DNA from: Odontesthes bonariensis
Taxonomy: Eukaryota; Chordata; Actinopteri; Atheriniformes; Atherinopsidae
Assembly: GCF_027942865.1 (NCBI RefSeq)
Contig: NC_134524.1
Span: forward strand, 2,175,036 to 2,239,035
Direction: 5' to 3'
DNA: 64,000 nucleotides
In this document: in pieces, positions 1 to 64,000 of the stretch
Layout of the letters: each line of letters starts with the position of its first letter
Numbering within the stretch: position 1 is the first letter of the stretch
Translations under genes and position numbers: made by a program
The notes under the pieces: generated by a model
Databases searched by the model: none
The model's input: only the letters and a program-made list of their open reading frames with translations
What the model was told of the DNA's origin: nothing

Positions 1-234
1 ACATTTGCATCACAAAACCCTCCCTCCAGAAAAAGTCACAGCTCACATCGCTTGGCCCTATTTTCTCTCCCTTCGTATCACTGCCTGCTGTGTAAACCGT
101 GCAGACCGAAGTGCAGCCCGAGCACTCCCCTGCTTCCGAGCAGCAAACACCGTAACAGCTGCGGCTATCGCTAGGTGGCTGTTAGCATTGATATGAAGGG
201 AGGCAAAAGTAGTGAGGGATACTCCATCATACTT
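1..234. other. Unassigned sequence at window start
   Basis: No recognisable gene or repeat. A short stop-free stretch has no family signature and starts at a non-ATG codon, so I do not call it coding. Confidence 0.3.
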
Positions 235-1015
235 AGCTGCCTTCCCTCTAATTTTTCATGTGTCTGGGCAAACACACCAGCTCCCTGAGCACACTGAGGA
301 GCACTGTGAGCAGCATCAGATGTGCACGCTGTGGCCACACACCTGAATCACACCTGTTCAAAACCCTGGATCATAGCCAGTTACATGGCTTATTAAAAGA
401 ATCAAATCACAGCAGCAGTTTCCATTAGTTTACTTTTAATAAAAGCGATTTGGCCTACTTAAAATGAAAAAGACAAATATCTTGTTGTTCATGAGATGTG
501 TAGTATGTTATGTTATATGTGAGAGTCATGCTTGCAGCCTTGTTTTGCAGAGTAGACCTTTCTCACTCGAAAAAGAAAAAATCTGACCGAGTTTCAGCGC
601 TTGTTCTTCTGTTTGCACTCAGACAGCCATTCCATCCTAAAAGAACCGCATTTCTTTTTTACTTTGGCTCGGTGAGTGGATGTGTCGCTGGCGCTGCCCG
701 TTCGTTTCGCCATGATAAGGGGTTGCGTCTCACTGTTAGCTAGCTAACCTGCACGGCGCGTATGGGCAGGGCACATATGCAAGCACCATCAATGCTCTGA
801 TTGGCTGCATAGCGCAAGTAAGCCGTATCATTGGCTGAACACCTGTCACTCACTGCGTTATATTGAAAAATGGTACAGAAAAACACAGTATTGGTCTAAT
901 TAATTACATTAGATTAGGTCAAGTATTAGATATGAATTAATACATTTATGGTGAATTTATTTTATGAGCTGCATAGATTTTCTTGTGCGCTGAGACTGTG
1001 CGAGCAGATTTCCTC
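235..1015 (-). mobile_element. hAT-like transposon fragment, copy 1
   Basis: About 570 bases (roughly 440-1012) are closely related, inverted, to 24471-24955. The left part (from about 238) reads CCTTCCCTCTAATTTTTCA, which resembles the start of Charlie-like hAT transposons. The other copy begins with CAACGTTCCCTCTGAGCTGC, a similar type of end. Both copies hold the same short coding start (594-713 here). The hAT assignment rests on the look of the ends and is uncertain; the two-copy relationship is directly visible. Confidence 0.5.
594..713 (-). CDS. Short N-terminal exon-like ORF of a hAT-type element
   Basis: Thirty-nine codons starting MAKRTGSASD, basic in the middle (RAKVKKKCG) and ending at TGA. 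The paralogue at 24687-24806 has the same start, stop and length, with a small difference near the end (SECKQ here, SECHQ there). Such short basic N-termini precede domesticated or active hAT transposases. No transposase core follows in either copy, so this is a remnant or a first exon whose downstream exons are missing. Confidence 0.35.
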   Translation of the reverse strand: MAKRTGSASDTSTHRAKVKKKCGSFRMEWLSECKQKNKR

Positions 1016-1134
1016 CCGGGCTGACAATAACTGACAGTAAAAGTTATAGCAACTGCAGTTGCTATAAAACAAAACAAACAAACAATATATATATATAAAA
1101 TAATAAATGAAATAATTAATTAAATAAAATTCAG

Positions 1135-1978
1135 CTGTAAGCTAAACTAAAAAGGTGGGTCTTGAGCCTTTTTTTAAAAACATCAACAGTCTCTGCAGCC
1201 TGAGGTTCTCTGGCAGGCTGTTCCACAGACGAGGTCCATAATAGTGGAACGACGTCTCACCATAAGTTTTTGTTCTAACTTTAGGAACAACTAAAAGGCC
1301 GGTACCAGAGGACCTCAGGGTCCGCGAGGGCTCATAATTTAAAAGCAGATCAGATAGATAAGAAGGCCCAAGACCATTAAGACATTTATAAACAACTAAA
1401 AGAACCTTAAAATCAACCCTGAAACGCACGGGGAGCCAATGCAGCGATTTTAAAACTGGTGTAATGTGTTCCCGCCCTCTGGTCCTCGTCAGCACACGTG
1501 CAGCTGAATTCTGTATTAATTGTAGGTAATGAATACTTTTTTTGGGAAGACCAGAAAGCAGGGCATTACAATAATCTATTCTACTAGAAATAAAAGCATG
1601 CATCAGCTCCTCCGTGCTGGCAAGAGAGAGAAATGGGCGGACATTTCTAATATGTTGGATAAAATCCAGCTCAGAGTCAAAAAGAACACCCAGATTTTTT
1701 ACATGTTGAGAAGATTTAAAGTTTTGTAGTTTGGGTAAAATGATCTCTCTCTTGTCTTCAGGACCAATAATTAAAACTTCAGTCTTGCCCTGGTTGAGCT
1801 GTAAGAAATTCTCTGCCATCCATGACTTTATATCTAAAATACAGTTTAAAAGAACGTTAACTGGTTCTAGGTCATCAGGAGACACGGCGATGTAAAGCTG
1901 TGTATCATCAGCATAGCTGTGAAAACTGATGCCATGTCTCCTGACGACATCCCCAAGCTGCAGCATGTCTAAAGACAA
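1135..1978 (-). mobile_element. L2-type LINE, 3' part of reverse transcriptase
   Basis: The minus strand encodes the C-terminal part of a non-LTR reverse transcriptase. YADDTQLYI is the catalytic motif, followed by the thumb region and the typical L2 tail with SLHWLPV, SRIDYCNALL and WNSLPENLRL. The endonuclease and fingers domains are missing, so it is 5' truncated. The upstream end abuts another LINE 3' end of opposite orientation near 1978. The 3' end lies in A/T-rich sequence near 1080-1135. It is an isolated copy without a complete ORF, so not active. Confidence 0.85.
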
Positions 1979-2285
1979 AGCGTGATCGTGCCTTTGAGGT
2001 TGTGGCTCAAACTCTTTGGAACTCTCTTCCTCTCTGTCTACGGTCTGCAACTTCTTTAGACATTTTCAAAAAGAATCTGAAGTCCCACCTATATAAAATA
2101 CCTTTTATCTGTTCTTAAAGTGCCCATCTGCTCTGTAGCCTCATGCTTTTCTGCATTTACTGTGTTTTCTTATGTGTGTATATGAAATGTTGACTTGCAT
2201 CGTATTGTGAAACACTTTGTGAATTTTATTTTCTGTGAAAGGTGCTATACAAATACATTTATTATTATTATTATTATTGTTATCT
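1979..2285 (+). mobile_element. LINE 3' end with (TTA)n tail
   Basis: The plus strand reads AFEVVAQTLWNSLP, a LINE C-terminal motif. It is then followed by a typical 3' UTR (CACTTTGTGAATTTTATTTT, then AAAGGTGCTATACAAATA) and a (TTA)n tail at about 2258-2278. Only the last few hundred bases of the element are present. Its head touches the head of the minus-strand LINE fragment at 1135-1978. Confidence 0.75.
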
Positions 2286-2289
2286 AAGC

Positions 2290-3060
2290 GAGCCTTAATG
2301 TCGTTATTTTTCAGAATATTAGACCTTCTAGATTTTGGATTTCCTCATTCAGGAATTGTTGCTGGCTTTTGGGTATGAAGTAGAACTGGTGACCTCTGGT
2401 GGATACCATTAAATGCTTCCTCTTAATTTTCCATGAGCACAAGATAAAATTGTGATCTGACAGGCCAGATAATAGATTAAAAGTCTTAGAGATTCTTTCA
2501 GGATTATTAGTAAATATAAGATCAATTGTTGTATTTGACGTATTAGTTATTCTTGTCGCTCCTTTTATAATTTGTCTCAAATTGTAATTTTTTTCCTGAC
2601 TTGATGTTCCAGTTGATATTAAAATCAGCGAGTAGGATGATTTCCTTCTTCGAGTTTCAGTGATTTAAGATTGTCTGAAGATGATCATAAAACACATCCT
2701 TTGCTGAGGTGGATCCACACAAATCGCAGTAAAAGACATTGCAGAGCAGAGTGATGCATTTAGACCAGTACACTCAGCGTTAACGTCTTTAGGCCACCTT
2801 ATTAGTTCATGTTGAAACTTCTCTCTGACAGATTAATACTCCCCCACCCCGCCCTGCTTCTCTAGCCTTTCTAAATACATTATATCCTGGAATGCTGCTA
2901 GCTGCTGTAGATGATGATGAATGTGTCAACCAACTTTCAGATATTCCAAGTGTATCAATATTAGAGTCACTTAATAAATGTACCATTTGCTTAGTTTGTG
3001 TTTTTCCTGGTTAAAAACAGCAAAGTGTTTCCTGGTTTCATCTCCTCTCTCTGAGCTGCA
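2290..3060 (-). mobile_element. LINE endonuclease-domain fragment
   Basis: Inverted copy of 60640-61400. Read on the minus strand it begins near 3040 with the start of an APE endonuclease and includes the SDHNFILCSW block (catalytic Asp-His) within an open stretch at 2311-2580. Several frame breaks lie between the blocks. The 5' end of the fragment joins the promoter of zinc-finger locus A directly at about 3060. Confidence 0.8.
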
Positions 3061-3281
3061 GAGTTTACTGCTTAAAAAGCTGAACATGTGTAGAACACAT
3101 CAGAGCACAGTGCTGATAGCTGAGGGCACTTATAAACGCACCCTCAGCGTTCACGTTTGATCTGAGATATTGAGACCTGTGTGGCTCGGTCTGTCCAGCT
3201 CCAGTTAGAATATGTTGGTTAGCGTAGGTTAGCTTAGAGAAATCTTTTGTGTGAACTTCAAAAGGATCTCTGTCATTACAG
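3061..3281 (+). promoter_or_regulatory. ZNF locus A promoter and 5' leader
   Basis: A block of about 220 bases shared by all four ZNF loci. It holds a TATA box (TATAAA, 3131-3136) after CTGAGGGCACT. It ends in a polypyrimidine tract and CAG that looks like a 3' splice acceptor at 3279-3281. The transcription start would be near 3160. Unlike loci B, C and D, A lacks the 15-base AAGTCTTCTTCCTCT stretch before the acceptor and reads ATTACAG instead of ATTGCAG. Confidence 0.6.
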
Positions 3282-4568
3282 AAACGTAGAGCCCAAGAGG
3301 GATCCAGATGGCACTGCTGTAAGGACTGTGGGAAAGTTATCAAACAATCAAATCTGAGGTATCATCAGAGGCTTCATACAGGAGAGAAGCCATACAGCTG
3401 TGACCAGTGTGGGGCAGCTTTCATTGCATTATCTGATCTAAAGAAACACCAACGTATTCACACAGGAGAGAAACCTTTCATCTGTGGTCAGTGTGGGGCA
3501 GCTTTCACTGCATTAGGTAGTGTAAAGAGACACCAACGTATTCACACAGGAGAGAAACCTTTCATCTGTGACCAGTGTGGGGCAGCTTTCACTAGATTAT
3601 CTCATCTAAAGAGACACCAACATATTCACACAGGAGAGAAGCCATACAGCTGTGGTCAGTGTGGGGCAGCTTTCAATGATTTATCTAATCTAAAGACACA
3701 CCAACGTGTTCACACAGGAGAGAAACCTTTCAGCTGTGGTCAGTGTGGGGCAGCTTTCACTACATTATCTAGTCTAAAGACACACCAACGTATTCACGCA
3801 GGAGAGAAACCTTTCAGCTGTGGTCAGTGTGGGGCAGCTTTCACTGATTTATCTAATCTAAAGAGACACCAACGTATTCACACAGGAGAGAAACCTTTCA
3901 GCTGTGGTCAGTGTGGGGCAGCTTTCACTACATTATCTAGTCTAAAGACACACCAACGTATTCACGCAGGAGAGAAACCTTTCAGCTGTGGTCAGTGTGG
4001 GGCAGCTTTCACTGTATTATCTCATCTAAAGAGACACCAATGTATTCACACAGGAGAGAAACCTTTCAGCTGTGGTCAGTGTGGGGCAGCTTTCAATAGA
4101 TTATCTAATCTAAAGACACACCAACGTATTCACACAGGAGAGAAGCCTTACAGTTGTGGTCAGTGTGGGGCAGCTTTCACTACATTATCTCATCTAAAGG
4201 CACACCAACGTATTCACACAGGAGAGAGACCTTTCAGCTGTGGTCAGTGTGGGGCAGCTTTCACTCAATTATCTCATCTAAAGAGACACCAACGTATTCA
4301 CACAGGTGAGAAGCCTTTCAGCTGTGGTCAGTGTGGGGCAGCTTTCAATGATTTATCTAATCTAAAGACACACCAACGTATTCACACAGGAGTGAAGCCT
4401 TTCATCTGTGGTCAGTGTGGGGCAGCTTTCACTCAATTAGGTCATCTAAAGGGACACCAACGTATTCACACAGGAGAGAAATCTTTCAGCTGTGGTCAGT
4501 GTGGGGCAGCTTTCACTCGATTAGATAGTCTAAAGAGACACCAACGTAGTCACACTGCAGAGAAATGA
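3282..4568 (+). CDS. C2H2 zinc-finger protein, finger exon of locus A (15 fingers)
   Basis: An open exon of 428 codons plus TGA: nine residues (KRRAQEGSR), then 15 C2H2 fingers of 28 residues, matching the length exactly with no frame break. Finger 1 (WHCCKDCGK) is divergent; the rest follow [17 protein letters not shown] with TGEKP linkers. The exon has no ATG, so the start must come from a spliced upstream exon. Fingers 6 and 8 are identical, including an unusual HAGEKP linker, showing a two-finger (168-bp) duplication. The family binds DNA in the nucleus; no KRAB, BTB or SCAN domain is visible. It is longer than the three paralogues, and a search that demands ATG would miss it. Confidence 0.88.
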   Translation, partial: KRRAQEGSRWHCCKDCGKVIKQSNLRYHQRLHTGEKPYSCDQCGAAFIALSDLKKHQRIHTGEKPFICGQCGAAFTALGSVKRHQRIHTGEKPFICDQCGAAFTRLSHLKRHQHIHTGEKPYSCGQCGAAFNDLSNLKTHQRVHTGEKPFSCGQCGAAFTTLSSLKTHQRIHAGEKPFSCGQCGAAFTDLSNLKRHQRIHTGEKPFSCGQCGAAFTTLSSLKTHQRIHAGEKPFSCGQCGAAFTVLSHLKRHQCIHTGEKPFSCGQCGAAFNRLSNLKTHQRIHTGEKPYSCGQCGAAFTTLSHLKAHQRIHTGERPFSCGQCGAAFTQLSHLKRHQRIHTGEKPFSCGQCGAAFNDLSNLKTHQRIHTGVKPFICGQCGAAFTQLGHLKGHQRIHTGEKSFSCGQCGAAFTRLDSLKRHQRSHTAEK

Positions 4569-5742
4569 TTGGCTTAAATCAACAACAATTTTTACGGCAG
4601 ATAAGCAAACATTCACCTGGGAGCAGCAACTGGAACTACCAATCAGAAGCCTTGCCTTTGTTCAGATTAAAAATCTTCTTTGTGGATTACCACCTTCTCT
4701 TGTAAGGACTTTAGTTCTGAATGTTCTGTGGGGAGCACATGTTTGAAGAACCATTGAAAGTGCTTTATAATTTGTTGGGATTGCTTTAACTGGGGACGGA
4801 TCTCCCGACGTTCAAGACAAACATGGCATCAATAGTGAGTTGATGGACAGAACAAAATGCAGTCTGTTTGAAAGTAGAAACATGTTTATTCTGTTATACT
4901 GAACATATTTGTTTTGTTTAAAGTTAAGATCCACAAAGTAGCTTTGCATCAGCTGTGGGTATTTCTGTAAACATCTGAAGAAGCAATATATCATTTCAGT
5001 TTGATGTGAAGTCGAGCTTTACACTCGTCTGTATTTCATTGTTCTGCATTTCATTAAAGGTCAGATGTTAACTTTTCTCATGCTTTTCATGTTCTTGCTA
5101 CACAGATATTTTTGAAGAAAATGTGTGTTTAGTTACGAGGGAAAGTTGACCCTTATCATCTTCCCCAAAGACCCAGAAATCTTTAACGCAGTCTGAAAAA
5201 GGTTTGGAGTTGTTCCCTGTACTTCCCAGACAGCTGTATGATGCTGATGACTGAAGCTGAAAGTTAAGGCTGTTCCAACACTAAAAGGGCACGAGGCTCA
5301 ACTTCAAACTGTGAAACTCTTTCAAATGTCTGTTGTGTTGGAATCAGATGTGTGAACGCATTTTAGTCCAAACGTCATGGCTGCACTGAGGGAAAAGGTA
5401 GCTAAACAGGCTAACGCTACTTTGAATTGAACCGTTTAACACGAGGAAACTGAACTGATCTGTTTGTTGCTTCTACAACTGCTCAGTTACTCACACAATC
5501 AGGTACTGAGCAGATTTACCCAACAGACATTCTGCTGTAATCTCAGATGCTCTCAATCGCGCTGCTCACGTTGTTTTAGTCCACAACTCTTCTTCTTCTT
5601 CTTATTCTGCCCCGACGGCTGCACAACTTACCCAGAACACCCGTTGGCAGAGTGTGCACACGACACCCTTATACTTTATTGGATTGTACCTCAAACTCAA
5701 ATGCTGATCATTTAAACCTGCTTCAGGCTGTTTTTGTTCCTT
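4569..5742 (+). repeat. 3' module of ZNF locus A
   Basis: About 1.17 kb shared with B, C and D. It serves as 3' UTR: ATTAAA at 5053-5058 could be a polyadenylation signal. The opposite strand keeps a 60-codon open stretch in all four copies (4812-4994 here), which I treat as a by-product of recent duplication. The homology to locus C stops at about 5742, where T-rich unrelated sequence begins. Confidence 0.75.
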
Positions 5743-7292
5743 TTTTTTTTGTTTGTTTTGTTTTGTTTTGTTAGTTTAGTTTAGTTTATTCCAAGCAAAA
5801 AAATTATACAGAACAAGCGGCTAAGTACATTACAATTTTTGTACAATACACAAACTGAACTAATTCGTAGTATTTTAGAAGTACATTTATACAACTTAGA
5901 TTCAAATAAGCTTGGAAAGCTTAGAAGGAGCGTCTCTGCAGCCCAGATGTTGAATAGCTGGCTGTGAGTTTCTGTCCATGTTGTCTGATGACAGAGTTCA
6001 CCTGAGTTACCTGCTGACGCTGTGTGTGACATCATCAGCTGAGCTGTTGCTAAGCTACAGAAACAACAGCCCGACCCACTGATGGAGACCTCTGAAGGTT
6101 TCTACCACACCTTCCTCTCTGCTACACTTCAGCTGATTACATTTTATTAAGTTCTCTGTAACAGCAGCTGATCTTTAATAATAACTAATCCTGCAGGGAT
6201 ATAATTTACCTTCAGGGATTAATGAGTATTGTTGAGTTGAATTCAACTGATCTCATTTACAAAACTGATTTTGTTTGATTCATTGAAATGTTGATAAAAC
6301 TTTATCATAAAATCACATTCACCTAGTTAATGATAAAGTTTCCCGTCTCATGGCCTCCCCGTCCCAACGAGATGCTGTAAGGTGTGGTTGAGGTGCAGCT
6401 TTGAGCTTTCTTTCTGAGGCAGAAACTGAAGTGTTTTACCTTCTGTCAGTGTGAGGTCCCAGCCTGGAGCCCTGAGGCGCCCCTGAGTGTGAGAGTCTCT
6501 CCCCTCGCCATCCTGGACACATGCCTAAAGTCTCTGAAGGATAGGTGGAGGCTCTAAGTTATGGGGAAATTTGTAACATTCAGTCACAAAACAAAAGAAA
6601 CTCCTTAAGGCTAAAATAACTTCAATGATTACAAATCGGTGGAGGTCTGCTTGGGGCCCAAATGCTAATTACTCCTTTCAACAGCGGCATTCCTCATCAA
6701 CTGTGACAAACGGGCATTTGTAAAGTCATTAATAAAAATGTAGGAGGATCTCCGGGTGAGAAGGAGCAGGAACAACGAGCGCACAAAGACAAAAGGTGCT
6801 GGAGCAGAGCTGATGACCCCCTGAGAAATCTGCCAGGAGCCGCCACTGAGTTATTATGATAAAACCTGCATGTAAAGCATAAATAAATCGCTGTAGAAGT
6901 TAAATAAATCTCCTCTCAGACTGCATCTTCTGCAGCCATCAGAGCTGTTTGTGTTGAGTTCAGCTGCATATTTTCTGATAATCTGCTGTAATCTAAACTG
7001 GACTAAAGTCTCTCCCAACAAATATATACAGGATACAGTGAATTATGATTCCAACTGTTTATTTACAGCTCAGCATAAAGAACATACAATGTTCAGTAGA
7101 TTTTACATGAAATGTTTATTCTTGTTTTAACACTGATGGAGCAACAAGCCTGAAAGAGATACAATTATTTTCCGATATATAACTTCTGTCTTTTGGGTTT
7201 TATCTTTTATGTATAATGTATAATTTCTTCATTTTTCAACTTAATAAAATATCTGAGTAGTACACAATCTGCTTCTTTATCATATATTAGTG

Positions 7293-7330
<38 letters not shown>

Positions 7331-7552
7331 ATATGTTACAGAGCAGAATATTCTATTACTGCTGAGCCTACTATGAATGTTAAAATACGCTGACTCATGA
7401 GTCCCGTATCATGCCTACATGTATCACGTTTGCAGAAACAAAAATCCGGTTAAAATCAGTTTTGTATTCTGCGATTTATGATTGATTAAATGCACTGACG
7501 CTTCATGGCTCCAGCCAGACAGATTACACTGAGTGGAGCGATGACCGGTCCA
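5743..7552. other. Non-coding stretch between ZNF A and a LINE
   Basis: It starts with a (GTTTT)n/(TTTAG)n run at 5750-5785 that looks like a reversed poly-A retroposon tail. It contains a TA microsatellite at 7295-7327. No coding family is recognisable. Confidence 0.4.
7295..7327. repeat. (TA)n microsatellite
   Basis: About 16 uninterrupted TA dinucleotides. Confidence 0.95.
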
Positions 7553-10500
7553 AGATAGTTAGTTAGAGCTTTATTTGTCCCCGTGGGGCAATTGTACTTG
7601 CATTACACTCGCTGGCACCAGACATGAGACACGATCAGGCATATCAAAAAACACACAAACATTGAACATAGAACACAAAACAGCTACTAGTACACACTAC
7701 ATTGGGTGGCTGGATAAACTACTGACCTCATTTAGTGCCTTTATCGCTTGGGGAATAAAAGAGAACTTTGACCTGTTTTTGGACAGGAGGGGGAGACAAA
7801 AACGACGTCCAGAGGGCAGGAGTTTAAAAGAGGAGGACAGTGGATGCTTATATTGAGCGATGATGTTGTCAGCCTTTTTAACAAGCCTCTCCCTATAAAT
7901 ACTCTCCATACTTGGCAGAGTGACACCAGGTAGTTTGCTAGCCGTAGTGACTGTCCTCCTGACCACCTTTTTTTGTGCCTCAGTGGCATTGCCAAACCAA
8001 CAAATAATACAAAATGTTAAAACACTTTCAATAAAAGCAGAATAAAACATATGAAGCATCCGGTTGTCTACATTAAAAGCAAGCAGTTTCTTTAAAAAAT
8101 ACATTCTCTGCTGTGTCTTGGTGTGCAGTAGGTCAGTCCATGAGTCCCATTTCAGCTTACTGTCAAGCACAACACCAAGATATTTGTAGGTAGGGACAGC
8201 CTGAATGGTCTCTCCCATGACGACTGTGGCAGAGGGTGATTGTGACTTTCTAAAATCAATAGACATTACTTTCGTCTTTTTTGTGTTTAAAATCAGATTT
8301 GACCTCTTACACCAGTCTAAAAAGAAATCTAAAATTGGGCCGTGATCACTTTCTCCATCCTCAAGGAGGCTTACTAGAGCTGTATCATCTGCATATTTAA
8401 TAAAATGCCTATTGGGGAAGGTGCTAGTGCATGCATTTGTATATAAAATAAATAGCAGGGGAGATAAAACACAACCTTGTGGGGAGCCCATAGATGTGGT
8501 AATAGAGTCAGAGAGGAGAGACCCAACTCTGACTCGCTGAGCTCTGCCAGTTAGGAAGTCCTTTATCCAGTGAATAAGACCGGTGTTGAGATTAAAATCA
8601 TTGGCAAGTATGTCTAAAAGAGTCTTTGGTAGCATGGTATTAAAAGCAGAGGAAAAGTCCACAAATAAAATCTTAGCATGGGCCTTAGGTTTTTCAAGGT
8701 GCATGTGCAAAAGGTGCATTAATGTTAAAATTGCATCCTCCACCCCCCTGGAGGCTTGATATGCAAATTGCAGAGGATCCATGAGGTTGTGGGTTTTAAA
8801 AACAATGTGCTGCTTCACCAGGCGCTCCAAGCATTTCATGACCAGTGAGGTCAGTGCTATTGGACGGAAATCGTTGGGTTCTGAGGGTCTCTGAGTTTTT
8901 GGAACTGGTACAATTGTTGATGTTTTCCACAGGATAGGGACTTTGCAGAGGTTAAGAGAAGAATTAAAAATGTCAGTAAAAATAGGGGCTAGTTGTTCTG
9001 CACAGTGCTTTAGGACACTGCCACAGATATTATCTGGACCAGGACTTTTCCGAGGATTGCTACGCCTAAAAATCTGAAGGACATCAGATTGCCTTATATT
9101 CCACTCAGATGCAGAAGGGGGAGGGGACAGTGATGGGGGGTCGACGGTGTCATTTCTGTCGCTTTCAAAGCGGCAGAAAAAGTTGTTCAGCTGATTGGCA
9201 CTGTCTATGTCCTCACCTCCAAGCATGTCCAAGCAGTGTTTCCAGTCCAGGGAGGGTTTCCCCCTGCCCTTGTGTGGGACATCAGTCATTGTCTTAATTC
9301 CCTGCCATGCTTCCCGGGAGTTGCCTGACACCAGGGTAGCTTCGATCTTTTTCCTGTAACTGTACTTGTCCAACTGTATTTGTCTTTTAATTTGTCTTTG
9401 TATATCCCTCTGGCCTATGTCATCGTGAGCCCAGTATGCTTTTTTCTTTTCCATTATAAGGTGCTTTAGTTTGTTGGACACCCACGGTTTGTCATTGGGG
9501 AACACTTTTCTGACTTTTGTGGGTATGATAGAGTCTGTGCAAAAATTGATGTAGTCAGATATGACCTCTACCTGCTCGTTTATATCGTCACAATTAAAAA
9601 TCTCCCAGTTTGTACACTCAAAACACCCTTGCAGGAACATTATGCTGTCATTAACCCATGTCTTCAATATTTTTGTCTGAGGCTTCTCTCTCTCAAATAC
9701 TCTCTGGTATACAGGGCGTAGGTAAACCACTTTATGGTCAGATGCCCCTAGTGGCGGGAGCAGGGATGAACGGTAGGCGTTTTTGACAGTTCCATAGCAC
9801 AAGTCTAGAAATGCGTTTTTTCTAGAGGGACAGTCCACGTACTGATAGTATGTGCGTAAGCACTTTTTCAGTGGGCAATTATTAAAATCTCCAAGTATAA
9901 ACTTCGGGGCGTCAGGGGAAAGTGCATCAAGTTTCTGGGTGAGATTAAAAATGGCATCTAAGGCCCTGTCAGCGTTGGCTTTGGGGTGAATGTATGCAAC
10001 TGTGTAAAAAATCTGGGGAAACTCTCGTGGAAGATATGGAGGTCGCAGAGAGACACAGAGCAGTTCAATGTCGGGAGTGCACAGGCTCTCTCTCACCACC
10101 ACAGTCTTACACCACTCGTCCCGAATGAGTAGACAGACACCGCCCCCGCGGATCTTCCCAGTAGTTGAAGGGTCCCGGTCAGTCCGGAGCACGGAAAAAC
10201 CGCGGGGTCCCACCTCGCTGTCAGAGACGTTGCTGTCCAGCCACGTCTCTGTGATGGCCAGGATGCAGGCGCTCCGGTACTCGTTCAGGTAGCGGGTATT
10301 CGCTGTCAGCTCCTCCGTTTTTGCTCTCAGGGACTGGGCGTTGATCAGCAGGGTGATAGGAAGAGGGAGTTTGTTTCTCAGTCTTCTGAGTTTCTGCCGA
10401 ATGCCTCCCTTAGATCCCCGTTTGTGTCTCGTCCGGATAGTCCATTTCTTTGGATTTCTTCTGAGGTAGTTTGGTAAGGAATCTATAATTAGTTTGTGAT

Positions 10501-10800
10501 CTGAAGACGTATGATCGCACAGAAGGAGAAGGAATTCCCTGCTATATTGTGTTACACCTGCCGCGCCGGTAACATGGCCATGGAAGTGGCCACGGGTGAG
10601 GCAAGTGTTTAGAAACACTATTAGCAGTCCAATCACACACCAATAAGCGAAGTCCATTGTAGCTTTAGTGTGAACAACATGCAATGTAAAACACATCCAT
10701 CCAAACAATGACTGACGAGTAAATAACTAAACAAACAGAACGAACGGTGCCAGACGCGAGAGACAGCAGGGCAGCCACAGTGCAGCGCCCCCAACCGCCC
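7553..10800 (-). mobile_element. Near full-length LINE of the L2/Rex1/CR1 group
   Basis: A minus-strand non-LTR retrotransposon with an intact 1003-codon ORF (7697-10708), about 140 bases of 3' UTR and possibly about 90 bases of 5' leader. The 3' end reads, on the minus strand, CCCCACGGGGACAAATAAAG and then CTAACTAACT, the short repeat terminus usual for this group. No second ORF is visible upstream. It is the best preserved element in the window and so probably a recent insertion. Confidence 0.85.
7697..10708 (-). CDS. LINE ORF2: APE endonuclease plus reverse transcriptase
   Basis: One uninterrupted ORF of 1003 codons. It nicks target DNA and copies the LINE RNA onto it. Endonuclease is at residues 117-330: N123, E154 in ITETWL, GDFN at 273-276 and SDH at 323-325. 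Reverse transcriptase is at about 600-830: FRPIALTS, FVDFSSAFNT (682 on), GSPQGCVLSP (741 on) and the catalytic YADD at 772-775. The C-terminal LLPSGRRF block is typical of L2/Rex1-group elements. All catalytic residues are present, so activity cannot be excluded. The first 110 residues, including a hydrophobic stretch at 19-36, look unlike LINE protein; the true start may be a later ATG. Confidence 0.9.
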   Translation of the reverse strand: MFGWMCFTLHVVHTKATMDFAYWCVIGLLIVFLNTCLTRGHFHGHVTGAAGVTQYSREFLLLLCDHTSSDHKLIIDSLPNYLRRNPKKWTIRTRHKRGSKGGIRQKLRRLRNKLPLPITLLINAQSLRAKTEELTANTRYLNEYRSACILAITETWLDSNVSDSEVGPRGFSVLRTDRDPSTTGKIRGGGVCLLIRDEWCKTVVVRESLCTPDIELLCVSLRPPYLPREFPQIFYTVAYIHPKANADRALDAIFNLTQKLDALSPDAPKFILGDFNNCPLKKCLRTYYQYVDCPSRKNAFLDLCYGTVKNAYRSSLLPPLGASDHKVVYLRPVYQRVFEREKPQTKILKTWVNDSIMFLQGCFECTNWEIFNCDDINEQVEVISDYINFCTDSIIPTKVRKVFPNDKPWVSNKLKHLIMEKKKAYWAHDDIGQRDIQRQIKRQIQLDKYSYRKKIEATLVSGNSREAWQGIKTMTDVPHKGRGKPSLDWKHCLDMLGGEDIDSANQLNNFFCRFESDRNDTVDPPSLSPPPSASEWNIRQSDVLQIFRRSNPRKSPGPDNICGSVLKHCAEQLAPIFTDIFNSSLNLCKVPILWKTSTIVPVPKTQRPSEPNDFRPIALTSLVMKCLERLVKQHIVFKTHNLMDPLQFAYQASRGVEDAILTLMHLLHMHLEKPKAHAKILFVDFSSAFNTMLPKTLLDILANDFNLNTGLIHWIKDFLTGRAQRVRVGSLLSDSITTSMGSPQGCVLSPLLFILYTNACTSTFPNRHFIKYADDTALVSLLEDGESDHGPILDFFLDWCKRSNLILNTKKTKVMSIDFRKSQSPSATVVMGETIQAVPTYKYLGVVLDSKLKWDSWTDLLHTKTQQRMYFLKKLLAFNVDNRMLHMFYSAFIESVLTFCIICWFGNATEAQKKVVRRTVTTASKLPGVTLPSMESIYRERLVKKADNIIAQYKHPLSSSFKLLPSGRRFCLPLLSKNRSKFSFIPQAIKALNEVSSLSSHPM

Positions 10801-11440
10801 CAGGTTACAGGCTGAAGGTTTGCTTTGGTGTCCGAGGGCTCTCAGCAGGATGGATGGACCGGAGGTGTCCCATCATGGAGGATGTGTTGGCATGAAAGGC
10901 CAGTTCTTGTGGGCAAATCAAACACCGCAACTTCAGCAGACAGAAAAGAAAGAGATAAGCCATCACTTTTTAAAATGTGTGGAATAATGGCCGTAAGCGC
11001 TTTGTTTGGGATATGCGCTAAATAAACAAGTCCAAAATGAATGTATTGTCCTACATACCTTAGATTCTTAAATGTGCTGCCCCCTTATTTTAAGAAGAGA
11101 AGTATATTAGCATGCATACCCATAATAATAATAAAGCTTATATTTACAGTTGTAAAACAAAAACAAGCAAACATCTTGCATCACACAACAGTATATTGTA
11201 CAATAGTATCAGCTTACTAGGAGAAACCAAGGTGAAGTGATCCCAAGCCACAGAACGTTTCCTGCCAGAAGCCATGGAAAAGAGCAATGAATTGAGTTCA
11301 ATTGTGACAGTTTGGGATTCATTTTACTTTTGTAGAGAACAGCGCCCCCAAGTGTTCAAACGATGAGAGACCTCTGAACCGTGGTTCCACCGAACAATGC
11401 GTTCTGCGCTTCTGACGTCATCAATCACCTGATCAGCGCC
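10801..11440. other. Unassigned stretch
   Basis: No gene recognised. The part at 11390-11420 (ACAATGCGTTCTGCGC) recurs at about 28738-28753, inside the palindrome spacer, pointing to an undescribed dispersed repeat. Confidence 0.3.
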
Positions 11441-11449
11441 ATCTGGTGT

Positions 11450-11452
11450 GAG

Positions 11453-11494
<42 letters not shown>

Positions 11495-11765
11495 GAAAAG
11501 AGAAAAAAGTGAAAAAAATAAGAGAGATAAAAAAGAAAAAAAGGGGAAAAAAGAGAAAAAAATTAGAAGAAAAAGAGGAAAAATAAAAATGAGAGAAAAA
11601 AAGAGAAAAAAGAAAGAGGAAAAAAGAAAAAAAATTAAAAAGAAAAAGAAAGAGAAAAAGAGAAAAAGAGAAAAAAGAGAGAAAGAAAAAAAGAAAGAAA
11701 AAAAGAGAGGAGAGAGAAAAAGAGGGAGAAAGAGAGAAAAAAAAGAGAAAAATAAACAAAAAAAA
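11450..11765 (+). repeat. Homopurine tract with (GA)n core
   Basis: Over 300 bases almost entirely A and G on the plus strand. It starts with about 20 GA dinucleotides and continues as irregular A/G runs. Stops are rare in several frames on both strands, so the long Lys/Glu/Arg- or Phe/Ser/Leu-rich ORFs here are composition artefacts. Confidence 0.95.
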
Positions 11766-11949
11766 CAAGCACCGACAATGGATTCTGCCCAAAGATGCAC
11801 CTCTGGGAACAACAGCTGGAACGGGCCAACCTGGACATGTTCCCCCTCTGAAATGACTGAAATGAAGTGTTGCAGCACTTTGGGGGACAATAGATAACAG
11901 GTGAGCACCTGAAAAAGCCTCGACTGGGTTACGGATCCTAACAGCTCAG

Positions 11950-12319
11950 CTGGGAGGAGCTAACTGAACTAAGACGAGACCGAGGTCTAAAGCTACAGGA
12001 CGCTTTGCTCATCACCTTTGGACAGTTTTTGGTTGACTGTTGTAGAGGAACTGCTCCCATCGTCCAAATATATCTAAGAGAGCAAGAAGTGTCCAACAAC
12101 CGTCTCACGGCTCTAAACAGAGCTGCTGTCCTGTTGGCTCTCAGTGTAAACCGTGATGCCATCATTCACAACACGAATAGAATCCGTAACGTGATGGAGG
12201 GCTTTGAGTTCTCCCAGGAACCTGAGAGCTTTGTTGTCGGTGTTACCTTCCTAGTAGGGTCTCCCCTGGCACCTTGTCTCAGGGGTGGGGTCAGGCTTGG
12301 ATTGACACAAAGACCTTGA
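11950..12319 (+). CDS. Unidentified exon, copy 1
   Basis: An open stretch of 122 codons from a candidate acceptor (CTAACAGCTCAG, AG at 11948-11949) to TGA at 12317-12319. The predicted peptide starts WEELTELRRDRGLKLQDALL. It is amphipathic and probably helical, with a later NRDAIIHNTNRIRNVMEGF segment. No family recognised. Upstream, at 11901, GTGAGC follows CAG and could be a donor. The duplicate at 12654-13026 keeps the frame with one extra Asn, which suggests coding constraint or a very recent duplication. Confidence 0.4.
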
Positions 12320-12349
12320 TGGAGCAGCACCAGATTGTGAACGCTCACC

Positions 12350-12602
12350 TGCCAGGAAAGGGAAACTGGGACACACCCGAGGGGTCAGGCCTAGAGAAGG
12401 AGCTCACCTCCCAGGAAAGGGAAACTGGGACACACCCGAGAGGTCAGGCCTAGAGAAGGAGCTCACCTCCCAGGAAAGGGAAACTGGGACACACCCGAGA
12501 GGTCAGGCCTAGAGAAGGAGCTCACCTCCCAGGAAAGGGAAACTGGAACACACCCGAGGGGTCAGGCCTAGAGAAGGAGCTCACCTCCCAGGAAAGGGAA
12601 AC
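12350..12602 (+). repeat. 59-bp minisatellite, short array
   Basis: About four tandem copies of a 59-base unit that begins GGAAACTGGGACACACCCGA and contains GGTCAGGCCTAGAGAAGG. Confidence 0.95.
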
Positions 12603-12653
12603 AGGTGAGCACCTGAAAAAGCCTCGACTGGGTTACGGATCCTAACAGCTCAG

Positions 12654-13026
12654 CTGGGAGGAGCTAACTGAACTAAGACGAGACCGAGGTCTAAAGCTAC
12701 AGGACGCTTTGCTCATCACCTTTGGACAGTTTTTGGTTGACTGTTGTAGAGGAACTGCTCCCATCGTCCAAATATATCTAAGAGAGCAAGAAGTGTCCAA
12801 CAACCGTCTCACGGCTCTAAACAACAGAGCTGCTGTCCCGTTGGCTCTCAGTGTAAACCGTGATGCCATCATTCACAACACGAATAGAATCCGTAACGTG
12901 ATGGAGGGCTTTGAGTTCTCCCAGGAACCTGAGAGCTTTGTTGTCGGTGTTACCTTCCTAGTAGGGTCTCCCCTGACACCTTGCCTCAGGGGTGGGGTCA
13001 GGCTTGGATTGACACAAAGACCTTGA
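12654..13026 (+). CDS. Unidentified exon, copy 2
   Basis: Paralogue of 11950-12319, 704 bases downstream, open for 123 codons to TGA. The differences are a 3-base insertion (Asn added in LTALNNRAAV), Leu to Pro just after it, and Ala to Thr near the end. All keep the frame. Function unknown; same candidate acceptor (CTAACAGCTCAG). Confidence 0.4.
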
Positions 13027-13056
13027 TGGAGCAGCACCAGATTGTGAACGCTCACC

Positions 13057-13765
13057 TGCCAGGAAAGGGAAACTGGGACACACCCGAGGGGTCAGGCCTA
13101 GAGAAGGAGCTCACCTCCCAGGAAAGGGAAACTGGGACACACCCGAGAGGTCAGGCCTAGAGAAGGAGCTCACCTCCCAGGAAAGGGAAACTGGGACACA
13201 CCCGAGAGGTCAGGCCTAGAGAAGGAGCTCACCTCCCAGGAAAGGGAAACTGGAACACACCCGAGGGGTCAGGCCTAGAGAAGGAGCTCACCTCCCAGGA
13301 AAGGGAAACTGGGACACACCCGAGGGGTCAGGCCTAGAGAAGGAGCTCACCTCCCAGGAAAGGGAAACTGGGACACACCCGACGGGTCAGGCCCAGAGAA
13401 GGAGCTCACCTCCCAGGAAAGGGAAACTGGAACACACCCGAGGGGTCAGGCCTAGAGAAGGAGCTCACCTCCCAGGAAAGGGAAACTGGGACACACCCGA
13501 GGGGTCAGGCCCAGAGAAGGAGCTCACCTCCCAGGAAAGGGAAACTGGGACACACCCGAGGGGTCAGGCCCAGAGAAGGAGCTCACCTCCCAGGAAAGGG
13601 AAACTGGGACACACCCGAGGGGTCAGGCCTAGAGAAGGAGCTCACCTCCCAGGAAAGGGAAACTGGGACACACCCGAGGGGTCAGGCCTAGAGAAGGAGC
13701 TCACCTCCCAGGAAAGGGAAACTGGGACACACCCGAGGGGTCAGGCCTAGAGAAGGAGCTCACCT
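13057..13765 (+). repeat. 59-bp minisatellite, long array
   Basis: Twelve tandem copies of the 59-base unit with scattered single-base variants (GAGGGGTC, GAGAGGTC, GACGGGTC). There are no variable spacers, so this is not a CRISPR array. Confidence 0.95.
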
Positions 13766-14124
13766 TAGAGATAGGAGGAGCAGCTCCTGGGAGGTGGCCC
13801 CGGAGCAGAACCAGTCCAGTTACTGTCCTCTTGTTCATTGACAGGAATCTCAATTAATCCGTCTTTATTAAAATGTGCACTCTTTCCACCTTAAAGCCTT
13901 TCACTCTTTGCTTTGGCCTCTAAAACCTGGAGACATTTAAACTCTTTGAGCAGCTCTCACAGGACTTGAACATATGATCTCCGAGTCCCAAAGCAGTTTA
14001 TTGCCCCTCTGAGCGATGCCTCCGCTGCTTTGTGCTGCTTTCTTGGCACTTTTTACCTGAGACTGATGAGCACAGACACTATCTTTTAGTCTTCCAACAT
14101 GTTTCCTGTGAGACAGCTTTGCTC
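13766..14124. other. Unassigned stretch before locus B
   Basis: No gene recognised. Homology to locus C begins at about 14125. Confidence 0.3.
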
Positions 14125-16473
14125 ATCAACTGTCTCTGCTTTGTTCAGCTGCTCGGTGTTCTGTCTCATGCTCTGTATCCCAATAAAGTCTCAGACTCGT
14201 TGGTTTCAAACTTTGAACACTGAGACAGATTGAGTGGAACCTGGAAAAGGCTTGAACTCAGTCCCTATGAAAAGAAAATGAAAAGAGAAAGTTTAGGATT
14301 CAACCTTTCAGTGTGTAGTTGGTGCATGTAGTTGTCTTATCCACCAGTGACCTCACATTTCCCCTGATGATCGAGGGAAGAAATGCTTTAAACTTCCTCC
14401 TCCTTTTCCTCCAGTTTCTTCCTGCTCTGCATCCTAGACGTCTCCTCTTCAGCTCATCCAGATTTCGGGTATTTTTCCAGCCATTTTTGGGCTTTTGTGA
14501 AGCTCAGTTAGCTGCACCAACAGGTGAACAACTTTCCCATTGCTACGGTTACGCATCATAACAGCTGTGAAAACCTACCAGAGTGACCAGCAGAGGTCCT
14601 TCCAGCAGCATCCACACCAGCTCAGAAACATGTTTCAGAAGTCTCTGTTTTCACACAGAAAATCTGAAGAAGATGCAAAGAATTCTGGGATAATGGTGCT
14701 GACCTGGTTCGGTTCCACCTGAACCCAAAACATTTAATCCGGAGTCAAAAGCTTCCATCCAATACGTATCATCAATCTACATTTATAAATAACTAAAGCT
14801 GAGACATGAGTTTATCATTTTATTTTTTGAACTAGAATTATATTACGGTGGAATTCTGCAGTTAAAGAAAGAGGAAAACCTCCATTTAACCAGGAGTTAC
14901 AGCAGATTAAATCTATAAGTTAGTGTGAATATAAACATATATGGTGAAAAACACTAACTTCATGGTGGCACTGGAGGACACTCAGGTATTCTGCAGAAGC
15001 ACAGGAGTTCATCCCCTTCAGATAATGAATATCTGACGCTGATTCCTGCTTTTAAAAGAATCAATGAGAAATCCCCAGTGAGACGACGCTGCCACCAGAA
15101 GGTCAGATTGGAACATTACACTATTGTTTGGATCCAGCACTGTGTTCTTCAACAACCTTCAGTTTTACAGATCATTACGGAGGTGAAAAAAGTGAACACA
15201 AACTCCTGAAAAACACTGAAGCACAGAAGCAGCGCTCAGTGTGCTTTGGGAGCAGGAACCCCAGAAAGACTTCTGGGGACTGAGGGGATTTTCCTCATTT
15301 TTACGTCCCTTCATTCATTTGCCTTTTTCAAGCACTTGTTATTACTTATTTGAATTGGCTGATGTGACAATTCTTCATGCTGCTTTCTGCTTTTGATTAG
15401 TTTCAGGTGTAGTCTGAGTAAGAGGAGAGAATAATGCAAAACAAGAAACTGCAGCACTGATCTGACACGGCTGGATCTCAGCAGGAAACACTCCCTGAGA
15501 ACCAGATCTAACGTGTGACTTCCACTGCGAGTCAGCTCAGTTACAAACTGGGTTTAACTTCTGAGGTTGGTCTCTGACTGAGGGACTGTCTCTGTCACGC
15601 TAACAGCCCCTCCGGCTGGCTCGCCATGTTTCGCCACATATACACAACATGACGGGGTTCATTCGGGGGAGGTGACTTCACTGATGACCATCTGCATTCA
15701 GGAAGACCGTCCTGCGTAACATTCAGTGGCTACAGCGACTGTCTTGCATTTCTGGAGGCTACTTCCTGTTCAGCCAGGACCATAGCTTAAGTCATGAGCA
15801 TCATACAGCTGTCTGGGAAGTACAGGGAACAACTCCAAACCTTTTTCAGACTGCGTTAAAGATTTCTGGGTCTTTGGGGAAGATGATAAGGGTCAACTTT
15901 CCCTCGTAACCAAACACACATTTTCTTTAAAAATATCTGTGTAGCAAGAACATGAAAAGCATGAGAAAAGTTAACATCTGACCTTTAATGAAATGCAGAA
16001 CAATGAAATACAGACGAGTGTAAAGCTCGACTTCACATCAAACTGAAATGATATATTGCTTCTTCAGATGTTTACAGAAATACCCACAGCTGGTGCAAAG
16101 CTACTTTGTGGATCTTAGCTTTAAACAAAACAAATATGTTCAGTATAACAGAATAAACATGTTTCTACTTTCAAACAGACTGCATTTTGTTCTGTCCATC
16201 AACTCACAATTGATGCCATGTTTGTCTTGAACGTCGGGAGATCCGTCCCCAGTTAAAGCAATCCCAACTAATTATAAAGCACTTTCAATGGTTCTTCAAA
16301 CATGTGCTCCCCACAGAACATTCAGAACTAAAGTCCTGACAAGAGAAGGTGGTAATCCACAAAGAAGATTTTTAATCTGAACAAAGGCAAGGCTTCTGAT
16401 TGGTAGTTCCAGTTGCTGCTCCCAGGTGAATGTTTGCTTATCTGCCGTAAAAATTGTTGTTGATTTCAGCCAA

Positions 16474-17088
16474 TCATTTCTCTGCAGTGTGACTACGTTG
16501 GTGTCTCTTTAGACTATCTAATCGAGTGAAAGCTGCCCCACACTGACCACAGATGAAAGGTTTCTCTGCAGTGTGAATAAGTTGGTGTGTCTTTAGATTG
16601 CCTAATGTAGTGAAAGCTGCCCCACACTGACCACAGCTGTATGGCTTCTCTCCTGTGTGAATGCGTTGGTGTCTCTTTAGATAAACTAATTGAGTGAAAG
16701 CTGCCCCACACTGACCACAGCTGTATGGCTTCTCTCCTGTGTGTATACGTTGGTGTCTCTTTAGACTACCTAATGTAGTGAAAGCTGCCCCACACTGACC
16801 ACAGCTGTATGGCTTCTCTCCTGTGTGAATGCGTTGGTGTCTCTTTAGATAAACTAATTGAGTGAAAGCTGCCCCACACTGACCACAGCTGTATGGCTTC
16901 TCTCCTGTGTGAATACGTTGGTGTGTCTTTAGACCACCTAATGTAGTGAAAGCTGCCCCACACTGACCACAGCTGTATGGCTTCTCTCCAGTATGAATTA
17001 TCTGATGATACCTCAGATTTGATCGTTTGATAACTTTCCCACAGTCCTTACAGCAGTGCCATCTGGATCTCTCTTGGGCTCTACGTTT
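16474..17088 (-). CDS. C2H2 zinc-finger protein, finger exon of locus B (7 fingers)
   Basis: An open exon of 204 codons plus TGA after the acceptor [18 protein letters not shown], a divergent first finger (WHCCKDCGK), then six CGQCGAAFT fingers. Fingers 3 and 5 are identical ([12 protein letters not shown]), again a two-finger duplication. It has the fewest fingers of the four loci. Cys and His ligands are complete in every finger, so it can fold. No ATG lies in the exon; the nearest upstream in-frame codon is a TTG that is part of the splice acceptor. Confidence 0.87.
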
Positions 17089-17345
17089 CTGCAATGACAG
17101 AGGGGAAGAAGACTTAGATCCTTTTGAAGTTCACAAAAAAGATTTTGTCTAAGCTAACCTACGCTAACCAACATATTCTATCTAGAGCTGGACAGACCGA
17201 GCCACACAGGTCTCGATATCTCAGATCAAACGTGAACGCTGAGGGTGCGTTTATAAGTGCCCTCAGCTATCAGCACTGTGCTGTGATGTGTTCTACACAC
17301 GTTCAGCTTTTTAAGCAGTAAACTCTTGCATGTTGCTCTTTTACT
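17089..17345 (-). promoter_or_regulatory. ZNF locus B promoter and leader
   Basis: Same TATA-box promoter as the other loci (TATAAA on the minus strand, 17250-17255), with the polypyrimidine acceptor next to the exon. Confidence 0.6.
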
Positions 17346-17400
17346 AATTCTTTTTGTCATGATGAAACTCTGAAAAGGAACTTGAGCTACAATATTTCAG

Positions 17401-17419
17401 ATAGATAGATAGATAGATA
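17401..17419. repeat. (GATA)n microsatellite at arm breakpoint
   Basis: About five ATAG units. The palindromic partner is at 39013-39037. The RTE element is inserted directly beyond it. Confidence 0.9.
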
Positions 17420-17964
17420 ATAACGTCTCATAACGTCCACGCCTTGTAGCGGTGTGAGGGCTTGCGTGTCTCAATGACCCCAAGAGCTATGCCAGCGGGA
17501 GTGCCTCAATGCTTAGCACCCCCGGCAGGGTCACCCATGCTGGACAGGTCAAAGGGTAGAGGCCAGACAAAATGTGGACCACCTCACCCCGAAGGTAAAA
17601 AGGGTTAGCGTAGGGCCAACTACCTTATCTAGAAAAATACAGTTACAGAAGCACCGATGATAAGAATCCAAGAAACACAAGTCATGGGAAAGGAAGGGCC
17701 TCCAAACAGGAGGCTTATGACGCAGGGCAGTGAAAGCCGAAAGGAAGCTGCAAGGCCGACTCCCCTTCTGAAACCCAAGACAACCATAAAGATAGGTACA
17801 TGGAATGTTAGAACAATGTACGAAACTGGGAGATCAGCACAAGTAGCAAAGGAAATGAGGTAGTATAAAGTCTCTCTACTAGGGCTGAGTGAAACAAGAT
17901 GGCTACAGGCAGGAAAGATTAGGCTAGCAACAGGAGAGATGCTACTGTATTCTGGTCACATAGA

Positions 17965-19198
17965 TGTAACCCCCTAGGTTATATATCACCTCCTTTTATT
18001 TATTTTTTTACTCACCTTATATATTTATTTGAATACAATGCATTGTAGGCCTTTTCCATTGTATTACACTTACCTTTGATGCTTTGCGCCTTGCCAAAGT
18101 CTTAGACATACACGTGTATTTTTTGTTGACTTTAAAACACGCAGTAAATGTTGTGTTTGCTACTTTCCTACTATTTACTACTGCCAGTAAATGCATCACT
18201 TTCCCCTGTTCTACCTTATTGGTCAGTCAAGGGCAATATCAAGTTTGCGCAATTGTGATGGCTGGGGGGTGGGAACGGTAACGGAGGTGTATGAGTCAGC
18301 TGTACGGGCGGCGTGAGTTGGCAGGTGGCGGCTCTCGAAGAAGCTGGATTTTATGCTGTTGTGGATTATCGGATGTTTTACCAACTATCGGGAGCTACAA
18401 ACATTTCGGACATGTGGCCTGGATTTTGGAGATTGTGGAGTACAGAACCAGACCAAGCCCGTGATCCAGAGTGGACTGTTGGACCGGAGTTGGAGCAGTT
18501 TTGAAGCCGTTCAGTTAAGACTGGTAATCCCTGGTGGGGTGAGTAACGCGTTCCACCTGGTTGTGCTGAGAGCCGCCATCGTTGGGACTGCTATTCTGCG
18601 GACGTATGCTAAATAAGAGCTATCAGGCCTGCAACAATATATGAAGCTACGGGACTGCTTTATTCCTGCAAGAGACTGATTCTGTGACGTTTGATTAATT
18701 TATTTTGTTGGCTCTTTTTGGGTTTTGGTAACTTTTTGTTGTTTAAAGTTGTTTTTGTTTTTGATTTGGGATTTATCTGTTTTAGCACTGGTTGTGTTGG
18801 GTACCCAATTAACAGGTGTGGCAGGAAGCTTCCTTGTGCTATTGTTTATTAATAATATTACTGTGATGAGATTGAACTGTTACATGTTAAAGTGCATTGC
18901 CCTTGGGTTTCTTCTACTGACCAGTACGGATTATTAAACTGGCATGTTATGTCATACTACCATTTTTCCTTTTTTATTTTAGTATAAGGTTAAAAGCTAT
19001 ATTGCACTTTGCTTTCGGTTGTATGGTAAGCGAGCCTAGTCTTGTTAATGCGATCAGTTGCGCACTCTATGCACAACATACACTGTTACCTGTTAAGACA
19101 CTCATTATTCGTGAGAGCACAGGTGTGCAGAAGTCGTTAGAGTGTAGGTCAGAGAATTTGGGCGTTGTTCATAGGGGAAACGTGAGCAACGGGTTACA
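17965..19198 (+). mobile_element. Solo-LTR-like insertion in the RTE LINE
   Basis: A 1234-base insert starting TGTAACCCCC and ending GGGTTACA, that is TG...CA with short inverted ends. It is flanked by a perfect 4-base duplication TAGA (17961-17964 and 19199-19202). With the insert and one TAGA ignored, the LINE frame runs on without a break. No gag or pol coding is inside, which fits a solo LTR. The superfamily is not determined; orientation is given only as read. Confidence 0.7.
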
Positions 19199-19219
19199 TA
19201 GAAGATGGAGCTCACCACT

Positions 19220-20632
19220 CAGAAGGAGTCGCCCTGATGCTGGCAAAGGAAGCACAGAGAGCACTCATTGGCTGGGAGCCGGTCAGCTCGCGCATCATAA
19301 CGGCCAAGTTTGCTACAAAGAAAAGCAATATCAATCTGAATGTTATACAGTGCTATGCTCCTACTAATGACACGGAGGAGGAGAAGAAGGATGCTTTCTA
19401 CCAGCGACTTCAAGCTGTGTTGGACAAAAGTAGAAACAAGGACATCACTTTACTTATGGGCGACCTCAATGCCAAGATAGGGTCAGATAACACAGGCCAT
19501 GAGGAGGTAATGGGAACACAAGGGCTAGGTAAGATGAACGAGAATGGGGAAAGATTTGCAGATCTGTGTTCGCTCAATCAACTAGTGATAGGAGGCAGCA
19601 TCTTTATGCACAAACGAATCCACAAAGCCACATGGAGATCACCCAACCACGTCACGGAAAACCAGATCGACCACATGTGCATCAACCGGAAGTTCTGACG
19701 ACTGTGGAGTGATGTAAGGGTGATGAGGGGGGCAGATGAGTCATCAGACCACCACCTTATTGTGACGTCAGCACGGCTGAGGCTGAAGAAACACTCCACA
19801 AACACCAATCCACGTAAAAGATTCAATGTAGGCCTGCTCAAGGATAAGGACATCCAGACAGCATTCAAACTCAGCATTTCAAACAGGTTTCAGCCACTGC
19901 AGGAACTCTTTAAAGAGGAGGATACAGATATTGAGAACCAGTGGCAACAGGCCACAAAGGGCTGGCTGGACACATGTGAGGAGGTCTTGGGCAAGACGAA
20001 ACAACATCACAAGGAGTGGATGACCTTCCACACTATGAAGAAGCTAGAAAGGAGGAAACAAAAGAAAGAGGTATTGAACACAAGCCGGACAAGATCAGAG
20101 AAGGCAAGGGCACAGGAGGCCTACACAGCAGCAGACAAGGAAGTTAAAAAGAGCATCAAAAAGGACAAAAGAGACCACTTTGAGGACCTAGCCAAGCAGG
20201 CAGAGGAAGCTGCAGGGAAGGGAAACCTGAGGGAGCTCTACATGACGACAAGAAAGCTAGCAGGTAAATTCCAACAAGTAGAGAAACCAGTTAAGGACGA
20301 AGAGGGCAACCCACTTACAACAACAGAACAGCAACTTAGAAGATGGGCAGAACACTTTAATGAGCTATTAAACAGACCAGCCCCAGAGGCACCTCCAGAT
20401 ATACCACCTGCAAACACAGAGCTACCTATCAACACGGGAAAACCTACAAAGGTAGAGGTCAAGAAGGCCATCATGTCTCTAAAGAACGGGAAGTCAGCAG
20501 GACCAGATGAAGTACCAGCAGAGTCCCTCAAGGCGGACATAGTGAGCTCAGTCAACATACTGCACAGCCTTTTCAGTAGGATTTGGGAAGAGGAGCATGT
20601 TCCCCTGGAGTGGAGGGAGGGCATACTCGTTA
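19220..20632 (+). pseudogene. RTE LINE endonuclease-to-RT linker region
   Basis: Two open stretches (19237-19698 and 19720-20632) give the second half of the APE endonuclease (MGDLNAKIG, SDHHLI), the long charged linker and KNGKSAGPDEVPAE at the front of the reverse transcriptase. A stop at about 19696-19698 splits them. The second ends where the Harbinger-like element begins at 20633. Confidence 0.8.
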
Positions 20633-21308
20633 AGGCGGTAGCATGGTTGCCGCGTCTGTCACGGCGGTGTCGCACCGTGACGTCAAAATGACGTTTCAGG
20701 CCTGGCGCTTCCCTTGAAAAGACGGCGCAGCGCGTTGTCGTGCACCAGTCGATTTTTGTAACTTGGCGGCGCCGAGCACAACGAACCGGATGGACCGATG
20801 TGAGACCAGGCTCAGTGAGGAGGTGCGTTTGTACAGCAGCTGTACGAAACTGCAGTGAAACAGCACAGGGAGCACGTAAACTCCCCAAACTGGTGCACAG
20901 AGATTGGCAGAACTTTGGGGAAAGAGGGAGAGTTCTGTAAGAATGTGTGGAAGCAGCTACGGGACAGATACGTGAAGGCAAAGAAGAGGACAGAGACTCT
21001 GTTGATGCCGGGGGCTTCAAACCTTCACCTCTTTTAATTGAATTAAAAAATTAAAATGATCCGAAAACTGCCGCAGTATCATTAATTACAGTATTCCTGC
21101 TCTTGACAGCGGCATTATTTTCTTCTCCCCTTTCGTGGTTGTAGAGTAGAGGTAACCTTCACGTAGCAGCGCCACCTCTGTGACGGAAAAAATTGCAACT
21201 ACTGGCGCGCAACAACTTGCGCCACTATATAGGGTCCTATGGCGGGCACGAACTCGTGACGTCATCAACACCGCTCGCGCGAGCAGACGCGGCAACCATG
21301 CTAGAGCC
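20633..21308. mobile_element. PIF/Harbinger-type non-autonomous element
   Basis: Terminal inverted repeats of about 25 bases: GGCGGTAGCATGGTTGCCGC on the left and its near mirror on the right, reading TAGCATGGTTGCCGCGTCTG on the minus strand. TTA (or TTAA) flanks both ends, which suits PIF/Harbinger. Inside, about 20835-21010, is a MADF-like segment with NSPNWCTEIGRTLG and WKQLRDRYVKAKKR. That domain is typical of the second protein of Harbinger elements. No transposase is present. Confidence 0.75.
20835..21036 (+). pseudogene. MADF-domain fragment of Harbinger DNA-binding protein
   Basis: The frame from about 20842 gives a partial MADF domain: two conserved tryptophans in NSPNW and VWKQLRDRY, then a basic tail. 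The upstream half is out of frame, so it cannot make a full protein. Confidence 0.6.
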
Positions 21309-22612
21309 TTAAAACTACCGAAGAAGGGGGATCTTGGTAAGTGTAACAACTATAGGGATTATGCTACTGTCAACAGCAGGGAAAGTGTTCAACAGAATTG
21401 TCCTAGAGAGAATGAGGGATGTAGTGGATGTCAAGCTGCGAGATGAACAGGCAGGTTTCCGGAAGAACAGGTCCTGTGCTGACCAGATTGCCAGCCTACG
21501 CATCATAATAGAACAGTCACTGAATTGAACTCTCCTCTCTACATCAATTTCATAGACTACGAGAAGGCCTTTGATAGCATAGATAGAGACACCTTGTGGA
21601 AGTTGCTGCGGCACTACGGGATACCAGAGAAGTTTGTATCTCTAATCCGGAACACATATAAGGACATGAAATGCAGAGTAGCCCATGCAGGACAGCTAAC
21701 AGAGAGCTTTAATGTGAAGACAGGAGTACGTCAGGGATGTTTACTGTCGCCATTTCTTTTCATACTGGTTATTGACTGGATTATGAGGACTACTACTAGA
21801 GGAGGGAGAAATGGGATCCAGTGGACACTTTGGATACAGCTGGAGGATTTAGATTTTGCCAACGACCTGGCACTCCTCTCACACAACCACAAACAAATGC
21901 AAGATAAAACAGCCCATCTGGACAGAACATCAATCAGTACAGGACTCAAGATCAGCAAAAAGAAGACTGAACTCATGAAGATTAACATTACAAACAGCAC
22001 ACCAGTCACAATTGGAGGGGAAGAGGTGAAGGAGACAGAGTCCTTTGTGTACTTGGGAAGTGTGGTTGACCGGCAGGGGGGCACGGATAGGGATGTAACA
22101 GCCAGGATAGGGAAAGCAAGAGCAGCCTTCATCATGCTTAGGAACGTCTGGGCCTCCAGAGTGATTCGCATAGCCACCAAACTCCGGATCTTCAACTCCA
22201 ACGTCAAGTCAGTATTGCTCTACGGATCCGAGACATGGAGAACCACAAAAACAACACAACACAGGATACAAACATTTATAAACACTTGTCTGAGAAGGAT
22301 CTTTAAGATTAAGTGGTCAGACAAGATCAGCAACCTGGAGCTGTGGGATAGAGCAGGACAAAACCCGGTGGGAAGCCAGATCCTCAAGAGGAAATGGTCT
22401 TGGATAGGGCACACCCTTAGGAAGACACCATCCAGCATCACAAACCAGGCACTAACCTGGAATCCACAGGGTAAACGAAAGAGAGGAAGGCCAAAAAACA
22501 GCTGGAGAACAGACACAGAGGAGGAGATGAGGAGCATAGGCAACAGCCGGCAAGACCTAAGGAAGAAGGCCCAGAGACGAGTGCAGTGGAAGGGTGGGGG
22601 GGGGGAGAGAGA
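21309..22612 (+). pseudogene. RTE LINE reverse transcriptase, C-terminal half
   Basis: The continuation of the RTE pol after the Harbinger-like insertion; the largest open part is 21525-22625. It shows FIDYEKAFDS, GVRQGCLLSPFLF, YLGSVVD, LLYGSETW and the arginine-rich GKRKRGRPKNSWR terminus. The active-site motif reads FANDLALL, so one catalytic aspartate is Asn. Two frame breaks precede it (near 21345 and 21515). Confidence 0.85.
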
Positions 22613-23095
22613 ACCGCTGGTTTAAAGGAATAAAAGTAACAGCGGTGGTAATACATGACATTCTTTACACTAAGCCTCTGTTCCAGCTTACAACTCAGAG
22701 GTCTGCAGCCATTCATCTCAACAGCCATCAGGGAAACACAGTCCGTTTTAACTCAACCTTTGTTTCTCTTTGTTAAAACAACTCTACAAACCTGTCATCT
22801 AACCATTAAAGACCCAGAATATTACCACCACCAGGTTCAATTCATGTAACCCAGAGACTTTAAACCCAAAAAATGAAGATAAGCTCCTGAACCTCTCAAA
22901 TCTGCAGACAGAGCCAGAAAAAGTCCCACCACAACAATCTGCCCGCTGATTTTCTTCCAGCAGATCATTCAGCCTGCAGCACATGTTGAGTCTGAGCACA
23001 TCTGGATCTGCAGCTCAGAGAGAGGAGATGAAACCAGGAAACACTTTGCTGTTTTTAACCAGGAAAAACACAAACTGAGCAAATGGAACATTTAT
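22613..23095 (+). mobile_element. LINE 5' region fragment, same family as 60172-60660
   Basis: A near copy of 60172-60660 starting ACCGCTGGTTTAAAGGAATA and ending GGAACATTTATTAA, where the endonuclease ORF of that family begins. Here it stops just before the endonuclease. It is probably 5' UTR or an ORF1 remnant. Confidence 0.7.
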
Positions 23096-23262
23096 TAACC
23101 CCTTAACGTTTTTATGTCCCGCCGGCGGGACGTTGCACACTTCAGCGCAAATCCGGGGTTTTCCTCAGCCCGCCTTTATATGTACCTACATATGTTATAT
23201 ACTGTTGGAAAGCTAAGGGTCTTGTGATTCCAATGGTGTATCCAGGATACAATCAGAACTGT
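23096..23262 (+). mobile_element. Possible piggyBac-like element end
   Basis: TTAA followed by CCCCTTAACG and a GC-rich inverted pair (CCCGCCGGCGGG). It shares TTGGAAAGCT with a stretch at 36905-36930, inverted. The second end is not seen, so this is tentative. Confidence 0.3.
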
Positions 23263-23505
23263 GGACGCAGTTAACACTCATGTAAAAGCAGTCGCAACAA
23301 AAAAAAAGTGTCAAAGTCACCTATAAAGCCTCACAGTATTGTAAGAAAAGAAACAATTCCAATAAAAACGGTCCTGTCACGTTGGCAAGGGTCCAATTAA
23401 TGTTCTCCAGTAAAATAGTTAGTCTACAACAAGTATTTCGCCCACAAAGACACAAAGTCTGCGGCGGCTAACTTTCAGAATTTCTGTCAGAAGCATATTT
23501 TTTAG
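23263..23505 (-). repeat. Palindrome arm segment
   Basis: Inverted partner of 38795-39000. In the right arm this segment adjoins the ZNF C promoter through (GATA)n. Here it is 5.8 kb away from ZNF B because of the RTE and LINE insertions. Confidence 0.8.
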
Positions 23506-23509
23506 CCTA

Positions 23510-24470
23510 CAGGGCAGTGGAAGGAAATGGTAAGGTTTGCTTACCTATTGTTCCTGTTGTGGTTAGAAGAAAGGCTAGCAGCATCAGTTCTGTCACGTAC
23601 GCATTACTCAATCCAGGAGCCAACACCAGTTTAGTGTCGGAAGAACTCACCAAGACACTCAAGGTTAAGGGCAAGCCTGCCAGGTTAGACCTTTATACAG
23701 TAGGAGGCAGTCGAGAAGGAATATTTACTGGAAGTGTGGAGCTTGAGATAGACTCACTGCACGATGGCAGCATGTACACGCTTAATGGTGCGAGAACACT
23801 AAATAAGTTAAACATAGGACTTATCCGTCTAGCTACACCTGATGAGACGGCCAGATGGGATCACTTAGCGGACATCCCTATTCCCAGTGTCAACTCCAAA
23901 GATGTGCACCTTGTTATTGGACAAGATGCACCACGTCTTCTCAGAGCTGAAGAATATCCTGTAGGAGGAGATAATGACCCATATGCTACCAGAACGGTGC
24001 TTGGCTGGGCCATAAATGGACCAATTGATTGCAAGGAAAGAAGGAAGGCCAGGGCCTACTTCCTCAAGCCCGATCATAGCCTGCAAACTCAGGTGGAAAG
24101 GTTTTGGAAACTTGATGACCCCACACACAAGAACAATCTATCAATCAATGACCACAAAGTCATTAAACTGTGGGAAAATTCATTCTCCAAAGAAGGCTCA
24201 CACTATAGCTTAGACATACCTTTCAAAAAGGAAACCGTGACATTACCAAACAACATCAACTTAGCAACACAGACTACGATTACTGGAACGCAGACCTGAA
24301 AGAGAAGTATGTGGAGGCGATGAAGTCGACCATCGACAAAGGTTATGCAGAAGAGGTCTCAGCTTCGTCACTTGACCGCAGCGATAGCAAGATCTGGTAC
24401 CTCCCACATCACCCAGTGACTCATCCCCGCAAGCCTGGAAAGGTGCGTGTCGTCTTTGATTGTGCAGCTA
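23510..24470 (+). mobile_element. BEL/Pao LTR-retrotransposon pol fragment
   Basis: Carries the aspartic protease region and the start of the reverse transcriptase. After a frame break at about 24290 it reads IWYLPHHPVTHP, then GKVRVVFDCAAK, a BEL/Pao hallmark. There it is cut off by the hAT-like fragment at 24471. No LTR, gag, integrase or RT active site is present. Confidence 0.8.
23517..24299 (+). pseudogene. BEL/Pao protease region (catalytic motif lost)
   Basis: An open stretch of 260 codons. The protease start ALLNPGANTSLVSEEL stands where such proteases have a D-S/T-G triad; here it reads N-P-G, so it should be inactive. The following part (YTVGGSREG, IGQDAPRLL, TVLGWAINGP) is standard for BEL/Pao polyproteins. 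It ends out of frame with the RT part. Confidence 0.75.
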
Positions 24471-24955
24471 AGCAACGTTCCCTCTGAGCTGCTCGCACAT
24501 TCTCAGCGCACAAGAACATCTATGCAGCGCATAAAATAAAATTCACCATAATCGTATTAATTCTGCCAATGATACGGCTTACTTACGCTATGCAGCCAAT
24601 CAGAGCATTGATGGTGCTTGCATATGTGCCCTGCCCATACGCGCCGTGCAGGTTAGCTAGCTAACAGTGAGACGCAACCCCTTATCATGGCGAAACGAAC
24701 GGGCAGCGCCAGCGACACATCCACTCACCGAGCCAAAGTAAAAAAGAAATGCGGTTCTTTTAGGATGGAATGGCTGTCTGAGTGCCATCAGAAGAACAAG
24801 CGCTGAAACTGGGTCAGATTTTTTCTTTTTCGAGCGAGAAAGGTCTACTCTGCAAAACCAGGCTGCAAGCATGACTCTCACATATAACAGATAACATACT
24901 ACACATCTCATGAACAACAAGATATTTGTCTTTTTCATTTTAAGTGGGCCAAATC
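24471..24955 (+). mobile_element. hAT-like transposon fragment, copy 2
   Basis: Begins CAACGTTCCCTCTGAGCTGC immediately after the BEL/Pao RT codons. It matches 440-1012 inverted. The 3' side stops where the 12-bp repeat exon starts. Confidence 0.5.
24687..24806 (+). CDS. Short N-terminal exon-like ORF of a hAT-type element, copy 2
   Basis: Thirty-nine codons beginning MAKRTGSASD and ending in KNKR and TGA, paralogous to 594-713 on the minus strand. The start and stop positions are conserved between the copies. No transposase follows. Confidence 0.35.
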   Translation: MAKRTGSASDTSTHRAKVKKKCGSFRMEWLSECHQKNKR

Positions 24956-24959
24956 GCTC

Positions 24960-25341
24960 AACCAGAGGATGAGCCGGCTCTGTTCCTGGTGGAGGGGTTC
25001 AGCTCCTGGTTCTGCTCCTGCTTCAGCTCTGGGCTCAGCTCCAGGTTCAGCTCCGGGTTCTGCTCCTGGTTCTGCTCCTGGTTCTGCTCCTGGTTCTGCT
25101 CCTGGTTCTGCTCCTGGTTCTGCTCCTGGTTCAGCTCCTGCTTCAGCTCCTGGTTCTGCTCCTGCTTCAGCTCCGGGTTCAGCTCCTGGTTCAGCTCCTG
25201 GTTCAGCTCCTGGTTCAGCTCCTGGTTCAGCTCCTGGTTCTGCTCCTGGTTCTGCTCCTGCTTCAGCTCTGGGCTCAGCTCCGGGTTCTGCTCCTGGTTC
25301 TGCTCCATTCTGGTCTGCACAGTTTTTAACCATCCAATCAC
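24960..25341 (-). repeat. 12-bp coding-type minisatellite, left arm
   Basis: About 25 tandem 12-base units of the type GAGCAGAACCAG / GAGCTGAACCAG on the minus strand, giving the tetrapeptide [N/K]QE[Q/L]. It is preceded by MEQNQEQN and followed by NPSTRNRAGSSSG. The partner at 37291-37800 has the same flanking codons. Because 12 is a multiple of 3 and the unit has no stop, other frames are also open; which one, if any, is used is unknown. Confidence 0.8.
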
Positions 25342-27805
25342 AATCCATTAAACTCATTACTGTGCTTTTTATTTAAATCCCTGTGAACTTTAAAATGCTT
25401 CTTTAAAGACCCACTAAGGTCACAGTTCAAAATATTTGTAGCTTTTTGATCAAATTCAGAAAAAAAATGTAATGATAACTCTGTAGACCGACAGCCACTG
25501 TGTGCAATATCCCATAAATCTCATCTGAGTCAGTGGAACACCATCAACTTAAATCATTTTACTACATTAAGACAATGATCCTGTTTGAGGAAAGGGTCCC
25601 AATATCATCCCAAATAAGGCCCGACCGATATATCGGGGCGATATTTAGCATTTTGGGGATATCGGCATCGGCCATACTTTCCATAAATTTCCACCGATAA
25701 GTTTATATCCGCAAGTTGGGGCCGCGGTGGTGGCCGTACTACTTGAAGCAGAGAGAACAAACTCCCTTCAAGGTAAGCATATGCGAAGCCTTATCCCCTG
25801 CAATAAGTCACAAACACACCAACGTTGCAAAAGCACGGCACCACAACGTCTTTATTAGTGTATACAACTAGTGAAAATGGTCCATTTGATCTGTGTAACG
25901 ACGCAAACCTTTAGCTCACGTAAGGATAGCCAGAATGACGGCGAATACTCCTCACTGAAACGGCTGTCCATAAAGCAGTCTCAGCATAGTGTACGGTCAT
26001 TTTTAAACCCCCACATGGAAACGTGAACGTGTCTGTAGTTCTACACGAAAGGTGGACTGAAAGCCATGGTCAATGGAGACCAAATAAAACGTGTTTGTGT
26101 TTGTTCCTGAGACTAACCATGTGTTAGCGCAAGCCTGCTAGCTACTTGGTAGCCTGCCGGTGTGAGAGCCTATCTTGTTCCGTAACAACTGGTTACCCAG
26201 CACGTCAGAACCAGCGGTGATTGGTCGTAATGTCCCTCTTACTTAACTTTAATAGAATTAAGTTTTGGCCAGTCGCTGCGTTTCAAACATCTGGAGTAAC
26301 ATCTTGTTACGGGTAGCCAGACAGGCCGTCACACCACCACCAAGTAGCTAGCAGGCTTGTGCTAACAGCCATGGTGTTAGGTGAACAACTTCATGAAGCC
26401 GTACGCGACGCGACTCAGATGGTTCATTGTAAAGTTGTACAGGGATGTTTATGTTTATTTTGCTGTTTAAAAATGCTGCAGCTCCCTACAGTTTAGTCAG
26501 TTCATTTTCTATTACTTCTTAATATAAAAATAGCATATATTCAAGTATTCTCATAGCAAGGAGTGATTTATTTTTTTATTGATAATTATGTATTTATATT
26601 ATTATTTTATAAGTTATGTTTGGCTTTATTTTACAAATGCTGCTGGCAGCTCCCTGCACTTTTCATTTTTACAATTAAAAAGACTTAATGGATATGAAAG
26701 TTTGTGTCAGGGCATGCTATTCTTAATTTATCGTGAATAATGTTTCTATTTATCGGTTGCACATATCGGTTATCGGCCTCCCATTTCCTGAAAAAACCAT
26801 ATCGGTCGGGCCCTAATCCCAAAGACTGAGGTTCAGATTCTCTCCGTTTCTAAACCTGTTCTCATTTCCAGAACCTTTTTATCATGTGCTCAGTCCTTGT
26901 TGGTTCGTGGATAACAGAAAATATTGGATATGTAAAGGAAAGTGAATAATGAAGCTTTCATGAGACACTTCTGAAGAGGACAGTCAGACTGTCTTTTAAT
27001 GGGCTTCTGAGTGTAAATCTGAGAAATCACACACTGATACTGAGGAGAACTGGATTTCTACTGCTCCTGTGATACTTTCCTGGATCACCCACAAGTCTTT
27101 CTAATAATGCTATGACTCCTCTTCACACAACTTAAACTCTTCATGTCATTAAAGGATTTATATTGAGCAGAATTAAGTCCCATTTTAACATCTAATCATG
27201 AAATATGGCATATTGTGTACGTTAAACACATCAAATCACATGTTTTGGCTGCACACTTCTATCAAAAAGCCAAATGATGCTCAGATAAGTCTGGAAAGAA
27301 CCATTCTACATTTGACATTGATCATCAAACTTTTTAAATCACAAAAGATTTCAGCAAAACTACAGAAAGAAGTTAAGAAAACTGCAGCTTTAGTGGGAAA
27401 TGTGACAGGATGGTCAAAAAGTGCCCCAAAAGGTTAGAATAGAGGAAGAAAAGGGCCCAGAAGTATGTTTCACACACAGCTAAAAGGATAAAGCTCCATT
27501 TTATTTGGCCATCTGGCCGGCTTATTGAAATCTATAGCTGAGGTTGTGTTTCTGGGATGGTTTAACGCTGTAACGGTTAGCATTAGCTTTAGCGTTAGCA
27601 TGCCGGGCTAACAGTGAATAGCAGCCAGGTTATCTGAACTTTTTACTCTCTGCTGCATGTTCTGACTGCCCGTGTCCAGCAGCAGGAATCAAACCAATGA
27701 CACAGAGCACTCTGAAGACATTTCTGCTAACGTCTGACCGCTAAATTCATTCTTTTCTGGACTCACCTGCATGCAGCTTTCTGTTGCTATGCTACCAGAT
27801 GTTCC
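25342..27805. repeat. Left arm of the central inverted repeat
   Basis: Pieces 25388-25575, about 26950-27270 and 27560-27805 are inverted copies of 28762-29465. The left arm also holds a hAT insertion (25615-26815) and roughly 290 bases (27270-27560) and 175 bases that the right arm lacks. No coding sequence is recognised. Confidence 0.85.
25615..26815. mobile_element. Non-autonomous hAT element (1.2 kb) with 8-bp target duplication
   Basis: Ends TAAGGCCCGACCGATAT and ATATCGGTCGGGCCCTA are inverted repeats. The perfect 8-base duplication ATCCCAAA flanks it (25607-25614 and 26816-26823). Eight-base duplications are the hallmark of hAT. No transposase inside. Confidence 0.85.
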
Positions 27806-28761
27806 GAGATGAGCCGAGATGAGCCGAGATGAGCCGAGGCTTCGCAGTGTGTGTCGGGTAATGGGCCGTTTCTCAATGTGGGTATTTGTCTGTAGTGATG
27901 TTTCCAACAGGGTCTTGACTCTGAAGCGCGTGTCCAGTAACTTCGGATGTATTTTGTGAAGCTCGTACCGAGGCGCGTGTCGATGACTATGTGGTGACGT
28001 CAGAGGCCTTTCGAACCGGCCGTACCATGTGACCGGTTTAGGAGGGTTTTTTCAGTAAAATGTATTGTTCTATGTAAATGTACAAAAAGCATGGCATACA
28101 AAACATTGTACAGATATCTGTAGTGTTGAGCTGACTGTAGAAATATCAACATAATCAACATGTTATTCTGTGTATGATTAAGTTGAAAAATCAAGAAATA
28201 ATACATTATACATATAAGATAAAACACAATAGACAGAAACTATTTATCAGAAAATCTATACATACATATATATAGATTTTAATATATCTATATCGATATA
28301 TATATATATGTAGGTAGTGTATGTATATACACACATTTCCAACAGAATTTTTTTTTACTAGTTTTATGTACATTTATGTGCAGGAGTCCACACGCATATA
28401 GTCAAAGAGGTTATTGCTGCTCAGCACACAAAGCTGAAAATGAAGCTTCTCTTCAGAGTGAACCAAGGCCAAAATGATTCAACAAAACAAACTAGATCTT
28501 AAAGCTTTGGGGCTAGTGGTGCTCACGGTGTGGTACACACTATTTTGTAGGAAATATTTCATTTCTTCCTAAAAGCTCTCCATAGCTGCTGCCGATCACC
28601 GAAAGACCGAGAAAAAACTCTCCTAGTTACGGTTACTATGGCTACTACAGCCAATCACAATGTACTCCCATTCAAGCCCACAGCCATATACTGTGACGTA
28701 ATCAGCAGGCGACGGAAGCCGAGCCGATTCGACCAAACAATGCGTTCTGCGCCTCGGAACA
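27806..28761. other. Spacer of the central inverted repeat
   Basis: About 950 bases between the arms. It contains a triple GAGATGAGCC direct repeat at 27808-27838 and an AT-rich run with TATATA dinucleotides at 28257-28312. No gene recognised. Confidence 0.5.
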
Positions 28762-29465
28762 TCTGGTAGCATAGCAACAGAAAGCTGCATGCAGGTGAGT
28801 CCAGAAAAGAATGAATTTAGCGGTCAGACGTTAGCAGAAATGTCTTCAGAGTGCTCTGTGTCATTGGTTTGATTCCTGCTGCTGGACACGGGCAGTCAGA
28901 ACATGCAGCAGAGAGTAAAAAGTTCAGATAACCTGGCTGCTATTCACTGTTAGCCCGGCCTGCTAACGCTAACGCTCGATAGAAGTGTGCAGCCAAAACA
29001 TGTGATTTGATGTGTTTAACGTACACAATATGCCACATTTCATGATTAGATGTTAAAATGGGACTTAATTCTGCTCAATATAAATCCTTTAATGACATGA
29101 AGAGTTTAAGTTGTGTGAAGAGGAGTCATAGCATTATTATAAAGACTTGTGGGGGATCCAGGAAAGTATCACAGGAGCAGTAGAAATCCAGTTCTCCTCA
29201 GTATCAGTGTGTGATTTCTCAGATTTACACTCAGAAGCCCATTAAAAGACAGTCTGACTGTCCTCTTCAGAAGTCTCTCATGAAAGCTTGTAGTAAAATG
29301 ATTTAAGTTGATGGTGTTCCACTGACTCAGGTGAGATTTATGGGATATTGCACACAGTGGCTGTCGGTCTACAGAGTTATTATTACATTTTTTTTCTGAA
29401 TTTGATCAAAAAGCTACAAATATTTTGAACTGTGACCTTAGTGGGTCTTTAAAGAAGCATTTTAA
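28762..29465. repeat. Right arm of the central inverted repeat
   Basis: Inverted copy of left-arm pieces. It ends at a TTAA (29462-29465). The arm sequence resumes 7.7 kb later at TTAATGG (about 37143), so a large insertion with a small deletion separates the two parts. Confidence 0.85.
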
Positions 29466-29961
29466 GTTTAAAGTTTAAAGTTCTTTGAACCCAGTCCTTT
29501 TTTTCCTGTCATGTACTAATAACACATACATGCATAGTTTTTAAACAAACAGCAACCAACAAGCATCCAGATGCTGATACTGTGCAAGGTGTGGCGTCAG
29601 AGGAGTAGCCTTCCAGCGCATCCCACGTCCTGCACAACCAAAATATTACAATTACCATTCATTTCCACTAAGTTATGGAAGCAATTTAGGTGTATTGGTG
29701 CATCAATAACAATGACCTTGTTTGGTCTCTCCTTGTTTTGTGGTCTGGCCTGGTTCTGGTGTTGACTCTCCCAAGTCATCTTCTGAGCTATCAGCCTCAA
29801 TCTCTTGAGTTTGGCAGCGTCGTCTGTGTGTGCGGGAGGAACCTGTACCTGACTCTGTCCCTGAACATGAACCTGTCAACAAGTGTTGTACATAAGCTTT
29901 CTGTAATTCCAGCTCTTTGGACCTAACTGCATAAAACAACCACATGTGTAGTGGATCTCGG
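29466..29961. other. Stretch downstream of the acidic ORF
   Basis: A minus-strand open stretch (29703-29945) rich in Ser, Thr, Glu and Gln follows the acidic ORF and might be its next exon, since TTATGCAG at about 29938 resembles an acceptor. No family recognised. Confidence 0.3.
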
Positions 29962-30755
29962 CTAACCGTTATCTACACTACGGAGACGTTTACGTCCTCT
30001 GCTGTGGTTGGTGGGTTCAGGAATGGGAGCCTCATCTTCACTACTGTCCCCCTCGTCCTCACTACTGCTTTGCTCCTGTGGTGATGGCTGGTAATTCTCA
30101 TCCAGGATTGGATCATCATTTTCAAAGTCCAAATCTGAGTTGTCTCCATAAATTAACCCAAGTAGCTCCAATGCTCTTTGCACAGGAAACGCTCTGGAAA
30201 CATAAACATGACAAAATCAAATACATATCCATTATAATCAAGTATGAAAGCAGTTATGCACATGTATTTATTATTTAATTGGACAATGTAGGCCTACAGA
30301 TTTCTAGCTGCACCAAAGTTAGCTGTAAGCTAATTTACATGTTCGCATTTTTACATTTTACCAACATTTTCAACCCAGCTAACTGATGTATTGGTTATGC
30401 ATTCAGTGATTCAATGGTTAGTTATTAAATTGGAAAGATGTATAGGTTTTTAGCTGCATCAGAGTTAGCTTTTTTCTCATTTTACATGTGTGCATGTTCA
30501 CTAGCGTATTACATAGTAAACATTAGTTTTGAGGAGCTTCAGTCCATAAATACACATATTTGTACTTCATGTTTAGCAACAAAGAAATTACTTATTTTTA
30601 AATGATTTTTTTCAAATTTGAATGGCACGACAAAAGTACAATGCTTTTATCAATGTCTCAATCAGAATAAGTCTTAAAATGTGTTAAAAGTTCTTACCAG
30701 GTCGACGTTTGTGCATGGAGCTGCTACCGGCATCTTCCCTTGTGTTTGCCGCCAT
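29962..30755 (-). CDS. Unidentified two-exon acidic protein
   Basis: Exon 1 (30755-30698) starts at an ATG in CCAAAATGGCGGC, a YY1-like context, encodes MAANTREDAGSSSMHKRRP and ends in the strong donor GTAAGA. Exon 2 (30191-29962) after TTTCCAGAG keeps the frame, giving 95 codons in total. It is Asp/Glu/Ser-rich (DNSDLDFENDD, SSSEDEGDSSEDE) and ends in a basic RGRKRLR cluster. Acidic N-termini of this sort precede piggyBac transposase cores, but no core follows. It could be the N-terminus of a transposon protein or a small host gene; function unknown. Confidence 0.35.
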
Positions 30756-31238
30756 TTTGGATTTTTACCGTAATGTGTTAGACTCTTCCGACACCACAAG
30801 ATGGCAGTATAGATACCTATGTAGTATCCAAAACATGCCCTAACTAAGCAGTTTACACAATTGTGGACATAAGAACTAAAAAGTGCTGTCCACGCATGTG
30901 GCCGCTAGGCCCCAGGAGGGGCGAGACACTACAGGTGAATAGGGTAATGTTTTAAAATAATAGATATCACCATGAAACTTCCTCAGTTGATTACTTATAC
31001 AAGTATGAAAAAAATGTATTACAAGTTTTAGACATTTGTATGCTTAATTCTGCAAATTAGACATTATCTCATTAAATATGTGCACATTTGCATATATTTC
31101 CAGAAGATAGATCTGAACATATGATAAAGCCTGGTGCAAAATTATTTTGTATTTTGTTCATTTATTTAGTTTGTTTACACTCAAAATTAAAAAAAGAATT
31201 AGAGGGATTTCGGGATATCTGCTTTGATTTCATAGGAA

Positions 31239-31241
<3 letters not shown>
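30756..31241. other. Unassigned AT-rich stretch
   Basis: The start would be the promoter side of the acidic two-exon gene. Otherwise nothing recognised. Confidence 0.3.

Positions 31242-31271
<30 letters not shown>
31242..31271. repeat. (TA)n tail of the host LINE
   Basis: About 15 TA units directly after AATAAAGTT on the minus strand. The position fits the 3' terminal tail of the 36.5-31.3 kb LINE. Confidence 0.7.
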
Positions 31272-31274
<3 letters not shown>

Positions 31275-31318
31275 TTATTACAGGCTATAGGCCCAATAGG
31301 AGGACATACAACATATAC

Positions 31319-32315
31319 TAGTGATGCTCCGATCGATCGGCTGCCGATCATGATCGGCCGATAATGCCCAAACATAGCTTGATCGGCGATCGGAAAAATA
31401 TGCCGATCAAAAAGCCGATCACGTGACATAATTACTAGCTTTTTTTTTTCTTTTTTTTTTTTTTTTTTTGACGTAAATCACTACCGACCACTTTCTAATG
31501 TGGTACGGGACGTGTGTACAGAACCGAACAGGCAAAACCTCTACAGTGCATCTTGACAACATGACCTCTCCTGTCTGGAATTTCTTCAAAGTGTGTCAGA
31601 AAGATGTGAAACATACTGCGGTCACGCCATCTGCGCTTCGGAGTGACACGCTCGCGCTAGCTAGCTACATTTGAAAATCGAGTGCCCGTTTACATCGCGT
31701 TGTACGGTAAAGCGTATGAGCGGTTTTATGGTGCATTCAAGTGCACCCTGTAAACTCAGAAATCTATATCGAAGTTGATTTTTCATTTGTTGGAATACAT
31801 ACACCTGTCATTACTTGGTTGTTTTTTTTACTACATTCTTTTTAATGATTAAAACAAAATGATAGAACAAAATTATTGAAGCATATTCAGAATCAAACTC
31901 ATTTCTGCATAGTCAGATTTGAAAACTTCATTTAGAACCAAATCAAAATGTTCTCTGCTGACTCCACCAGATTCTTGTTCTACATGTCCCCAGCTACCTC
32001 TGTGGTGATTTTCAAGTTATTTCACTGCCTCATTGTTTAATAATCTAATGTTGAAATCATACCCAGTGAATGATGTATATGGGCAGATTAAAATATTAAT
32101 AGAAAATAAAAAAAACAATTGTTTTCTGCAAACTCCACCAGATTCTTGTTCTAAATGTGCCCAGCTACCTCTGGCGGTTTAATTTCCATAAATGGTGCAC
32201 TCTCTGCTAGATGAAAGGCATGGAAATGTCCGATTCCTTCCGTGATCGGCAATCGGCAGATCATGATTTTGTTGATCGGTGATCGGTCCAAAAAATACTG
32301 ATCAGAGCATCACTA
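31319..32315. mobile_element. Non-autonomous hAT element (997 bp) with 8-bp target duplication
   Basis: Begins TAGTGATGCTCCGATC and ends GATCAGAGCATCACTA. The perfect 8-base duplication ACATATAC flanks it (31311-31318 and 32316-32323). GATCGG motifs are dense at both ends. A poly-T run lies at 31439-31469. No transposase inside. Confidence 0.88.
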
Positions 32316-32399
32316 ACATATACATAAAAAAATAGGCATTAAAAAAAGAGAGAAGAGAGGGAGAGGGGGGGGGGGAAGACAAGCAATGATGTATGTACA

Positions 32400-32654
32400 A
32401 ACATACTATCAGTCATGTCTTAAAAGGCAGCCATACCAATGCTTCTACATATAGGATTGATATCTGACAGAGCTGCATCTGGGGCTTGTTAGAATCCTTA
32501 TAATACAGTTTTGAGACTTATCGAGACGACACGTGAACTTAAACATTAGGTTCCTTAAGAGAGCCTGTAAAGTACTCAGTCCTGAGTCACAAAATAGTTT
32601 ACTAGCACTGCAACTCCTAGGCTTTTTCAGCAATATCCTCAGGCAGTCATTATA
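32400..32654 (-). pseudogene. C-terminal end of the host LINE protein
   Basis: Minus-strand frame YNDCLRILLKKPRSCSAS ... RNLMFKFTCRLDKSQN ... SSVRYQSYM. It is the natural continuation of the RT protein cut off at about 33955. The separation is caused by the L2 insertion. Confidence 0.65.
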
Positions 32655-33950
32655 TGGCAAGGCAAGGCAAGGCAATTTTATTTATAGAGCACAATTCATA
32701 CACAGGGCAATTCAAAGTGCTTTACAGCTACATAAAATCACAAGAAGGCAATAAAACCATTAAAAAGGAATAAAAAAAGAAAAGAAAGAAATTAAAAAAG
32801 AAAGAAATTTAAAACCCATTAAAATAATCATTAAGTAATTAAAAAGTGAAGAGTGCAAATAAAATACTTTCAGGTGTCATATGCACAGCTAAATAGAACT
32901 GTTTTCAGCCTGGATTTAAACATTGTCAGAGTTGAGGCCTGTCTCACATCTTCTGGAAGACTGTTCCAGATTTTAGGAGCATAAAACTGAAACGCAGCCT
33001 CACCTTGTTTAGTCCTGACTCTGGGCACCAGCAGGAGACCCCTCCCTGAGGTTCTCAGAGCCCGAGTTGGTTCATATGGCTCTAACATGTCAGAGATGTA
33101 CTTTGGCGCTTGACCATGAAGAGACTTGTACACAAGCAGAGCTGTTTTAAAGTCTATTCTCTGAGCGACAGGAAGCCAGTGCAGAGACCTGAGCACTGGA
33201 CTAATATGGTCGTATTTCCTGGTTCTAGTCAGGACTCGAGCAGCAGCGTTCTGGATGTACTGCAGCTGTCTTACAGCCCGTTTAGAGAGCCCAGTGAGCA
33301 GGCCGTTACAGTAGTCTAACCTGCTGGAGACAAACGCATGGATCAGTCTCTCTAAGTCTGCTTTAGACACTATTCCTTTGATTCTGGCAATGTTTTTTAG
33401 ATGGTAAAAAGCTGCTGATGTTACAAATTTAATGTGGCTGTTAAAGTTCAGGTCTGAGTCCAATATTACCCCGAGATTTCTAACTTGATAGTTAGGTTTA
33501 AGAGAGAGAGTCTCAAGGTGACTGATAACACTTTCTCTTTGTTTCTGTGGGCCACACACAATGATTTCAGTTTTGTCTGAGTTTAGCTGGAGGAAATTGT
33601 TTTGCATCCACACACTGATCTGTTCGATGCAGCGACACAGTGTATCTACAGGCCCGTGTTCTCCTGCCGTCAGTGACACGTAGATCTGAGTGTCATCTGC
33701 ATAGTTGTGGTAGGACACATTATAGCTGCGTATTAGCTGGCCTAGTGGAAGCATGTACAGATTGAACAATACGGGTCCCAGGATTGACCCCTGGGGAACC
33801 CCACAGGTCATAGCCATTTGGTCTGAGACACAGTTACCAATTTCAACAAAATATTTCCTGTCCTCCAGATGGGACTTGAACCAGTTTAAAGCACGACCAG
33901 AGATTCCCACCCAGTATGCTACTTGGAGTTTACGCAGGGTCTCTTTTTTT
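32655..33950 (-). mobile_element. L2-type LINE, 5' truncated, inside another LINE
   Basis: The 3' end has the terminal pentamer repeat (TTGCC)n at 32656-32675 and a tail including CTATAAATAAAATTGCC on the minus strand. Coding is intact over 32870-33910. The 5' end is truncated within the RT domain near 33950. Confidence 0.85.
32870..33910 (-). CDS. L2 LINE reverse transcriptase, C-terminal 346 codons
   Basis: Open frame with CGVPQGSILGPVLFNLYM, the catalytic NYADDTQIYVSL, VRNLGVILDSDLNF, SRLDYCNGLL, SLHWLPVAQRIDFK and IWNSLPEDVR. These are the palm, thumb and tail of L2. The N-terminal endonuclease and fingers are missing through 5' truncation. No stop within the remaining part suggests a fairly recent insertion. 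A relative of the copy at 1135-1978. Confidence 0.88.
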   Translation of the reverse strand: MGISGRALNWFKSHLEDRKYFVEIGNCVSDQMAMTCGVPQGSILGPVLFNLYMLPLGQLIRSYNVSYHNYADDTQIYVSLTAGEHGPVDTLCRCIEQISVWMQNNFLQLNSDKTEIIVCGPQKQRESVISHLETLSLKPNYQVRNLGVILDSDLNFNSHIKFVTSAAFYHLKNIARIKGIVSKADLERLIHAFVSSRLDYCNGLLTGLSKRAVRQLQYIQNAAARVLTRTRKYDHISPVLRSLHWLPVAQRIDFKTALLVYKSLHGQAPKYISDMLEPYEPTRALRTSGRGLLLVPRVRTKQGEAAFQFYAPKIWNSLPEDVRQASTLTMFKSRLKTVLFSCAYDT

Positions 33951-34252
33951 GTAGCTATAGTGTAATGTAATGTAATATAAAGCTATATTTTGTAACCCAT
34001 AATGGGGCTGCATACATAGGAGTACAGTAGGCATGAAACAAGCTTACTTTCACATCATTAGAACAGAAATGAAATTTTCTTACTAACATGTTTGCTTGGA
34101 CATACAGCATTCGTCTCTGCCTAAACATGTCAGCATCATCTTCCAACTTGTCAGTGATAATGTGCCGAAGCTATTTTGTACTGCTTGATACACATAGTGA
34201 TTGCCCTGACAGGTAAAACGTTGGGAAGAGCACTTTATGATCCTCCTTGGTT

Positions 34253-36535
34253 CTACATATCAACACAACACTCTTTTTTTGCATTGTACTGTACATCAAA
34301 CTCAACGCCATACTCAGAGCACACAGTCAGGATCTGCTGAAACCCAACAGTGCTGGGGGACATAATAGTCAGGTCGTCTGCATACATCAAATGGTTTAAA
34401 ACAGTGTTCCCTATCAGACATCCTGTCTTACACCTCCCCAATTGTTTGGAGAGGTTGTCCATGTATAGGTTGAAGAGGGCTGGAGATAGAAGTCCCCCTT
34501 GTCTAACTCCATTGCCTACACAGAAATGAGTAGATAGACTGTTTCCCCATTTCACCTGCATATGTTGATTAGCATACCAGTAAACCAGAATACGTATGAT
34601 GCTTCCAGGTACACCCCTAAGCATGAGTTTAGTGAAGAGCTTATGGTGATTCACTCTATCAAACGCCTTAGAAGCATCAATAAACACCAGAAATATTGTA
34701 GAGCCATGCTTTCTGTAGGATTCAACAGTTTCTTTCAAGGTTTATATACATAGATCTCTACTGTGCATAGGCTTAAAACCAAATTGATTTTCAGTGGTAT
34801 AAATGAACTCACCCAGTCTATCTAGCAGTATCTTCTGTAATACCTTAGAAAGAATGCTGGCTAAGGCAATGGGTCTGTAGTTATCCATACTCCCTATTTT
34901 ACCTGCCTTGTCCTTAATGACAGGCACTAATGTAACTGTGAGCATAGTGTCAGGTAGCACCCCATGTGTCATCAGACCAGTGAGGCCAATAGACAACAAT
35001 GCTGCAATTCTAGGGCTAGCTAAGTTAAGATGTTCTGCTGTGATATTATCATTGCCACTAGATTTGTTATCGGGTAGTTGCTCTATAGCATGGAAAACCT
35101 CATTGGGTGTGAAGTGAATCACTTCCTCATTTAGCTTGCCTACACAATAGGGTTCACTTTTGATGCAATTAAACAGAGCTGCATAGTGCTGCCTCCACTG
35201 CTCTGCTATAGTCTCAGCACCAGATACCCCATCAATGTGGCATGGTAGTACTGCTTTGGCCCTATTTGTAGATTTTACCTCTTTCCATAACTCGGTTACA
35301 TTATTATCAAGCCGGTTAGTTGCCATAGAGTGAGCTCTTAAGGCTTGCTCATGTTTCCCTACAAAGCGCACCGCATATTTATATCTGGCATTGGCACGTT
35401 TCTTATGCTCCAAGGCTGGTCCATGTTTAGGCCGCCCAGCTATAACCCAGGCCCTATGAGCCCTCTTAGCAGCTTCTTGATGGTCAGCTACATACTTGTT
35501 CCAACCAGGCTTGATGTTGTTAACCCTTTTGGGGTGAGTGTGTAGAGGTCGACTGGCCTCCTGTATAGCACTCACTATGCTGTTGTACATTTTACAGAGA
35601 TCATTACAGTGAGTGACATTATCACAGTTAATATCTGGACATAAAATAGCATTCATTGGCAACTGTACCTCCCGCAGGAGAATATCTGACCTCCCAAAGT
35701 AATACAAAACATCTTCTTTGGATAGTTTAGCCCAATTTACTTTAAGCCTGTTGGCGCCATCTTGTGTTGAATGGCTGCAGTCAGGTAGTTTGTCAACATT
35801 TATCAACATTGAGACAGGTAAGTGATCAGTGGTGGTGAGCTCATATAAAATTTCAACTTTGTCCAGACTTTCATGGGCATCGGCTGTACTGATGACATGA
35901 TCCAGCCAGGATGTTGTGTGCCATGCCTCACTGATATAAGTATAACTATCTACAGGGAGTAATTTCATACTGGAAAGAACCAGTTTACTGTCATGACAAA
36001 ACTGCTTCAAGTGCTGACCAAACAGAGATTTCTCATCAGAAATGTCTCCATTCAAATCACCCATCACAAAGACATTTGCACATGTAAATTCGTTAATATG
36101 AGAGTTTAAAAAAGCCAATCTATTCATATATTCATCTTCATTCTTATAGCTGTCGTATGGGGTATAAACATTTAAAATGATAAAAACATTCATATCATGC
36201 ACAATTCTAATTGCAATACACCAGTCCACCTGTAATCTAATAACACTAATCATTGGGTCATATTTCTTGCGCCACAGAATGGCCACACCTCCAGGTATTC
36301 TGCGGCGCAGCACTCGACTGCTCAAATCTGTAGTGGACTCTCCTGCTCCATGGAAGTCACTGTGTACCGAGTTAAGTTTATCCAGGTCCTGTATGGCTAA
36401 AAATGTCTCTTGCAAACAAAGGATGTCCGTGGTCTCCAGTAACTGGTCAACAACAGCACGATGTGCTCTGTCCCCAGCAGACTGTCCTAGGCGTAAGCCT
36501 CGGGAGTTGTAAGACACCACTCTAATCCCCATCAC
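34253..36535 (-). pseudogene. LINE ORF2 (endonuclease + RT) with one nonsense codon
   Basis: The frame runs from ATG at 36535 through the APE endonuclease (VVSYNSRGL, LCLQETF, VMGDLNGDIS, TTDHLPVS) into the RT: NYRPIALASILSK, then a single TAA at 34742-34744, then FIDASKAFDRVNH, GVRQGGLLSPALF and the catalytic MYADDLTI. The sequence on both sides of the TAA is in one frame, so a single substitution explains it. The frame ends at TAG (34253-34255) after YNAKKECCVDM. The rest of the protein is scattered downstream (33955-34146, 32400-32654). Confidence 0.8.
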
Positions 36536-36540
36536 TGTGG

Positions 36541-36840
36541 CTTAAAACATGGCATATCAATTCATTGAGACGTGCAACATGTATGACTTATGACTTCGCC
36601 ACTGCTGTGGCGCACAGGCACCTTCACTTACTCCGTCATTTTCTTTTATTGCATCTTGCAAAGCTCAATTGTTGCTTTCTCTTCTGTGAAAGTTGCGGTG
36701 TTACGGGGCATTTTCGGAGATTCAGCGAAAGCTAAACACAGAAGTGTCAGAGTCCACCACGTGATGCGTCTGAGCGAATCACGTTAGCAGAAACGAGCAG
36801 CAGCAAATGAGATTCTGTCATTAGCTATAAATCCGCCTTT
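36541..36840. other. Probable 5' UTR of the host LINE
   Basis: No coding content. It borders the LINE start codon; the exact 5' end of the element is not defined. Confidence 0.35.
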
Positions 36841-37146
36841 AGACATCCACGATTGGTTACTGATAGAAAGGAAGTGCCGTTATTTGGGTGGCATATCATT
36901 GTGCAGGAGACTCAGAGCTTTCCAACGATACCGGTCATGACAGACTTCAGTAAATAGACGAAGCTCGGCATGGCGCGTTGGAATGCGAACTTTTTGGTAA
37001 ATTCGGGGGAAACGTACTGCCGCGAGTAAACAAAATGTAATAAAATAAACATTTTAATTTATGCTTTCAACATTTTCTTTATAGTAGGTCTAAAGAACAC
37101 TGAAAATCTGAAAAATCACTGCTTTTGCCTGCCGTGTCACGCCTTA
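36841..37146 (-). mobile_element. Possible piggyBac-like end
   Basis: Starts at TTAA (37143-37146) and reads GGCGTGACACGGCAGGC on the minus strand. It contains TTGGAAAGCT, shared with 23206-23215. Arm homology resumes just outside the TTAA. The partner end is unclear. Confidence 0.35.
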
Positions 37147-37290
37147 ATGGAATGTGACTGGATGGTTAAAAACTGCAGAAAGGTTATCAAGAGAAGAAGA
37201 AAAGTGGGTGTGGTTTAACACGCTGCACGCCACAGCTGGATCTTATCATATGTGCTGACAGTTGCAGAGTCCATCAGTCGGACCAGAATG
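37147..37290 (+). repeat. Arm segment before the 12-bp repeat
   Basis: TGGATGGTTAAAAACTGCAG and ACCAGAATGGAGCAG match the corresponding flank of the left-arm repeat at about 25300-25341. About 100 bases between them are present only here. Confidence 0.6.
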
Positions 37291-37800
37291 GAGCAGAACC
37301 AGGAGCAGAACCAGGAGCTGAAGCAGGAGCTGAACCAGGAGCTGAACCAGGAGCTGAACCAGGAGCTGAAGCAGGAGCTGAACCAGGAGCAGAAGCAGGA
37401 GCTGAAGCAGGAGCTGAAGCAGGAGCAGAACCCGGAGCTGAAGCAGGAGCAGAACCAGGAGCAGAACCAGGAGCAGAACCAGGAGCTGAAGCAGGAGCAG
37501 AACCAGGAGCAGAACCAGGAGCTGAAGCAGGAGCAGAACCAGGAGCAGAACCAGGAGCTGAAGCAGGAGCTGAAGCAGGAGCAGAACCAGGAGCAGAACC
37601 AGGAGCAGAACCAGGAGCTGAACCAGGAGCAGTACCAGGAGCTGAAGCAGGAGCTGAAGCAGGAGCAGTACCAGGAGCAGAACCAGGAGCAGAACCAGGG
37701 GCAGAACCAGGAGCAGAACCAGGAGCAGAACCAGGAGCAGAACCAGGAGCAGAACCAGGAGCAGAACCAGGAGCAGAACCAGGAGCTGAACCCCTCCACC
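37291..37800 (+). repeat. 12-bp coding-type minisatellite, right arm
   Basis: About 42 units of the 12-base repeat on the plus strand, encoding [N/K/Y]QE[Q/L]. The surrounding frame (37252-37932) begins MLTVAESISRTRMEQNQ and ends after NPSTRNRARSSSGS. It would be a Gln/Glu-rich protein of 226 codons. Other frames on both strands are open too, so expression is unproven. Confidence 0.8.
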
Positions 37801-37849
37801 AGGAACAGAGCCCGCTCATCCTCTGGGTCCACCGGGCCACAGGTCAGTG

Positions 37850-38290
37850 TGGAGGAGGTTTTTATTTTATTTCTTATTTATTTGGTTAGGACTCTGCACA
37901 TTAATCAACATATCAGCAAAGCATCCATGTAAATATGCCGGAGTTAGCACAGCTGCTAAATTTCATCCGTTGTCCTCAGGCAGGTATCATAAAAACATAC
38001 AGACAATACACCATGACAAAAAACTAAAGAACAAAGAAACAGAAAATCTTTAGAAAGATTCACATCAAAGTTAAGAGTCCGTACACAAAAGGGAAAAGAC
38101 GGAGAGGTGACCCATGAGAGCAGCTCTGGCTGTTTGCAACCACTGTTTAAGGCTCTTTTTAAAGGTGGTGGAATTGTCCCAGTTTCTAACACGAGTTGGC
38201 AGTGTGTTCCAGCACTGTTCCTCTGATGGACTCCACCATTTGGCCAAACTTAGTCCTGCATCATTGCACATCAGTCTCCTCTAGTGCTCT
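37850..38290 (-). mobile_element. LINE 3' end fragment
   Basis: Minus-strand peptide with QCWNTLPTRVRNWD and FKKSLKQWLQTAR, a LINE C-terminal pattern, followed by a 3' UTR ending in AAATAAATAAGAAATAAAAT. 5' truncated near 38290. Confidence 0.65.
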
Positions 38291-38429
38291 GGAGTTTACT
38301 CGGACATCCAGAAACAGCTGATAGCTATCAAAGTAGCTTTAGTCCAAGTTCCTCAACTGAGCCAATGAAAAATCTATTGATAACTCACAGTAATCTCCAG
38401 ATTGTCAGTTAGCTCATCATTTACCTGGA

Positions 38430-38578
38430 GCTGTAGATCACTAAGATGGGGAGATAACTCATTTAGATTGTTCCATATTAGCTTTTAATTACCATTTGCC
38501 CCATTTATGGCCTCAATATAGAATCTGCTTTCACCTTACGGGTCATCCTTAAGACTTTATCTCTATTTTTCATTCATT
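38430..38578 (-). mobile_element. LINE fragment, family of 60172-61600
   Basis: The minus strand matches the plus strand at about 61470-61600 (GATAAAGTCTTAAGGATGAC, then TATTGAGGCCATAAATGGGG). It lies downstream of the endonuclease part of that family. Confidence 0.7.
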
Positions 38579-38584
38579 TCCCTA

Positions 38585-38794
38585 GCCTAGAAATCTAGAC
38601 GCCCCTAGCGGCCGCAAATGGAATTTGCTCTGGGGCCAGTCTAGTCACTTGTGGTCGTTTTGCAGCGTTCCAAATCAATAGTTGATCGAGCCAATCAAAT
38701 TGTGAGGAGCGGGGTCGGAGGCGGGGCTACCTAGTGACGACAGAGGTGCGACGTTTTAGTGTGTAGTTCCAGAGAGAGGTAAAAAAAAATTTAA
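38585..38794. other. Unassigned element-like segment
   Basis: Begins CTAGAAATCTAGACGCCCC (with an internal TCTAGA palindrome) and holds GCGGCCGC. It looks like a short transposon or SINE, but no end or tail could be fixed. Confidence 0.25.
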
Positions 38795-39000
38795 AAAAAA
38801 TATGCTTCTGACAGAAATTCTGAAAGTTAGCCGCCGCAGACTTTGTGTCTTTGTGGGTGAAATACTTGTTGTAGACTAACTATTTTACTGGAGTACATTA
38901 ATTGGACCCTTGCCAACGTGACAGGACAGTTTTTATTGAAATTATATCTTTTCTTAGAATACTGTGAGGCTTTAAAGGTGACTTTGATACTTTTTTTTTA
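38795..39000 (+). repeat. Palindrome arm segment
   Basis: Inverted partner of 23263-23505, separated from ZNF C only by the tetranucleotide run. Confidence 0.8.
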
Positions 39001-39012
39001 AAACAGCAAAGT

Positions 39013-39037
39013 ATCTATCTATCTATCTATCTATCTG
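39013..39037. repeat. (TATC)n microsatellite
   Basis: Six tetranucleotide units; mirror of the run at 17401-17419. Confidence 0.9.
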
Positions 39038-39049
39038 TAGCTCAAGTTC

Positions 39050-39337
39050 CTTTTCAGAGTTTCATCATGACAAAAAGAATTAGTAAAAGAGCAAAAAGCA
39101 AGAGTTTACTGCTTAAAAAGCTGAACGTGTGCAGAACACATCAGAGCACAGTGCTGATAGCTGAGGGCACTTATAAACGCACCCTCAGCGTTCACGTTTG
39201 AGCTGAGATATTGAGACCTGTGTGGCTCGGTCTGTCCAGCTCCAGTTAGAATATGTTGGTTGGCGTAGGTTAGCTTAGAGAAATCTTTTGTGTGAACTTC
39301 AAAAGGATCTAAGTCTTCTTCCTCTCTGTCATTGCAG
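39050..39337 (+). promoter_or_regulatory. ZNF locus C promoter and leader
   Basis: Shared ZNF promoter with TATAAA at 39172-39177, the TCTTCCTCTCTGTCATTGCAG-type acceptor (AG at 39336-39337) and a TTG, not ATG, before the exon. A candidate start is ATG TTG at about 39253-39258: splicing after it would join the finger frame in phase, but its donor is weak. Confidence 0.55.
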
Positions 39338-40120
39338 AAACGTAGAGCCCAAGAGGGATCCAGATGGCACTGCTGTAAGGACTGTGGGAAAGTTATCAAA
39401 CGATCAAATCTGAGGTATCATCAGATAATTCATACTGGAGAGAAGCCATACAGCTGTGACCAGTGTGGGGCAGCTTTCACTGCATTATCTAGTCTAAAGA
39501 CACACCAACGTATTCACTCAGGAGAGAAGCCATACAGCTGTGACCAGTGTGGGGCAACTTTCACTCAATTATCTAATCTAAAGACACACCAACGTATTCA
39601 CACAGGAGAGAAGCCATACAGCTGTGGTCAGTGTGGGGCAGCTTTCACTGAATTAGGTAATCTAAAGAAACACCAACGTGTTCACACAGGAGAGAAACCT
39701 TTCATCTGTGGTCAGTGCGGGGCAGCTTTCATTGGATTAGGTAATCTAAAGACACACCAACGTATTCACACAGGAGAGAAGCCATACAGCTGTGGTCAGT
39801 GCGGGGCAGCTTTCACTACATTAGGTAGTCTAAAGGCACACCAACATATTCACACAGGAGAGAAGCCTTACAGCTGTGGTCAGTGTGGGGCAGCTTTCAC
39901 TACATTATCTCATCTAAAGAGACACCAACGTATTCACACAGGAGAGAAGCCATACAGCTGTTGTCAGTGTGGGGCAGCTTTCACTCAATTAGCTAGTCTA
40001 AAGATACACCAACGTATTCACACAGGTAAGAAGCCATACAGCTGTGGTCAGTGTGGGGCAGCTTTCACTGCATCAGGTAATCTAAAGAGACACCAACGTC
40101 GTCACACTGCAGAGAAATGA
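39338..40120 (+). CDS. C2H2 zinc-finger protein, finger exon of locus C (9 fingers)
   Basis: Open exon of 260 codons plus TGA: KRRAQEGSR, the divergent WHCCKDCGK finger and eight canonical fingers with complete Cys2His2 ligands and TGEKP linkers. Contact residues differ between fingers (for example TALSSLKT, TELGNLKK, IGLGNLKT, TASGNLKR). It ends HQRRHTAEK, as in A and B. The 3' module follows (to about 41290), then about 2.2 kb more shared with B. It should be a nuclear DNA-binding protein; the partner or target is unknown. Confidence 0.88.
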   Translation, partial: KRRAQEGSRWHCCKDCGKVIKRSNLRYHQIIHTGEKPYSCDQCGAAFTALSSLKTHQRIHSGEKPYSCDQCGATFTQLSNLKTHQRIHTGEKPYSCGQCGAAFTELGNLKKHQRVHTGEKPFICGQCGAAFIGLGNLKTHQRIHTGEKPYSCGQCGAAFTTLGSLKAHQHIHTGEKPYSCGQCGAAFTTLSHLKRHQRIHTGEKPYSCCQCGAAFTQLASLKIHQRIHTGKKPYSCGQCGAAFTASGNLKRHQRRHTAEK

Positions 40121-43100
40121 TTGGCTTAAATCAACAACAATTTTTACGGCAGATAAGCAAGCATTCACCTGGGACCAGCAACAGGAACTACCAATCAGAA
40201 GCCTTGCCTTTGTTCAGATTAAAAATCTTCTTTGTGGATTACCACCTTCTCTTGTAAGGACTTTAGTTCTGAATGTTCTGTGGGGAGCACATCTTTAAAG
40301 AACAATTGGAAGTGCATTATAATTTGATGGGATTGCTTTAACTGAGGACGGATCTCCCGACGTTCAAGACAAACATGGCATCAATTGTGAGTTGATGGAC
40401 AGAACAAAATGCAGTCTGTTTGAAAGTAGAAACATGTTTATTCTGTTATACTGAACATATTTGTTTTGTTTAAAGTTAAGATCCACAAAGTAGCTTTGCA
40501 CCAGCTGTGGGTATTTCTGTAAACATCTGAAGAAGCAATATATCATTTCAGTTTGATGTGAAGTCGAGCTTTACACTCGTCTGTATTTCATTGTTCTGCA
40601 TTTCATTAAAGGTCAGATGTTAACTTTTCTCATGCTTTTCATGTTCTTGCTACACAGATATTTTTGAAGAAAATGTGTGTTTGGTTACGAGGGAAAGTTG
40701 ACCCTTATCATCTTCCCCAAAGACCCAGAAATCTTTAACGCAGTCTGAAAAAGGTTTGGAGTTGTTCCCTGTACTTCCCAGACAGCTGTATGATGCTGAT
40801 GACTGAAGCTGAAAGTTAAGGCTGTTCCAACACTAAAAGGGCACGAGGCTCAACTTCAAGCTGTGAAACTCTTTCAAATGTCTGTTGTGTTGGAATCAGA
40901 CGTGTGAACGCATTTTAGTCCAAACGTCATGGCTGCACTGAGGGAAAAGGCAGCTAAACAGGCTAACGCTACTTTGAATTGAACCGTTTAACAGGAGAAA
41001 ACTGAACTGATCTGTTTGTTGCTTCTACAACTGCTCAGTTACTCACACAATCAGGTACTGAGCAGATTTACCCAACAGACATTCTGCTGTAATCTCAGAT
41101 GCTCACGTAGTTTTAGTCCACAACTCTTCTTCTTCTTCTTCTTCTTCTGCCCCGACGGCTACACAACTTACCCAGAGCACCTGGTGGCAGAGTGTGCACA
41201 CGACACCCTTATACTTTATTGCATTGTATCTACAAACTGAAACGCTGATCATTTAAACCTGCTTCAGGCTGTTTCTGTTCCCTTTAGTTTTAAGCTGACT
41301 GTGTTTGGCGTACCCTGAGCATTTCAGTGGAAAATGTTCAGCACAGACTTGGAGCTGTATTGTGTTCTTGTGGTAACTACGTCCCCACAGCTATCATGTC
41401 CTTAAGAGTTTCTTAGAAAGCGCTTTCTGCCGCTCACAGTGGAAGAATCTCACTGACAAATCCCACTTTGGCCTAAAGATGTGATCAGCGGGGACTTTTG
41501 TGTGTTAGCGACTGGCGCTACGGTCCTGGCTGAACAGGAAGTAGCCACCAGAAATGCGAGACAGTCGCTGTAGCGACTGAATGTTATGCAGGACGGTCTT
41601 CCTGAATCCAGATGGTCATCAGTGAAGTCACCTCCCCCGAATGAACCCCGTCATGTTGTGTATATGTGGCAAAACATGGCGAGCCAGCCGGGGGGGCTGT
41701 TAGCGTGACAGAGACAGTCCCTCAGTCAGAGACCAACCTCAGAAGTTAAACCCAGTTTGTAACTGAGCTGACTCGCAGCGGAAGTCACATGTTAGATCTG
41801 GTTCTTAGGGAGTGTTTCCTGCTGAGATCCAGCCGTGTCAGATCAGTGCTGCAGTTTCTTGTTTTGCATTTTTCTCTCCTCTTACTCAGGCTACAACTGA
41901 AACTAATCAAAATCAGGAAGCAGCACGAAGAATTGTTACATCAGCCAACTCAAAGAAGTAATAACAAGTGCTTGAAAAAGGCAAATGAATGAAGGGACGA
42001 AAAAATGAGGAAAATCCCCTCAGTCCCCAGAAGTCTTTCTGGGGTTCCTGCTCCCAAAGCACACTGAGCGCTGCTTCTGTGCTTCAGTGTTTTTCAGGAG
42101 TTTGTGTTCACTTTTTCCACCTCCGTAATGATCTGTAAAACTGAAGGTTGTTGAAGAACACAGTGCTGGATCCAAACAATAGTGTAATGTTCCAATCTGA
42201 CCTCCTGGTGGCAGCGTCGTCTCACTGGGGATTTCTCATTGATTCTTTTAAAAGCAGGAATCAGCGTCAGATATTCATGATCTGAAGGGGATGAACCAGT
42301 GCTTAATTTGTAAATCATAAGGTGCCGGAACGCAAAGTACATATGACAGCTCAGGGATGATAAGATGCGTACAGGTCCCGGAACGTATACAGAAAGGTGC
42401 TGAAAACAACATGAAAATTTCCACTTGAAACGCTGTGGGACTTACAAGCCTCAATTTCAAATAATATCCATGGTATAAATGTTATGACGATAATTTATAA
42501 TTATTTTAGGCTAGTACGCAAAACATAGGCAAATGCCCACATCACCACAGGTGGGACTTCAGTATACAGCCAGCAATTAATTTCTCAACAGGTCTAACGT
42601 GTAAAAAATATATTTATTATTCAAAGATTGGCACGGCGGCCTATTAATAGACAGTATGTTTGCTCACCATATTTAGTTGTTTAAAACACCCCACATCACG
42701 AGCATGTCTGGATTGTCCTCTACCTCTTGTTTTCTGCTTTTACTGCGTGTGTCTGTGGCAGTTCTGTGTCCTTTGGCCACCCAGGGCCTCACGTACGGGA
42801 CTCACTGGATTTAATGTCCAACAAGATTTAAGAAGAGTAAAGATGACATGGTGGATGTGGGCATGTGTCAGCTTTAGTTATTTATAAATGTAGATTGATG
42901 ATACATATTGGATGAAATGTTTTGGGTTCAGGTGGAACAGAACCAGGTCAGCACCATTATTCCAGAGTTCTTTGCATCTTCTTCAGATTTTCTCTGTGAA
43001 AACAGAGACTTCTGAAACATGTTTCTGAGCTGGTGTGGATGCTGCTGGAAGGACCTCTGCTGGTCACTCTGGTAGGTTTTCACATCTGTTATGATGCGTA

Positions 43101-43522
43101 ACCATAGCAACGGGAAAGTTGTTCACCCGTCGGTGCAGCTGACTGAGTTTCACAAAAGCCCAAGAAATGGCTGGAAAAATACCCCAAATCTGGATGAGCT
43201 GAAGAGGAGACGTCTAGGATGCAGAGCAGGAAGAAACTGGAGGAAAAGGAGGAGGAAGTTTAAAGCATTTTTTCCCTCGATCATCAGGGGAAATGTGAGG
43301 TCACTGGTGGAGAAGACAACTACATGGATCAACTACACACTGAAAGGTTGAATCCTAAACTTTCTCTTTTCATTTTCTTTTCATAGGGACTTAGTTCAAG
43401 CCTTTTTCAGGTTCCAATCAACTCTTTCTCAGTCTTCAAAGTTTGAAACCAACGAGTCTGAGACTTTATTGGGATACAGAGCATGAGACAGAACACCGAG
43501 CAGCAGAACAAAGCAGAGACAG
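40121..43522 (+). repeat. 3' module and downstream arm of locus C
   Basis: Inverted copy of 14125-16473 apart from the insertion at about 42298-42860. The first 1.1 kb is shared with A and D too. TTTATT at 43465-43470 is a minus-strand AATAAA matching the one at 14182. Confidence 0.8.
42298..42860 (+). mobile_element. Insertion in locus C, hAT-like start
   Basis: Absent from the B arm. It begins CAGTGCTTAATTTGTAAATC and shortly after has GGTGCCGGAACG, a pattern of some hAT ends. The far end and target duplication could not be fixed, and the flank (replacing about 200 bases of the B sequence) is not clean. Confidence 0.4.
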
Positions 43523-43904
43523 CTCAAAAAGGAGGCTGAAGCTGTGATTGGGCGCTTCAGGCAGCTGCAGAGCAGCTTCTGGAAGCAGAGGGAGGGGCTT
43601 CAGCTCCTGTGGATGCTGATGGCTGTTAGCAAAGGAAGGGCAGGTTGTTCAGCTCAGAGCAGGCTGGGGTTTATCAAGCCAAAATGAAACTTAGAGAAAC
43701 TTTAGGATTCAACCCTTCAGTGTGGAGTCGAACAGCTCAGGCTGTCGGCTGAAAGCTCTGAGCCTCCGAGAACGTGGAAACTACGACCAGATCGCTTTTA
43801 AAGTTCAACAACGCCGCTCACAAGGAGCAGCTCAGGATGATGGCACGCTGCCTGGGGCTGGACTCATCACGGGTTCAGTTCCCTCCGATGCTCTGAGTCA
43901 CAGC
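43523..43904. other. Unassigned stretch beyond the arm
   Basis: Plus strand has short open stretches (for example EAEAVIGRFRQLQ at about 43530) but no recognised family. Confidence 0.25.
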
Positions 43905-44150
43905 TAGAAGAGAAGACTCCACTAGTGCTGCACAGGGCACCCCTTCAACTGTAACAGGAACATAAAAGGAGTCTCCAGCACCGGCACGTCCCACTGCGAC
44001 GATCATGCCCCCATCTGAGTTGTCGTCTGCTTCTGGGGAAAGCGGTGCCATGCTTCCCGGGCTGTGATGAAGGGCACCTCCAGGAGGTGGCGAGAGGGGT
44101 AGCTGCAGTGGTACAGATGGGGCTGAAATCTGGGTCCGCAAAAACGAACA
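43905..44150 (-). mobile_element. Gypsy-type LTR-retrotransposon protease fragment
   Basis: Minus-strand frame with AGAGDSFYVPVTVEGVPCAA, then LVES, resembling the start of a Ty3/Gypsy protease. It breaks off at the point where the D-S/T-G motif is expected. The upstream part is a low-complexity Pro/Ser-rich gag-like tail. A dead fragment. Confidence 0.5.
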
Positions 44151-44599
44151 AAACTAAGACATGAGAGAAAACTAAAACACGGCAAAACTAAACAGGAACT
44201 AAAAAATGGCAAAAACCCACAGACATGACACTTTTCAGACAAACCAAGAAATGTCTCTTAGTATTGAAACGTTACAGTACATAAGTTACATCATGTATAA
44301 ATGGAAGTTAAGCTCAAAATCCTGAATAGAAATGGCTGCATGAATCCCATACAGTACACACTCCATTGGTCACACATGTTCATTCATATTTTGGGTATTT
44401 CATACCTTCCATACCTTCTGGCCTTGGCTTGTTTGTGTAGCAGCTTTCATAGATCATACTGTTCATGGAAAACAAATACTGATATATGTACTTATAATGG
44501 AGTGAGATCAGGATACAGAAACAACTGACTGGGATGAAAACATGGCTGAGTAATTCAGGCTGTGCATCATCACAGAAACTGTGCAAAGCTGAAGAGAGA

Positions 44600-44685
44600 A
44601 AAAGTACACAGAGGAAGAGGGAGGGGCTTCACTTGATGTAAAGCAACAAGAAAAGAGAAAACGGGTCATATCACTGAGAGGGACG
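44600..44685 (+). promoter_or_regulatory. Proximal 5' region of the Ig-receptor gene
   Basis: CACAGAGGAAGAGGGAGG at about 44607-44624 contains GAGGAA, a PU.1/ETS-type core common in myeloid and B-cell promoters. No TATA box is visible. Inference from motif only. Confidence 0.35.
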
Positions 44686-44716
44686 ATGAAGGAAACATCG
44701 CTGCGATGTCTGCTCT
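44686..44716 (+). CDS. Ig-receptor exon 1 (leader start)
   Basis: ATG in GGGACGATGAAGG; ten codons ([10 protein letters not shown]) and donor GTAAGT. Phase 1. Chosen because it is the only good ATG-plus-donor with the right phase upstream of exon 2. A 4.2-kb intron follows, large for such genes and full of repeats. Confidence 0.5.
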
Positions 44717-45367
44717 GTAAGTAACTTCTGCTTTCTGTGTTCATAGCTGATAAGGACTGAGTTTAGGTTGGAAATACAGAGGTCAGGTCAGACCAGAAAC
44801 TTAAAGGGTTTTAACAGAAATAAACTCATTTTTACAGAAGTGTGAACAACAAATAGATGGTTTTATTCAGCAGTAACACAGTTATGGTAAAACTGTTATG
44901 AGTCATGTACAGATTCAGGGAGCTGTCTCCTCTTTATTATTAAGTTTTTATATTCATCTCTGTTTTCTAAGGCCCGTTCGAGTTGGTCCAACCTCTCTGC
45001 TGCACAGAGCTGAGGTCCCTCTGGTTGTTTAGAGATCACTGAGAGCTCACCTGGCCCTTCAGCTCACCACATGCTGATGCACGGTCAGACGCTTCAGCGT
45101 AGGGAGTGAGAATGTGTTGGAGGAGCTGTTACAGCTGGTGTATTAGGGGGATGCAAAGCTCTGGAATTTCTACAGTTTTTTACATTATCATAGAGACCAA
45201 ATTCATTTGTTGTGAATCTGGTGTTTTGGGCTCCCTATACTCAAATTTATTTTTATCTAGATTCCATTTAAATGACCAAATAGTTTTTCCTTTTATCTCA
45301 TTGTTGAGTCAATGCGTTAGAAAATTTTATTTGTTCCATCTTCTCTCAAATATGTACATATCATTTA

Positions 45368-45415
<48 letters not shown>

Positions 45416-46386
45416 AGCTAGACCAGCGTATTCCATACTAAAGAAGATAATAAATGAAGCATTGGAGCTCCTTTCCTTTGCATTAGAAGAATTCAAACCA
45501 AAAAAAATCAGTTAGTAAAGTTTTGTAAGTAAAATAAACTATTAGGCAGACTATGTGTCCTACATTTCCCTAAGTTATTGCCCAACCTCCTATCTTCCTC
45601 TGAGAACTGTGTTTTTGAAGGAGACACTTTTAGAAAGTTGTTTGTCTAATTGTGGAACTTATTCTTTGTATTTCCATCTTGCCTCCAGTAGTTTAATGGA
45701 TTGTTTCTGAGGGTATTAGTCAGGAAACAGCTTCTTGTTCCTCTTCTGTGATGGAAAGGTTCACTTGTTCTCTCACTCACTATATAATGTTCACAACACA
45801 GTGAAGTCATTGGTGGGAAGGGCTACACAGCTAGTGCTGTATTTCAAACACTATTTCATTGAGACAGTGCTTCACAATAATCTGCCATAGCTTCACTGTT
45901 ATGTGTCGCATAACCAAACACCAGCATGTTGTAAATTATGTTTATAAACTGCAATAATCTTTTTTAATTGCACTGTTTAGACTTACACAAGCATTGACAG
46001 AAGCTGTGGTAGAGGGTGGTAGATATATTATGCATGCAGGATGGATGAAAGTGGGTGGGGCTCAGAGGTGGAGGCTTAGAAGAGGAGGTGGAGTTAACTT
46101 AGAGTGAATCACAAATAAAATAGGAACGATATGAATGACTGAATTACTAGTATCACTTGTTTAAATATAATTCCTTATGCCATTATGTGGTCTTCTAAAT
46201 CCTCATACCCCTCTCCCTTCTGGCTCCTGTACACAGCACACATTCACACAGGTAGGGTTCTGAGGGCGGGTGTGTTCTGTGGGGGGCAGCGGATGGGTCC
46301 ACGTAGGTGGTCCCCTTTGCTGCACTCTCCAGCCCCCCGCCCTTGTTTTAATTACACCTTAGACATCACTAATCATGAGACTCACA

Positions 46387-46421
<35 letters not shown>

Positions 46422-49400
46422 TAGGTTTTGGGGGGCGATAGCACTGAGTGGTATCTGGTGGGCGGGGCTCTTTGGGTATGTAGGCTGCCCGGAGGGCCGT
46501 GCTCTCAGTTCCACAAGGTTGCCTGCCCCTCAATTTTAAACGCTCACTATCAGGAAATATCAAAGAGCCAGAGCGGCGAGGGGAGGGGTCTTCCTGCACC
46601 CCTGTTGCCTGGTTGCTGCCTGGGGTGGGAGGGGCCAGGAGGAGTTGTCCTGCTGGTTCGGGGTCTGTGATGGCTGGGGGGCTGCTGGCCCCCGGATGTG
46701 CCCGCCGCGCCACACCCCAGCAGAGGTGGGGGATGGATGCATGTGCTGTGCGAGTGTGTGTGGATGCGTGTTTAATTATTTTTGTATTTTTTCTTTATTA
46801 TGACCATTTTTTTTTTGTTGTCGTTGTTGTTGTGTTTTTGTTTGTTTGTTTTTCTTATATGATTTATGGGGTGACTGGGTCCTGCTGTCCTCTGGCCTGC
46901 TTGTGCTGTTCCTGGTGGGGGGGGCACATTGCCTCTCCCCGCTGCTCGCGGCTTCACCCACCTGTGGGCACATCTTAACTCCCGGGGTGCTTGCCCAGGG
47001 GCACTGGGGCGTGCGCTGGCCCACTGCGGTTGGCTGTCTGGGGCGCCTGGCCCTCTCGGGTGTTGGGGGGGCCTCAGAGGGGTCTGATAACTGAAGGCTC
47101 TGCCTCCCAAACTGGCAGCTGGTTCCACAGAGAGGGGCCTGATAACTGAAGGCTCTGCCTCCCAAACTGGCAGCTGGTTCCACAGAGAGGGGCCTGATAA
47201 CTGAAGGCTCTGCCTCCCAAACTGGCAGCTGGTTCCACAGAGAGGGGCCTGATAACTGAAGGCTCTGCCTCCCAAACTGGCAGCTGGTTCCACAGAGAGG
47301 GGCCTGATAACTGAAGGCTCTGCCTCCCAAACTGGCAGCTGGTTCCTCAGAGAGGGGCCTGATAACTGAAGGCTCTGCCTCCCAAACTGGCAGCTGGTTC
47401 CACAGAGAGGGGCCTAATAACTGAAGGCTCTGCCTCCCAAACTGGCAGCTGGTTCCACAGAGAGGGGCCTGATAACTGAAGGCTCTGCCTCCCAAACTGG
47501 CAGCTGGTCCCACAGAGAGGGGCCTGATAACTGAAGGCTCTGCCTCCCAAACTGGCAGCTGGTTCCACAGAGAGGGGCCTGATAACTGAAGGCTCTTTCT
47601 CCCAAACTGGCAGCTGGTCCCACAGAGAGGGGCCTGATAACTGAAGGCTCTGCCTCCCATTCTACTTTTAGAAACTCTGGGAACCTCAAGTAAACCTGCA
47701 GTCTGAGAGCAAAGTGCTCTGTTAGGAAAATATCTTATAATTGGGGCCTGCCATAGCATTGCATAGGAGAGCACTGCCTCCATGCAAATGCATGGCAAGG
47801 CACCTATTACTATTCCGCTGGCAAAAGTCTATGGGATTTAACATTGAAAACGTGTCTCTTTATTTATAGGCTATATTTATTCTTCCGTCCACATTAATGC
47901 GGGCCCTATGGAATCGCACCTCCCAACAATATATATATCAAAACAACCGGCTCGATGAGTTTTCGCGGGCTATTACTTTTATTGAAGATTTGAGTTACCA
48001 TGGCAACGTAATAAGCAAAAAACAGCCCCCCCAAAGCCCCCCTAGAAATAAACAGGGGGTGAGGTGTTCCGGGCCCGTCCCACTGGGAGGAGGCCCAGGG
48101 GAAGACCCAGGACACGTTGGAGAGACTATGTCTCTCGGCTGGCCTGGGAACGCCTCGGGGTCCCCCCAGAAGAGCTGGAGGAAGTGGCCGGGGACAGGGA
48201 CGGCTGGGTTTCTCTGCTAAAGCTGCTGCCCCCGCGAGCCGACCCCCGGAGAAGAGGAAGATGATGGATGGATCGACAATCCTGAAGTAACAGATGCATG
48301 GAGCAGTTTTTCTGCATCACTCTGAGACAGGATGTTCCTGATTTTAACAATATTACAAAGATGAAAGAAGGCAGTCCTAGAAACCCGTTTTATATGCGAG
48401 TCAGAGGATAGATCCTGGTCAAAAATAACTTCAAGGTTCCTCACTGTAGAACCAGAAGCTGAGGAAATACCATCAAGAGTAACTATATAACCAGACAATT
48501 TCTTCTCAGGTCCAAAGATAACGGCTTCAGTTAGTAGAGCAGAAAGTTCTGAGTCAAATCTCTCAGTCAGAAACACTAAAATGAAGCATTTTATGAAGCA
48601 TATTTCATTTATTCAGCCACATCAGCTCAGAGTCTCGGTACCAAACCCTGAAGGTCGATCAGGTCGAATGGAAACACCATGTAGTATTTGATGTTTTAAT
48701 GTCCTCACGCCACCAGCCTGTCTGCCTCTCAGGGTTGCTATGGAAACAATGAGGTCGCCAGGAACAGAGCTTGTTGACGTCAGTCAGTCTCAGCTGGTGG
48801 TCCTCACTCAGGACTCTTTCTTCCAAGTTCGACCTGATAGCCAGGCTATACATATTTCATTATTTTAGATATTTTTTGTACATATGGACTTGACTTGTAC
48901 GTTAAACTAACTCGAATGTTTCTTCCCTTTAGTTCTGACCTCAGTGATGTCCAACAGAAATCAAGGTCAGTAAACTAGAACAGTTTGTTTGATGATTCAA
49001 CCACTACAGTCTTTTAATTAGGAACTTTACTGTGAAACTGTTCAAACAAAGAATGTAAGAAACATTAAGTCATTAGAGGTTTATGTCTCTGATTTACAGG
49101 TATCTGTGCTGCATTTCACCAAGATTTTAGAAAAGATAGATTCATGGCGTTCATATCAGTCACATAAGCCGTCTTTGCAGCATTAGATTAAAAAACTGTA
49201 CGTCCAACATTTAAATAATGATGCTTTAATACAAACAGATGAGAAATACACTGGGCCTCAGAAGGTGCTTCTGGTTGTTCTTTTTTTGGAAAATAACAAA
49301 AACATCAGTGCAGTAATGTGCTTTGTCGTTTCACCGCTCACAGCTGGTCTGACTGTGAGTCCCAGCAGCTCTCAGTTCTTTATTAAAGACCCTGTGACTC

Positions 49401-52400
49401 TGAGCTGTGAGGAGGACCACAGCTCTGCTGGATGGACTGTGAGGAGGAACACAAGCAGAGGAACCAGGACTCAGTGTGGTGACTGGGGCAAAGCAGCCGG
49501 TTCCTCCTGTAACATCAGCTACATGTTCCCATGGGACAGTGGAGTTTACTGGTGTGAGTCCAGAGAGGGAGCAGCCAGTAACAGCATCAGCCTCACTGTC
49601 TCTGGTAAGATCAGACTGTGGAGTTAGTGCTGATGAAGCTGTGTGGAAATGGATGAAATGCTGTAGTTTGTCTCTGTGTTGAGGTGGATCAGTGATCCTG
49701 CAGAGTCCTGTCCTCCCTGTGATGGAGGGAGGTGACGTCACTCTGAGCTGTCGAACAAAGACCACTCCCCCCAACCCCCCAGCTGATTTCTATAAAGATG
49801 GCTCCCTCATCAGGGCGGAGCCTACAGGTCACATGACCCTCCACCATGTTACCAGCTCTGATGAAGGCCTCTACAGGTGTAGCATCAGCGGTCATGGAGA
49901 GTCTCCACCCAGCTGGATCTCTGTCACAGGTGAGGGTTACTCAGGTGACTCTTTAGAGTTCAGAACATTTTAAAGTTCATGTTTGACAGTTAATTATATT
50001 TACTTCCTTCTAGAGAAACCCACCACCTCTTCTCCTCCATCATCTTCAATTCCTCCTGGTTCCACCTCTCCTCTTTCCTTCCCTCGTCCTCCTCCTGCTA
50101 CTCTTTCTCATCATGAGGTGGTGTTATTGGCTGCCTGTGTTGGGGTCTTCCTGCTGTTACTGGTTCTACTGGTTCTACTGGTGAGACGATGTGTCCACAG
50201 GAAAGCTGAAGGTGAGACAGAGCGGTTGGTGTCAACATTTGATCCATCACTGATCTTTCCTGACAGCATCTTAAGAATACCTGCACTGAGCAAAGCTATG
50301 ATGCATCACAGAAACATTTTACTCGCTTTGCTTCCTTTCAGCCGACGTTGGAGGAACAGAAGAAGACGTTGCATACAGCGACCTGAAAACATTAACTCAT
50401 CCACAGCAGCCGAACAGAAAAAACAGAGGTAACGCTGTTCTTTGTGTGCTTCACTCAGTGGGTCTACATGGTGAGATTAATAAGATTACAGCTGTAGTTG
50501 GGTTATGCTCCTTATTTGAGCAATGGTAATTCTCCTTGGATATATGGTGGTGAATGAATGGGATCAGAGGCACAAAGCGTGTCATATGATAGGTGGCGCT
50601 GTACCCATCCCAACTGTTGCTAATAGAGCCACTTCCTGTTGACCTCTTCACCATCAACAACAACAACAAACTCAGGCATTGGAGAAAGATGGCGATAATT
50701 ACCCTTGCTCAACTCATTATGGGTGCCAATGCCGAAGGCATTATTATGTGTGCCATTATGGGGGCCAAAAAGGCCTATTTTAGAGGCCTTATAACTCAGC
50801 TATAAAGCATAACACAGACCTCATTCAAAGTTTATATGTGACGGGAGACTCTCAGCTTTAACTGAACCAAAGGGTTTGTTGATACATTATACAGCTTTGG
50901 CACAACGGCAGTTTACGTTTTAGGAAGACTACGTCTCGGCCGAGGTGTTTCTCCCACTCTGTTTCTCACTCTGAATTCGATATTGCACCAATTCCTCAAA
51001 CAAATGTCTCTCATGTCCGAAATATCTGCCCGATTTGAACGAATTTTACTTCGAAACGTAGGCATTTTTGTCCTCTTTCACAGAAAGTCAAATACATTGA
51101 CCTCTGCCACACAGATTTATCATAAATTGCCTCTGAGCCCAGAGGGCGCCTCTCCATTTCCATTATAAACGCCTAAAATCATCAAATTCAGGTGAAAAAT
51201 TATTTTAAAACTGCCATAAAAAATGAGCCACACAGAGTAGCCAAATGAAAATCACACCGCTGGCTTCTGCCGTCTCCTGGGGCGCTGAAGGTTCAAAAAT
51301 TATTTGGATACGACTTTTACTTTTCGAACAGCGACCGTTTGTTCGAGACAGTCGAGTGCAGTCAAAATTATAGTCTAATTTTAAGAAGCCATAGTGTGTG
51401 CACATATGTCAGTTTGCTCTCTGTCTAACACAGACGAGCCGCAGCTGGTTCCGTCTCCATAGCAACGCCTTATTAGCCTGCTCTGTTCTAACTCCTGTTA
51501 CCGGGGCAACGCCTTGTTAGCCTGCTCTGTTCTGAGACTGCTTATGAGGGCAGAGCCAAGATGGCTGCCCTGTTATAACAGCTTCATGTTATAAATCTGA
51601 TCTGCGTTTCTCCTTTAAACTGATAGTGAGGGGAAGTTTGAAAATACCCACAATGCAATGGGAAAATGCATTGAAAAGCACTTACCGAGGCCATTTTGAA
51701 AATGACATAAAAGCTGTATTTTAAACATTACCTTGATAAACATTACATGGCTGTCTACAGCACACCTGTCTTAGGACAGGAATCTCTAAAGACAGACCTG
51801 TCTTTCAATGAGAAAATCAATCATCGAACCAAAAATGACTAAAACTGCCCTGTTTTGGAGGCCTCATAACTCAGCCATACGACATCACAGAGACCTCATT
51901 CAAAGTTTATATGTGACAGGAGACTCTCAACTTCAACTAAACTAAACTTTTTTTTATAGGGCGGGCAGTAGATTGGCACCCATCAAAATTTCTTCAGAAA
52001 TGTTCTAGTTCTTAATGTAATTTAGCCAATAATCCAATCCTTTCAGTGCCATGTAACCCCACTGAGTGAGTCCAACTCAACTTTATTTAAATAACACATC
52101 ATCAAATCAAAATGACTAACTAGAAAGGACACAACCATTAAAATAAGCAATGCAAACCTTAAATCAGACCCAAGTATCAATGCTTTGTCTTATAGCAGCA
52201 GAGCGGAGAGAGAACTTTACATCTTCCTCACCAGTCTTCTCTTTTCTTCATTCAAATTCGTCTTTTTGGGGATTTTCCACAAACCAACACAACATCTAAT
52301 CACCCCAGAGTCTACAGCTCCCCGTTGGTGTGTATTTCAGCACCTGACAGTCAGAGCTGAGCTGGACTCGGTCTGTGGTTATTCTGCTAACAGACTAACA

Positions 52401-54015
52401 GCTCTGTGGTCGTCCAGCTTCCTGTTTTTGATGAAAACGTGTCAACTAAATGTGGACATGACCAGGTTTCACTGCTGATAAAGGAAACAACAAAACAATT
52501 CTTGGAAATACATTTTTATGAACTCTGCACTAAGAGCAGTTTGTTCTTCACACATTGATATTAATATTATTATTAGTGGTACTGTGCTGTGCTGTCCTGT
52601 TCACATCTAACCCTGCACAGAAAGAATAACTTCATTAGGTAAATATATGTGCTGCAGCTGTTATATTAATGTAATCTTTCCTTATTTAACCCTGCACAGA
52701 AAGAATAACTTCCTCATGGTAAATATATGTGCTGCAGCTGTTATAATAATGTAATCTTTCCTTAGTTAACCCTGCACAGAAAGAATAACTTCCTTATGGT
52801 GAATATATGTGCTGCAGCTGTTATAATAATGTAATCTTTCCTTAGTTAACCCTGCAATGAAAGAATAACTTCATTAGGTAAATATATGTGCTGCAGCTGT
52901 TATATTCATGTAATCTTTCCTTATTTAACCCTGCACAGAAAGAATAACTTCCTCATGGTACATATATGTGCTGCAGCTGTTATAATAATCTAATCTTTCC
53001 TTAGTTAACCCTGCACAGAAAGAATAACTTCCTCATGGTAAATATATGTGCTGCAGCTGTTATAATAATGTAATCTTTCCTTAGTTAACCCTGCACAGAA
53101 AGAATAACTTCCTCATGGTGAATATATGTGCTGCAGCTGTTATAATAATGTAATCTTTCCTTAGTTAACCCTGCACAGAAAGAATAACTTCCTCATGGTA
53201 AATATATGTGCTGCAGCTGTTATAATAATGTAATCTTTCCTTAGTTAACCCTGCACAGAAAGAATAACTTCCTCATGGTAAATATATGTGCTGCAGCTGT
53301 TATAATAATGTAATCTTTCCTTAGTTAACCCTGCACAGAAAGAATAACTTCCTCATGGTAAATATATGTGCTGCAGCTGTTATAATAATCTAATCTTTCC
53401 TTAGTTAACCCTGCACAGAAAGAATAACTTCCTCATGGTGAATATATGTGCTGCAGCTGTTATATTAATGTAATCTTTCCTTAGTTAACCCTGCACAGAA
53501 AGAATAACTTCCTCATGGTGAATATATGTGCTGCAGCTGTTATAATAATGTAATCTTTCCTTAGTTAACCCTGCACAGAAAGAATAACTTCCTCATGGTA
53601 AATATATGTGCTGCAGCTGTTATAATAATGTAATCTTTCCTTAGTTAACCCTGCACAGAAACAAAACCTTCCTCATGGTAAATACATGTGCTGCAGCTGT
53701 TATAATAATGTAATCTTTCCTTAGTTAACCCTGCACAGAAAGAATAACTTCCTCATGGTAAATATATGTGCTGCAGCTGTTATAATAATCTAATCTTTCC
53801 TTAGTTAACCCTGCACAGAAAGAATAACTTCCTCATGGTGAATATATGTGCTGCAGCTGTTATAATAATGTAATCTTTCCTTAGTTAACCCTGCAGAGCC
53901 CGATTCAGCTGCTGTGTACTCTGCAGTGAGGACAGACCACGTCAGCTATGGAGAAGTCGTCTTCAGAGACCGTAAAGACAAAATAAAGACCCGAGGTACA
54001 GCAACTTTAACCTGA
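44686..54015 (+). CDS. Fc-receptor-like Ig-superfamily inhibitory receptor, 7 exons
   Basis: Spliced model of 324 codons with every intron in phase 1, as is usual for Ig-superfamily genes. Exons: 44686-44716, 48933-48965, 49344-49604, 49684-49929, 50014-50211, 50342-50428 and 53897-54015. Domains: leader (1-21, weak), Ig domain 1 (22-108; VTLSC ... DSGVYWC), Ig domain 2 (109-190; VTLSC ... DEGLYRC), Pro/Ser stalk, transmembrane (about 226-248), then a tail with ITIM-like VAYSDL (Y268) and VSYGEV (Y303). Fish Fc-receptor-like proteins have this layout. It should be a leukocyte surface receptor recruiting SH2 phosphatases. Exons 1 and 2 are the least sure. Confidence 0.75.
45372..45409. repeat. 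(TA)n microsatellite in intron 1
   Basis: About 19 TA units. Confidence 0.95.
46382..46420. repeat. (CA)n microsatellite in intron 1
   Basis: About 18 CA units with one interruption. G-rich sequence follows to about 47070 without a recognisable gene. Confidence 0.95.
47070..47660 (-). repeat. 55-bp minisatellite derived from L2 coding sequence
   Basis: About 10-11 copies of a 55-base unit. The edge unit runs into true L2 sequence at 47656-47760 (minus-strand [13 protein letters not shown], then [11 protein letters not shown]). Units encode the L2 tail motif [11 protein letters not shown], then WNQLPVW. Because 55 is not a multiple of 3, successive units cycle through three frames. None contains a stop, giving a spurious 340-codon ORF (46776-47798). 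Confidence 0.9.
47656..47770 (-). mobile_element. L2 LINE fragment at minisatellite edge
   Basis: Minus-strand [16 protein letters not shown], an L2 C-terminal block upstream of the amplified segment. It is part of one element with 48276-48560. Confidence 0.7.
47771..48063. other. Unassigned insertion within the L2 fragment
   Basis: Separates the two L2 pieces. No recognised gene. Confidence 0.3.
48064..48275 (+). mobile_element. LINE C-terminal end with GGAT tail
   Basis: Frame [20 protein letters not shown], then [19 protein letters not shown] and [11 protein letters not shown], then a stop and GATGGATGGAT. This C-terminus is common in one teleost LINE family; the pieces at 55657-55980 and 57630-57915 belong to the same type. 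Confidence 0.8.
48276..48560 (-). mobile_element. L2 LINE fragment
   Basis: Minus-strand [19 protein letters not shown], then [20 protein letters not shown] and [19 protein letters not shown]2 reverse transcriptase thumb region, interrupted by the + strand LINE tail. Confidence 0.8.
48561..48932. other. Rest of intron 1
   Basis: Nothing recognised; ends in TTTCTTCCCTTTAG, a good acceptor for exon 2. Confidence 0.4.
48933..48965 (+). CDS. Ig-receptor exon 2 (short leader exon)
   Basis: Thirty-three bases between TTCTTCCCTTTAG and GTCAGT, encoding [11 protein letters not shown] in phase 1. Short second leader exons are typical for Fc-receptor-family genes. Confidence 0.5.
49344..49604 (+). 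CDS. Ig-receptor exon 3 (Ig domain 1)
   Basis: Starts after CGCTCACAG, ends before [26 protein letters not shown], with the second cysteine in DSGVYWC, plus extra cysteines TQC and SSC, a feature of Fc-receptor-like D1 domains. Confidence 0.9.
49684..49929 (+). CDS. Ig-receptor exon 4 (Ig domain 2)
   Basis: Starts after TGTGTTGAG, ends before [26 protein letters not shown], then [10 protein letters not shown] and [19 protein letters not shown]: a C2-type Ig domain of the FcR class. Confidence 0.9.
50014..50211 (+). CDS. Ig-receptor exon 5 (stalk and transmembrane)
   Basis: After CTTCCTTCTAG. A Pro/Ser/Thr-rich stalk, then [20 protein letters not shown] and RRCVHRK as stop-transfer. No charged residue lies in the membrane segment, so no adaptor-pairing signal is seen. 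Confidence 0.88.
50342..50428 (+). CDS. Ig-receptor exon 6 (first ITIM-like motif)
   Basis: After TTCCTTTCAG, before [25 protein letters not shown]-x-Y-x-x-L fits an ITIM. Confidence 0.85.
50690..51990 (+). mobile_element. Dispersed repeat of about 1.2 kb in intron 6, copy 1
   Basis: Inverted relative at 61650-62795. Edges show TATGGGTGCCAATGCC on the left and TTGGCACCCATC on the right, a short inverted pair. Within it, about 100 bases are directly repeated (50768-50860 and 51850-51945; CATTCAAAGTTTATATGTGA). No coding found; class unknown. Confidence 0.6.
51991..52599. other. Intron 6, unassigned part
   Basis: No recognised gene or repeat between the dispersed element and the 80-bp minisatellite. 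Confidence 0.35.
52600..53896 (+). repeat. 80-bp minisatellite ending in the exon 7 splice acceptor
   Basis: About 16 units with an exact 80-base period in the later part (start-type AATATATGTGCTGCAGCTGT). Each contains CTTTCCTTAGTTAACCCTGC followed by ACAGAAAG. The final unit continues as CTGCAG into exon 7. The first units are slightly shorter and more divergent (52600-52920). Confidence 0.95.
53897..54015 (+). CDS. Ig-receptor exon 7 (second ITIM-like motif, stop)
   Basis: Encodes [20 protein letters not shown], then VVFRDRK and [11 protein letters not shown] to TGA at 54013-54015. VSYGEV fits V-x-Y-x-x-V. GTACAG after CCGAG (53994) could be a donor to a further exon, so the C-terminal seven residues are uncertain. 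Confidence 0.75.
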
Positions 54016-54806
54016 TATCATCTAAGTGAGTTCAGAGAGGAAAGGTTCAGCACCTCCTGCTGCCTCTGAGCTCCTCTGTGGGAGATCCTTTGCCCTACAT
54101 CTGCACCTCCCCCTGGTTCCTCTTCTCTTTGTGGTTTTCCTCTTGATTGTGCCTGTGTTTTTAAGACTTTTATACAAAATTAGATCACTTTAGTTATATT
54201 TTAGAGGCTGAATGCAGTTTGGAATGATCAGAAAACATCAGGAAGTTGAAACATTTTCAGTAAAGTGGATTTGATCTGAAATGTGGAAGAAGAAGTCTGC
54301 AAACATGTAAAACTGTTATTCAGAAATGAAAGAATATTTTCACTGTAATTAGATTTCTATCAAAGAATATAATGTTCATTTTAACTGGAATTTCTATTTA
54401 TATTGTAGTTAAACACTGAATTATTCAATCCAACAGATCTAACACTTTGATGATGAAACCTTTTTATTTTCGTTGTTTCTTTTGATCATTTCTGGATTAA
54501 ATGACTTAATAACTTCATGAAGTTAAACTAATAAAACCAAAATCTCTGCGTAAGCCAGGTGAGCTGTGATCATGTGATGAACACACTGATGACCTCAGAC
54601 TTCATCCAACCATCAGTTCACCTCAAGCTAAAGATGAGGTTCATAAAATAACTGAAGGCTGTTTTAAAGACTTTCTCAGGTTTTTTAGGCTTGTTGCTGC
54701 ATCAGTGTTAAAATAAGAACAAATGTTTCTGTAAATGTTCAAATGTACTCATTATTTTTGCACTTTGTTGCTGTTGTTTTGCCAATAAATGATTGCACTT
54801 GTAACT
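54016..54806 (+). terminator. 3' UTR and polyadenylation signal of the Ig-receptor gene
   Basis: AATAAA at 54784-54789 in GCCAATAAATGATTGC, followed by a GT-rich stretch (TGTGCTGTGTATTT) as expected for cleavage. Confidence 0.65.
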
Positions 54807-55656
54807 CTCTGTGCTGTGTATTTATCTCCATGTTACTCAGCATGGAACAGGGAGCGTTCCCTCCCTGAGAGGAAAGTCGTGTCAGATATCATGTTTTTCT
54901 ATCATTCTATGAGCTGTGAGGCCAAACAGCAACAGACTGCAGCTGGTTTTTCTCAGGGTTGAAGGTTGTTTTTGTCGCTTTTCTGCCACAAGAGGAAAAC
55001 AGCACAGCGTCATCCACAGGAAGCTCCCTCAGGAAACTGTTGGTGGCCACAGAAGTGCTTTAAATTAAAGGCCAAACTGAAGCTAAAGCAATGATGACAA
55101 CACTGATAATCTAATGACTAAGTTCCCATGAGCCTTTGCAGTCAGCAGGAAGCAGCCCATGGTCAGAGCCTCCTCTGCTGCTGCTGAAGTTCATTTCAGC
55201 CCAAAGTGAGACCTGACGGGGATGTTTCAGGAGCTGCTGACACACACTGAGCAGCTTTAGCTCAGAACACCTGGAACACACACACATCATGCTGTCATCA
55301 CGTGGTTTCCTGGCTCCGCCCCTCTGATGGCGCCCCTCAGCCTGCCTGATGGCATTCAGGGGCAGCGGGTCGGTGAGACTCCCTCTGGTGGCAGAAAACA
55401 CAATTACACAAACAAACCTTTCCCACCGTCTTCACTGCCGGATGGATGGATGGATGGATGGATGGATGGATGGGTGGGTGGGTGGATGTTTTCCCTCATT
55501 GTGTCGTCGGGTTTAGGAATAAAAGTCCAAATGGAAAGGTGGTTATTTCAGGCTCTGCCTTGTGACTCTCTGCATAGGGACAGCCACCCCTCACCTCCAT
55601 AACTCATCTGATGTCGATACTCTTTCAGAAAGACACACGTGATGACCACATGCCAA
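54807..55656. other. Intergenic, with (GGAT)n
   Basis: (GGAT)n with a GGGT end at 55439-55487. No gene recognised. Confidence 0.45.
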
Positions 55657-55980
55657 TTATCGCTGTGGCTGCTTAACCTTAAACGGAAGATGTTTTTGAA
55701 GCCTCGAGCCGGATCGTCTCTCCTCTCCAGAGCAGCTGAAGGTCAACAGAACCAGATGGAACCCTGAGGTTCCCAAAGCAGATGCCTCCTCCCCCCGACT
55801 ACACATCCAGATCCTGTCCATGTAAACCACAAACAGGGTCGGAGACGAGGGGCAGAACTGGTGGAGTCCCCATAAACCAGAACCACTTCCCAACCAGAAT
55901 GCAGACACAGCTCTGACTGCGTTATCCAGTGACTGGATATCCTGTTAAAGTGACTTCTGCGGCACCCCCCACAGACTCCC
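55657..55980 (-). mobile_element. LINE reverse transcriptase fragment
   Basis: Minus-strand SPTLFVVYMDRIWMCSRGEE followed by a decayed palm region. Same family type as 48064-48275 ([11 protein letters not shown] end). Frameshifted and short. Confidence 0.6.
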
Positions 55981-56515
55981 TGGGGGTCCAGAGTCCAGAA
56001 AACACATGGAACACAACCCTAACCCTGGATGGTTAAACTCCCATGATCCCTACAGTAACTATGTGAGGGTAAAGATCTGCTCCACTGTTCCATGACCTGA
56101 ACACATTTCTCCTCCTGAAAGGTTCAGTAACCAATCAGAGCCCCCTCTTCAGCCTTAAACTTTACCAGAGAAGTGGGATTTTCCCCAATAACAGATAATA
56201 TGTGAAAAGTAGATCTATTTCCAGGTAATAGCTGGAAAGCACAAATATTACAGTCTTACTGTGTAAGATTATTACTGCATGGTTTTTGTGTTGTGCTCAC
56301 TCAGGCATGATATACCTGCTTTATGAAGTCAGATTAATGGAAAATAAATAACTCTAACCATGAAAGGGGCTGCTGACTTGCATGGGAATTCACAAATATC
56401 ACATTTATGTGACATGAGTAACTTAAAGCTGAGGGAAAAGTCATTAACGTAGCAAATAGCCCTGACATTGAGCCAATGCTACCACCATCAGGTCAAAGTG
56501 GAACGTTTCCCTCAA
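55981..56515. other. Unassigned stretch
   Basis: Nothing recognised. Confidence 0.3.
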
Positions 56516-57254
56516 TAATATTCATCCAGCGTTCACACATCTGATTTCAACACCACAGACATTTGAAAGAGTTTCACAGCTTGAAGTTGAGCCTCGTGCC
56601 CTTTTAGTGTTGGAACAGCCTTAACTTTCAGCTTCAGTCATCAGCATCATACAGCTGTCTGCGAAGTACAGGGAACAACTCCAAACCTTTTTCAGACTGC
56701 GTTAAAGATTTCTGGGTCTTTGGGGAAGATGATAAGGGTCAACTTTCCCTCGTAACCAAACACACATTTTCTTCAAAAATATCTGTGTAGCAAGAACATG
56801 AAAAGCATGAGAAAAGTTAACATCTGACCTTTAATGAAATGCAGAACAATGAAATACAGACGAGTGTAAAGCTCGACTTCACATCAAACTGAAATGATAT
56901 CTTGCTTCTTCAGATGTTTACAGAAATACCCACAGCTGATGCAAAGCTACTTTGTGGATCTTAACTTTAAACAAAACAAATATGTTCAGTATAACAGAAT
57001 AAACATGTTTCTACTTTCAAACAGACTGCATTTTGTTCTGTCCATCAACTCACAATTGATGCCATGTTTGTCTTGAACGTCGGGAGATCTGTCCCCAGTA
57101 AAAACAATCCCAACAAATTATAAAGCACTTTCAATGGTTCTTCAAACATGTGCTCCCCACAGAACATTCAGAACTAAAGTCCTGACAAGAGAAGGTGGTA
57201 ATCCACAAAGAAGATTTTTAATCTGAACAAATGCAAGGCTTCTGATTGGTAGGT
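56516..57254 (-). repeat. 3' module of ZNF locus D
   Basis: Inverted copy of the 3' module (compare 4640-5350). Separated from the D finger exon by a 1.5-kb foreign segment, so the D gene may have lost its own 3' UTR. Confidence 0.8.
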
Positions 57255-57484
57255 GTTTAAAATGAATGAGTTCCTCTAGCCTGCCTGCGGTCCCCCAGTG
57301 GCTAAAAATGATGATAGACCTAAACCATGCACTGGAAATTATTCTCCGCCTTTGGTAATGTGACCATGCAGATGACCTGATCGAGAAAGCCGCCGCTTAT
57401 GATGTGGGCTTATGACGTGGAGGTTGTTTCCCCCCAGAGCCAATAAACTGCCTTTCCCCGCCCACAGCTCTTTGGCCAGCTCAT

Positions 57485-57645
57485 TGCTCTGTACATGGAT
57501 GTAAAAAATCTGTTTAGAGCTCCTGCATCAGAACCTCTAAAGAGCCAGTGGACAGATTTAGTTTTTTCTGGGAAAGTGACGACAGAACCGAAGAGATTTG
57601 TGTATGTGTGCGCCAAACATTTTAATGATGAATGTTTCCAGAACT
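57485..57645 (+). pseudogene. Broken THAP-domain fragment
   Basis: CSVHGCKKS in one frame, then LFRAPASEPLKSQW and VYVCAKHFNDECFQNLGQY in another: the zinc ligands C-x2-C ... C-x2-H of a THAP domain. A frame break of two missing bases at about 57510 separates them. The later THAP residues are cut off by the LINE. Probably from a P-element-like transposon. Confidence 0.7.
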
Positions 57646-57915
57646 TGGGCCAATACCGAGCCCAAGGGAGAGCCCAGACACCCTGCGGAGGAATCTCATT
57701 TCAGCCGCTTGTATTCGCGATCTCATTCTCTCAGTCACTACCCACAGCTCGTGACCATAGGTGAGGGTAGGAACATAGACTGACCGGTAAATCGAGAGCT
57801 TGGCCTTCTGGCTCAGCTCCTTCTTCACCACGACGGGCCGGTGCAGAGCCCGCATTACTGCAGACGCTGCACCAATCCGCCTGTCAATCTCCTGCTCCAT
57901 TCGTCCTTCACTCGG
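57630..57915 (-). mobile_element. LINE C-terminal fragment
   Basis: Minus-strand MEQEIDRRIGAASAVMRALH, then AKLSIYRSVYVPTLTYGHEL and RIQAAEMRFLRRVSGL. Same family type as 48064-48275, from slightly upstream in the protein. Both ends are truncated. Confidence 0.8.
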
Positions 57916-58752
57916 GGATGCATCTCAGCATCCTTGCAGGAAACGTTTTTTTACGCTCATTTAACGCTCTATAATTAGGGACCGACCAGTGAAACTGCAA
58001 GGACCCCCCACACCTCACATTTGATCAAACTCCTCCTACGTATTTAATGCTACAAACTTCAAACTTGGCTAGGCTACTCCTAAGACATGGGGGGATAAAA
58101 TCATGGAAAAACTTTTTCAAAACTCAAAGGGTGTGGCCGTGGCGACACCACAAATTTATGACTCGCCATGAAAACTTAAGTCGCTTTTAACTCCCACATA
58201 CATTATCCAATCTGTCCCAAACTTCAAACGGTAATTGCTGGACCCAGCCTGAACGTGCACATATAAAATAGTGATATCCACCTACAGCGCCACCTGCTGG
58301 TGGTCGGAAACATCTTTTTTTTTTCCACATCTCGCATTTGATTGAACTGCTCAACTTGCTTGATGTTTGACTGTGTTAGGAGAGTTGCTCACGAACTAGT
58401 TCATCATATTGTCAAAGTAAGCTCATTTCAACAGGTTTAGCTAGTTTTACGGCATAGGGCTGCCGTGCCATAGCGATTCACAAAACATTTGTGCATGGTA
58501 CCACGGGCGTAAGTAAGGCCACACCAACACACTCCGCTTTGTCTTGCCTTTCTCCTCCTCATTTGCATTTAAAGCTGCAGACCCTAAAGAGCTCATTCTG
58601 AGGATCCTAAGAAAAGCTAATTTTTGGGACTGGCTGTAATTCTACACCAAGAAAAAAATTGGGGGGAAAAAAACTCAGATATAGTATATCGGGACCACAA
58701 AAACCTATAAAAATATATAAAAGTCTCCATTTATTTTCATGCCATGGAACCT
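57916..58752. other. Unassigned part of the locus D insertion
   Basis: Contains no recognised gene; the segment CAGCGCCACCTGCTGGTGG (58285-58303) is a motif seen in many vertebrate repeats (CTCF-like core), here on context only. Confidence 0.3.
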
Positions 58753-59781
58753 TTAAGCCAATAATTTCTCTCCTGTGTGACTACATTGGTGTCTCTTTAG
58801 ATTACCTAATTGAGTGAAAGCTGCCTCACACTGACCACAGCTGAAAGGTTTCTCTCCTGTGTGAATACGTTGGTGTGTCTTTAGATTAGATAATACAGAG
58901 AAAGCTGCCCCACACTGAACACATCTGTATGGCTTCTCTCCTGTGTGACTACGTTGGTGTATCTTTAGATTACCTAATGTAGTGAAAGCTGCCCCACATT
59001 GACCACAGATGAAAGGTTTCTCTCCTGAGTGAATACGTTGGTGTCTCTTTAGACTACCTGATTCAGTGAAAGCTGCCCCACACTGACCACAGATATAAGG
59101 TTTCTCTCCTGTGTGAATACGTTGGTGTGTCTTTAGACTACATAATCTAGTGAAAGCTGCCCCACACTGATCACAGATGTAAGGCTTCTCTCCTGTGTGA
59201 CTACGTTGGTGTGTCTTTAGACTACCTAAATGAGTGAAAGCTGCCCCACACTGACCACAGATGTATGGCTTCTCTCCTGTGTGAATACGTTGGTGTATCT
59301 TTAGATCAGATAATCTAGTGAAAGCTGCCCTACACTGACCACAGCTGAAAAGTTTCTCTCCGGTATGAATACGTTGGTGTCTCTTTAGATTACCTAATGC
59401 AGTGAAAGCTGCTCCACACTGACCACAGCTGTATGGCTTCTCTCCTGTGTGATTACGTTTGTGTGTCTTTAGATTACCTAATTGAGTGAAAGCTGCCCCA
59501 CACTGACCACAGCTGTATGGCTTCTCTCCTGTGTGAATACGTTGGTGTGTCTTTAGATAAGATAATCTAGTAAAAGCTGTCCCACACTGATCACAGCTGA
59601 AATGTTTCTCTCCTGTGTGAATACGTTGGTGTCTATTGAATACGTTGGTGTCACACTGGTCACAGCTGTATGGCTTCTCTCCAGTATGAAGCCTCTGATG
59701 ATACCTCAGATTTGATCGCTTGATAACTTTCCCACAGTCCTTACAGCAGTGCCATCTGGATACCTCTTGGGCTCCATGTTT
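58753..59781 (-). CDS. C2H2 zinc-finger protein, finger exon of locus D (12 fingers, one damaged)
   Basis: Open exon of 342 codons after TCATTGCAG: KHGAQEVSR, the divergent WHCCKDCGK finger, then a shortened second finger (YSCDQCDTNVFNRHQRIH) that lost five residues including the helix core, then ten canonical fingers. The stop is changed: where A, B and C have TGA the codon is TTA, and reading goes on three codons (LLA) to TAA. Homology to the other loci ends right after this TAA. Probably still able to make a protein, but with a weaker second finger and a different 3' end. Confidence 0.85.
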   Translation of the reverse strand, partial: KHGAQEVSRWHCCKDCGKVIKRSNLRYHQRLHTGEKPYSCDQCDTNVFNRHQRIHTGEKHFSCDQCGTAFTRLSYLKTHQRIHTGEKPYSCGQCGAAFTQLGNLKTHKRNHTGEKPYSCGQCGAAFTALGNLKRHQRIHTGEKLFSCGQCRAAFTRLSDLKIHQRIHTGEKPYICGQCGAAFTHLGSLKTHQRSHTGEKPYICDQCGAAFTRLCSLKTHQRIHTGEKPYICGQCGAAFTESGSLKRHQRIHSGEKPFICGQCGAAFTTLGNLKIHQRSHTGEKPYRCVQCGAAFSVLSNLKTHQRIHTGEKPFSCGQCEAAFTQLGNLKRHQCSHTGEKLLA

Positions 59782-60090
59782 CTGCAATGACAGAGAGGAA
59801 GAAGACTTAGATCCCTTTGAAGTTCACACAAAAGATTTCTCTAAGCTAACCTACGCTAACCAACATATTCTAACTGGAGCTGGACAGACCGAGCCACACA
59901 GGTCTCAATATCTCAGATTAAACATGAACGCTGAGGGTGCGTTTATAAGTGCCCTCAGCTATCAGCACTGTGCTCAGATGTGTTCTGCACACGTTCAGCT
60001 TTTTAAGCAGTAAACTCTGGCTTTTTGCTTTTTTACTTATTCTTTTTGTCATGATGAAACTCTGAAAAGGAACTTGAGCTACAATATTTC
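59782..60090 (-). promoter_or_regulatory. ZNF locus D promoter and leader
   Basis: Same promoter block, TATAAA on the minus strand at 59942-59947, intact acceptor. Its outer edge is followed, after about 80 bases, by the LINE head at 60172. Confidence 0.6.
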
Positions 60091-60171
60091 TAAATGATGG
60101 AAGGAACCAGAGTCTTGTCCAAGTTTTTCACTTAAACACCATGTAGAGGGTGGGCTGAAAAAGGTTGATGA

Positions 60172-61620
60172 CCGCTGGTTTAAAGGAATAAAAGTAACAG
60201 CGGTGGTAATACATGACATTCTTTACACTAACCCTCTGTTCCAGCTTACAACTCAGAGGTCTGCAGCCATTCAGCTCAACAGCCATCAGGGAAACACAGT
60301 CCGTTTTAACTCAACCTGTTTCTCTTTGTTAAAACAACTCTACAAACCTGTCATCTAACCATTAAAGAGCCAGAATATTACCACCACCAGGTTCAATTCA
60401 TGTAACCCAGAGACTTTAAACCCAAATAATGAAGATTAGCTCCTGAACCTCTCAAATCTGCAGACTGAGAGCCAGAAAAAGTCCCACCACAACAATCTGC
60501 CCGCTGAATTTCTTCCAGCAGATCATTCAGCATGCAGCACATGTTGAATCTGAGCACATCTGGATCTGCAGCTCAGAGAGAGGAGATGAAACCAGGAAAC
60601 ACTTTGCTGTTTTTAACCAGGAAAAACACAAACTGAGCAAATGGAACATTTATTAAGTGACTCTAATATTGATATACTTGGAATATGTGAAAGTTGGTTG
60701 ACACATTCATCATCATCTACAGCAGCTAGCAGCATTCCAGGATATAATGTATTTAGAAAGGCTAGAGAAGCAGGGCGAGGTGGGGGAGTATTAATCTGTC
60801 AGAGAGAAGTTTCAACATGAACTAATAAGGTGGCCTAAAGACGTTAACGCTGAGTGTACTGGTCTAAATGCATCACTCTGCTCTGCAATGTCTTTTACTG
60901 TGATTTGTGTGTATCCACCTCAGCAAAGGATGTGTTTTATGATCATCTTCAGACAATCTTAAATCACTGCAACTCGAAGAAGGAAATCATCCTACTCGCT
61001 GATTTTAATATCAACTGGGACATCAAGTCAGGAAAAATATTAAACAGCTGATGGATGAGTATAATTTGAGACAAATTATAAAAGGAGCGACAAGAATAAC
61101 TAATATGTCAAATAAACAATTGATCTAATATTTACTAATAATCCTGAAAGAATCTCTAAGACTTTTAATCTATTATCAGGCCTGTCAGATCACAATTTTA
61201 TCTTGTGCTCTTGGAAAATTAAGAGGAAGCATTTAATGGCATCCACCAGAGGTCACCAGTTCTACTTCATACCCAAAAGCCAGCAACAATTCCTGAATGA
61301 GGAAATCCAAAATCTTGAAGGTCTAATATTCTGGAAAATAACGACATTGAGGCTCGCTCAGATAACTTTATTAAAAAAGTCAATGATATTATAACACATT
61401 TCACAAAAAAAAGAAAAAGGTAAATCCAAGCAACATAGAAATAATCTGTCCTGGTTGAACAAAGAAATTATAAAATGAATGAAAGATAGAGATAAAGTCT
61501 TAAGGATGACCCGTAAGGTGAAAGCAGATTCTATATTGAGGCCATAAATGGGGCAAATGGTGATTAAAAGCTAATATGGAACAAAATTAATAATATTAAC
61601 CTAAGCTAAAAAAAATAGTA
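60172..61620 (+). mobile_element. LINE 5' part with endonuclease domain
   Basis: The first 490 bases match 22613-23095. Then come the endonuclease start (NIDILGICESWLTHSSSS, GRGGGVLICQRE), an ADFNINWD block at about 61000, and the SDH region at about 61190. Several stops and frame breaks, so inactive. Mirror image of 2290-3060. Confidence 0.8.
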
Positions 61621-61649
61621 AAGTTGAGTCGTTGTATTGTTGTATCGTA

Positions 61650-62795
61650 AAATATAAAGTTGAGTCTACTGTCACAAACTTTGAATGAGGTCTCTGTGAT
61701 GTTGTATGGCTGAGTTGTGAGGCCTCCAAAATAGGGCAGTTTTTGGCTCGTTAAGTGCTTTCAATGCATTTTCCCATTGCACTGTGGGTAATTTCAAACT
61801 TCCCTTATCTATCAGTTTAAAGGACAAAGGCAGATCAGATTTATAACATGAAGCTGTTATAACAGGGCATCCATCTTGACATGTACGCACACTATGGTTT
61901 CTTAAAATTGCACTAATAATTTTGACTGCACTCGACTGTCTCGAACAAACGGTCGCTGTTCGAAAAGTAAAAGTTGTATCCGAATAATTCTTGAACCGTC
62001 AGCGCCCCAGGAGACGACAGAAGCCAGCGGTGTAATTTTCATTCAGCTACTATCTGTGGCTCGTTTTTCATGGCAGTTTTAAAATCATTTTACACCTGAA
62101 TTTTCTAATTGTAGGTGTTTATAATGGGCGGAATGTCAGCTGGAGGGCCGACTCTCTGCGCTCAGAGGCGATTTGTGATAAATCTGTGTGGAAAAGCTCA
62201 ATGAGTGTGACTTTGTGTGAAAGAGGACAAAAATGCCTACTTTTTGAAGTAAAATTTGTCCAGATTGGGCAGATATTTTGGACATGAGAGACATTTGTTC
62301 GAGGAATTGGTGCAGTATTAAATTCAGAGTGAGAAACAGTGGGAGAAGCACCTCAGCTGAGATGTAGTCTTCCTAAAACGGAAACTGCCGTTGTGTCAAA
62401 GCTGTATAATGTATCAACAAACCCTTTGGTTCAGTTAAAGCCGAGAGTCTCAGGTCACATGAACTTTGAATGAGGTCTGTTATGCTTTATGGCTCAGTTA
62501 TAAGACCTCTAAAATAGCACATAGTACTCGTTAAGTGCTTTTCAATGTATTTTCCCATTTACAATTTTCCCACTTTTTCCCATTTGGCCGGAATTCCTTT
62601 CGACGAATGAGAGCCAAACTTAATAGCACACCATTCCCGATCGATGCTTTTTAGACCGGTCAGACCATCACTGCTAGACTAGAAGCGCGCCGAACTTTAG
62701 AACGGAAACGGGAGAATAATAAAAGTCTGGCAACAGATTAAATATGTGTGTCTAATGCCTTTGGCATTGGCACCCATAATTAGTTATCTCCCCAT
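61650..62795 (-). mobile_element. Dispersed repeat of about 1.2 kb, copy 2
   Basis: Inverted relative of 50690-51990, again with direct repeats near both ends (GAACTTTGAATGAGGTCT at 62461 and a close match at 61679). Ends at GGCATTGGCACCCATAATTA. Confidence 0.6.
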
Positions 62796-62799
62796 CTTA

Positions 62800-62952
62800 A
62801 TATTTCAACTAACTCCTCGCTGTGTTGCTCCAACGCCGGGCGCAGCTCTGCGCACAGTTCCAGGAGGATTTCCCTCGGGAACCTAAAGCGGCTGATGAGC
62901 CAGTCGCCATCATGTTCACACACGCTCTCTTCGAATTGCAGCATTTGCAAAG
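62800..62952 (-). pseudogene. HARBI1-like transposase fragment
   Basis: Minus-strand frame WLISRFRFPREILLELCAEL followed by RPALEQHSEE, the N-terminal block of PIF/Harbinger transposases. Only about 50 codons remain and the catalytic DDE part is missing. Confidence 0.65.
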
Positions 62953-63345
62953 TCTGGTTTGTGAGTCATGGTTACTCACACATGCAGAAGCGCACACGTA
63001 AGGGGATTCGGCAGAAATCATGTTAGAATAGCTGTAGCCTATTTTAACCCGTCCCTATTTGAAGTAAGCAAAAACGGTCAAGGTTGCTGTGCTTTTTCAA
63101 AGCTTCTTACATACAATATGTTGGTCGCGTTGCCTGCGTTTTTACCAGTCAAGGAGGTTATGTTTTTGGTTGCGTTGGTTTGTCTGTCTGTCTGTTTGTT
63201 TGTTTGTCTGTTTAACTGAAAAGTGTGTAACTTTAATAAACATTTTTTTTTTAATCTCTATTCCTGGTTATGTCGGAGTTTTAATGTCTTCTGACAAGGT
63301 CCGTTATGAAGGTAACACACTGCCAAAAGCAAAGATGGGAACAAA
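62953..63345. other. Unassigned, with (TGTC/TGTT)n
   Basis: Short TGTC/TGTT repeats at 63180-63211. No gene recognised. Confidence 0.35.
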
Positions 63346-63830
63346 TTCAATTCAATTCAAAAATACTTTATTTATCCCAGAGGGAAAATAAATGTTGATG
63401 TAACTCAATTAAATCAAGGAGTTATTATAGATGCTGATGGCTGTGGGCAGGAAAGATTTCCTGTAGCGGTCCGTTTTGCATCCAAACTGAAGAAGCCTTT
63501 GACTGAAGAGACTCTGTTTTCTGATAACAGTCTCATGGAGAGGATGTTCAGGGTTGTCCATAATTCTCTTGATTTTATGCAAAATCCTTCTTTGCATTAT
63601 TGTCTCCAGAGGTTCCACAGTCGTCCCCAGAACAGAACCAGCCTTCCTTATCAGGTTGTTGAGTCTTTTTAGGTCCCTGGTTCTGATGCTGCTGCCCCAA
63701 CAGATGACGCCAGAGGAAATGACGCTCTCAACAACAGACTTGTAGAAGATCTGCAACATCTTGCTGCAAACCTTGAAGGACCTTAGCTTCCTCAAGAAGT
63801 ACAGTCTGCTCTTACCTTTCTTGTAGAAAT
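63346..63830 (-). mobile_element. LINE 3' end of the L2/Rex1 group
   Basis: Open minus-strand frame of 128 codons (63409-63795): ESVISSGVICWGSSIRTRDL, RKAGSVLGT, LLQFGCKTDRYRKSFLPTAI. This is the C-terminus of the same group as 7553-10800 but a different subfamily. The 3' end is a repeated AATTC run (63346-63360) after a CCTCTGGGATAAATAAAG-like tail. 5' truncated. Confidence 0.85.
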
Positions 63831-64000
63831 GGGAACATCTCCCATTAAGACTTTATTGTTTTTAAAGTACAATTTCTCCCTTTGGGTACCCCTAAAATGG
63901 CCAATTTTTACCTTAAATTTCCTAAATCTCCGCACCATCCCCCCCGGGCTTGGTCGCTTCGCTCCCTCGCCTACACCACTACGCTATAATTTCATCCTAG
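63831..64000. other. Unassigned end of window
   Basis: No recognised feature. Confidence 0.3.

Follow-up and report, generated by a model that had tools for sequence, protein, structure and literature searches.

In Odontesthes bonariensis, an 80-bp minisatellite lies at the end of what is presumed to be the last intron of an Fc-receptor-like gene, and 15 of its 16 full units carry a decoy acceptor resembling the true one. Probably the array expanded by slippage within the intron, together with which it is normally spliced out, and effects of its copy number are absent or small. The whole stretch of DNA that was analysed, 64,000 nucleotides in length, is referred to as the window; all features of the gene and of the array lie on its forward strand.

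Should the true site be used faithfully, the locus would represent a natural construct with 15 near-identical acceptors, each with branch region, pyrimidine stretch and AG, upstream of the real one. Because the signals at these 15 sites are nearly equal, a faithful choice would have to rest on the context provided by the downstream, terminal exon, and the long-standing question of 3' splice site choice would become testable in one gene. Should splicing not be faithful, array length would constitute a simple inherited control of the tail structure of an inhibitory receptor.

The host gene and other repeats in the window

Upstream of the array, the gene comprises exons encoding Ig domain 1 (49344-49604), Ig domain 2 (49684-49929) and the stalk and transmembrane region (50014-50211), whose hydrophobic stretch was recognized by eye. 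They are followed by an upstream cytoplasmic exon (50342-50428), which contains the ITIM pattern VAYSDL, has the donor GAG/GTAACG and leaves one base over at its end. The presumed last intron of 3468 bp (50429-53896) separates this exon from the presumed last coding exon (53897-54015) with the stop codon TGA at 54013-54015. When joined from 49344 to the last exon, these five exons form one open frame of 302 residues, a count that excludes the 5' exons. Two Ig domains were identified with Pfam, domain 1 alone being below the curated cut-off. Comparison of the extracellular part with solved structures gave FCRL5 as the best match (E 2.5e-20), with Fc-gamma receptor I as the next. By these matches the predicted Ig domains are FcR/FCRL-related, and the host gene is, as judged from its deduced product, Fc-receptor-like.

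The tail contains three tyrosine motifs, namely VAYSDL in the upstream exon and AVYSAV and VSYGEV in the last exon. The preliminary description had called the latter an ITIM exon; this holds for VSYGEV, which like VAYSDL matches the ITIM pattern, while AVYSAV is only ITIM-like. The same description had proposed that this exon, numbered exon 7, is a cassette with tunable inclusion. The exon carries the stop codon and is followed by polyA-type signals (ATTAAA at 54496, AATAAA at 54530 and at 54784-54789), which argues against a cassette that is included or skipped; it is probably terminal, and inclusion would then be the wrong readout. Two donor-like GTs within the exon, at 53925 (score 5.51) and 53995 (4.09), speak against the terminal reading. 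Here and below, splice-site scores were obtained with vertebrate weight matrices that were not trained on Odontesthes bonariensis, and the branch-point pattern and the ITIM consensus are likewise general definitions.

Several other repeats are present in the window. At 47076-47659, some 1.7 kb ahead of the Ig domain 1 exon, there is a second minisatellite with a 55-bp unit (10.6 copies, 97% matches). Within the host intron, a region at 50711-51946 has an inverted copy at 61657-62785 (87% over 643 bp, 92% over 133 bp) and contains a direct repeat of 98 bp (at 50774 and 51849); the region and its inverted copy are likely to represent a mobile element. Comparison of 45501-55800 with the window, hits of the 80-bp and 55-bp arrays being left out, yielded 10 rows, 9 of them in this mobile-element-like part of the intron and one short one at 54683-54735. 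Four further regions (3059-5258, 15784-17419, 39012-40810 and 58752-60083) contain 84-bp repeats that resemble zinc-finger units. Among the 14 longest minus-strand self-matches listed, these regions are 86-94% mutually identical in inverted orientation over 0.9-1.3 kb. A 59-bp unit is nearly the same in two arrays about 450 bp apart (12343-12602 and 13050-13765; 98% matches).

Structure and sequence variation of the array

TRF reported a single 80-bp minisatellite at 52608-53895 with 16.1 copies and 96% matches, whose score of 2380 is the highest of the 38 rows for the window. Unit alignment resolved it into 16 full units (52608-53885) and a closing 10-bp partial copy, TAACCCTGCA (53886-53895). 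About 16 units before the exon had been described previously, which is correct, but the span of 52600-53896 given for them has to be narrowed, as the array ends one base before the intron does and the final intron G (53896) lies outside it. The array holds the pyrimidine stretch of the acceptor and the A of its AG without the final G, and makes up 37% of the host intron. In the one haplotype examined it consists of head-to-tail units within the range of about 10-100 bp that defines a minisatellite or VNTR, and chance is not a serious alternative as the source of such an array. A second copy of the unit was not found elsewhere in the window, where the best match comprised 12 bases (E 0.46; 52561-53900 masked), and a dispersed repeat family within the window was rejected for this reason.

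Fourteen of the 16 units have a length of 80 bp, and two, unit 1 (52608-52686) and unit 4 (52847-52925), have 79 bp and constitute the divergent unit type. Mean pairwise identity of the 16 units is 96.1%, 15 of the 80 columns are variable, and the consensus sequence is present in units 2, 6, 8, 9, and 13. The 3' part of the last full unit, unit 16 (53806-53885), at the same time supplies the true acceptor with its branch-point/pyrimidine region. Palindromes of the sequence GCTGCAGC are located in the array in 16 of the 18 cases in the window, both strands counted.

Variants are distributed across the units in a loosely periodic pattern, a weak signal with a permutation p of 0.02 at lag 5, which is the best of five lags and uncorrected. 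This pattern, together with the difficulty of assembling near-identical 80-bp units, would be compatible with an artefact in which the repeat number was misassembled or collapsed. Such an artefact is extremely unlikely. The divergent units 1, 4, and 14 and the dispersed point variants indicate that several distinct units exist, and an assembly error would alter the count of units, not the presence of the array. Variable columns are scarcer in the acceptor-like segment of the unit than in its remainder (1 of 25 versus 14 of 55 columns, p 0.03; 0 of 25 versus 9 of 55, p 0.05, with units 1 and 4 left out), in a test with segment limits set post hoc and with non-independent units. This low variability could hint at constraint; it is noted here, and no claim is made.

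A stable RNA structure was rejected, since three units fold with -40.5 kcal/mol compared with a mean of -45.3 for 300 GC-matched 240-mers from the window, 77% of which are at least as stable. A known structured RNA was rejected as well, since a scan of 50200-55600 against Rfam gave no match that reached the gathering score. Exact pattern scans of viral and prokaryote contigs gave 0 matches in each, as expected of collections not intended for animal DNA.

The repeated unit might also be read as an intronic enhancer, in which the array would form a predicted homotypic cluster of sites for immune-cell transcription factors. The motif GAGGAAGT, which we take to be ETS/PU.1-like, occurs in most units, and 12 of its 18 copies on both strands of the window are located in the array. 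The presumed E-box CAGCTG is found in all units (16 of 98 in the window), and expression of Fc-receptor-like genes is known from blood cells. However, an array multiplies any motif of its unit, and a factor-like octamer is expected in 80 bp, so that an enhancer function has only a slim chance of being correct.

Decoy splice signals and their predicted products

In 15 of the 16 units a CAG directly follows TAACCCTGCA; the exception is unit 4, which reads ATG in this place (CAATG) and has lost the decoy AG. According to the preliminary description, each unit carries CTTTCCTTAGTTAACCCTGC and then ACAG. This applies exactly to 12 of the 16 units (3 and 6-16), the full string CTTTCCTTAGTTAACCCTGCACAG being found at 12 places and CTTTCCTTATTTAACCCTGC at 2 places. 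Without ACAG, the string occurs 14 times, including once at the true acceptor and once in unit 4. Besides unit 4, the deviating units are 2 (from 52687) and 5 (from 52926), with CTTATT instead of CTTAGT, and unit 1 (from 52608), in which TAACCCTGCACAG is present and the decoy CAG stands behind a pyrimidine stretch different from that of the other units. The row of near-copies of the true acceptor ahead of the exon is nevertheless real. The 26 bases preceding TAACCCTGCA at the true site are identical before the starts of 9 of the 16 units (3, 4, 7-10, and 13-15), and the decoy acceptors score 4.61 (unit 1) and 4.81 (14 units) compared with 4.40 for the true acceptor. Downstream of TAACCCTGCA, the true site continues with G/AGCCCG and the units with CAG/AAA. 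Judged in this way, local acceptor signals would hardly separate the decoys from the true site.

That a decoy scores well does not show that the site is used. The true acceptor has the second lowest score of the five acceptors scored in the host gene (2.07-10.73), and this score is equalled or exceeded by 11.3% of the 4735 forward-strand AGs in the window. The 12 top-scoring AGs of the host intron, with the best at 51083 (10.85), are all located outside the array, and look-alike sites alone are therefore not predictive of use.

The presumed true 3' splice site region (53873-53896) contains two AGs 12 nt apart, a TAG at 53884 (score 5.02) and the CAG ending at 53896 (4.40), and both are in frame with the last exon. 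Use of the TAG is predicted to keep the frame and to add VNPA. Because this site scores higher, the use of 53896 is an assumption, which is shared with the preliminary description. Candidate branch adenines for the true acceptor are located at -24, -29, -32, and -35. In the rough branch pattern, TTAAC at -9 and CTCAT at -62 score above these candidates, but the former is too near to the AG and the latter is separated from it by other AGs. According to the scanning rule, as stated in the available excerpt of PMC1431707, splicing uses the AG that comes first once about 12-15 nt from the branch point have been passed. Under this rule the true AG can be reached from no branch points other than those of the last unit, and from branch points at -29 to -35 scanning would reach the TAG at 53884 first.

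For the favoured reading of a minisatellite that is normally spliced out, the following course is proposed. The array probably originated from the 3'-terminal part of the last intron, expanded by slippage or unequal exchange, and the duplicated block would have had an upstream TAACCCTGCACAG as one boundary and, as the other, the TAACCCTGCA belonging to the real acceptor. These two sequences are found at the upstream edge of the array and at the acceptor, respectively. Duplication of a block with these boundaries creates a decoy acceptor at each unit junction, where the branch-point/pyrimidine stretch of the real acceptor would be joined to the CAG of the upstream copy. The array would normally be removed together with the intron by use of the acceptor at 53896, behind which the presumably last exon follows. 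In terms of exon definition, the true site would be favoured by its downstream context, that is, a terminal exon with a polyA signal as opposed to a spacing of 18-19 nt between AG and donor at the decoys. As local signals are common to many decoys, any fidelity of splicing must rest on this downstream context. Leakage to decoys would alter, and in most cases shorten, the tail of the receptor but leave VAYSDL in place. Besides the possible hint of constraint mentioned above and the ABCA7 precedent discussed below, further points stand against this favoured reading: the local signals are slightly better at the decoys, scanning that starts from branch points of upstream units should end at decoys and not at the true AG, and exon definition leaves the decoys possible, because read-through from a decoy to the common polyA site would be a possible terminal exon.

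Realistic outcomes of the array, as predicted from its reading frames, are the use of a decoy with an altered tail or the inclusion of a microexon. For all 15 AG-bearing decoys, unit 4 being left out for its missing AG, read-through is predicted to reach a stop ahead of the last-exon tyrosines, with loss of AVYSAV and VSYGEV and retention of VAYSDL. Seven residues are added in 13 of these 15 tails (ERITSSW in 11, ERITSLW in unit 3 and ETKPSSW in unit 14), and longer tails result from unit 5 (15 residues) and unit 1 (44 residues). The latter two tails contain chance matches to the ITIM pattern, SWYIYV in unit 5 and SCYINV in unit 1; loss of inhibition would therefore not be uniform.

Splicing could in principle depend on copy number, with decoys competing with the true acceptor and longer arrays leading to more short-tailed receptor, mostly ending in ..NRERITSSW with VAYSDL as the sole ITIM, and to weaker inhibition. 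As their stop codon would be situated in the last exon, such transcripts might escape exon-junction-dependent decay. That the decoy AG outscores the true acceptor in 15 of 16 units and that every read-through stops ahead of the last-exon tyrosines argues for such competition, while the ITIM-pattern matches gained by 2 of the 15 tails argue against it, and it is considered unlikely. Even less probable is a heritable dial, in which each unit acts as an extra acceptor of approximately equal strength and the three tyrosine motifs are replaced by a stable, mostly truncated one-ITIM tail, with an in-frame microexon from unit 1 in addition.

A donor-like GT follows the decoy position in all 16 units, at a distance of 18 nt in units 1 and 4 and of 19 nt in the other 14. 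The sequences are GTAAAT in 10 units, GTGAAT in 5 and GTACAT in 1, with scores of 3.27-6.61 compared with 7.02-11.79 for four true donors. The stretch of 18-19 nt between decoy AG and decoy donor, AAAGAATAACTTC, resembles a microexon. In unit 1 this stretch (52621-52638) comprises 18 nt, is in frame and precedes TAG/GTAAAT, whose score of 6.61 is near that of the upstream true donor (7.02); spliced in alone, it is predicted to keep the frame and to add six residues (ERITSL). An array that serves as a source of such microexons, defined by the decoy AG and a GTAAAT or GTGAAT donor, would be consistent with the order and spacing of acceptor and donor, which are right in each AG-bearing unit. When 4000 random 80-mers from outside ten listed arrays were tandemised, an acceptor of the unit's strength was present in 42% and a donor in 16%, and an acceptor followed by a donor in 5.3% at 10-60 nt and in 2.6% at 10-30 nt. 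The microexon look of the unit is thus mildly unusual, which counts in favour of this function, but the pair is too common by chance to require selection. Furthermore, 18-19 nt are very short for an exon, the unit donors have no G at +5, the matrix behind the scores was not trained on this species, and an early stop results from all five further combinations that were tried, each of which contains one or more stretches of 19 nt. A function as microexon source is consequently very improbable.

Comparison with known intronic arrays

The amphioxus minisatellites termed mirages are located in the globin genes BflGb6 and BflGb9, in Adh3 and in TnC, and PGBD5 repeats have been compared with them (PMC3087553, PMC3902484). 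As far as described in the available excerpts of these reports, mirages are similar to the fish array in being tandem repeats at intron ends with AG/GT splice signals in many units, as are the CAG in 15 of 16 and the GT in 16 of 16 units here, and the unit of the BflGb6 mirage takes in the 3' end of the intron (PMC3087553). In contrast to mirage units, which span the boundary and contain exon bases, the fish array, which ends at 53895, falls one base short of the presumed boundary (53896/53897) and includes no exonic base. It further differs from mirages by its location in an Fc-receptor-like gene, by its 16 units at 96% identity and by the probably terminal exon next to it. Regular splicing is reported in the same excerpts to be undisturbed by the AG/GT signals of mirages (PMC3087553, PMC3902484). 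The normal splicing described for mirages is the reason why an array that is inert, or nearly so, is favoured here, and it argues against a competition between decoys and true acceptor that depends on copy number.

The human ABCA7 intron 18 VNTR with its 25-bp unit is intronic as well, adjoins an exon and includes its splice site (PMC5954066); in the fish array, the pyrimidine stretch of the acceptor and the A of its AG lie inside and the final G outside. The ABCA7 VNTR is located on the donor side and has a C-rich 25-bp unit, whereas the fish array is located on the acceptor side and has an 80-bp unit. According to the excerpt available, cryptic sites in the VNTR are used, its length variation was determined by Southern blot, and expression data tied this variation to exon 19 skipping (PMC5954066), whereas the fish array is known from the sequence of one haplotype. 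The correlation of exon 19 skipping with VNTR length supports an influence of copy number on the choice between decoys and true acceptor, and full certainty about an inert array is withheld because of it. Within the same excerpt, cryptic donor use inside the VNTR was constant over length and exon 19 skipping alone varied (PMC5954066), which argues against such an influence.

VNTR6-1 in TERT intron 6 is another intronic VNTR linked to splicing, and its described effect on TERT splicing also supports an influence of copy number in the fish (PMC11830802). As excerpted, this link is through an expandable G-quadruplex and not through splice-site copies, and the three folded fish units have 35% GC. 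In fish, polymorphic minisatellites are known from introns of the Sparus aurata GH genes, which the available excerpt describes without mention of splice-site copies (PMC3045353). Among the matches listed, as represented by titles and abstract starts, there was no comparable minisatellite on the acceptor side of a vertebrate intron, and a search for literature on alternative splicing of teleost ITIM-bearing Fc receptor-like genes gave no match. By analogy with the ABCA7 precedent, as far as it is excerpted, an effect of copy number on splicing would be possible, and the mirage precedent argues against it. The array is most likely an acceptor-side counterpart of the ABCA7 VNTR that is akin to the mirages of amphioxus.
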